DNA from: a virus
Length of the DNA stretch: 32,468 nucleotides
Reading direction: 5' to 3' (one strand)
Virus record (IMG/VR): IMGVR_UViG_3300024255_000093
Location: 1-32,468 of that record
Numbering within the stretch: position 1 is the stretch's first letter; the number at the start of each line of letters is the position of its first letter. The translations under genes were made by a program, and so were the position numbers. A model generated the notes under the pieces. The model saw nothing but the letters and a program-made list of their open reading frames with translations, was not told the origin of the DNA and searched no databases. This document shows, piece after piece, positions 1 through 32,468 of the stretch.

Positions 1-912
1 ATTGAAGCAGTTGAATCACTTGACGAATCAGTTAAAAAAGTTGCTGGGCCAAAGTGGAAAAAATCTGGCCCTAATGGAGAAAAAGAAATTACATTCTCTA
101 CTGGCCGCCGATTCCAAATTGAGAAACAACTCGATCAAAATGAGCGCCATAAAGGCGAATGGAAAGTTATGGAATGGAATAAGCGTTCACGTGATTGGGA
201 TTGGCATGAAACATACAGCCCGCAATGGCATGCGAAAGCAATGGTCATGGAACTGGGTAAATATGATTCCAAAGGCAAAAAAGTTACTGAATCTATTGAG
301 TCAGTTAACGAAGATCCTACTCAGTTAGCACATGATGTTGTTACTTCAGCAGAAATGCTGAAAGGTCTTGGTATTACAGCGGCAGGCGCTGCAATAAAAT
401 ACGGCATCGCAGACCCTATTACTAAAGTAATACAGACAAAAAGTAAGAAGATCGTAGATAAATTTAAAGCAAACCGTAATAGAAAAAGACCAGTATTTAC
501 TAAACCGATTCCTCGTGATATGAAGATAGTAGGTGAAAATCGTGAGTTAGATGCTTATAATAAGACCGGATGGGGAACTAAAGAAACCACTAAAAAATGG
601 GTAGTTGGTACTCCAGGTCAAGTTATGCCAGCAGACGTTAAACCAACTCCAAAGTCTAAAACAAGAAATACAAAAATGCGGCACCCTGGAGCAGACGCTT
701 CGGATGCTGGTGGTATGGGTGAAGGCGCTATGAAACGGTCAGGTCCAGATATGGACGGTTACGGTACAGGAAAAGACAAAGCCACTATTAGTTATGATAA
801 AATTGACAAGGGTTTACGTACATATAAGAAAAAGCCAGATCCAGTAATTAAGACAGCAATGGCTGCAAGATCTAAAGCTCGGGTACTTTTAAAGGGTTCA
901 AAAAATGACTAA
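1..912 (+). CDS. Internal/structural low-complexity protein, 5' end missing
   Basis: The reading frame is open from the first base of the window, so the gene starts upstream; 303 residues are visible. An ATG at 169 exists but the frame before it codes sensibly (acidic start, then a basic W/H-rich stretch), so it is not taken as the start. The visible part has a W- and H-rich segment (residues about 50-80), an acidic linker with E-S-I-E-S, an alanine/glycine-rich hydrophobic helix (about 115-140), then a long Lys/Arg-rich tail. No known catalytic motif is visible. It overlaps the next gene by 8 bases, and its composition matches the other putative internal-head proteins downstream. Function unknown; a packaged head protein is an inference from context. 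Confidence 0.7.
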   Translation: MEAVESLDESVKKVAGPKWKKSGPNGEKEITFSTGRRFQIEKQLDQNERHKGEWKVMEWNKRSRDWDWHETYSPQWHAKAMVMELGKYDSKGKKVTESIESVNEDPTQLAHDVVTSAEMLKGLGITAAGAAIKYGIADPITKVIQTKSKKIVDKFKANRNRKRPVFTKPIPRDMKIVGENRELDAYNKTGWGTKETTKKWVVGTPGQVMPADVKPTPKSKTRNTKMRHPGADASDAGGMGEGAMKRSGPDMDGYGTGKDKATISYDKIDKGLRTYKKKPDPVIKTAMAARSKARVLLKGSKND

Positions 913-2794
913 GGCTCTATCAGAAATATTTGGTTTTGGACAACCTGCTACACCTATGACTCCGGCTGAAAAGGCTGCAGAAAGAGAACAAAAAAAGAAA
1001 AAACGTGAAGAACTGAAAAAACAACAGGCCGCTACTCGGGAAAAAAGAAAAGAAGAACTCGATAATAAACGCGCAGCTGAGAAAAAAGCTAAAGAAGAAC
1101 GTCATGATGCCAGAGTCGAAAAACGGGGAAATAGACAGGTCGAGTTAGCTAGACAAAATGCAAGTGGTGCTAGAATCCGAGCAGTAGCAGCTGGTAAAAG
1201 ACAACTAGTAACTGGAAAAGGTATTACTACATCCTCAATAAAATTAAACAGAGAAAGAATAAAACTTGCTACCGCTAAAAATCTAAGTTCATATAAAAAA
1301 GCTGCTACTTCAGCAAAATTTCATGCTATGAGAAAAAAGATTAATTTACAAAAATCTATGATGAATCAATCAACGGAGTATGATATGTCAGTAGTAGAAA
1401 TAATTAGCGAATCATGTATGTTTGGTCTAAATGAGGATTATTATAGAATAGATCACGGAAAAGTACCTACAACCTTTTCGAGTAATCATTTCCATGGTCA
1501 TGATGATGATAGTAATGAAATAACAGGTGTATATGCATCACATAAAAAACATGCAATGGGTCATGTATATGCCGTTCCTAGAGAAGTGCCTTGGGTATTT
1601 CATCATAACAATGATGGTCAAAAAAATTTATATATTCATAAAGATCATAAGGACAAAGTTGAAAATCATAGTGCAACCTTATCTAAATTTCATAAAAGCA
1701 ATGGGTTCAGAGGAATTGATGGCAGTGATGAGGAAAACGTCAGCAAAAAGAATGAAAGACCTCATTCACAAACAAAGATAGATTCTGCTGATCATATTAG
1801 AAAACAAGGGATCAAAATTCATTATGTCGATAGTAACAAATTAAAACAAAAAGCTAACCAAACTCATACGGATAAAGGTAAAACTTTTAAAGCAGCAGGC
1901 AATGAAAATATAAATGAAGATATGTATTTTAAAGTAAAGATTGAAGGGTTGCCTACAATGTATGTTAACTCTGCAAACCGTGAAGAATTAAGAAAAGATT
2001 TAGTTGGTCTTCTTCGTAATCCATCAAAAGCAGTTGGCGATATTAAAAGAGTTACACCTCAAGAAGTTAAGAAAAGATTACGGCTGCGGTCCCAAGGCAA
2101 AGAGGAAGAAGAAATGAATGAAACTTATATAAAGTTTGACCACCCTAAACTGAAATTTGTTAGCAAAGGTTTTATAGGTCGTAAAGAAGCTGAGCGTCAT
2201 AATGATCATCTAGTAGGAAAGGAAGAAGCTTCGCATAAATCATTTGTTCAGAAACATAAAGATGGTAAATTTTATGTTGTTGACATAAAAGAATCATCTG
2301 TAACAAGATCTAGAATTTCTGGTGAAATGAATAAAGCAAGTGGTCGTACACAAACTGATAGAGAAAAAGATGCAACTAAAGCTTCAAAGGCTAGACAAGA
2401 TTCTGACAACGATTTAGCAACATTTCGTAAAAAGAACGCTAAAGTATTACAATCATCAATAGATGAAGTAACTGCAGGTGATGTAACAGCCGCATATCAA
2501 AGAGCTATGATGCACCCTCAAGGCTCGCCTGAACGAAAAGAAGCAATAAATTATTATAATAGTGTAAAAAATAGACATAAACATAATCCTATTGATGTAG
2601 GTGAAGCAACAGCAGATGTTATTAACAAATTAAAAAATTATTATATGAAAGAATCTTCAGCTGGATTGTGGGCAAATATCCATGCAAAAAGAGCTCGTGG
2701 TGAAAAAATGAGAAAAAAGGGTGCAAAAGGTGCACCTACACCTGAAGCTATTCGTAGTGCTCAAAAAAAAAAAATAAAACATAAGGAAAATTAA
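905..2794 (+). CDS. Mosaic basic protein, putative processed internal head protein
   Basis: 629 residues. It begins M-T-K-A-L-S-E-I-F-G, where L-S-E resembles a T4 prohead-protease site. Residues about 15-160 are an extremely Lys/Arg/Glu/Ala-rich probable coiled coil. A second segment starts near residue 161 with an internal ATG at 1385 and I-I-S-E-S; it contains histidine-rich text and Y-A-S-H-K-K-H-A-M-G-H-V-Y-A. A third starts after I-N-E-D (M-Y-F-K-V-K-I-E-G). A fourth is a short K-F-V-x-K-G-F-I-G-R segment. The C-terminus has a G-L-W-A-N-I-H-A-K-R motif that I recall from marine phage proteins, without a formal family name. Several segment borders coincide with I/L-x-E motifs. Function unknown; a virion-packaged protein cut during maturation is inferred. 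The middle segment vaguely resembles ADP-ribosyltransferase folds, too weakly to call. Confidence 0.7.
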   Translation: MTKALSEIFGFGQPATPMTPAEKAAEREQKKKKREELKKQQAATREKRKEELDNKRAAEKKAKEERHDARVEKRGNRQVELARQNASGARIRAVAAGKRQLVTGKGITTSSIKLNRERIKLATAKNLSSYKKAATSAKFHAMRKKINLQKSMMNQSTEYDMSVVEIISESCMFGLNEDYYRIDHGKVPTTFSSNHFHGHDDDSNEITGVYASHKKHAMGHVYAVPREVPWVFHHNNDGQKNLYIHKDHKDKVENHSATLSKFHKSNGFRGIDGSDEENVSKKNERPHSQTKIDSADHIRKQGIKIHYVDSNKLKQKANQTHTDKGKTFKAAGNENINEDMYFKVKIEGLPTMYVNSANREELRKDLVGLLRNPSKAVGDIKRVTPQEVKKRLRLRSQGKEEEEMNETYIKFDHPKLKFVSKGFIGRKEAERHNDHLVGKEEASHKSFVQKHKDGKFYVVDIKESSVTRSRISGEMNKASGRTQTDREKDATKASKARQDSDNDLATFRKKNAKVLQSSIDEVTAGDVTAAYQRAMMHPQGSPERKEAINYYNSVKNRHKHNPIDVGEATADVINKLKNYYMKESSAGLWANIHAKRARGEKMRKKGAKGAPTPEAIRSAQKKKIKHKEN

Positions 2795-2795
2795 A

Positions 2796-3332
2796 ATGTT
2801 TGCAAACGACAATAATGAAAAAAATATTAAAGCATATGCCAATCTTTTACAAGACATAAGAGAAGGTAAAGAAAGCATCGATGAAGCTACCCACCTCCAG
2901 AAGGCAAAGAATCTGACGCAGGCGCAGGCGCTGATGCATCACAATGTGATCGACGATATAACTGGCCGTTACGATGGGCATGAAGATGAAAGTCGCGACG
3001 GAAGTCATCTTCATAAAACTACTAGTGAATTAAAAGAATTAGTGCATCATCATAATAAACTGGCTGACCTACATAATGCTCATGCAACTCTTCACTCCAT
3101 TGCCGGAAATCACGATGCGGCTGAGGTACATTCAGATGTAGAGACCAGCCACCGTAACGCTGCAATGGTTTCAAATCATGTTCGCATGAGAACGACACCG
3201 ATCAGAAATCGTGAAAGTCATGAAGAATTTAGCAATTATTCTAGTCATATCAATGCTGACAGCGAAGATGCTTTAAAAGAGCATCCACTTACGACTAAAA
3301 TGTTAACTAAAGTTCCAGCAGTTAAAAAATAA
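2796..3332 (+). CDS. Histidine-rich protein with MFAND-type N-terminal leader
   Basis: 178 residues, RBS AAGGA just before the ATG. The first ~25 residues (M-F-A-N-D-N-N-E-K, then L-L-Q-D-I-R-E-G) are nearly the same as those of the gene at 7550, while the rest of the two proteins is unrelated. After the leader comes S-I-D-E-A, an I-x-E site fitting T4-type prohead-protease specificity, then a histidine-rich, mostly helical body with many H-N/H-A pairs. GC content jumps at the leader/body junction: about 52% by hand count over 2881-3000, against visibly AT-rich flanks. I infer a capsid-packaged payload behind a shared targeting leader. No enzyme motif was recognised. Confidence 0.75.
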   Translation: MFANDNNEKNIKAYANLLQDIREGKESIDEATHLQKAKNLTQAQALMHHNVIDDITGRYDGHEDESRDGSHLHKTTSELKELVHHHNKLADLHNAHATLHSIAGNHDAAEVHSDVETSHRNAAMVSNHVRMRTTPIRNRESHEEFSNYSSHINADSEDALKEHPLTTKMLTKVPAVKK

Positions 3333-3335
3333 AAC

Positions 3336-3374
3336 ATTAAAGTAAATAGGCAAATGAAATGAAAACATTTAGAA
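3336..3374 (+). repeat. 39-bp RBS/start/leader repeat, copy 1
   Basis: Spans the RBS region, the start codon (ATG at 3359) and the first codons of the gene at 3359. It matches 4052-4090 with about three differences, and the ATG sits at the same offset (23 bases) in both copies. Because identity extends upstream of the ATG into non-coding (copy 1) or out-of-frame (copy 2) sequence, it is a DNA-level duplication and not only a conserved peptide. Confidence 0.85.
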
Positions 3375-4078
3375 AATTCATAACCGAAGAAAAACATGGC
3401 AAACTTAATGTTAAGCCTGAGCAAAAGGTTATGAATTTTCTTAAAAAATATAATATTCCTGATGATACTGGTGTGGCTAATTATGGAATAGATTTTGGTC
3501 CAAATGGCGGCAAGGTACAGTCGACTGATAGTTATGTTAAAATTCCTATAGCTAGAAAAACTCAACGGGAAGCAATTCCAGAAAAAAATCATCCTTCAGT
3601 TGATAAATTATTAGCTGATATTGAGAAGGGTGCTTTTAAACATCCTCGCTTAATTAGCTATAATGTTGGAGATACTTATCGAGCAGGCCAGACAGCTCTT
3701 GTTATATATTTTGCTAATAGAGTAGCAGTTGGAAAACCAGATGCACTTTATCACTGGACAAAGACCGCAAATGTTGATAGTATATTAAAAAATGGATTAA
3801 AACCTTCTTCAGGAGATTGGGTAATTAGTGGTTCAAAGGTTGCATATGTTGCAACGTTCCTTACTGAAAAACCAAAGCGTTTAGCCAGAGTTCGAGGATT
3901 TACGCATTTTAAAGAGCCGACATGGACATTATTAAAAGTAGATCCTGGTAATTCTAAACTTTATGTTGACGAACATAGATTTGATCCTGATCCAATTAAC
4001 TGGATGATGTATGATGTTATTTTAAAAGATAATATAGAAGTAGTAAAAGATATTAAAGCAAATAGGCAAATAAAATGA
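3359..4078 (+). CDS. Putative capsid-packaged ADP-ribosyltransferase (Alt-like role)
   Basis: 239 residues. The N-terminus M-K-T-F-R-K-F-I-T-E closely follows the T4 capsid-targeting sequence of internal protein III (M-K-T-Y-Q-E-F-I-A-E), ending in an I-x-E cleavage motif. The C-terminal half has the pattern of ADP-ribosyltransferase folds of the DarT/KptA type: L-Y-H-W-T with H132 and T134, then N-V-D-S-I-L-K-N-G-L-K-P, then V-A-Y-V-A-T-F, and near the end Y-D-V-I-L-K-D-N-I-E-V, where the last conserved acidic residue would sit. T4 injects Alt, an ADP-ribosyltransferase, with its DNA; this protein would be an analogue with a different ART domain. It overlaps the next gene by 4 bases (ATGA). 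The ART call rests on motif pattern only. Alternatives are an RNA 2'-phosphotransferase-like enzyme or an inactive homologue. Confidence 0.6.
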   Translation: MKTFRKFITEEKHGKLNVKPEQKVMNFLKKYNIPDDTGVANYGIDFGPNGGKVQSTDSYVKIPIARKTQREAIPEKNHPSVDKLLADIEKGAFKHPRLISYNVGDTYRAGQTALVIYFANRVAVGKPDALYHWTKTANVDSILKNGLKPSSGDWVISGSKVAYVATFLTEKPKRLARVRGFTHFKEPTWTLLKVDPGNSKLYVDEHRFDPDPINWMMYDVILKDNIEVVKDIKANRQIK

Positions 4079-4090
4079 AAACATTTAGAG
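4052..4090 (+). repeat. 39-bp RBS/start/leader repeat, copy 2
   Basis: Second copy of the 3336-3374 repeat. Here its first half also codes for the C-terminus of the upstream gene (A-N-R-Q-I-K), and its second half is the start of the gene at 4075. Marks a likely duplication or recombination joint between payload genes. Confidence 0.85.
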
Positions 4091-4299
4091 AGCTATTAGA
4101 AAATAAAGAACATGAATATAACAATGAAGGTGGTATGTCTAAAGGTCAACTTAAGACTATGATTGATGCCGCTCAAGAGTTACATGATATGTTAAGTGAT
4201 AACGATAATATGCCTGAATGGGTTCAATCAAAAATTACAAAAGCTACAGATTATATTGATACAGCTCGTGACTATATGAAAAGTGAAGTAAACAAATGA
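4075..4299 (+). CDS. Small acidic protein with capsid-targeting-like start
   Basis: 74 residues, starting M-K-T-F-R-E-L-L-E-N from a duplicated RBS/start cassette. L-L-E could serve as the L-x-E cleavage site of a T4-type prohead protease. The remainder is a short amphipathic, mainly helical acidic protein (an S-K-G-Q-L-K-T-M-I-D-A-A-Q-E-L helix, then a C-terminal T-D-Y-I-D-T-A-R-D-Y helix). Start and stop both overlap neighbours by 4 bases (ATGA), indicating translational coupling with the ART-like gene before it and the DUF6321-like gene after it. No function recognised; a small internal protein is inferred. Confidence 0.75.
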   Translation: MKTFRELLENKEHEYNNEGGMSKGQLKTMIDAAQELHDMLSDNDNMPEWVQSKITKATDYIDTARDYMKSEVNK

Positions 4300-4586
4300 A
4301 AAGTTTTAAACAACATATAGCAGAACGTGGTGAAGATTCTAAAGGTCATAAAATCGCCACAGAAAAGGGAGCTGGATTAACACAAAAAGGTGTTGATGCA
4401 TACAAACGAAAGAATCCAGGAAGTAATTTACAAACTGCTGTGACAGGTAAAGTTAAGGCTGGAAGCAAAGATGCAAAGAGACGGAAATCATTTTGTGCCC
4501 GTATGAGCGGTATGAAAGGCCCTATGAAAGACGAAAAGGGTAGGCCAACAAGAAAAGCAATGTCGTTAAGACGTTGGAAATGTTAA
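4296..4586 (+). CDS. DUF6321-like basic protein with capsid-targeting leader
   Basis: 96 residues. The N-terminus M-K-S-F-K-Q-H-I-A-E matches the T4 internal-protein leader, including the I-A-E cleavage site. From about residue 25 it carries a compact Lys/Arg/Gly-rich module (G-A-G-L-T-x-K-G-V, A-V-T-G-K-V-K-A-G-S, R-R-K-S-F-C-A-R-M-S-G, S-L-R-R-W-K-C at the end). I know this module as a widespread phage and bacterial family, I believe DUF6321. Two conserved cysteines and the very basic composition suggest nucleic-acid contact, but the function is unknown. Fusion of this module to a packaging leader suggests it is carried in the virion. Coupled to the previous gene by an ATGA overlap. Confidence 0.75.
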   Translation: MKSFKQHIAERGEDSKGHKIATEKGAGLTQKGVDAYKRKNPGSNLQTAVTGKVKAGSKDAKRRKSFCARMSGMKGPMKDEKGRPTRKAMSLRRWKC

Positions 4587-4613
4587 TTAGTAGTATAGAA
4601 CTGGAATACCCAT

Positions 4614-4901
4614 ATGGTCACAGACGATAGATCGGAAAAACGGTTGGATAGAATCGAAGAAAAAATCGATAAACTAACAGACGCTCTAGTAAATATAGCT
4701 AGATTCGAAGAAAAAATGGATGCTTATAATAAGTATAGAGATGACTCTTGGAATAGAATGAATAAATTTTCGGAGAAGCTTGATTGTATTGAAAGAAAAG
4801 TAAATGAGAATGCAAATACAGTTCACTTGATTAATAAGTTATTCTGGGCGATGATTGTTGCAGCTATTGGATCTGCAATTGCTCATTTTGGTATGATGTA
4901 A
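4614..4901 (+). CDS. XhlA-like membrane-anchored coiled-coil protein
   Basis: 95 residues. Residues 5-70 are a charged heptad-type coiled coil (R-L-D-R-I-E-E-K-I-D-K-L, then I-E-R-K-V-N-E-N). One hydrophobic segment follows at about 73-93 (L-F-W-A-M-I-V-A-A-I-G-S-A-I), ending in H-F-G-M-M. This layout (coiled coil, N-T-V-H-L-I-N-K-L-F-W, C-terminal membrane anchor) is that of XhlA-type hemolysin/holin-associated phage proteins. A lysis-associated membrane role is possible but unproven. The gene stands alone between the DUF6321-like gene and a late promoter, away from the spanins and endolysin of this window. The RBS is weak (GGA 9-11 bases before the ATG). Confidence 0.6.
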   Translation: MVTDDRSEKRLDRIEEKIDKLTDALVNIARFEEKMDAYNKYRDDSWNRMNKFSEKLDCIERKVNENANTVHLINKLFWAMIVAAIGSAIAHFGMM

Positions 4902-4918
4902 ATTGTAATAAAAAATTA

Positions 4919-4926
4919 TATAAATA
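4919..4926 (+). promoter_or_regulatory. T4-type late promoter
   Basis: Exact TATAAATA, within TTATATAAATAG, 46 bases before the start codon of the large repeat protein at 4965. It lies in a non-coding gap. The same extended box recurs before three other genes at similar distance. Confidence 0.75.
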
Positions 4927-4964
4927 GAACTATAATATCCAAGCTTGTATAAATGGAGACAAAA

Positions 4965-7550
4965 ATGGAAACGAAAGACTTAAACAGTATAGGCTTGGCA
5001 TATCTTGAGATGGTCGAGAAAAGAAATATTGAAGCAAAAAAGAATCATGCTGATACATTGCATAAGAATCAAAAAGCGTTAGACGTTCATTCTGATGAAG
5101 ACGAAGATCATAACGATGATCCTACTGACGGAGATGGCGATATCGATGCAGCAGATTTGAAGAAGCTTCGGAAAGATGCCGATAAAGACGATAAGAAATT
5201 TGATAAAAAGAAAAAATCATCTAAAAAAGATGACGATCAAGACAAGTTTAAAGCATATTCTGGTGATGACACAGATGGTCAACAAGGTGCTGCTATTGGT
5301 GAAGATGCAAAGTATCCGCATATGATGTATGATCCTAAGACTGGTAAAGAATTTAAAGCAGAAACACCAGCTGATCACGAAAAATATGCAAAAATGGGAT
5401 ACACTCACGATAAACCAGAAGAGATTGATGAATCAGCAGATTTACAAGAAGGCGCAGCACGTCAAGCCGCTTTTGCAAAAGGTCTTATGGATTACTGTAA
5501 AGAAATTGGCAAAGATCATATGGATCATAAAGATTTTATGGATCATGCAAAGCATGTTAAAGCCGGTAACTGGGATGAAGCCCGCAAGCATGCTGATAAG
5601 CAGGACACTGAAGTAAGAGAAAAAATTCATAGTTTGGCAATTGATCATTTAGGCCAAGGCGCTGCAAGCGAATTATATGGCGGTGATCGAGTAAGCCTAT
5701 CAAAAAAAGAAGGAGATGGTAAATTGCATGCATCTTATAACGAATCAGTAAATGTAGACGATGTATTAGCACTTATTGATCAAGGCTATACATTAGATCA
5801 AGCTGAAGCAATGGTTGCAGAAGCGTGTGGCGGCGGTGGCGGCGGTGGCAACATGGGAGCTGGGCTTCAGCAGTCACGGAAATATCCTGATGATAAAAAA
5901 CTATTAAAAGCTTCACGAAAGCAATCAAAAGCTGGAGATAATGATAGAAATATAGCAAACGATCAAAGGTCAATTCCAGCAAAAGGAGCAGATACTGTAC
6001 CTGTTAGACCTGGTACAAAACAGCAACAGCGCGATTTTGATAAAGCTGCAAGAATGGCTAAATCAAAAGATAAAGTGTCTGTAGCTAAAGCTCCTTGGGA
6101 ATCTGTTGAGGTTGATGAGGGCTATGGTAGTATGGTATCACCAAAAGACCGAGCTCGCATAAAAGCGAGGGTTGATGCTAATATGGATAAACTTTCAGCT
6201 GGCCAAAAGAAAATAGCAAAACAAACTCCGCCAAGGCATAAAATTACGACAGATGATCTTGAACATTTACGTAAGCATGGCCATGGCAATAGTCCACAAA
6301 AAGAATCTGTTATGGATCGTGTTAGTAATATGGTTGAAGATATTCGAGCTAAAAATGAAATTAGTGAATTGCATAAGAAAACTCTTGGTAGTTATGCCAA
6401 AAAAGCTATGGATGATGTAGATACACAAAGCCGCTTCGCCACCGAATATGAAAAGCGTGGAATGGCAGCTAAAAACCCTGGAGTAATGGACAAGAATTTC
6501 AAAAAAGCAAACCGTGCGGATGATAAGCTTCGTAATCGTAAAGCTGGTATTAACACAGCTATTGATAAAATGACTAAAGAAGGTACCGCTAAAATCAATG
6601 AATTGTCACCTACCACAATGCAAAGTTACCAGAAAAAAGCTGATAAAGCTTCTACTAAGTCTTTTAAAAAGGCAGATGATATTGAAGATAAAGCAAGTGA
6701 TAAAGGTGATGATGTTTGGAGTAGTAAAAGCAAAGCAAGCCAGAAACATTCAAAGATGATGGGCACAGGCGAGAAAAGAGCTGCAGGAGCTAGATTAGCA
6801 AGAAAAAAGCTCGCTAAAATCAATGAATTAGATAAGAAAACTCTTGGTAGTTACATTAATAAAGCGGCAGATGATGTTGAGTATCGTGCATACGCGTTAG
6901 GCGCGCAAGAGCCTACCGAGCTAGGATCAGTGCGTAAAGGAAGAAATCGTATAAAAGGTATCGCAAAAGCTACTGATCGTTTGACTAAAGAAGACGCGGA
7001 AAAAATTAATAACCCAATGAAAGGTATGCCCCGCGGTGGCTGGCAAGGGAGTGGACCAGCTGAGCCAATGCGTGTAAAAACTATGTCGAAAAAAAGAGAA
7101 AAAGAACTAAGAGCTGCAGGAAAACTATCTAATAGTGCAAATAATGCATCTCATTATGCCGGTGAATCTGTGCAAGAAGCTTCTAAGCCAACTGGAATTC
7201 ATCATCCTATTGATCCAACACCTGGTAAAGAAGTTAACTCAAAAGATGCTGCAGGTCGTGCAGCTGATATAAGAGCTAGCCGCAACCCACTTTCTATGAC
7301 TGAGAAAGAATTTGTTGAAATGCATCAAGTTCCAACAACAGTAGATCCAGCATTTGATGGTAATGTAGCAGCTAAACAAACAGCTGAAAATGCTAAAAAA
7401 GCTCCGATCAAACAGGCCAAAACACCTAATACTCCTACATCAAAAGGTGATCAAAAAATTATGCCGGATCCCACACCATATGGTGGTCCAGCCGTAAAAA
7501 CAGAAAGCTATATGGATAAGTATGCTAAATACATTAGAGGAGAAATCTAA
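4965..7550 (+). CDS. Large repeat-module protein, putative prohead-processed internal protein
   Basis: 861 residues from the ATG at 4965, which is preceded by GGAGA at 4955-4959; an in-frame ATG at 4953 overlaps that RBS and is less likely. The N-terminal 110 residues are Asp/Lys-rich. The sequence L-Q-E-G-A-A near nt 5442-5456 fits a T4 prohead-protease site. A poly-glycine run at 5829-5850 divides the protein. The second half holds three related modules of about 76 residues starting near 6355, 6591 and 6816 (pattern I-N-E-L-x-K-K-T-L-G-S-Y-x-x-K-A), each beginning at an I-S/N-E-L motif and closing with L/M-T-K-E. Cutting after I-x-E would release the modules. No enzyme motif. Expressed late, judging from the promoter. 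Function unknown; scaffold-core or internal-head polyprotein is the inference. Confidence 0.75.
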   Translation: METKDLNSIGLAYLEMVEKRNIEAKKNHADTLHKNQKALDVHSDEDEDHNDDPTDGDGDIDAADLKKLRKDADKDDKKFDKKKKSSKKDDDQDKFKAYSGDDTDGQQGAAIGEDAKYPHMMYDPKTGKEFKAETPADHEKYAKMGYTHDKPEEIDESADLQEGAARQAAFAKGLMDYCKEIGKDHMDHKDFMDHAKHVKAGNWDEARKHADKQDTEVREKIHSLAIDHLGQGAASELYGGDRVSLSKKEGDGKLHASYNESVNVDDVLALIDQGYTLDQAEAMVAEACGGGGGGGNMGAGLQQSRKYPDDKKLLKASRKQSKAGDNDRNIANDQRSIPAKGADTVPVRPGTKQQQRDFDKAARMAKSKDKVSVAKAPWESVEVDEGYGSMVSPKDRARIKARVDANMDKLSAGQKKIAKQTPPRHKITTDDLEHLRKHGHGNSPQKESVMDRVSNMVEDIRAKNEISELHKKTLGSYAKKAMDDVDTQSRFATEYEKRGMAAKNPGVMDKNFKKANRADDKLRNRKAGINTAIDKMTKEGTAKINELSPTTMQSYQKKADKASTKSFKKADDIEDKASDKGDDVWSSKSKASQKHSKMMGTGEKRAAGARLARKKLAKINELDKKTLGSYINKAADDVEYRAYALGAQEPTELGSVRKGRNRIKGIAKATDRLTKEDAEKINNPMKGMPRGGWQGSGPAEPMRVKTMSKKREKELRAAGKLSNSANNASHYAGESVQEASKPTGIHHPIDPTPGKEVNSKDAAGRAADIRASRNPLSMTEKEFVEMHQVPTTVDPAFDGNVAAKQTAENAKKAPIKQAKTPNTPTSKGDQKIMPDPTPYGGPAVKTESYMDKYAKYIRGEI
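6355..7010 (+). repeat. Three tandem ~76-residue coding modules
   Basis: The modules start at about 6355, 6591 and 6816. The DNA GCTAAAATCAATGAATT is identical at 6588-6604 and 6813-6829, and AAGAAAACTCTTGGTAGTTA is shared by the first and third modules. Each module opens with an I-x-E-L motif and a T-L-G-S-Y or similar helix. Confidence 0.75.
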
Positions 7551-8095
7551 TGTTTGCAAACGACGATAATGAAAAAATTATAGAAACTTATGCGTTGCTT
7601 TTGCAAGATATAAGAGAAGGCAATAAAGCTGAGCAAGAAGCTGATAAGTGGGCCGCGGGAAATCGGTATGCGAATGAAAAAGATAATGATTATTTGCCTC
7701 CTGCGAAGAATGAAAAAGATGATCATAAGCATCTTGCTAATGGAATAGTTTATTCAAGCAGTAAATGGCCCGAACCCGAAAAGTTAAAGGCCATTCATTC
7801 AGGCTATGTATCTCATGTTTATCATGCCGATGATAGAAATGTTGGAACCACAAAAAAACCACATTTTAACAAAGGTTTTATTAAAATTCATTATAAAAAA
7901 GATGGAAAAATTCATGTGGATCGCACGCATCCTCACCCATCACCGTTAGTAAAAATTATCCAACTACCGCTTAAAAGCCAAAAGGGTCACAAATATAAAG
8001 TAACAAAATCATCTTATCCTTCTACTTTTTTGATCAACCGAAAGAAACATGCCCATGCGTTGTTGCTCCAAAAGCCGGAAAAAGAAAAAGAATAA
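7550..8095 (+). CDS. Unknown basic protein with MFAND-type N-terminal leader
   Basis: 181 residues, starting in a TAATG overlap with the previous stop, with AGAGGAG as RBS. The first 25 residues match those of the gene at 2796 (M-F-A-N-D-D-N-E-K-I-I, then L-L-L-Q-D-I-R-E-G). The body is different: G-I-V-Y-S-S-S-K-W-P-E-P near residue 65, F-I-K-I-H-Y-K-K-D-G, and a basic C-terminus. It looks like a folded alpha/beta domain rather than low-complexity text, but I do not recognise its family. The shared leader with an unrelated body suggests that the leader directs different cargo to the same place, probably the prohead. Confidence 0.75.
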   Translation: MFANDDNEKIIETYALLLQDIREGNKAEQEADKWAAGNRYANEKDNDYLPPAKNEKDDHKHLANGIVYSSSKWPEPEKLKAIHSGYVSHVYHADDRNVGTTKKPHFNKGFIKIHYKKDGKIHVDRTHPHPSPLVKIIQLPLKSQKGHKYKVTKSSYPSTFLINRKKHAHALLLQKPEKEKE

Positions 8096-8103
8096 TATAA
8101 ATT
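8096..8103 (+). promoter_or_regulatory. Possible weak late promoter
   Basis: TATAAATT, one base off the late consensus, 27 bases before the ATG at 8123. The same octamer also occurs inside coding regions, so chance is likely; this is a low-confidence site. Confidence 0.25.
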
Positions 8104-8122
8104 AATAAAGTATAGAAACATA

Positions 8123-8491
8123 ATGCAATTATTTGATGAAATAAATGATGACAATTTACTAATATTTGCTTCTCGGCATTACTACAATCCAAAATGTATT
8201 GATGTCGAGGAGTTTTACGAAGATTTAAATAAATTTAAATATGTAAAGAGATTAGTGAATAGATACAATGAATCAGGAAAATTAGCTGAAAGACTTATAT
8301 TAAATCATCTTATTGTTATTTTTAACGTTTTTGGAGTTGACGCAAGCATAAAGATTTTAAAGTATAAATTAAATAATGATCATTGGAAAGTGATAAAACC
8401 ATTTTTGATATTTTTAAATCATATTAAGCCAACTGATTTTGTGGATATTGAAATGGATGATAAGATTGTACAAATATTAAGAAAGATATAA
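8123..8491 (+). CDS. Conserved T4-like marine phage protein (DUF7207-like)
   Basis: 122 residues. Text such as L-F-D-E-I-N-D-D-N, F-A-S-R-H-Y-Y-N-P-K-C, E-E-F-Y-E-D-L-N-K-F-K-Y and L-N-H-L-I-V-I-F-N-V-F-G matches a small helical protein that I recall as conserved in T4-like cyanophages (possibly DUF7207). No catalytic residues stand out. It lies just before another conserved structural-type gene and shares its direction and spacing. Function unknown. Confidence 0.75.
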   Translation: MQLFDEINDDNLLIFASRHYYNPKCIDVEEFYEDLNKFKYVKRLVNRYNESGKLAERLILNHLIVIFNVFGVDASIKILKYKLNNDHWKVIKPFLIFLNHIKPTDFVDIEMDDKIVQILRKI

Positions 8492-8494
8492 AGA

Positions 8495-9085
8495 ATGGGA
8501 TTTATTAAGAAGGCCGGTGATTTAGTATATACCTTTAGGTTTTTGGCCTTGTTGGTGACACCGTTCGAAAAGACAAAGGCCTTTGAGTTAGGTCTTATTG
8601 ACAAAGATGGTAAGCGTACTCGAACTGATGGTGATTTGGATTACCCAGAACAAAGAGATGCGTATACACCATTTATTCGTTTGGTATTTAATATTAAAAG
8701 ATTAATGGCCAAAGCGCCTGGAGGTCAATCAGTTGTTGCTCGATATGCTGCAGCGCTGTATCTCATTAAAGAAAATTTAGATCTAACTGATAAGTCAATA
8801 AAACAAATTACAGAAAAATGTGGACTTGATCCACTCGATTTTTTGTCAGAACAAAGCGGTTGGTTTTTATTGGAAAGCGGTGCTTTAGCTCCGGGTTCAT
8901 ATCAAATTAAAAATAGTAAAGTGATTAATAGTACGTTTGAAGAAGTTGTAAGACCAAAAGATTGGATACGTGTTGGTAATGATTGCCATCCTGTAGGTGA
9001 AATGTTTGGATTAAATGTATATGAAGCTACACATGTAAATACCAGACAAAAAGTATATATCACTATAGGAGAAATAATGTCATGA
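8495..9085 (+). CDS. Conserved marine myovirus protein of unknown function
   Basis: 196 residues. The N-terminus has a hydrophobic helix (V-Y-T-F-R-F-L-A-L-L-V-T-P-F) followed by E-K-T-K-A-F-E-L-G-L-I-D-K-D-G-K-R, then a helical core and a C-terminal beta-rich part (V-R-P-K-D-W-I-R-V-G-N-D, then H-V-N-T-R-Q-K-V-Y-I). I recall similar proteins next to the preceding gene in T4-like cyanophages, where they are treated as structural, but I cannot name a function. The stop overlaps the next start (ATGA), so it is probably coupled to the nuclease-like gene. Confidence 0.7.
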   Translation: MGFIKKAGDLVYTFRFLALLVTPFEKTKAFELGLIDKDGKRTRTDGDLDYPEQRDAYTPFIRLVFNIKRLMAKAPGGQSVVARYAAALYLIKENLDLTDKSIKQITEKCGLDPLDFLSEQSGWFLLESGALAPGSYQIKNSKVINSTFEEVVRPKDWIRVGNDCHPVGEMFGLNVYEATHVNTRQKVYITIGEIMS

Positions 9086-9885
9086 TGAGCCTAAAAAAAT
9101 ATATCAAAGAAATGGCGGCAGTAGCAGTTTCAGATTTAGATACAGAATTTTTAGCAAAGGCTCAAACATTAACATCATTTAATTTAAAAGGATCTGATTT
9201 TACTTCTTTAAAATATAAAAAAGAAATTCAACATTTATTTCATATGAAATATTTTCCGAAGTTTGATATGGATGGCACTATAAAAGGTCAACCAACTGTA
9301 GGTAAAGTTAATTCAGTTTTAAAGGAACTGAAAAGGATTGACTCAACAGCTTTTGGAAAATTACATAAGTATGATATTAAAGGTGTTGGTCCTGGTGAAG
9401 CCATGTTATTCTTTATTTTAGATGATGCTCACTTAGGTGGCGGCTCTTCTGCAGGAGTTGATTTAGTAGTTGACGGTAAAAATTATGAAATTAAAGCTGG
9501 CAATTTTACTAGAGACGGATATATGGTTAACTATAAATTAGGTGCCACTATGGATATGACAAAAATAGTCGGTCCAGCCCTCGAACTTAAGAATATAGCT
9601 GATCCCAAAGGAGCTTTAGGCAGAGAAAAATCTGGTGTAAATCAAAAACAAATGGCGGCTATTAAAAGAATACCAAAGCTTGCAGCCAGATGGAAAAAAG
9701 AAGTTGAAACTCCTTATATCGATGCCGCTCATAAATATCTTTCTGCAAATCCAATTATCTTTATGGTTAATACGTCGCCCAAGAATTTGGCCGGAATGTG
9801 TCAAGCTATCAAAGTGCCTAAAAAGTCTGATATTGGATTAGATATGGTAACTCAAGGAATAATCAAACCAAAGGTGAAGGTATGA
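9082..9885 (+). CDS. PD-(D/E)XK nuclease-like protein with capsid-targeting-like start
   Basis: 267 residues; ATG at 9082 with AGGAG at 9067-9071 (an ATG at 9085 is also possible). The start M-S-L-K-K-Y-I-K-E-M resembles a capsid-targeting leader ending in an I-K-E site. The middle has the core of a PD-(D/E)XK nuclease: G-P-G-E with E106, then G-V-D-L-V-V-D with D127, and Y-E-I-K with E136 and K138. The spacing D127-(8)-E136-x-K138 is typical of the fold. The C-terminal half is helical with no motif I know. If packaged, it would be a nuclease delivered with phage DNA or active in the head. Alternatives are a resolvase- or repair-type nuclease, or a non-catalytic relative. The fold call is from motif only. 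Confidence 0.55.
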   Translation: MMSLKKYIKEMAAVAVSDLDTEFLAKAQTLTSFNLKGSDFTSLKYKKEIQHLFHMKYFPKFDMDGTIKGQPTVGKVNSVLKELKRIDSTAFGKLHKYDIKGVGPGEAMLFFILDDAHLGGGSSAGVDLVVDGKNYEIKAGNFTRDGYMVNYKLGATMDMTKIVGPALELKNIADPKGALGREKSGVNQKQMAAIKRIPKLAARWKKEVETPYIDAAHKYLSANPIIFMVNTSPKNLAGMCQAIKVPKKSDIGLDMVTQGIIKPKVKV

Positions 9886-10190
9886 AAAATAGAAGAGCAC
9901 AATTAAAATCTTTGAAGAAGGCATTAAAAAATTATAAGCCTCTTGAAAAAGATGATAAAAAAGACGAAGTTCAAGAAGATGCCCCAGCTAATTCAATCAG
10001 TGTCGGTGGACCAGTTGCTGGCCACGATAATATTCCGCTTGGTCATGAAATGATGCGTAGAATCAAAGAAGTTCCAGTAACTGATCGTAGATATAAACTC
10101 AATAGTTCAAAAGCTAATACTTTAAAGAAAAAATATAGAGGTAAAGAACTATTGTTAACTACATTTAAGAAACACGCATACGGCAAGTAA
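9882..10190 (+). CDS. Small basic structural-type protein
   Basis: 102 residues, coupled to the nuclease-like gene by an ATGA overlap. The N-terminus is Lys-rich (M-K-N-R-R-A-Q-L-K-S-L-K-K-A-L), followed by an acidic linker with V-Q-E-D. Next comes a turn-rich segment (S-I-S-V-G-G-P-V-A-G-H-D-N) and a basic C-terminal helix (Y-K-L-N-S-S-K-A-N-T-L-K-K-K-Y-R). The G-G-P-V-A-G stretch resembles linkers in other phage structural proteins. Function not recognised. It sits at the end of the internal-protein block, directly before the spanins. Confidence 0.7.
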   Translation: MKNRRAQLKSLKKALKNYKPLEKDDKKDEVQEDAPANSISVGGPVAGHDNIPLGHEMMRRIKEVPVTDRRYKLNSSKANTLKKKYRGKELLLTTFKKHAYGK

Positions 10191-10700
10191 ATGCTTAAAA
10201 TTTATATGATGATCTTTATAGTTGGACTGATAGGCTCTATAGGTTATGGAGCTTATGCTACATGGAATCATATGCAAGCAAAAATAGAAATATTAACAGC
10301 AAACAATGCTAAGCTTGAAGGTGCTGTACAGACTCAAAAAGATACTATTGGCGCACTTGAATCTGATATTCAAGCAGTTAACAATGAATTAAAAAGCGTT
10401 AATAAACAAATGACCCGTACACGCACGCGGAATAAAATACTTGCAAAGAAATTAGAAAGTTTAGATCTTGGTTTGCTTGGTGCTGAAAAGCCAGATGTAG
10501 TTGAAAAATTAATTAATAGGGGAACTGCCAATGCATTAAGATGTTTTGAATTAATGTCTGGCGCTCCATTAAGTGAAAAAGAAAGAGAAGCAGAAAATGG
10601 AAAAGCGTTTAATCGTGAATGCCCTTGGTTGTTTGATACTCTTGTTGACCCTGAACGGTTGCAGCAGCTTGAAGAGACTTCCCGAAACAGTAGAGATTAA
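10191..10700 (+). CDS. i-spanin (Rz-like)
   Basis: 169 residues. An N-terminal membrane segment (residues about 4-23, M-M-I-F-I-V-G-L-I-G-S-I-G-Y) is followed by a long coiled coil (about 33-95, rich in Q/E/L/K) and a C-terminal periplasmic part with two cysteines. This is the layout of an inner-membrane spanin. The diagnostic point is the next gene: it starts inside this one in another frame and encodes a lipoprotein, as in lambda Rz/Rz1 pairs. Together they would fuse inner and outer membranes at lysis of a Gram-negative host. The endolysin lies far away at 24658. The family call is from architecture. Confidence 0.7.
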   Translation: MLKIYMMIFIVGLIGSIGYGAYATWNHMQAKIEILTANNAKLEGAVQTQKDTIGALESDIQAVNNELKSVNKQMTRTRTRNKILAKKLESLDLGLLGAEKPDVVEKLINRGTANALRCFELMSGAPLSEKEREAENGKAFNRECPWLFDTLVDPERLQQLEETSRNSRD

Positions 10701-11001
10701 AACTAAACCAGTCGAAAGACCTGAACTTGTTTTACCAGAAGCAGATCAAATTGATCAACGTGATATAACATGGGTTGCAATAACACCAAATAATCATGAA
10801 GAAGTTTTTGATGATCTAAAAAAGACAGGTGACGATCTAGTTTTATTTGGATTAACTGGAGATGATTATGGAAAATTGGGTTTGAATATATCTGATATTA
10901 GAATGTATATAGGTCAACAACAAGCAATCATACAAGCATATAAAAATTATTATATTGAAAGCGAAAAAACAATGGATAAGGCAGTTACTATAGAGGAATA
11001 A
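10597..11001 (+). CDS. o-spanin lipoprotein (Rz1-like), embedded start
   Basis: 134 residues from the ATG at 10597, which lies inside the i-spanin gene in a different frame (overlap 104 bases). A GTG at 10573 in frame is possible but adds only charged residues. The start M-E-K-R-L-I-V-N-A-L-G-C-L-I-L-L-L is a lipoprotein signal peptide ending in the lipobox L-N-G-C, with the cysteine at residue 22. A Pro/Glu-rich stretch (T-K-P-V-E-R-P-E-L-V-L-P) follows. The C-terminal domain (I-T-P-N-N-H-E-E-V-F, L-F-G-L-T-G-D-D-Y, I-G-Q-Q-Q-A-I-I-Q-A-Y-K) is one I associate with long o-spanins of myoviruses. It partners the i-spanin. Confidence 0.75.
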   Translation: MEKRLIVNALGCLILLLTLNGCSSLKRLPETVEIKTKPVERPELVLPEADQIDQRDITWVAITPNNHEEVFDDLKKTGDDLVLFGLTGDDYGKLGLNISDIRMYIGQQQAIIQAYKNYYIESEKTMDKAVTIEE

Positions 11002-11004
11002 CAA

Positions 11005-11319
11005 ATGGATTACTTATGGATTTATACTAGTATTGCTGGAGCACTTTTAGGCGCTGCTTGTTTAGCATATATACGAGACACGCGAATAGGTTTATGGGGA
11101 TATTCAAAGTTTGATCAAATTCTTGACTGGTTGCGTGATAGATATGGATGGACATGGTTTGATCAAGATCCAGAAGCATGGAAAAAAGTAAATCCAAAAA
11201 TTGCTGCTAAGATTCAAGAACTTGAAAATAGAATAAATGAGATGTCAAGAATTTCAGGTGATAATAGAAATATTAGTAGTAGAAAGAATTCTGCAGGATC
11301 AATACAGCGTAAAGACTAG
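11005..11319 (+). CDS. Small membrane protein next to the spanins
   Basis: 104 residues with RBS GAGGAA. One N-terminal membrane helix (about residues 4-23, I-Y-T-S-I-A-G-A-L-L-G-A-A-C-L-A-Y-I) is followed by a W/D-rich cytosolic part (L-D-W-L-R-D-R-Y-G-W-T-W-F-D-Q-D) and a polar coil. I recall similar proteins in marine T4-like phages but no function. It ends the lysis-type cluster; the next 243 bases are regulatory. Confidence 0.65.
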   Translation: MDYLWIYTSIAGALLGAACLAYIRDTRIGLWGYSKFDQILDWLRDRYGWTWFDQDPEAWKKVNPKIAAKIQELENRINEMSRISGDNRNISSRKNSAGSIQRKD

Positions 11320-11348
11320 TTTGATGCATAGTATACTATCCTCCCTTT

Positions 11349-11366
11349 TAAGAGATTACTCTCTTA
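11349..11366 (+). terminator. Weak hairpin after the spanin cluster
   Basis: T-AAGAGA paired with TCTCTT-A around a 4-base loop TTAC: a 7-bp stem followed by TTATACC rather than a clean T-run. Its position between the end of one transcription unit and the nrdB promoter suits a terminator, but it is a poor match. Confidence 0.35.
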
Positions 11367-11399
11367 TTATACCATAGATATATACCTTTGTACATATAA

Positions 11400-11450
11400 A
11401 AATACAATATATATTACTTTTTTTTACAAAAAGGGGCATATATTGTATTT
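11400..11450 (+). promoter_or_regulatory. 13-bp inverted repeat at the nrd promoter; possible NrdR-box pair
   Basis: AAATACAATATAT (11400-11412) and its exact reverse complement (11438-11450) flank 25 bases. The right arm overlaps the -35 of the nrdB promoter. Aligned to the NrdR box as I remember it (acaCwAtATaTwGtgt), 11402-11417 agrees at 12 of 16 positions and 11433-11448 at 10 of 16. Their centres are 31 bp apart, the spacing known for paired NrdR boxes. Regulation by a host NrdR is an inference; AT-richness makes chance matches plausible. Confidence 0.45.
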
Positions 11451-11476
11451 ACAAAAACCTAACATTGATATATAAT
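11448..11476 (+). promoter_or_regulatory. Sigma-70-type promoter for nrdB-nrdA
   Basis: TTTACA at 11448-11453 and TATAAT at 11471-11476, 17 bases apart. It lies in the gap before nrdB, giving a leader of about 80 bases. Confidence 0.75.
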
Positions 11477-11508
11477 AGTACTAATCATAAAACAAACTTC
11501 AACTAATA

Positions 11509-11533
11509 CTTAGTAAATATACGATTTACTGAG
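11509..11533 (+). promoter_or_regulatory. Hairpin in the nrdB mRNA leader
   Basis: CTTAGTAAAT pairs with ATTTACTGAG over a 5-base loop ATACG: 10 pairs with one G-U. It lies between the promoter and the nrdB RBS (AAGGG near 11550), 29 bases before the start codon. Could influence mRNA stability or translation; no T-run follows, so it is not a terminator. Confidence 0.5.
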
Positions 11534-11562
11534 TATATATTTTACGCTTAAGGGAAAATCAT

Positions 11563-12534
11563 ATGCTATTTCAAGAACAAATCTCCAGAAAACCAGATTT
11601 ATATCCATGGACAAAAGACTTTATTGAAGCTATTTGGAAAGGCTTTTGGACACCTGAAGAATTTAACTTTCGTTCAGATTATTCACAATTTAAATCAGAT
11701 CTAAGTCCAGAAGAACGGGAGATTGTTGTTAAGACTATGTCAGCAATTGGTCAAATTGAAATTGCAGTTAAATCTTTTTGGGCTGATGTAGGTAATCACT
11801 TACCTCATCCATCAATTAAGGATTTAGGTTATGCAATGGCCAATTCAGAAGTCATTCATAATATGGCATATGAGAAAATTCTTGATGTCTTACATTTGAC
11901 CCATGTGTTTGAAGAAAATTTAAATGAAAAAGTAATTAAAGGTCGTGTAGACTATTTACGTAAATATAATAATAAAGTATATGCTGATGATAAAAAGCAA
12001 TATATTTATTCCATTATGTTATTTACATTGTTTGTTGAAAATGTAAGTTTATTTAGTCAATTCTATATTATCATGCATATGAATCGTAATAAAGCAGTAA
12101 TGAAAGATTGTGCACAACAAGTACAATATACTCGTAATGAAGAGATGTTACATGCTCAAGTAGGCATTAAATTAATCAATACCCTGCGTGAAGAATATCC
12201 AGAATTATTTGATGCAGAACTCGAATCAAGAGTAAAAGAAGAATGCATTGATGCTCTTAAAGCTGAAAGCAAAGTGATTGATTGGATTATGGGTGATTAT
12301 GAAACAAAAGGTCTATCTGCTGGTATTCTTAAATCATTTATTGCTAAAAGAATGGCAGATTCTTTAGATCAAATCGGGTTTGATAATTCAGAGATTATAT
12401 ATAATCAAGATGATGTTGATCAAACTTTTTGGTTTGATGAAGAATTATTGGGTGCTAACATGACAGATTTCTTTCAAAAGCGTCCAGTTGAATATGCAAA
12501 GGGTCAAGGTATTACTGCTGATGATTTATTTTAA
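11563..12534 (+). CDS. nrdB: Ribonucleotide reductase class I beta subunit
   Basis: 323 residues. It provides the radical for reduction of ribonucleotides to deoxyribonucleotides by the NrdA/NrdB complex. Visible metal ligands in order: E66 (acidic, near the place of E. coli D84), E96 and H99 in S-E-V-I-H, E159 in F-V-E-N, and E194 with H197 in N-E-E-M-L-H. The radical tyrosine is present as Y103 (H-N-M-A-Y), so this is not of the tyrosine-less type. W in G-F-W-T-P-E-E matches E. coli W48, and a C-terminal Y (V-E-Y-A-K-G) plus I-T-A-D-D-L-F suit radical transfer and binding to NrdA. Gene order nrdB-nrdA with 11 bases between. It follows a sigma-70-type promoter with a palindromic operator-like site. 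Confidence 0.93.
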   Translation: MLFQEQISRKPDLYPWTKDFIEAIWKGFWTPEEFNFRSDYSQFKSDLSPEEREIVVKTMSAIGQIEIAVKSFWADVGNHLPHPSIKDLGYAMANSEVIHNMAYEKILDVLHLTHVFEENLNEKVIKGRVDYLRKYNNKVYADDKKQYIYSIMLFTLFVENVSLFSQFYIIMHMNRNKAVMKDCAQQVQYTRNEEMLHAQVGIKLINTLREEYPELFDAELESRVKEECIDALKAESKVIDWIMGDYETKGLSAGILKSFIAKRMADSLDQIGFDNSEIIYNQDDVDQTFWFDEELLGANMTDFFQKRPVEYAKGQGITADDLF

Positions 12535-12545
12535 AGGATTATATA

Positions 12546-14189
12546 ATGGGATTTGAATGGGCAAACGATGATTCACGGCTTTTTTTAAGTCGTGGATACA
12601 TCGATGGAAATATGACAGCTGAAGAGCGAGTGCGAATGATCGCCCAAGCTGCGGAAGAAATTCTTGACAAAGAAGGATTCGCTGATAAGTTTTATGATTA
12701 TATGAGCAGAGGATTCTATTCTCTATCATCTCCAGTATGGTCTAACTTTGGAACTAAAAAAGGATTGCCTATTTCGTGTAATGGTGTTTTTGTTGAAGAC
12801 GATATGGCATCAATTTTAATGAAAAATGCTGAAGTTGGAATGCAAACAAAAATGGGTGCAGGCACATCAGGTTACTTTGGAGCTATTCGATCAAGAGGAG
12901 AACCTATTAAATCTGGTGGTGTTGCTGATGGTCCGGTTCACTTCATGAATCTCACTGAGACGCAAGTAGACGTAGTTGCTCAGGGATCAGTACGCAGAGG
13001 ATCTTTTGCAGCTTATTTGCCTATTGATTCTCCAGATATTATGGAGTTTCTTGAGTGTCGTGAAGAAGGCTCTTCTATTATGCATCTATCACTTGGTATT
13101 TGTATCTCTGATGAATGGATGCAATCTATGATAGATGGTGATTCAGAGAAAAGAACTGTATGGGCTCGTGTACTTCGTAAGCGTAGAGAAAGTGGTTATC
13201 CATATTTGTTCTTTAGTGATACTGTTAATAACAATAAGCCTCAAGTGTTGAAAGATCAAGATATCCCTATTTGGGCGTCTAATCTTTGTTCTGAGATTTG
13301 TTTACCTTCAAGCGATGAATGGTCATTTGTATGCAATCTAGCTTCGATGAATTGTGCTACATTTGATGAATGGTCTGAAACTGACGCAGTAGAAACGATG
13401 ATTTGGTTTCTTGATGCAGTAATGGAAGAATATATTGAAAAAACTAAAGATATTCAGTTTATGCATTCTGCTTATAATTTTGCATTACATTGGAGAGCTT
13501 TAGGACTTGGACAGTTAGGTTGGCATACATATCTTCAATTGAAGAGTATAGCATTTGAATCATTTGAAGCACAAATGCTTTCTATGAAAATTAGTAAATT
13601 TATTGATGATAAATCACTTGAAGCATCAAAAGAATTAGCTATTGAATACGGTGAACCAAAAGGCATGTTAGGTACTGGAGAGCGTAATCTTACAAGAACT
13701 GCAGTAGCTCCTACTACATCTTCTTCGTTTATTCTTGGTCAGGTGTCTCCGTCTATTGAGCCACTCGCTTCAAATTACTTTACAAAAGATTTAGCAAAGG
13801 GTAAATTTACATATCGTAATCCTCATCTTAAAGCTGTACTGCATGATCATGGCAAAAATAATGAAGAGGTATGGGTAGATATTCTTAAACACGGCGGATC
13901 TGTTCAACATCTTGATTTTTTAACAGAGCATGAAAAAGATGTATATAAAACATTTAGTGAAATTACTCCGCTTTCAATTGTTCAGCAAGCTGGCGGAAGA
14001 CAAAAGTATATTGATCAATCTCAATCGTTAAACATTCTTATTCATCCAGATATTCCAGCTAAAGACGTCAATTCATTAATTATTGAAGGCTGGAAATTAG
14101 GAGTTAAAACATTTTACTATCAAAGATCAGCAAATCCAGCACAAGAATTAGTTCGTGATATTATGAACTGTGCTAGTTGTGAAGCGTAA
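12546..14189 (+). CDS. nrdA: Ribonucleotide reductase class I alpha subunit, without ATP cone
   Basis: 547 residues, against about 760 in E. coli. The catalytic set is complete: redox cysteines C78 (P-I-S-C-N-G) and C263 (V-C-N-L-A-S), the active-site loop N246-L-C248-S-E250, the radical-transfer pair Y524-Y525 in T-F-Y-Y-Q-R-S, and C-terminal C542-A-S-C545 for re-reduction. The missing part is N-terminal: C78 stands where E. coli has C225, so the ATP-cone (overall activity site) is absent and dATP shut-off through that site is not expected. The RBS AGGA before the ATG at 12546 and the stop of nrdB just upstream support this start, so it is not a truncation. Electrons may come from the phage glutaredoxin at 24420. 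Confidence 0.93.
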   Translation: MGFEWANDDSRLFLSRGYIDGNMTAEERVRMIAQAAEEILDKEGFADKFYDYMSRGFYSLSSPVWSNFGTKKGLPISCNGVFVEDDMASILMKNAEVGMQTKMGAGTSGYFGAIRSRGEPIKSGGVADGPVHFMNLTETQVDVVAQGSVRRGSFAAYLPIDSPDIMEFLECREEGSSIMHLSLGICISDEWMQSMIDGDSEKRTVWARVLRKRRESGYPYLFFSDTVNNNKPQVLKDQDIPIWASNLCSEICLPSSDEWSFVCNLASMNCATFDEWSETDAVETMIWFLDAVMEEYIEKTKDIQFMHSAYNFALHWRALGLGQLGWHTYLQLKSIAFESFEAQMLSMKISKFIDDKSLEASKELAIEYGEPKGMLGTGERNLTRTAVAPTTSSSFILGQVSPSIEPLASNYFTKDLAKGKFTYRNPHLKAVLHDHGKNNEEVWVDILKHGGSVQHLDFLTEHEKDVYKTFSEITPLSIVQQAGGRQKYIDQSQSLNILIHPDIPAKDVNSLIIEGWKLGVKTFYYQRSANPAQELVRDIMNCASCEA

Positions 14190-14201
14190 GGAATACTATA
14201 T
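14187..14201 (+). repeat. 15-bp RBS repeat, copy 1
   Basis: TAAGGAATACTATAT, identical at 14363-14377. It carries the RBS and start region of the zinc-ribbon gene here, and the RBS of the GIY-YIG gene in the second copy. Confidence 0.8.
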
Positions 14202-14337
14202 GGTACACTATTATATTGAGTGTGATTATTGTGATGCAGAATCACAAGTATCAACAGAAGACAAAGAGCCAGAATATTGTCCATGCTGCGGTCATGAAAT
14301 AAATGCTCAGTTGTTAGACGCAGAGGACGACGATTGA
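14200..14337 (+). CDS. Small zinc-ribbon protein
   Basis: 45 residues, ATG at 14200, RBS AAGGAA. It has C-D-Y-C near residue 8 and C-P-C-C-G-H near residue 27, giving two C-x2-C type knuckles for one zinc ion, then an acidic tail ending D-D-D. It lies ten bases after nrdA, so it is probably in the same transcript. Role unknown; such small ribbons often bind nucleic acid or protein. Its RBS region is a 15-base duplicate of the one before the GIY-YIG gene. Confidence 0.75.
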   Translation: MVHYYIECDYCDAESQVSTEDKEPEYCPCCGHEINAQLLDAEDDD

Positions 14338-14342
14338 ATTTA

Positions 14343-14350
14343 TATAAATA
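14343..14350 (+). promoter_or_regulatory. T4-type late promoter
   Basis: TATAAATA within TATATAAATAG, immediately after the zinc-ribbon stop and 34 bases before the TTG start of the GIY-YIG gene. Confidence 0.7.
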
Positions 14351-14362
14351 GTATTTTGTAAT

Positions 14363-14377
14363 TAAGGAATACTATAT
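14363..14377 (+). repeat. 15-bp RBS repeat, copy 2
   Basis: Second copy of TAAGGAATACTATAT. The next base is T instead of G, so the ATG of copy 1 is not formed and the following gene starts at TTG instead. Confidence 0.8.
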
Positions 14378-14793
14378 TGTGGTTATTTGAAAATAAAGAG
14401 TTTGATCCAGCTGATTCTCGTATTGATGAATCAGCTGGATTTGTTTACTGTATAACTGATTTAAACAACGGTAAAAAGTATATTGGGAAAAAAACATTAT
14501 GGTCTACAAGAAGACTTAAACCTTTAAAAGGTAAGACTCGAAAGAGAGTAAAAAAAGCACAATCTGATTGGATAAGTTATTATGGCTCAAATGAAGAAGT
14601 TAAGTTGCTTGTAGAAAATGATGGAGAAAATAGATTTAAAAGAGAAATAATAAAGCTATGTAAGACAAAAGGTCTTATGAGCTATTACGAGGCAAAAGAA
14701 CAATTTGATCGTGAAGTCCTTTTTAGTGATGAATATTATAATCAATTTATTGGATGCAAAATTCATTCAAAACATGTAAGGGGAAAAGAATAA
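14377..14793 (+). CDS. GIY-YIG endonuclease-like protein (SegE-type), TTG start
   Basis: 138 residues starting at a TTG codon with AAGGA at 14364-14368; the protein then reads M-W-L-F-E-N-K, and no in-frame ATG offers an alternative before the conserved part. The GIY-YIG core is G-F-V-Y-C-I-T-D-L-N-N-G-K-K-Y-I-G-K-K (residues about 21-40), followed by a basic stretch and Y-Y-G-S. This resembles the SegE-like GIY-YIG family of T4-like phages. A free-standing homing endonuclease or a DNA-processing nuclease are both possible. Linkage by a 1-base TAATG overlap to the SNase-like gene, and a late promoter, argue for a regular phage gene rather than a recent intruder. Confidence 0.75.
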   Translation: MWLFENKEFDPADSRIDESAGFVYCITDLNNGKKYIGKKTLWSTRRLKPLKGKTRKRVKKAQSDWISYYGSNEEVKLLVENDGENRFKREIIKLCKTKGLMSYYEAKEQFDREVLFSDEYYNQFIGCKIHSKHVRGKE

Positions 14794-15245
14794 TGTACGA
14801 ATATAACTGTACGATCAATAGAGTAGTTGACGGTGATACTGTTGATGTAGACATCGATCTTGGATTTGGTATTGTATTAACAGATGAAAGAGTTCGTGTG
14901 ATGGGTATTGATACACCTGAATCTCGTACCAGCGATAAGGTTGAAAAGGTTTTTGGTAAAGCAGCTAAAGCAAGACTTCAAGAACTTCTTGGAGCTAAAG
15001 GCGTATTAAAGACTGAAATTAATAAAGATGGTGAAGATATGAAAGGTAAGTTTGGTAGAGTCCTTGGCGACTTTGTTGCGCCAGACGGACGTATGTGCAC
15101 AGAGATTCTTATTGATGAAGGTCATGCTGTCCCATATCATGGTCAATCAAAAGCTGATGTCGAAGTTGGACATCTTGCTAATCGTCAAAGATTAATGCAA
15201 GAGGGCAAAGTTGACGTAAAATTAATTCAAAAATTATCTGAATAA
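14793..15245 (+). CDS. SNase-like (thermonuclease family) nuclease
   Basis: 150 residues; start at 14793 (AAGGGGA upstream), rather than the in-frame ATG at 14754 that lies inside the preceding gene. SNase-fold landmarks: V-D-G-D-T-V-D-V-D-I near residue 10, R-V-R-V-M-G-I-D-T-P-E with the catalytic Arg and the acidic metal site at about 38-48, and K-F-G-R-V-L-G-D with the second Arg at about 88-95. No signal peptide, so it acts in the infected cell, probably in host DNA breakdown or nucleic-acid turnover. A role in nucleotide salvage beside nrdAB is an inference. Confidence 0.85.
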   Translation: MYEYNCTINRVVDGDTVDVDIDLGFGIVLTDERVRVMGIDTPESRTSDKVEKVFGKAAKARLQELLGAKGVLKTEINKDGEDMKGKFGRVLGDFVAPDGRMCTEILIDEGHAVPYHGQSKADVEVGHLANRQRLMQEGKVDVKLIQKLSE

Positions 15246-15249
15246 AGGG

Positions 15250-15278
15250 TTTACAATTGAGTAATACTATGGTATAAT
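15250..15278 (+). promoter_or_regulatory. Sigma-70-type promoter for the RNase H gene
   Basis: TTTACA at 15250-15255, TATAAT at 15273-15278, spacer 17. The start codon at 15304 follows 25 bases later, with AAAGGA as RBS. Confidence 0.75.
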
Positions 15279-15303
15279 GTCTATATAATGAAAGGAATCA
15301 ACT

Positions 15304-16155
15304 ATGATTTTAATTGACTTCTCAGGTATTTCAATTGCCCCTGTCGCAATGGGGTTAACAAATGCTGATGAAAATTTAATACGCCATATGATATTAAATA
15401 GTATTCGTATGTATCGTCAAAAGTTTAAAGACAAATATGGTGAAATAGTTATTGTATGCGATGCGGGTGGAAATTGGCGCAAAGATGTATATCCTGAATA
15501 TAAAGGAAAGCGCAAAGAATCGCGTGAAAAATCTAAGATTGATTGGGATGAAGCTTTTCGTTGTATAAATTTAGTTCGCGAAGAATTAAAAGAACATTTT
15601 CCATATAAAGTTATTCATCAATGGGGATGTGAAGCTGATGATTCTATTGCTGAAATAGTAAAATGGACTCAAGAGTTTGGTAATCATGAAGAGGTAATGA
15701 TTGTATCAGCTGATAAAGATTTTCGTCAACTACAAAAATATGGTAATGTTCGTCAATGGTCAACAGCAACTAAGAAATTTGTAGATGAACCTAATCCTAG
15801 ATTATATCTTGAAGAACACATTCTTACTGGATGTGGCACTGATGGTGTACCAAATGTATTATCAGACGATAAATGTTTTATTGAAGGCCGTAGACAAACA
15901 CCATTATCTGCTAAGAAAAAAGCAACACTACTTGAAGATCCAAAAGCTTTAGGTGATGAAGTTTATCGTAATTATTTACGTAATAAAAAACTAATAGATT
16001 TAACAGAAAAATCAGAATGTCCTCAAAACATTAAAGAAGAGATTATAAATAAGTATGTAGAACAAGATCAATATGGAAATAAAAGTAAAGTGTTCCCATA
16101 TCTTGTAGCTAAGCGTTGTAGAATGTTAGTTGAAAGTGTACAGGAGTTTATATAA
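15304..16155 (+). CDS. rnh: T4-type RNase H (5'-3' flap exonuclease)
   Basis: 283 residues, near the 305 of T4 RNase H. The enzyme removes RNA primers from lagging-strand fragments. FEN-family features: N-terminal D-F-S-G in place of D-G-N/S, V-C-D-A-G-G-N-W-R-K-D-V-Y-P-E-Y-K-G-K-R (arch and base-binding segment, residues about 54-74), G-C-E-A-D-D-S-I-A-E with the metal-binding acids, S-A-D-K-D-F-R-Q-L, and the helix-hairpin part G-C-G-T-D-G-V-P-N-V-L. The C-terminal helical domain is present. It is first in its transcript after a sigma-70-type promoter, followed by the DUF6433-like gene. Confidence 0.88.
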   Translation: MILIDFSGISIAPVAMGLTNADENLIRHMILNSIRMYRQKFKDKYGEIVIVCDAGGNWRKDVYPEYKGKRKESREKSKIDWDEAFRCINLVREELKEHFPYKVIHQWGCEADDSIAEIVKWTQEFGNHEEVMIVSADKDFRQLQKYGNVRQWSTATKKFVDEPNPRLYLEEHILTGCGTDGVPNVLSDDKCFIEGRRQTPLSAKKKATLLEDPKALGDEVYRNYLRNKKLIDLTEKSECPQNIKEEIINKYVEQDQYGNKSKVFPYLVAKRCRMLVESVQEFI

Positions 16156-16157
16156 TA

Positions 16158-16565
16158 ATGATAAGTGATATACTTAATGATGTAATAAAAGCTAGATCTA
16201 AAAAACAAAAGATCGAAATATTGAGAAATAATGAATCATGGGCCTTAAAAGATATTCTTAGAGGAACGTATTGTGAAACAATTCAGTTTAATTTACCTGG
16301 AGGAAGACCTCCATATAAAGAAAACCAAGGACACAACGCGCCTTCTAATCTGCTCAAAAAACATAGAGAGTTTATAACATTTGTTAAAGGCGGTCCAGGT
16401 GACTCTATGCAAAAAATGAAAAGAGAAAAGCTCTTTATCATTTTGCTAGAATCTGTCGAGCCGCCTGATGCAGAACTAGTTATTAATATGATTAACAAAA
16501 CCCCAATAAAAGGAGTTACCAAAGCAGTAGCAAAAGAAGCCTTTCCGAATTTGATACAGAAATAA
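16158..16565 (+). CDS. DUF6433-like conserved T4-like phage protein
   Basis: 135 residues with CAGGAG as RBS. Landmarks: D-I-L-N-D-V-I-K-A-R-S-K-K-Q-K-I-E-I-L, L-K-D-I-L-R-G-T-Y near residue 31, L-P-x-G-x-P-P-Y near 48-54, and a helical C-terminus with G-V-T-K-A-V-A-K-E-A-F-P. I recall this as a conserved protein of T4-like phages, DUF6433 in Pfam. Its place directly after rnh, two bases apart, suggests a DNA-replication-related role, unproven. Confidence 0.75.
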   Translation: MISDILNDVIKARSKKQKIEILRNNESWALKDILRGTYCETIQFNLPGGRPPYKENQGHNAPSNLLKKHREFITFVKGGPGDSMQKMKREKLFIILLESVEPPDAELVINMINKTPIKGVTKAVAKEAFPNLIQK

Positions 16566-16605
16566 ATATATGATGATTGGAAAATATACTTATAATTAGA
16601 TTTAT

Positions 16606-16641
16606 AGACAGGCCTTCTTTGGAAGAGTCTGTCTTTTTTTT
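16606..16641 (+). terminator. Rho-independent terminator after the rnh unit
   Basis: AGACAGGC pairs with GTCTGTCT and CTTC with GAAG around loop TTTG (12 pairs, one bulged A), followed by a run of eight T. A strong canonical terminator. Confidence 0.9.
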
Positions 16642-16653
16642 AGGAGAACTAAA

Positions 16654-16824
16654 ATGGTTTTACATAACAATCAAATAGCAAAATTACAAAAAGATTCTAC
16701 TGAGCTTAAAGCTTATGTAGAGGAAATAAAACAAAAGGGTGACCATTCTTTAGCTAAAAAACTTGAATCAAAAAAGGTATATTTAGATCAGAAGATATAT
16801 GAATTAGAGGATATGGTGGCATAA
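16654..16824 (+). CDS. Small coiled-coil protein, 56 residues
   Basis: ATG at 16654 with AGGAG at 16642-16646, ending TAA at 16822-16824. The protein is charged and helical throughout (Q-I-A-K-L-Q-K-D-S-T-E-L-K-A-Y, then K-K-L-E-S-K-K-V-Y-L-D-Q-K-I-Y-E-L). It is enclosed by two strong terminators, so it forms its own small unit or is reached only by read-through. A TATAAT (16591-16596) lies upstream without a good -35. Function unknown; similar short coiled coils are common in T4-like genomes. Confidence 0.75.
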   Translation: MVLHNNQIAKLQKDSTELKAYVEEIKQKGDHSLAKKLESKKVYLDQKIYELEDMVA

Positions 16825-16849
16825 TTCCTTATAAGAAATAGTATAGAAA

Positions 16850-16877
16850 GGGAGCAATTAGTTTTGTTCCTTTTTTT
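16850..16877 (+). terminator. Rho-independent terminator before the late unit
   Basis: GGAGCAA (16851-16857) pairs with TTGTTCC (16864-16870), one G-U, six-base loop, then seven T (16871-16877). It sits six bases before a late promoter, separating the two transcripts. Confidence 0.85.
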
Positions 16878-16882
16878 ATTTG

Positions 16883-16890
16883 TATAAATA
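16883..16890 (+). promoter_or_regulatory. T4-type late promoter
   Basis: TATAAATA in TGTATAAATATAG, directly after a terminator and 46 bases before the ATG at 16929. Confidence 0.75.
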
Positions 16891-16928
16891 TAGTAAAATG
16901 GTTTAGCAAATTATCGAATGGGGTAGAC

Positions 16929-18146
16929 ATGAAAACTTTTAAACAGATGAACGAAGATATTCAACATCAAAAGCAGCTTAATGAAAAGGGCTTTCTTAAG
17001 AGAATTAGGCGGGCAAAAGATGCTGCAATAGCGTCATTTAAAAGTGACCCTGAAAAGCATGCAGAAAGAATGAAGAATATAAGTAATAGAGCCAAGGCCC
17101 AAGATGCTGAGCATGAAAAAGCAAAAGCTGCTTTGAGTGATAAAAGTAAAAGTAACGCCAAAAAATTAGGAAACTTAAAAGGGTTAAGCAAAGGTTATAA
17201 TATTACCAAAAAAGGTAATGCTGATAATCCAAACGCAATGCGACCTAAGGGTAAATCTGGATCATTCTTTGATACTACTGCTCCTCATAATCCTCATAAT
17301 ACAGGTAGATTGGCTCCCCATCCTCAAGGTGATTGGGTAGATGGCGCTGGAAACACTAAACAAGAAGTGGATAGGGCAAATGATCATTCTCGCGACATGG
17401 CTCCTTCTCGCATTATTGCTAGAGAAAATAGCATAGATAGTGAGAGCGACAAAGATCGTAGAGCTGTTCATGGTCCTAGTGATGCTGAAGACCGTGTGAA
17501 GACTATTAAAAAGCATATTACGAAACTTAAAGCACATGCCCCCGAAGCAAAAGACAGAATAGCTCATGCTGAACATACTTTAAAACTCCATATGGATGCT
17601 CACGCTGCTGCTGGCGCTCATATGGAAACTCACGCAGAAAAAGAATATACATCTTCGCACGTCGGTCATTATCATGAACATCATTATGGTAATGGAGCTC
17701 ATGACCACCATTATGAAGAAATGGAAAGGCATAAAAAAGCTGAACAAGAGAATCCTTCTGAAACACATATTAATGATGCAAGACTAGGATATGATCATAC
17801 ACATGAAGATCATCCACATCATGAAGAAGAAAGAACAGCTGACCATGCTCCAAACCTTCCAAAACATAGTGCTACGTTGCATAAATTGGTTAAAACTGCT
17901 ACTGCAGCACATCATGCTTATAATGAAATGGTTGATAGCCAAACTAAAGCTGAAGCTGGGCTTCCGGAAGGTCAAAAGAGTAAAACTAAATTTCATAAGA
18001 AAGCTGCTTATGACAAAGTTGATGTTAAAACCCGCTCGACATATTATAAAAAAGCATTAACAAAATTAACTCCAGAAGGTAACGATGCAGTTAAAAATTT
18101 AAAACATGTCGGTAAAGATCACAGACAAGGTACTTTGGATATTTAA
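16929..18146 (+). CDS. Histidine-rich protein with capsid-targeting-like start
   Basis: 405 residues, RBS GGGG. It starts M-K-T-F-K-Q-M-N-E-D, like the T4 internal-protein leader, though the cleavage motif would be M-N-E rather than I/L-x-E. An N-terminal basic coiled coil (to about residue 90) is followed by a Pro/Gly/Asn-rich linker. The central region, about 215-315, is extremely rich in histidine (for example H-Y-H-E-H-H-Y and H-T-H-E-D-H-P-H-H-E-E-E), then a basic helical C-terminus follows. The histidine clusters could bind metal ions. It is expressed late from its own promoter and is followed 14 bases later by fibre genes. I infer a packaged or assembly protein; no enzyme family recognised. 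Confidence 0.75.
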   Translation: MKTFKQMNEDIQHQKQLNEKGFLKRIRRAKDAAIASFKSDPEKHAERMKNISNRAKAQDAEHEKAKAALSDKSKSNAKKLGNLKGLSKGYNITKKGNADNPNAMRPKGKSGSFFDTTAPHNPHNTGRLAPHPQGDWVDGAGNTKQEVDRANDHSRDMAPSRIIARENSIDSESDKDRRAVHGPSDAEDRVKTIKKHITKLKAHAPEAKDRIAHAEHTLKLHMDAHAAAGAHMETHAEKEYTSSHVGHYHEHHYGNGAHDHHYEEMERHKKAEQENPSETHINDARLGYDHTHEDHPHHEEERTADHAPNLPKHSATLHKLVKTATAAHHAYNEMVDSQTKAEAGLPEGQKSKTKFHKKAAYDKVDVKTRSTYYKKALTKLTPEGNDAVKNLKHVGKDHRQGTLDI

Positions 18147-18160
18147 ATAGGGTGATTTAA

Positions 18161-20662
18161 ATGGGAAGCTATTCCAGAAAAAGATATGCAACTGAATCAG
18201 CTAGCTTTCCAAAAAGCGCAAGCTCAGCACCAGGATCGTATTCATACGAGAACTTTGCTGACTTGCCTGCTACAGGTTCTACACCTGGAAATACTGCTTT
18301 TGTTGTAGCAACAAATAAATTATATATTTGGAGCGGTGTTGGATGGTACTTAATTGCTACTGTTACAAATGTATCTCCAACTGCTATTACTGGAGTTAGT
18401 GATACATATGCACTTGCAATAGATGGTACAGCCACAACTATTACTGCAGTTTCTACTGATCCTGAAGGATTTGCTTTAACTTGGTCCTATGCGGTATCAT
18501 CTGGATCATTAGGTAGTACTGCTACAGTAGCTCAAGCAGATAATGTTTTTACAATTACACCATCAAGTACAGAAGCAGATGCTGGAACTTTTAGTTTAAC
18601 ATTTAGTGTGACTGATGGTCTAAATGGAGTCGTAAGTGCAGTAAGTGCGTTTACATTATCATTTTCTGTTACTAATTCAAGATACACTGCATTATCAGTT
18701 AAGGCGACTGCAGCTGGCTCTAATCAAACCTTTGATGATGCATCCACTTCAAATCATACAATAACTGTTGCTGGTAATTCAACAGCATCAACATTTAGTC
18801 CATATCGTCATGGTGGATATTCTGCATATTTTCAAGGCCCGGGCGCTTATTTAGTGCCAGCTTCAACAGCCATGGTTATACCCTCTTCTACAGAATTTAC
18901 AATCGAATGTTGGGCTTATCTTACAGCCAAAAATACTCATCAAATATTATTTGGAGGGTCTAGCGGATATCTTTATTTTAGTGTGAAAGACGATAATACT
19001 GTTGAGTTTCAAATTGCAAACTCAACTGCTTATTTTCCATGGGCCGGGACCCTCAATAATAACACTTGGTATTATATAGCTGTAGTTAGAAACTCAACTA
19101 ATACTATTAAACTGTGGATAGATGGCGTGGAAGTAACTGCAACAAGCGGAGCAAATCAAACAGGCGCTCTTACTATTGCGAATATAGGCAAAGCTGTTGG
19201 ATACGTTTCAAGCAGTGATTTCAACGGATATATAAGTGATTTTAAAGTAGATGTTGGCAATGCGCGGTATAGCAGTAATTTCACTCCCCCCACTTCGCCT
19301 TCTGTTGCAGATTCAAACACAACATTCTTACTAGGTCGACTACCTTATTTTAAAGATCAATCTACATCAAATCATGCAATCACTCCTAATGGTAATGTAT
19401 CTTTAGAACCAAAATCTGTATTTGATCCTGCTGCATATTCAGAATCCTCTCATGGTGCGTCTGCATATTTTGATGGTACTGGTGATTATATATCAGTGGC
19501 AAATCATGCAGATTTTAATTTTGGTTCTGGAAATTTTACTATCGAATCATATGTCTATTATACAATAAACCCAACGACCAATCAAGCCATTGTGGCGCAA
19601 TGGCACACCGCTACTGACAGAAGGGCGTGGCAGTTACGCCGGGACAACAGTGGCCAATTTCGATTTTTTTGGTCGACCACTGGAGCGGATTACCCATATA
19701 TACAGTCTACTGGTATAAATCTTAATACCATGAACCGTCAATGGATACATGTTGCTGTTGTAAGAAATGGAAATACGATTACCATGTATGTTGATGGCAC
19801 AGATGTTGTCAACACAACACTAACAGGATCTCTGTATGATAACACAGCAGATGATATTTTTATCGGCGCTAGGTCCACAAATCCACCAAATATTGATCAT
19901 CAGACAGAGGGTTATATACAAGATTTAAGAATAACCAAAGGCACAGCGGTTTACACATCTAACTTCACACCGCCAACTGCACCTCTAACTGCGATCACAA
20001 ACACGAAATTCTTACTCAATCCAGAAACATCTATTTCAGATTTGAGTCAGCAACACGCTTTAACATGCTATGGTAATGTCGCAACAGATGCAACAACAGT
20101 AAAATTTGCTGGAACAAAATCTATTGCATTTAATGGAACGGGAGATTATATTGTATTTTCTAATGGCACACCATCCACCACTGACCTAACTTTCGATGAA
20201 GAATTTACGATTGAATTTTGGGCGTATCTTAATGCCACTAATGTAACTACAATTTTTTATAGTTGCGGAGGTGGGACTGCTAATTGGAGTGCTACAACTG
20301 GAAATGAATCATCCTTCTTCATCTATAATGGTAAGCTGTATCACCAGAGTAGTCAGGGCGGTTCATTTCATAGTGATAATATTAGTATTCCATCAGTAGT
20401 TCAAACTGGACAGTGGCAACATTGGGCTATAACATGTGATGCAAATGCAGATTGCAAATGGTATCTAAATGGAACTTTAATGTGGTCATATGCTCATGTT
20501 TTCCCGACAAAGAAAACTGGCACGATTTGGAGAGCAGTAATAGGCGCTGGGCAGTATCTCACAGATGACAATCTTGATGGCTATATTCAAGATTTCCGAA
20601 TCACAAAAGGGCTTGTAAGATATACTTCAAACTTTACACCACCGACAGAATTACAGGGATAG
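18161..20662 (+). CDS. Tail fibre/adhesin with three LamG-like domains
   Basis: 833 residues. It begins M-G-S-Y-S-R-K-R-Y-A, shared in outline with the next gene, so this is probably the anchoring peptide. A short beta module with N-K-L-Y-I-W-S-G-V-G-W-Y-L follows (about 45-70), then an Ig-like domain (about 75-170, with D-G-T-A-T-T-I-T-A-V and F-S-V-T-D-G). Three LamG/concanavalin-like repeats come next, each with F-T-I-E-x-W/Y, W-x-H-x-A-V-V-R-N and a closing G-Y-I-x-D-F/L-R/K segment ending N-F-T-P-P-T. LamG folds usually bind glycans or proteins, so this is likely a receptor-binding fibre. It shares long near-identical DNA with the fibre gene at 26534. Confidence 0.85.
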   Translation: MGSYSRKRYATESASFPKSASSAPGSYSYENFADLPATGSTPGNTAFVVATNKLYIWSGVGWYLIATVTNVSPTAITGVSDTYALAIDGTATTITAVSTDPEGFALTWSYAVSSGSLGSTATVAQADNVFTITPSSTEADAGTFSLTFSVTDGLNGVVSAVSAFTLSFSVTNSRYTALSVKATAAGSNQTFDDASTSNHTITVAGNSTASTFSPYRHGGYSAYFQGPGAYLVPASTAMVIPSSTEFTIECWAYLTAKNTHQILFGGSSGYLYFSVKDDNTVEFQIANSTAYFPWAGTLNNNTWYYIAVVRNSTNTIKLWIDGVEVTATSGANQTGALTIANIGKAVGYVSSSDFNGYISDFKVDVGNARYSSNFTPPTSPSVADSNTTFLLGRLPYFKDQSTSNHAITPNGNVSLEPKSVFDPAAYSESSHGASAYFDGTGDYISVANHADFNFGSGNFTIESYVYYTINPTTNQAIVAQWHTATDRRAWQLRRDNSGQFRFFWSTTGADYPYIQSTGINLNTMNRQWIHVAVVRNGNTITMYVDGTDVVNTTLTGSLYDNTADDIFIGARSTNPPNIDHQTEGYIQDLRITKGTAVYTSNFTPPTAPLTAITNTKFLLNPETSISDLSQQHALTCYGNVATDATTVKFAGTKSIAFNGTGDYIVFSNGTPSTTDLTFDEEFTIEFWAYLNATNVTTIFYSCGGGTANWSATTGNESSFFIYNGKLYHQSSQGGSFHSDNISIPSVVQTGQWQHWAITCDANADCKWYLNGTLMWSYAHVFPTKKTGTIWRAVIGAGQYLTDDNLDGYIQDFRITKGLVRYTSNFTPPTELQG
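20006..20050 (+). repeat. 45-bp exact repeat in fibre genes, copy 1
   Basis: Identical to 28901-28945. It lies in the linker before the last LamG domain (K-F-L-L-N-P-E-T-S-I-S-D-L-S-Q). It is a likely site for recombination between the two fibre genes. Confidence 0.95.
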
Positions 20663-20665
20663 CTT

Positions 20666-21898
20666 ATGGGTAAGTATTCTGAAACCCGATATGCAAATAT
20701 GATTCCCACATTTGAACCGGCGGCTTTACCCGCCTCAGAAGCTGCTGCGGCACAAAAATCTAACATGAGAGTTTACGAAACTCTTGCAGATTTACCAGCA
20801 ACTTCTACAAGCAAGGGAAATACTGCATTTGTTAAAGCTACAAATAAATTGTATGTGTGGAATGGTGTTGGTTGGTATCTAGTCGCTGAAGTAACAAATG
20901 CTTCACCTTCTTCTATTACTGGTGTAAATTCAACATATGATTTAGCAACTGATGGAACAGCCACAACTATTACTGCAGTGGCCACCGATCCAGAAGGAAT
21001 GGCTTTAACGTGGTCATCAAGTGTAACTGCCGGTTCATTAAATGGAACAACCGTTTCAAATGTCGATAATGTATTTACTATCACGCCTCACGCAAGTAAT
21101 GCAACAACATTCAGTATTACATTTAATGTAACAGATGGCGTGAATGGAAGTGTAAGTGCGATTGGGGCATTTTCATTGACATTCACTCCTCCCTTGCCAA
21201 CTTCTGGGCTAACAGGGCTATACGACATGAATAACAGCAGCAGCTATTCAGGAACTGGATCAACTTGGGCAGATGTTTCAGGGAATTACGGACCTAACCT
21301 GACGATTAATTCTTCCGCAGTTAGTTATACAGCATCTTCCATTGGAGGGATACCATCGCTGACGCTCGCCGCCGCAGATCCGAACGGACCAATTTATTAT
21401 GATGGTTCTGCGTTTACGACCACAACAACGGTGGTTATGATTTTTGCCAAAACCGACACGCCATATGCACAAACATATTATAACATGTTTAGCAACAGGA
21501 CAGGGTGGACAGTCTCAGGTGGAAGCATAACGGTTAGAGACCATGGTGTGAGAATGTGGTCCGGATCGACTTATAGCGATGGCACCACAGGCAGTATCAG
21601 GAGCAGCACCACCAAGTTGTATATCGACAAGGTCGACACAACGGCATACAATCGCGGGCAATATTATGATGCAGTTTCGTCAAGTTCTAATTTAGGCAAA
21701 TATCACTCGCTAGTACTGACTGAGGGTAATTTTGGAAATGGGTTTGCTTTCTCTTCGTCCGTTACTACCAATGCTATTTCGCCTTTAGGGGAATTACGGG
21801 CTTTAGTGTTCTATAACCGCGCACTATCTCAAAGCGAGGTAAACGATGTACATGACCATTTTGCCGGAGACTACACTAGTTCTGAGATGATACAGTAA
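20666..21898 (+). CDS. Tail fibre/adhesin with Ig-like domain and LamG-like head
   Basis: 410 residues, three bases after the previous gene. The N-terminus M-G-K-Y-S-E-T-R-Y-A matches the previous fibre, as do the N-K-L-Y-V-W-N-G-V-G-W-Y-L module and the Ig-like domain. The C-terminal 220 residues are new. They start G-L-T-G-L-Y-D-M-N-N and end with E-L-R-A-L-V-F-Y-N-R-A-L-S-Q-S-E-V, an ending typical of LamG-type jelly rolls. The DNA of this head is richer in GC (about 47% by hand count over 21301-21420) than the AT-rich surroundings, suggesting separate acquisition. Probably receptor binding, sharing the attachment site of the 833-residue fibre. Confidence 0.8.
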   Translation: MGKYSETRYANMIPTFEPAALPASEAAAAQKSNMRVYETLADLPATSTSKGNTAFVKATNKLYVWNGVGWYLVAEVTNASPSSITGVNSTYDLATDGTATTITAVATDPEGMALTWSSSVTAGSLNGTTVSNVDNVFTITPHASNATTFSITFNVTDGVNGSVSAIGAFSLTFTPPLPTSGLTGLYDMNNSSSYSGTGSTWADVSGNYGPNLTINSSAVSYTASSIGGIPSLTLAAADPNGPIYYDGSAFTTTTTVVMIFAKTDTPYAQTYYNMFSNRTGWTVSGGSITVRDHGVRMWSGSTYSDGTTGSIRSSTTKLYIDKVDTTAYNRGQYYDAVSSSSNLGKYHSLVLTEGNFGNGFAFSSSVTTNAISPLGELRALVFYNRALSQSEVNDVHDHFAGDYTSSEMIQ

Positions 21899-21908
21899 TA
21901 GTTAAAAG

Positions 21909-21935
21909 GTCAATAAAAACTGTTTCTCTATTGAC
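21909..21935 (+). repeat. 7-bp inverted repeat before a promoter
   Basis: GTCAATA and TATTGAC flank 13 bases, between the end of the fibre unit and the -35 at 21951. No T-run follows. It could be a weak terminator or a binding site. Confidence 0.35.
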
Positions 21936-21950
21936 ACACTAACATAAAGG

Positions 21951-21979
21951 TTTACATTTGCTAAATAATGTGATACAAT
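21951..21979 (+). promoter_or_regulatory. Sigma-70-type promoter
   Basis: TTTACA at 21951-21956, TACAAT at 21974-21979, spacer 17. It precedes the gene at 22010 by 30 bases and follows the late fibre unit. Confidence 0.7.
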
Positions 21980-22009
21980 ATTAGTATAATCTGTTAAAAA
22001 GGTAGTACT

Positions 22010-22582
22010 ATGAATTTATTCATCTTAGATAAAGATCCAATCAAAGCGGCTCAATTACAATGTGATAAGCATGTAGTTAAAATGATTGTCGAATCTGCAC
22101 AAATGTTATCAACAGCTCATCGTATGCTTGATGGTGTACAAACACGTCGTAAGTCTCAGTCAGGTAAAACTATGAGTAAGTACTGGGAACTTCCTGATGA
22201 TCGTGAAGCTGTTCTATACAAAGCAGTTCATATGGGTCATCCTTGTACGGTATGGACAATGCAAAATGATAATAATTATCGATGGCACTATGAACATTTT
22301 TCTGCGCTGTGTAAAGAATATACATATCGCTATGATAAAACTCATGCTACTCAAACAAAACTAAAATCGTATCTTATGAAGCTTCCAAATAATATCAAAG
22401 AAGGATGGAAATATCAGATGACTCCATTTGCTTTGGCTATGAAAGCTGAACCACAGTGTATCAATGAAAATGATATTGTGCAGTCATATAAAGATTATTA
22501 TCAAACAAAACAAGATAGATTTAAAATGGCATGGACTCGTCGTCCAATTCCAGAATGGTTTGAGGTAAAAGAAAGTGCGTAA
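22010..22582 (+). CDS. Conserved phage protein of unknown function, early
   Basis: 190 residues. Landmarks: M-N-L-F-I-L-D-K-D-P near the start, Q-C-D-K-H-V-V-K-M-I-V-E-S-A-Q-M-L (about 18-34), G-H-P-C-T-V-W-T-M-Q (about 77-86), W-H-Y-E-H-F, and E-Y-T-Y-R-Y-D-K-T-H. Conserved D, H and K residues suggest an enzyme. I recall this family as frequent in marine phages, sometimes labelled as a pyrimidine-dimer glycosylase, but I cannot confirm that label from the sequence. First gene after a sigma-70-type promoter, so probably early. The next gene starts within its last codons. Confidence 0.7.
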   Translation: MNLFILDKDPIKAAQLQCDKHVVKMIVESAQMLSTAHRMLDGVQTRRKSQSGKTMSKYWELPDDREAVLYKAVHMGHPCTVWTMQNDNNYRWHYEHFSALCKEYTYRYDKTHATQTKLKSYLMKLPNNIKEGWKYQMTPFALAMKAEPQCINENDIVQSYKDYYQTKQDRFKMAWTRRPIPEWFEVKESA

Positions 22583-22778
22583 AGTTTCTATTCCACACAA
22601 GTTTAATAAATTCTTAAAAGAAGAATCTGCGCATTATCGTAGAGCATTACAGCTACCAGACGATAATCCTGCTAAGCGTGATATAATTCACCATTGGGAA
22701 TTAGAGATTATTAAACAAAAAAATGCATTACAGATGGACTTTGATGAACTACGATACTGTAACATAAATATCACATAA
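22575..22778 (+). CDS. Small protein, GTG start
   Basis: 67 residues starting at GTG, overlapping the previous gene by 8 bases (GTGCGTAA) with GAGG about ten bases upstream. Charged and helical (P-H-K-F-N-K-F-L-K-E-E, then H-H-W-E-L-E-I-I-K-Q-K-N-A). No recognised family. Probably coupled to the gene before it. Confidence 0.65.
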   Translation: MRKVSIPHKFNKFLKEESAHYRRALQLPDDNPAKRDIIHHWELEIIKQKNALQMDFDELRYCNINIT

Positions 22779-22810
22779 TATATTAAATGCAAATTAAATG
22801 TATTTTGTTG

Positions 22811-22839
22811 TTTACAACTGGTCAAAAATGTATTATAAA
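22811..22839 (+). promoter_or_regulatory. Sigma-70-type promoter
   Basis: TTTACA at 22811-22816, TATAAA at 22834-22839, spacer 17. It lies inside the frame upstream of the ATG at 22864, which argues for the later start of that gene. Confidence 0.7.
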
Positions 22840-22863
22840 GGTATTAACAAAAGGAGATACATT

Positions 22864-23118
22864 ATGAAACTGGTAAAAATTCAACTTGATATCCTAGAAG
22901 ATGCAGTTGCATCAGAAGCAAAAAATGGCGTACGTAAGCCAATCCATGTAAGAAATTTTAATAATCTTGATGGCTTTTCACAAAGATATCAAGAGTATTG
23001 TAATCGAATGGAAATGTTAATAAATGCCGGTTTTATTTCTCGTGATATCAATCCTAATGATGGATATGCTTATATCACAATCAAAGGTGAAAACTTTATT
23101 AATGGAGTTACTTATTAA
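22864..23118 (+). CDS. Small conserved-type protein heading the phoH transcript
   Basis: 84 residues from the ATG at 22864, which has AAGGAG at 22851-22856. The same frame is open to an ATG at 22798, but that would place coding sequence over the promoter, so the later start is chosen. Sequence: V-K-I-Q-L-D-I-L-E-D-A-V-A near the start and G-Y-A-Y-I-T-I-K-G-E-N near the end, resembling a small winged-helix-like alpha/beta fold. Function unknown. It begins a chain of overlapping genes running to the phoH-like gene. Confidence 0.7.
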   Translation: MKLVKIQLDILEDAVASEAKNGVRKPIHVRNFNNLDGFSQRYQEYCNRMEMLINAGFISRDINPNDGYAYITIKGENFINGVTY

Positions 23119-23348
23119 TGTTTAATATTGAATATAGAGTTATTGATAGTATACAATTTGGCGGTCTCAAGAATGGAACATATCTTCAACTTGTTGTAAA
23201 TAAGAACATGAATGGTAGAAAGCCAAAAGAATATATCAGATCTTGGTCAAGTCTATCTAAACAATGGAATATCATGTATAGATATAATGTAGAAGAATCA
23301 TGGAACAAATGGAAAAGGACTGAAAAAACGTGCCAACATACACATTAA
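23118..23348 (+). CDS. Small unknown protein
   Basis: 76 residues, TAATG overlap with the previous stop. Beta-rich start (I-E-Y-R-V-I-D-S-I-Q-F-G-G), a central K-E-Y-I-R-S-W-S-S-L-S-K-Q-W, and a tryptophan-rich C-terminus ending C-Q-H-T-H. The last codons overlap the next gene by 19 bases. No family recognised. Confidence 0.65.
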   Translation: MFNIEYRVIDSIQFGGLKNGTYLQLVVNKNMNGRKPKEYIRSWSSLSKQWNIMYRYNVEESWNKWKRTEKTCQHTH

Positions 23349-23563
23349 AAAATATTAAGACAAATGATAGATGGGATGTAGTTTGCAGTTGGAATGATTT
23401 GCAAGAAACAATAAAACACGATCCTGAAATAATTCAGGTTCCATGCGCTCCTCGGTTCGTAGCTGGAAAAGGTGACATGTTTGGAAAAACACCAGATGGA
23501 TTTAAAGAGCTTAAGCAAAGAATGAAAAGTGGTTCAGGTGAAGGTAATACAATTAGACTATGA
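23330..23563 (+). CDS. Small conserved T4-like protein, FmdB-ribbon-like without cysteines
   Basis: 77 residues from a GTG start. It reads P-T-Y-T-L-K-N-I-K-T-N-D-R-W-D-V, then a helix, then I-I-Q-V-P-C-A-P-R-F-V-A-G-K-G-D-M and a basic C-terminus (P-D-G-F-K-E-L-K-Q-R-M-K). This pattern follows small T4-like phage proteins related to FmdB-type ribbons, here lacking the zinc cysteines. Role unknown. It overlaps the PhoH-like gene by 4 bases (ATGA), so expression is coupled. Confidence 0.65.
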   Translation: MPTYTLKNIKTNDRWDVVCSWNDLQETIKHDPEIIQVPCAPRFVAGKGDMFGKTPDGFKELKQRMKSGSGEGNTIRL

Positions 23564-24249
23564 CAAAGAAAAATAATTCACTACAGGTTCATGCTGATGA
23601 ACTTGTTCGTATTGAGCCTATTACAGAAAATCAACGATTAGCATTTTCTGCTTGGGAAGAAAATAAAAATATAGTATTGTCAGGTAGTGCTGGTACTGGT
23701 AAAACCTTTATTGGCTTATATCTAGCGCTGAAAGCTATGCTGGATGAACCTGAAATATATCGTGATATAACTATTATGAGATCCATCGTACCTACACGGG
23801 ACGGTGGTTTTTTGCCGGGTACAATAGAAGAAAAAAGAGAACCATTTAACTTACCGTATAAATTTATATGTAATGAGTTGTTTGGTGAGTTTGGTTCTTA
23901 TAATAAAATGTTACACTCAAAGCAGATAAAATTTGAATCTACTTCGTATATTCGTGGTTGCACATTCGATCATTCAATTATTTTAGTTGATGAGATGCAA
24001 AACTTAAACTTCCATGAATTAGACTCTGTTATAACTCGTATTGGTAAAGATTGTCGTGTTATTTTTTGTGGCGATTATATGCAATCAGATTTTAAGTTTG
24101 ATGATGAAAAAGACGGTATCATAAAATTTATGAAAATTGTAGAACAGATGAGATTTTTTGATGTAGTCAAATTTGGATGGGAAGATATTGTGAGATCTGA
24201 TTTGGTTCGTGATTATATAATGACGAAAGAAATGTTAGCTATTTCATAG
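23560..24249 (+). CDS. phoH: PhoH-like ATPase
   Basis: 229 residues. A P-loop ATPase of the PhoH family, common in marine phages, whose exact role (RNA metabolism or phosphate stress) is unsettled. Walker A is G-S-A-G-T-G-K-T at residues 42-49, preceded by I-T-E-N-Q-R-L-A-F (Q-motif-like). Walker B is I-I-L-V-D-E-M-Q-N near 140-148, followed by a T-R-I-G-K-D-C-R-V-I-F-C-G-D sensor segment. Length fits phage PhoH proteins. It ends a run of four overlapping small genes, and AGGAG for the next gene follows the stop. Confidence 0.9.
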   Translation: MTKKNNSLQVHADELVRIEPITENQRLAFSAWEENKNIVLSGSAGTGKTFIGLYLALKAMLDEPEIYRDITIMRSIVPTRDGGFLPGTIEEKREPFNLPYKFICNELFGEFGSYNKMLHSKQIKFESTSYIRGCTFDHSIILVDEMQNLNFHELDSVITRIGKDCRVIFCGDYMQSDFKFDDEKDGIIKFMKIVEQMRFFDVVKFGWEDIVRSDLVRDYIMTKEMLAIS

Positions 24250-24259
24250 GAGAAAATTA

Positions 24260-24427
24260 ATGAAAGATTGGGTTATCGGAAAACTAGGAGAAAAAACGTC
24301 TTGGAATGGAGCAGCGCTGATTGCGGTTGGAGTAATTGTTCTTATTGCTGGACCCTTCGCTAAGCTAGCAGCATACGGAGCAATTGCGTATGGAGCTTGG
24401 TGTATATGGGAGAAAGGCGATGATTAA
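24260..24427 (+). CDS. Small membrane protein, 55 residues
   Basis: ATG at 24260 with AGGAG at 24248-24252. A hydrophilic start (M-K-D-W-V-I-G-K-L-G-E-K-T-S-W-N-G) is followed by a hydrophobic segment from residue 18 to about 49 (A-A-L-I-A-V-G-V-I-V-L-I-A-G-P-F-A, then A-Y-G-A-I-A-Y-G-A-W) that could form one long or two short membrane helices, ending W-E-K-G-D-D. It overlaps the glutaredoxin gene by 8 bases. Function unknown; a membrane role near the endolysin makes a holin conceivable, but this is only a guess. Confidence 0.7.
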   Translation: MKDWVIGKLGEKTSWNGAALIAVGVIVLIAGPFAKLAAYGAIAYGAWCIWEKGDD

Positions 24428-24668
24428 AATTTACGGTACGAGTAGATGCGGTTATTGTAAAGAAGCTGTAAATTTAGCTAAAAAGTATAAATTAGAATAT
24501 GAATATAAAGATGCTGAGGACTTAGATATATATGAAAGTCTAGTAAATAAAATTGGTAAATTTGGAACAGTGCCCCAAATATTTTGGCACGATAAACACT
24601 TAGGTGGATATGAAAATTTTGCCACAGAAGTAGAAAATACAAGGGAGTTCGGACAAGATGGATTTTGA
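24420..24668 (+). CDS. Glutaredoxin
   Basis: 82 residues from the ATG at 24420 (GGGAG upstream). An in-frame ATG at 24384 would add residues inside the preceding gene and is not used. A thioredoxin-fold protein with the redox site C-G-Y-C at residues 11-14, a T-V-P-Q-I-F cis-proline loop (about 57-62) and a G-G-Y-E motif before the last helix, all typical of glutaredoxin. It would reduce the phage ribonucleotide reductase (C542/C545 of NrdA) using host glutathione. The next gene starts 11 bases before its stop. Confidence 0.9.
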   Translation: MIKIYGTSRCGYCKEAVNLAKKYKLEYEYKDAEDLDIYESLVNKIGKFGTVPQIFWHDKHLGGYENFATEVENTREFGQDGF

Positions 24669-25497
24669 TTTTACAGAAGATCAGGTTGCAGCAATTTTAC
24701 ACAAAGATGATGTGTCAGATTGGTTTAGTGCTATGACAGAAATGTTTCCAAAATATGAAATCACCACGCCAAATCGTGTAGCAGGTTTCATTGCACAAAC
24801 CGCTCATGAAAGTGCAAGCTATAAAACAATTACTGAAAATCTAAATTATAGCGCAAAAGCACTTAATGCTATTTTTGGTAAATATTTTCACCGAGCTGGA
24901 GTTGACGCACAAAAATATCACAGACAGCCAGAAAAGATTGCTAATCGTATCTATGCTGGTCGTATGGACAATGGTGATACCGCATCTGGTGATGGTTGGA
25001 CATTTCGAGGTGGTGGAATTCTACAACTTACTGGTCGATATAACTATACTGAGTTTGGTAAGACTGTAGGAATGACTGCTGAAGAAGCAACTGATTATGT
25101 TCGTACTCCGAAAGGTGCTATTGAATCAGCTTGTTGGTTTTGGAAGACTAATAATATTAATAAGTATTGTGATAATGATGATATTGTTCGTATGACAAAG
25201 CGTATTAATGGTGGAACTATTGGCCTTGCGGATCGTAAAAAGCATTACGCTCATGCGCTTGAAGTACTTGGTGGTCATGTATCATTTGATGATGATAACG
25301 ATGATGTTGAACTTAAATTGATTCGTAGAGGATCAAAGGGTGATACTGTTAAGAAACTACAAGAATGTCTTGGTCTTGATGCTGATGGTGATTTTGGTCG
25401 TGGTACAGAGGCAGCACTCAAAGCTTGGCAAGTAGAAAATGGCTGTACTCCAGACGGAATTGCAGGACCTCAAACTCTCGGGAAAATCTTCTCATAA
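24658..25497 (+). CDS. GH19-type endolysin with peptidoglycan-binding domain
   Basis: 279 residues. The N-terminal ~200 residues are a glycoside hydrolase 19 (chitinase-like) lysozyme domain: F-I-A-Q-T-A-H-E-S-A-S-Y with the catalytic Glu, Y-A-G-R-M-D-N-G-D, then W-T-F-R-G-G-G-I-L-Q-L-T-G-R-Y-N-Y and R-I-N-G-G. The C-terminal ~60 residues form a PG-binding-1 domain (L-I-R-R-G-S-K-G-D-T-V-K-K-L-Q, G-D-F-G-R-G-T-E-A-A-L, C-T-P-D-G-I-A-G-P-Q-T). No signal peptide is seen, so release across the inner membrane needs a holin. It would cut peptidoglycan before the spanins of 10191-11001 act. Confidence 0.9.
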   Translation: MDFDFTEDQVAAILHKDDVSDWFSAMTEMFPKYEITTPNRVAGFIAQTAHESASYKTITENLNYSAKALNAIFGKYFHRAGVDAQKYHRQPEKIANRIYAGRMDNGDTASGDGWTFRGGGILQLTGRYNYTEFGKTVGMTAEEATDYVRTPKGAIESACWFWKTNNINKYCDNDDIVRMTKRINGGTIGLADRKKHYAHALEVLGGHVSFDDDNDDVELKLIRRGSKGDTVKKLQECLGLDADGDFGRGTEAALKAWQVENGCTPDGIAGPQTLGKIFS

Positions 25498-25518
25498 TAT
25501 AAAGGTGAAATAAGTAAG

Positions 25519-25707
25519 ATGGCTAAATTCGGTCGATTTGATCCACGCAATAAGAAGCGTGATAGAAATAAAAATATGTCTCAGACTAAAGATAATAGAA
25601 TTAGAGATGTAGAAGAAAGCAGAACTGGTTTTAAAATACAAGGACATAATATTGATTATGCGATGTATGATGGACAGGATGAATTTGAAAATGACAATGA
25701 AAGCTAG
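25519..25707 (+). CDS. Small conserved T4-like marine phage protein
   Basis: 62 residues. A basic start (M-A-K-F-G-R-F-D-P-R-N-K-K-R-D-R) and an acidic end (Y-D-G-Q-D-E-F-E-N-D-N-E). I recall a protein with this opening in T4-like cyanophages. RBS AAGG at 25502-25505 is rather far. Function unknown. Confidence 0.7.
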   Translation: MAKFGRFDPRNKKRDRNKNMSQTKDNRIRDVEESRTGFKIQGHNIDYAMYDGQDEFENDNES

Positions 25708-25710
25708 CTT

Positions 25711-26295
25711 ATGAATAAAATTATATTAACTGATTGCGATGGTGTCCTCCTGAATTGGGAGGGCGCCTTTACTAATTGGATGTCTATGCGTGGCTATAAA
25801 GTTGATGATAACAATCGAAGAGAATACCATATGGGAAAACGATATGGTATAAGCTCTGAAGAAAAAGATCGTACAGTACGAGCATTTAATGAAAGTGCAT
25901 GGATGAAATATTTAAATCCATTGCGTGATGCTGTATATTATGTAGATCTTTTGCATCGTAAACATGGATATACTTTTCATATGTGCACATCACTTACAAC
26001 CGATGAGTATGCTCAGAAATTAAGAATAGAAAATATTGAAAGATTATTCGGTAAGACCGCATTTACTAAATATATTTTTTGTGATACTGGTGCTGATAAA
26101 GACGAAGCGCTTAAACCATACAGAGATAGCGGATATCTTTGGGTAGAAGATAAGGTTGAAAATGCAGAACTCGGATTGCAAATGGGTTTAGACTCAGTTC
26201 TAATATCTCACCCATGGAATATTAATCGTAATAATGATCATATTCCTAAATATGAATATTGGAAGGAACTATATGAAGAGGAAATATTTGGATGA
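25711..26295 (+). CDS. HAD-family phosphatase, 5'(3')-nucleotidase-like
   Basis: 194 residues. HAD motif I is D8-C-D10-G-V-L-L near the start. Motif II is C-T-S-L near residue 92, a lysine lies around 122-131, and motif IV is W-V-E-D-K-V-E-N-A near 147. Layout and length suit small nucleotidase-like HAD enzymes of phages that act on deoxynucleotides or phosphate ends. This would fit the nrdAB and glutaredoxin genes of the window, but the substrate cannot be read from sequence. It overlaps the next gene by 4 bases (ATGA). Confidence 0.75.
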   Translation: MNKIILTDCDGVLLNWEGAFTNWMSMRGYKVDDNNRREYHMGKRYGISSEEKDRTVRAFNESAWMKYLNPLRDAVYYVDLLHRKHGYTFHMCTSLTTDEYAQKLRIENIERLFGKTAFTKYIFCDTGADKDEALKPYRDSGYLWVEDKVENAELGLQMGLDSVLISHPWNINRNNDHIPKYEYWKELYEEEIFG

Positions 26296-26489
26296 GTATC
26301 GCCACGCTATTAAGTCTTCGATTTGAATACGAAGAAATTATTAACAACTTTGCAATTCCTGATAACAGAAAAGACGGTGTTCTTGAGAATATGGCATGGT
26401 TTAAAATGTATGGTAATAAGAAGAATAGATTTAGACCTGGGTATGATAGAGCTATAGAAATAGCTAATAAAATTTCAAATAGCGTTTAA
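26292..26489 (+). CDS. Small conserved unknown protein
   Basis: 65 residues, ATGA overlap with the HAD gene. Sequence: F-E-Y-E-E-I-I-N-N-F-A, E-N-M-A-W-F-K-M-Y-G-N-K-K-N-R-F-R-P-G-Y-D-R-A-I-E-I-A. The second half looks like a conserved helical module. No known family. Last gene of the early-type run; a late promoter follows its stop. Confidence 0.65.
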   Translation: MSIATLLSLRFEYEEIINNFAIPDNRKDGVLENMAWFKMYGNKKNRFRPGYDRAIEIANKISNSV

Positions 26490-26493
26490 TTTA

Positions 26494-26501
26494 TATAAAT
26501 A
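26494..26501 (+). promoter_or_regulatory. T4-type late promoter for fibre genes
   Basis: TATAAATA within TTTATATAAATATAC, five bases after the previous stop codon and 40 bases before the fibre start at 26534. Confidence 0.75.
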
Positions 26502-26533
26502 TACTAAACATACAATAAAAATGGTAGTAATTT

Positions 26534-29518
26534 ATGTCAAAAGCAAGAGATGTATCAAGACTTTTTAGTAAAACTGGAAGTTCATCAAGTGATGTAGGAC
26601 CTTCTACAGTATCCTCAGACACACCTCCGGCTGGAGCAGGAGCTGGAGATAAATGGTTTAATACCACAAATCTTACTACCTATATTTATTATGATGATGG
26701 CACTTCACTTCAGTGGGTTCCATCCTCTGCTCCGGTTCCTGGTCCAACAGGTGCTACAGGTCCTGCACCATCAATTAATTTTTCGGCAATAAATCAAGCT
26801 ATGATTCCAGATACTGATGTGACACACGATTTAGGTTCGTCTACACATAAATGGAAAGATTTATATTTAAGTGGTTCGACATTACATCTTGGTGCATCTG
26901 CTACTATATCTGCTGGAACAGGATCTGAAATAGTTTTACCATCTATTAAAATCGGAGCTGGAGCTAATGCTGTTAAATTGTCTGCAAATGCAAGTGGTGG
27001 ATTAGAAACACAGGCTGTAGTAGGTGGTACAACTCAAGCCGTAAAGCCAGCAGGTGGTACAGTGCAAGTCGCGGATCTTGCGGCTATGCAAGCAATCTCT
27101 AATCCTTCAATAGGTGATATGGTTAGCGTTGTTTCTAATAAAACGATTTACATGTATAATGGCACCGGTTTTTATAAAATTGCTGTAATGGTTAATGAAA
27201 GCCCAACTGCTATTACTGGTGTTGACGGATCGTATCAACTTGAAACAGACGGTACAGCAACTACTATCACGGCCATATCTTCAGATCCTGAAGGAAGACC
27301 ATTAACCTGGTCTTATGCAGTTTCGGCTGGTGCATTAAACGGAACAACTGTAGCTCAAACTAATAATGTATTTACTATCACACCACACGCAAGTGATGCT
27401 GCAACTTTTAGTATTACTTTTAGTGTGACAGATGGCATTAATGGTGCAGTCAATGCAGTAAGTGCGTTTACATTATCATTTTATGTACAAAATTCAAGAT
27501 ACACTGCATTGTCAGTTAAGGCAACTAACACTGGAAATAACCAGACCTTTGATGATGCATCCACTTCAAATCATACGATTACTGCCAGTGGAGATGTAAC
27601 AGCATCAACATTCAGTCCATATCGTGCCGGTGGATATTCTGCATATTTTGATAATCCTACTGTATGGTCATATCTCAGGCTACCAGATACTACGTTAGAT
27701 AATATTTGTAATGATACCACAGCTTCTGCTATTGCGACACATGTTACTACAATAGAAGCATGGGTATATCCGTTATCTAGGAGAGATTCTTCTTCTAGTG
27801 CTTATGGAGGGGGGTCTTGTATACTTACAAAAGGTTACATTTGGTTTAATCTTGGTATTGATCATGATGGATATGTCCACTGTTATCATATGAGTGGTGG
27901 GTCTGGTAATCAAAGTGGAGCTGGATATACTGAAAATAATATTATTACCAGCAATACTGTGCCATTAAACGCTTGGACACATGTAGCCGCAGTAATTGAG
28001 AATAGTCAAATAAAAGTATATGTTAATGGTGTACTTGGAGCATCTGGCACTTGGAACGGTTTACATGATTATGCATCCAACTCATCCCGCCAAAGTTCAA
28101 TAGGCGCAGGGGTCACTTCTGCCGACGGCCCAAGAAGATTTGATGGTTATATTTGCGATTTTAGAATCAGCGATAATGCGAGATATACATCAAACTTTAC
28201 TCAATCTACAGAATTTCTTACTGTTGATTCAGATACAGATTTCTTACTAGGAAACTTACCTTATTTTAAAGATCAATCTGCATCAAATCATGCAATCACT
28301 GTTACTGGTAATGTATCTTTAGAACCAAAATCTTTGTTTGACAATGCTCCATATTCAGAAGCCTCTCATGGTGCGGCTGTGTATTTTGAAGGCACAACAG
28401 GCAATCGTTTAACAATACCACACCATGCAGATTTTGACTTTTCTGGTGATTATGTAATTGAATTTTGGTTCAATTTAGAACAGAGTGCCAACAACCAATC
28501 TATGTTTGATAAGAGTAGTGGCTCCGAAAGTTTTCAAATTTATACACTAAGTTCTAATAATAAAATCGGCGCATATATAACGGATTCTTCATCAAATACA
28601 ATTGTCAGTTATAGCAACATCGGCCCAGTCGTAAAGGGAACAGGGTGGCATCATTTTTCTCTTGTGCGAGATAATTCAGCTGGTACATATGTAAGTTATA
28701 TAGATGGTGTTGTTGTCAACACTACCACATCTGCCTACAATTGTACATCTACAAATGAAATTAATATTGGTGCCATGAATTCAAACGTAAATGCGACGAA
28801 AGGTCATATATCAGATTTTAAATTTTTAACTACAATACCATCAGATAGAAATGCTGCCTTCACACCACCCACTTCACCTTCTGTCGCAGATTCAAACACA
28901 AAATTCTTACTCAATCCAGAAACATCTATTTCAGATTTGAGTCAGAGAAATTCTTTAATAACTGTCGGTGGTGTTGCAACATCTACAACTCAAGTAAAGT
29001 TTTCTGGAACAAAATCAATTTATATTGGTGCTCAGGGAGATTATATCAATTCTATACATGATTCAACCATCCCAATTTTTCCAAATGGCGATAGTCAAGA
29101 TTGGACATTAGAATATTGGTATTATCCAACAAGTATTGCTGGTTTTAATAATATTTTTAATATAGGCGGTGGTTTTTATATGTATGCAGCAAACGGAGGA
29201 TTGGGGTTTTATACTGAAAGTGGCGGGTCATATCTACTTGGACAAAATCAAATTCATGTTGTAACAGAAAATACTTGGACACATGTTGCAATAGTACGCA
29301 ATGGGAACAATTATAATGCATATTTTGATGGCGTTTCAAGATTCAACACTACAAATTCTAATGAAGTACAAACTGGAACAAATAATCTTCATATTGGAGA
29401 CATGACACCTTATAACAATGGTGCATTGAATTTTTATATTCAAGATTTTAGAATCACAAAAGGTCTTGCAAGATATACAGCAGACTTCACACCACCGACA
29501 GCAGAATTACAAGGATAA
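26534..29518 (+). CDS. Long tail fibre with Ig-like and three LamG-like domains
   Basis: 994 residues. The N-terminus M-S-K-A-R-D-V-S-R-L-F-S differs from the other fibres. Then come G-D-K-W-F-N-T-T-N-L-T-T-Y, a short collagen-like P-G-P-T-G-A-T-G-P, a module with D-L-G-S-S-T-H-K-W-K-D-L-Y-L shared with the next two fibres, and the Ig-like cassette (S-P-T-A-I-T-G-V, F-S-V-T-D-G). Three LamG-like domains follow, each with W-x-H-x-A/S and a D-F-R/K segment; the last ends N-x-D-F-T-P-P-T. It shares long near-identical DNA with the 18161 fibre (for example 28901-28945). Probably a receptor-binding fibre made late. Confidence 0.85.
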   Translation: MSKARDVSRLFSKTGSSSSDVGPSTVSSDTPPAGAGAGDKWFNTTNLTTYIYYDDGTSLQWVPSSAPVPGPTGATGPAPSINFSAINQAMIPDTDVTHDLGSSTHKWKDLYLSGSTLHLGASATISAGTGSEIVLPSIKIGAGANAVKLSANASGGLETQAVVGGTTQAVKPAGGTVQVADLAAMQAISNPSIGDMVSVVSNKTIYMYNGTGFYKIAVMVNESPTAITGVDGSYQLETDGTATTITAISSDPEGRPLTWSYAVSAGALNGTTVAQTNNVFTITPHASDAATFSITFSVTDGINGAVNAVSAFTLSFYVQNSRYTALSVKATNTGNNQTFDDASTSNHTITASGDVTASTFSPYRAGGYSAYFDNPTVWSYLRLPDTTLDNICNDTTASAIATHVTTIEAWVYPLSRRDSSSSAYGGGSCILTKGYIWFNLGIDHDGYVHCYHMSGGSGNQSGAGYTENNIITSNTVPLNAWTHVAAVIENSQIKVYVNGVLGASGTWNGLHDYASNSSRQSSIGAGVTSADGPRRFDGYICDFRISDNARYTSNFTQSTEFLTVDSDTDFLLGNLPYFKDQSASNHAITVTGNVSLEPKSLFDNAPYSEASHGAAVYFEGTTGNRLTIPHHADFDFSGDYVIEFWFNLEQSANNQSMFDKSSGSESFQIYTLSSNNKIGAYITDSSSNTIVSYSNIGPVVKGTGWHHFSLVRDNSAGTYVSYIDGVVVNTTTSAYNCTSTNEINIGAMNSNVNATKGHISDFKFLTTIPSDRNAAFTPPTSPSVADSNTKFLLNPETSISDLSQRNSLITVGGVATSTTQVKFSGTKSIYIGAQGDYINSIHDSTIPIFPNGDSQDWTLEYWYYPTSIAGFNNIFNIGGGFYMYAANGGLGFYTESGGSYLLGQNQIHVVTENTWTHVAIVRNGNNYNAYFDGVSRFNTTNSNEVQTGTNNLHIGDMTPYNNGALNFYIQDFRITKGLARYTADFTPPTAELQG
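28901..28945 (+). repeat. 45-bp exact repeat in fibre genes, copy 2
   Basis: Identical to 20006-20050, again in the linker before the last LamG domain. Upstream, 28258-28340 also closely matches 19339-19423. Confidence 0.95.
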
Positions 29519-29523
29519 AATAA

Positions 29524-31059
29524 ATGGCCGTAAACTTTCCAGATAGTCCAAGTAATGGTGATACACATGTAGTTGGTGGTGTAACTTATACATATAATTC
29601 AACTAAAAATGCATGGGAAACTATTAGTGGCGCTATCACTACAACTGGCTCAGGAGATACTCCTCCCGCAAATCCAGCAGATGGCGACTTATGGTTTAAT
29701 TCTTCTTCAGCAGAATTATCAGTACGATATAATGATGGTACATCAAGCCAATGGGTAGCTGTTTCAGGAGCAGCTGGTCCATCTGGATCAAGTCCTAATT
29801 TATCTGCAGTTGCTGAAGATATTTTACCAGATGCAGATAGCTCTCGTAGTTTAGGATCTGCATCTAAAAAATGGAAAGATTTATTTTTAAGTGGTGATAC
29901 TTTAAGTTTAGGTGGTATCAAACTTAAAGACGCTGGTGGTTCGTTAAAAGTTGAAACAAGTGCTGGCGCTGATGTTAGTCCAGGCGGTACAAAGATATAC
30001 GCTAATCTTGCAGCATTTCCAGCTTCAGGTAACTCTGCTGGTGATATTGGTTTTGCAACTGATACTAAAGCATCTTATATGTGGGATGGAGTCGCTTGGC
30101 AAAGAATATCAATAGGATCACAGATTGGTCCTAGATATACCACAACGCCATCTGGAAGTCATGAATTGACTCAGGATGGAACGACATCAACTATCACTGC
30201 TGTTGCTGTTGATGAAACTGGATTTCCAGTAACGTATGATTGGGATGCATTCAGCGGATCTACTCTATATAATGATGATAGTTTACCACCTCAACTCACC
30301 GCATTGGCTAATAATAATGGTGTTTTTACTCTCACCCCGTCTACAGTAGAGGCAAAGGCCGGTAATTTTTCTTTTAGAGTAAAGGCTTCAGATGGTGTTT
30401 TAGTAACTCCTGCAATATCGTCAGTATCCTTAGCATTTGAAACAATTATTACTATTGCAGCACGACAAACTAGAAGTTCTAATTATGTTGAGCCAACATC
30501 TACTGGTGTTACTCAATTTGTATATGCCACCGCAGCTTCTAATTCTCATTTTAGCTATTTTCCAGAAGGTGCTACTGCATCAGCAGCAGGTTGGCCCACA
30601 GGTAAGAGATATATTGAAGCGAAATGGACATCAACAGAAGGTGCTTTTGGATCATTTATGCTTGGAGTAGGAGAACGAACTGCTTCTCACAACAATGCTT
30701 CTACTGGTGGATACACTGGTGGATCAGGTACAACTTCGGCGTATGCGTATGCAGACAACGGAAATACTTATAGTCTTGCTGGGAACAACCAAACCAGCGG
30801 ATTGGGCGCATATGTATTGAATGATGTATTTACAATTGCATACGATACAGATGCAGAAAAGGTATGGTTTGGTAAAAATGGCACTTGGGGGTCGGGTTGC
30901 GGAGATCCTGGCGCGGGTGGCGCGGGATTTTCTTTATCATATGCTAATGAAGGATACGCTTTTGTTGTGGCTTCGGCGTCAAATAGTAGCGGTAACGATT
31001 TTACAATTACTTGGGGCGGGTCTGATTATACCAAACCAACAGGATTTAGTAATTTTTAA
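29524..31059 (+). CDS. Tail fibre with SPRY-like C-terminal domain
   Basis: 511 residues. The N-terminus M-A-V-N-F-P-D-S-P-S-N-G-D-T-H-V is shared with the next fibre and marks one anchor type. Then G-D-L-W-F-N-S-S, the S-L-G-S-A-S-K-K-W-K-D-L module, and a divergent Ig-like domain (about 215-310). From about 320 to the end there is a SPRY/B30.2-like fold: R-Y-I-E-A-K-W-T, G-S-F-M-L-G-V-G, A-Y-A-Y-A-D-N-G-N-T-Y, D-V-F-T-I-A-Y-D-T-D, V-W-F-G-K-N-G-T-W, and F-V-V-A-S-A-S-N. SPRY domains bind protein loops or glycans, so this head likely contacts a cell-surface target. Confidence 0.8.
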   Translation: MAVNFPDSPSNGDTHVVGGVTYTYNSTKNAWETISGAITTTGSGDTPPANPADGDLWFNSSSAELSVRYNDGTSSQWVAVSGAAGPSGSSPNLSAVAEDILPDADSSRSLGSASKKWKDLFLSGDTLSLGGIKLKDAGGSLKVETSAGADVSPGGTKIYANLAAFPASGNSAGDIGFATDTKASYMWDGVAWQRISIGSQIGPRYTTTPSGSHELTQDGTTSTITAVAVDETGFPVTYDWDAFSGSTLYNDDSLPPQLTALANNNGVFTLTPSTVEAKAGNFSFRVKASDGVLVTPAISSVSLAFETIITIAARQTRSSNYVEPTSTGVTQFVYATAASNSHFSYFPEGATASAAGWPTGKRYIEAKWTSTEGAFGSFMLGVGERTASHNNASTGGYTGGSGTTSAYAYADNGNTYSLAGNNQTSGLGAYVLNDVFTIAYDTDAEKVWFGKNGTWGSGCGDPGAGGAGFSLSYANEGYAFVVASASNSSGNDFTITWGGSDYTKPTGFSNF

Positions 31060-31074
31060 TAGGATAGATAAAAA

Positions 31075-32468
31075 ATGGCAATAAACTTTCCAAATAGCCC
31101 TTCAAATGGGGATACGCATGTAGTAGGTTTAAAAACTTTCGTGTATAATTCTACTACTACTTCGTGGTCAGTTCAAGGCAGCGCTTCTGTTGATATTACA
31201 AGCATTACCGGAGATATTTTACCAGATACTGATAGTTCAAGAAGTTTAGGATCTGCATCTAAAAAATGGAAAGAACTTTATTTAAGTTCTTCAACTATTT
31301 TTCTTGGAGATTCGGGTACTATATCTGCTGGATCTGGCGGAGAAATTATTTTACCTTCTATTAAAATTGGAAAAGGTGCTAATGCCGTAAAATTAGAAGC
31401 AGATGGATCTGGTAAACTTAAAACTAAAAAAATTGTTGGTGGTGTAACACAGGCGGCTGAAGAACCAGGATCTGCTCTCATACTCGCTGATATGGCAGCG
31501 TTGATTGCAGTAACTGGAATGTCTGCTGGACAGACTGCATTAGTCACTGCTTTAAATAAAGTTTTCATGTATACTGGTTCAGCATGGTACTTAATTGCTA
31601 CCATGACTAATGCATCGCCAACTGATATTACTGGTGTTGCTGGGACATACGTTCTTGCAGAAGATGGAACAGCAACTACAATCACAGCAGTTTCTACTGA
31701 CCCAGAAGGATTTCCTCTTACTTGGTCTTATGCAGTCACGACAGGTTCTCTTGGTAGTATAGCAACAGTATCTCAAGCAGATAATGTGTTTACTATCACA
31801 CCTTCATCAAATGAAGCAGATGCCGGAACCTTCAGTATAACCTTTAGTGTGACTGACGGAGCAACAGGTGCAGTGAGTGTAGTAAGTGCGTTTACATTGG
31901 CATTTGGAGATGATCCAGGCCGGGTAGCATTTTATAAAGGTTCGCCAACCATATCAAATGCTTGGATATCTTCGTATGACTGGACCGTTCCGGCAGGAGT
32001 TACTAGTATATGTGTTTTATGTATCGGTGCTGGTGGTGGCGGCGGTGATGGCAGCAGAGGCGGTGGCGGTGGGGGTTTAGCATGGAAAAACCATATTCCA
32101 GTGACAGCGGGTGACGTATGGAGTATACACGTAGGTACGGCAGGCTGGAAAGATGGTGGCCAATCTGGCGATGCCTATCCTTTAAATGCTACGCATACAT
32201 ATATAAGAAATCCAAGTAATGTTATACCACTGCGCGCTGAAGGTGGATACACTGCTTCTGCTTTGGATGACAATCAAGGTGGAGGTGGATTTGTCACTGG
32301 CAGTTCTACATTTGGAACTGGTACTGGTGCTGTCTATACCGGCGGGACTGGCGGGCGATTGTGGGGCAACTGGGGTGGTGGAGGTGGCGCTGCTGGATAC
32401 TCTGGCAACGGTGGTCGCGGTGGTTGGGGTAGTGGATCAGAGGCCAATGGCGTGTCGGGATCTGGTGG
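31075..32468 (+). CDS. Tail fibre with glycine-rich tip, 3' end missing
   Basis: 464 residues visible; no stop before the window edge. The N-terminus M-A-I-N-F-P-N-S-P-S-N-G-D-T-H-V matches the previous gene. Then S-L-G-S-A-S-K-K-W-K-E-L-Y-L, a K-I-G-x-G-A-N-A-V-K-L module shared with the 26534 fibre, and the Ig-like cassette (about 180-280, close to that of the 18161 fibre). From about residue 290 there is W-T-V-P-A-G-V-T-S-I-C-V and long glycine runs, the pattern of glycine-rich phage adhesin tips. Such tips in T4-like phages determine receptor choice. The C-terminal part is unknown because the window ends. Confidence 0.8.
   Translation, partial: MAINFPNSPSNGDTHVVGLKTFVYNSTTTSWSVQGSASVDITSITGDILPDTDSSRSLGSASKKWKELYLSSSTIFLGDSGTISAGSGGEIILPSIKIGKGANAVKLEADGSGKLKTKKIVGGVTQAAEEPGSALILADMAALIAVTGMSAGQTALVTALNKVFMYTGSAWYLIATMTNASPTDITGVAGTYVLAEDGTATTITAVSTDPEGFPLTWSYAVTTGSLGSIATVSQADNVFTITPSSNEADAGTFSITFSVTDGATGAVSVVSAFTLAFGDDPGRVAFYKGSPTISNAWISSYDWTVPAGVTSICVLCIGAGGGGGDGSRGGGGGGLAWKNHIPVTAGDVWSIHVGTAGWKDGGQSGDAYPLNATHTYIRNPSNVIPLRAEGGYTASALDDNQGGGGFVTGSSTFGTGTGAVYTGGTGGRLWGNWGGGGGAAGYSGNGGRGGWGSGSEANGVSGSG

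Follow-up and report, generated by a model that had tools for sequence, protein, structure and literature searches.

The gene at 9082–9885 (+) of the window, by which we mean the whole 32,468-nucleotide stretch of viral DNA analysed here, raises the question of how an active nuclease could stay packed against the genome of its own virus. An earlier note on this DNA had read its product as a PD-(D/E)XK nuclease-like protein with a possible leader for packaging into the phage head. The gene belongs to a marine T4-like virus of bacteria, and its predicted product resembles restriction enzymes; the packaging tag and the cutting site, as read in the sequence, are both well supported.

Gene position, start and relatives

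The gene encodes a precursor of 267 amino acids and starts at an ATG with the ribosome-binding sequence TATAGGAGAAATAATGTCATGATG. Its start is overlapped by a conserved T4-like gene (8495–9085, +; PHROG match to phrog_18642/phrog_2086) and its stop by a small lysine-rich ORF of no known family (9882–10190, +). All of them belong to a tightly spaced run of genes (4953–10700, +), the last of which encodes an Rz-like spanin, i.e. a lysis (late) protein (10191–10700, +; phrog_739, E 3.3e-10). When numbering begins at the first ATG, the N-terminus of the product is MMSLKKYIKE; the earlier note had the type of leader right but began it one residue too late, at M-S-L-K-K-Y-I-K-E. Relatives with tandem methionines (MMKFKSYITE, MMRFRSFFRE) fit the T4 register from the first start only.

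Profile searches of IMG/VR revealed at least 158 (about 160) relatives of the nuclease. Ten of the copies on other contigs are close or near-identical (91–99%), and the presence of near-identical genes on several independent contigs rules out an assembly artefact. Among cultured phages, a homologue was detectable in six Vibrio phages only (~33% identity), and the complete genomes of the related C48C1, HTVC008M and Melnitz-3 lack the gene. Searches of Pfam, PHROGs, PADLOC and PDB sequences with the protein or its alignments gave nothing above the cut-offs, and no Pfam or PHROG model fits the family acceptably. Weak single matches to MELT_2, DUF4309 and NDP kinase were dismissed as chance.

The neighbourhood of the nuclease differs between lineages, as would be expected if the enzyme were a mobile endonuclease of the homing type, promoting the spread of the gene that encodes it, and PD-(D/E)XK homing nucleases do exist. 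However, the leader and the gene order with a DUF6267 protein are conserved in most loci, and no relative was confirmed in GTDB (84,980 bacterial and archaeal species, one genome each), which leaves a homing enzyme highly improbable.

Active site and predicted fold

Glu106, Asp127, Glu136 and Lys138 lie exactly where the earlier note had placed them. In the model, Glu106 (9397–9399, +) begins the first core helix (residues 106–112), Asp127 (9460–9462, +) lies beside strand 128–130, and the Glu136-x-Lys138 pair (9487–9495, +) is on strand 133–142. According to DSSP of the model, residues 11–95 of the mature protein (9112–9366, +) form an N-terminal helical region. The D...ExK spacing alone is weak evidence, because it arises by chance; its conservation across relatives makes it more than chance. 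All four residues are invariant in an alignment of 41 sequences, and in a core alignment of 52 sequences (mean column identity 50%) six charged columns are invariant, these four among them. Every one of the 74 non-redundant homologues has the motif, the 33%-identical Vibrio phage proteins included, so that homologues without the four residues, which were to speak against a nuclease, do not occur in this set.

The AlphaFold2 models have a mean pLDDT of 85.9 for the full protein and 88.7 for the core, with residues 1–11 below 50. The order of the predicted elements (helix with Glu106, strand, strand after Asp127, strand with Glu136 and Lys138, helix, strand) is that of the alpha-beta-beta-beta-alpha-beta core of PD-(D/E)XK enzymes, at modest match scores. 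Foldseek placed DpnI and PvuII first among PDB entries with weak E-values (best 0.15 and 0.24), and its BFVD match, an uncharacterised phage protein (E 2.7e-5), gave no function. With VIA-align, PD-(D/E)XK nucleases alone fill the first 17 rows obtained with the full model: ThaI (Z 5.2 over 143 residues, 4.3 Å), HinP1I (Z 4.2), PvuII, NhoI, DpnI and EcoRV are among them. The same holds for the top 18 rows obtained with the core model, which are led by HinP1I (Z 4.7 over 151 residues, 4.9 Å) and ThaI (Z 4.5) and include Eco15I, NhoI, DpnI, PvuII, a SPARDA chain and Hjc. These matches are modest (Z 3–5, below 8), and unrelated chains reach Z ≤3.0. Thus the structure prediction proposed in the earlier note gives such nucleases as all of its leading matches. 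It is motif conservation, topology and the unanimity of the matches, taken together, that support the assignment of the product as a PD-(D/E)XK-like predicted nuclease.

A nuclease fold could also belong to a packaged protein that binds DNA or counteracts restriction and does not cut. The analogy is with the anti-restriction protein IPI, the best-understood packaged internal protein of T4, which inhibits host nucleases (PMC3012670, PMC12373910). Invariance of all four catalytic residues across 37–99% identity is unexpected for a non-cutting scaffold, and we consider this explanation improbable.

The N-terminal leader

The internal proteins of T4 enter the prohead by means of an N-terminal capsid targeting sequence. 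Mutagenesis of IPIII demonstrated that its positions 4 and 7 govern targeting, while positions 8 and 10 govern processing by the protease gp21, which cleaves after (L/I)-x-E (all PMC9026906). The leader in the window (9082–9111, +), MMSLKKYIKE/M (the slash marks the predicted cleavage, here after Glu10), has Leu4, Tyr7, Ile8 and Glu10 in the register of the T4 sequence and ends with the gp21 motif as IKE. The same register is seen in all 28 distinct ten-residue leaders of the nuclease family: position 4 is F/L, 7 is Y/F/H, 8 is I/L/M/F/V and 10 is E, and positions 2, 3, 5, 6 and 9 vary, with mostly basic and polar residues. Among 38 distinct leaders with a predicted cut at E/M, P1 is always E, and P3 is I/L in 32 and M/F/V in the other six. 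Positions 4 and 7 are kept in the longer leaders MLKFKTFDMIQE and MQKFKTFFKLEE, where the cleavage site is shifted. Leaders of divergent homologues are MKSFKSYITE/ASIS and MKNFKQHITE/LTK.

Some homologues are leaderless (L052/L053, L065/L067, L114/L115, L161, L170 and those of Vibrio phages), and therefore packaging is either not universal in the family or takes another route. Most of them still have a late promoter. Their starts, such as MPNLNIKDLD and MFDIDKLD, align with the methionine after the cleavage site of the others (MAAVNVSDLD). In the window this column is occupied by Met11 (P1'; 9112–9114, +), which is probably a relic of the ancestral start codon. A ribosome-binding sequence is present at the leader ATG and mostly absent at the internal one. 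The simplest history suggested by these sequences is that the leader was added before an old start codon or was lost in some lines.

Neighbouring leader genes

The leader is shared by the neighbours of the nuclease. Strict T4-register N-termini were found in 101 of 1,023 genes in 83 nuclease loci (a figure that takes in the nuclease itself and redundant loci, and comes from related, non-independent sequences) versus 5 of 5,158 internal Met peptides. The usual order of a locus is nuclease, DUF6267 protein, small leader protein and cytidyltransferase. The leader of the DUF6267 protein ends with ...FITE/QKNTHMTH, and that of the cytidyltransferase with ...YLVE/EEK. On one contig (G013), seven further leader genes are found within 6 kb downstream of the nuclease, which together with them occupies less than 7 kb. 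The cytidyltransferase of Syn19 (T4-GC 190) begins with MKKFSAFLNE/A. Experiments have placed T4-GC 190 among the virion proteins of cyanophages (PMC3037559), and a cytidylyltransferase was found in S-CREM2 virions (PMC10665884); this family therefore ties the cluster of leader genes to real virions. As a separate observation, the segment KWDGAPAVFAG of one DUF6267 protein (L011, 6819–8042) resembles the nucleotidyltransferase (ligase) motif KxDG, with no supporting sequence match in the PDB.

These data bear on the possibility that the enzyme is a cytoplasmic nuclease made during infection, whose leader-like N-terminus plays no role in packaging. The leaderless homologues, cultured Vibrio phages included, fit such a protein. 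On the other side, N-termini show the strict register about 100 times more often than internal Met peptides do, and it is also carried by unrelated neighbouring proteins and by a virion-proven family. A purely cytoplasmic enzyme thus seems quite unlikely.

The window has candidate cargo genes of its own: 3359–4078 (+; MKTFRKFITE/EK), 4075–4299 (+; MKTFRELLE/NK) and 4296–4586 (+; MKSFKQHIAE/RG with Phe4, His7, Ile8 and Glu10; homologues have MDTFKQYISE/RG). A possible fourth (16929–18146, +; MKTFKQMNE/D) has an imperfect register and is preceded by TATAAATA 46 nt upstream. The 239-residue product of 3359–4078 has a marginal match to RNA 2'-phosphotransferase (Tpt1/KptA; Pfam E 0.022, PDB E 0.55), and may be a head cargo of the ADP-ribosyl type, similar to Alt of T4. 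In C48C1, a 58-residue leader protein (MKTFQEFMKQFEE/E; L084, 9591–9767) immediately follows the homologue of ORF 8495–9085, in the position that the nuclease has in the window, as if the site behind such homologues exchanged genes of packaged proteins.

Late expression and head machinery

Of 68 distinct (though related and non-independent) relatives, 56 have the T4 late promoter sequence TATAAATA in the 120 nt before the nuclease gene, versus 0.04 expected; with any first base (ATAAATA) the count is 57 of 68. In C48C1 the octamer stands before several structural genes, and it was found before none of the replication-type genes that were checked. The nuclease gene of the window has no adjacent late promoter: the nearest upstream match (4919–4926, +; octamer scan) is 4.2 kb away, before the run 4953–10700. 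Five such octamers occur in the window, all on the plus strand (4919, 14343, 16044, 16883 and 26494), a total at chance level, and four of the five are located 34–46 nt before a gene start, as T4-type late promoters are. Scans with promoter and terminator consensus sequences gave no more matches near the gene than chance predicts, and searches of the window for tRNAs and Rfam families found nothing.

The long nuclease-bearing contigs G003, G004 and G013 encode both a gp21-type protease and a T4-like major capsid protein (gp23), and the protease also occurs in three complete named phages; the 32-kb fragment that forms the window has no protease, capsid or modification gene. The N-terminal region of the capsid protein contains FLTE/T in C48C1 and ALNE/A in G013, which we take to be the gp21 cleavage site by likeness to T4. 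The earlier reading of the N-terminus as a packaging leader is therefore borne out at the level of sequence, by the matched T4 positions, the shared leader of the neighbours and the protease in genomes of relatives.

Two further observations concern large proteins of the window. The 865-residue product of 4953–7550 is internally repetitive, with imperfect copies centred on INEL..KTLGSY.KKA, several of which contain (I/L)-x-E motifs; it may be an internal or core protein of the head that is cut many times. Several large proteins of 18161–32468 share the repeated segment SPTAITGV...LTWSYAV...FTITPSS, two of them with repeated LamG-like blocks, and look like tail-fibre or structural paralogues.

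Late expression would also suit a nuclease that is placed in the prohead and processes the DNA of the phage itself while it is packaged, in debranching, trimming or head completion. The late promoter of relatives, which most leaderless homologues share, is in agreement with this role, as is the presence of Hjc, a PD-(D/E)XK nuclease that cuts branched DNA, among the structural matches. Yet the patchy distribution of the gene among complete related genomes, with three lacking it, puts it outside core packaging, and it is usually clustered with leader genes that resemble cargo. We regard such a role as unlikely, although it deserves more weight than the other alternatives.

Self-protection of the phage DNA

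A nuclease carried in the head must, we infer, spare the phage DNA. In T4, EcoRI and staphylococcal nuclease were packaged as leader fusions, and the virus was active (PMC9026906, PMC3012670); since that virus stayed viable, an active nuclease in the head is no paradox in itself. The case for sparing through base modification is only suggestive. The contigs G003 and G004 encode a homologue of the T4 dCMP hydroxymethylase (E 1.1e-69 to 1b49, ~50% identity), and the enzyme is also found on the nuclease-relative contigs G002, G005, G007 and G015. It would give DNA with hydroxymethylcytosine, a natural and, in several relatives, plausible way to spare the phage genome. Some marine T4-like phages may have hydroxymethylated DNA.

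A strict linkage of the two genes was rejected, because each occurs alone: the long related marine IMG/VR contigs G023 (135 kb) and G024 (152 kb) encode the hydroxymethylase and no nuclease, whereas the complete Vibrio phages Va1 and phiKT1024 have the nuclease, in the leaderless Vibrio version, and no hydroxymethylase. The co-occurrence numbers are small and confounded by descent. A PF00303 match on G008 was not counted, as the protein search, which covered G008 and left out G009, found no hydroxymethylase there. The complete genomes of C48C1, HTVC008M and Melnitz-3 gave no match to this enzyme. N6_N4_Mtase, the type of methyltransferase searched for, was found in none of 17 records of relatives, all of them fragments.

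Proposed mechanism

From the observed catalytic motif, compatible fold, leader register and leader-bearing neighbours, together with the protease and late promoters of relatives, we infer the packaging, cleavage, ejection, catalysis, target and protection as follows. The PD-(D/E)XK endonuclease would be synthesised late in infection as a precursor, whose first ten residues would serve as a T4-type capsid targeting sequence and draw it into the prohead core. A gp21-type prohead protease would cut after Glu10, so that the mature nuclease would stay behind in the head, surrounded by DNA. Ejected with the genome, the enzyme would cut DNA in the next cell to be infected, most likely that of the host or of a competitor, while the phage DNA would be spared by choice of sequence, by base modification in some lineages or by conditions in the head. 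In T4-like infections the DNA of the current host is usually attacked before the late stage, so a late-made nuclease with a leader is best placed to act after the next injection. To this reading, a late-made nuclease that is packaged, freed of its leader and active in the next cell, we give a probability of roughly 0.6. A more specific version of it is tentative: the enzyme could be an offensive restriction device of the virion, which cuts unmodified DNA of the host or of rival phages at once, the incoming genome being marked by hydroxymethylcytosine or otherwise.

For T4, a function is known for only a few of the natural internal proteins, and nucleases were loaded into heads via leaders in the laboratory; in the literature searched, no description of a natural head-cargo nuclease activity of T4-type internal proteins was found. 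A widespread natural nuclease with such a leader would add direct attack on DNA to what virions are known to deliver. With the leader register, candidate head cargo could also be listed simply in T4-like phages, most of whose genes are unannotated.

Comparison with known systems

The predicted nuclease shares its core fold and E...D...ExK active site, as modelled, with ThaI, HinP1I, NhoI, DpnI and PvuII. Unlike these type II restriction endonucleases, it has an additional N-terminal helical region and no detectable sequence similarity to them, and it is the product of a probable viral late gene with a packaging-type leader, with no N6/N4 methyltransferase found on the searched contigs of relatives. 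The DdrB protein of P1, an example of the predicted packaged DNases among polyvalent proteins, with its ParB-like DNase domain (PMC5512222), is similar as a proposed virion-carried DNA-cutting domain directed against host or rival DNA, but differs in fold and in the route of packaging. In the T4 fusions of the capsid targeting sequence with EcoRI and staphylococcal nuclease (PMC9026906, PMC3012670), a nuclease is likewise joined to a targeting leader; they are laboratory constructs tolerated in live phage heads, whereas the nuclease of the window would be a natural one. With IPI, IPII, IPIII and Alt of T4 it has in common an N-terminal leader of about ten residues with hydrophobic or aromatic positions 4 and 7 and an (I/L)-x-E end, as well as clustered, fast-changing cargo genes and, in relatives, a gp21-type protease. 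In contrast to those proteins, known as an inhibitor or an ADP-ribosyltransferase, the cargo here, known from its sequence, is a predicted nuclease. Probably, it represents a T4-type internal protein with a nuclease as its cargo activity.
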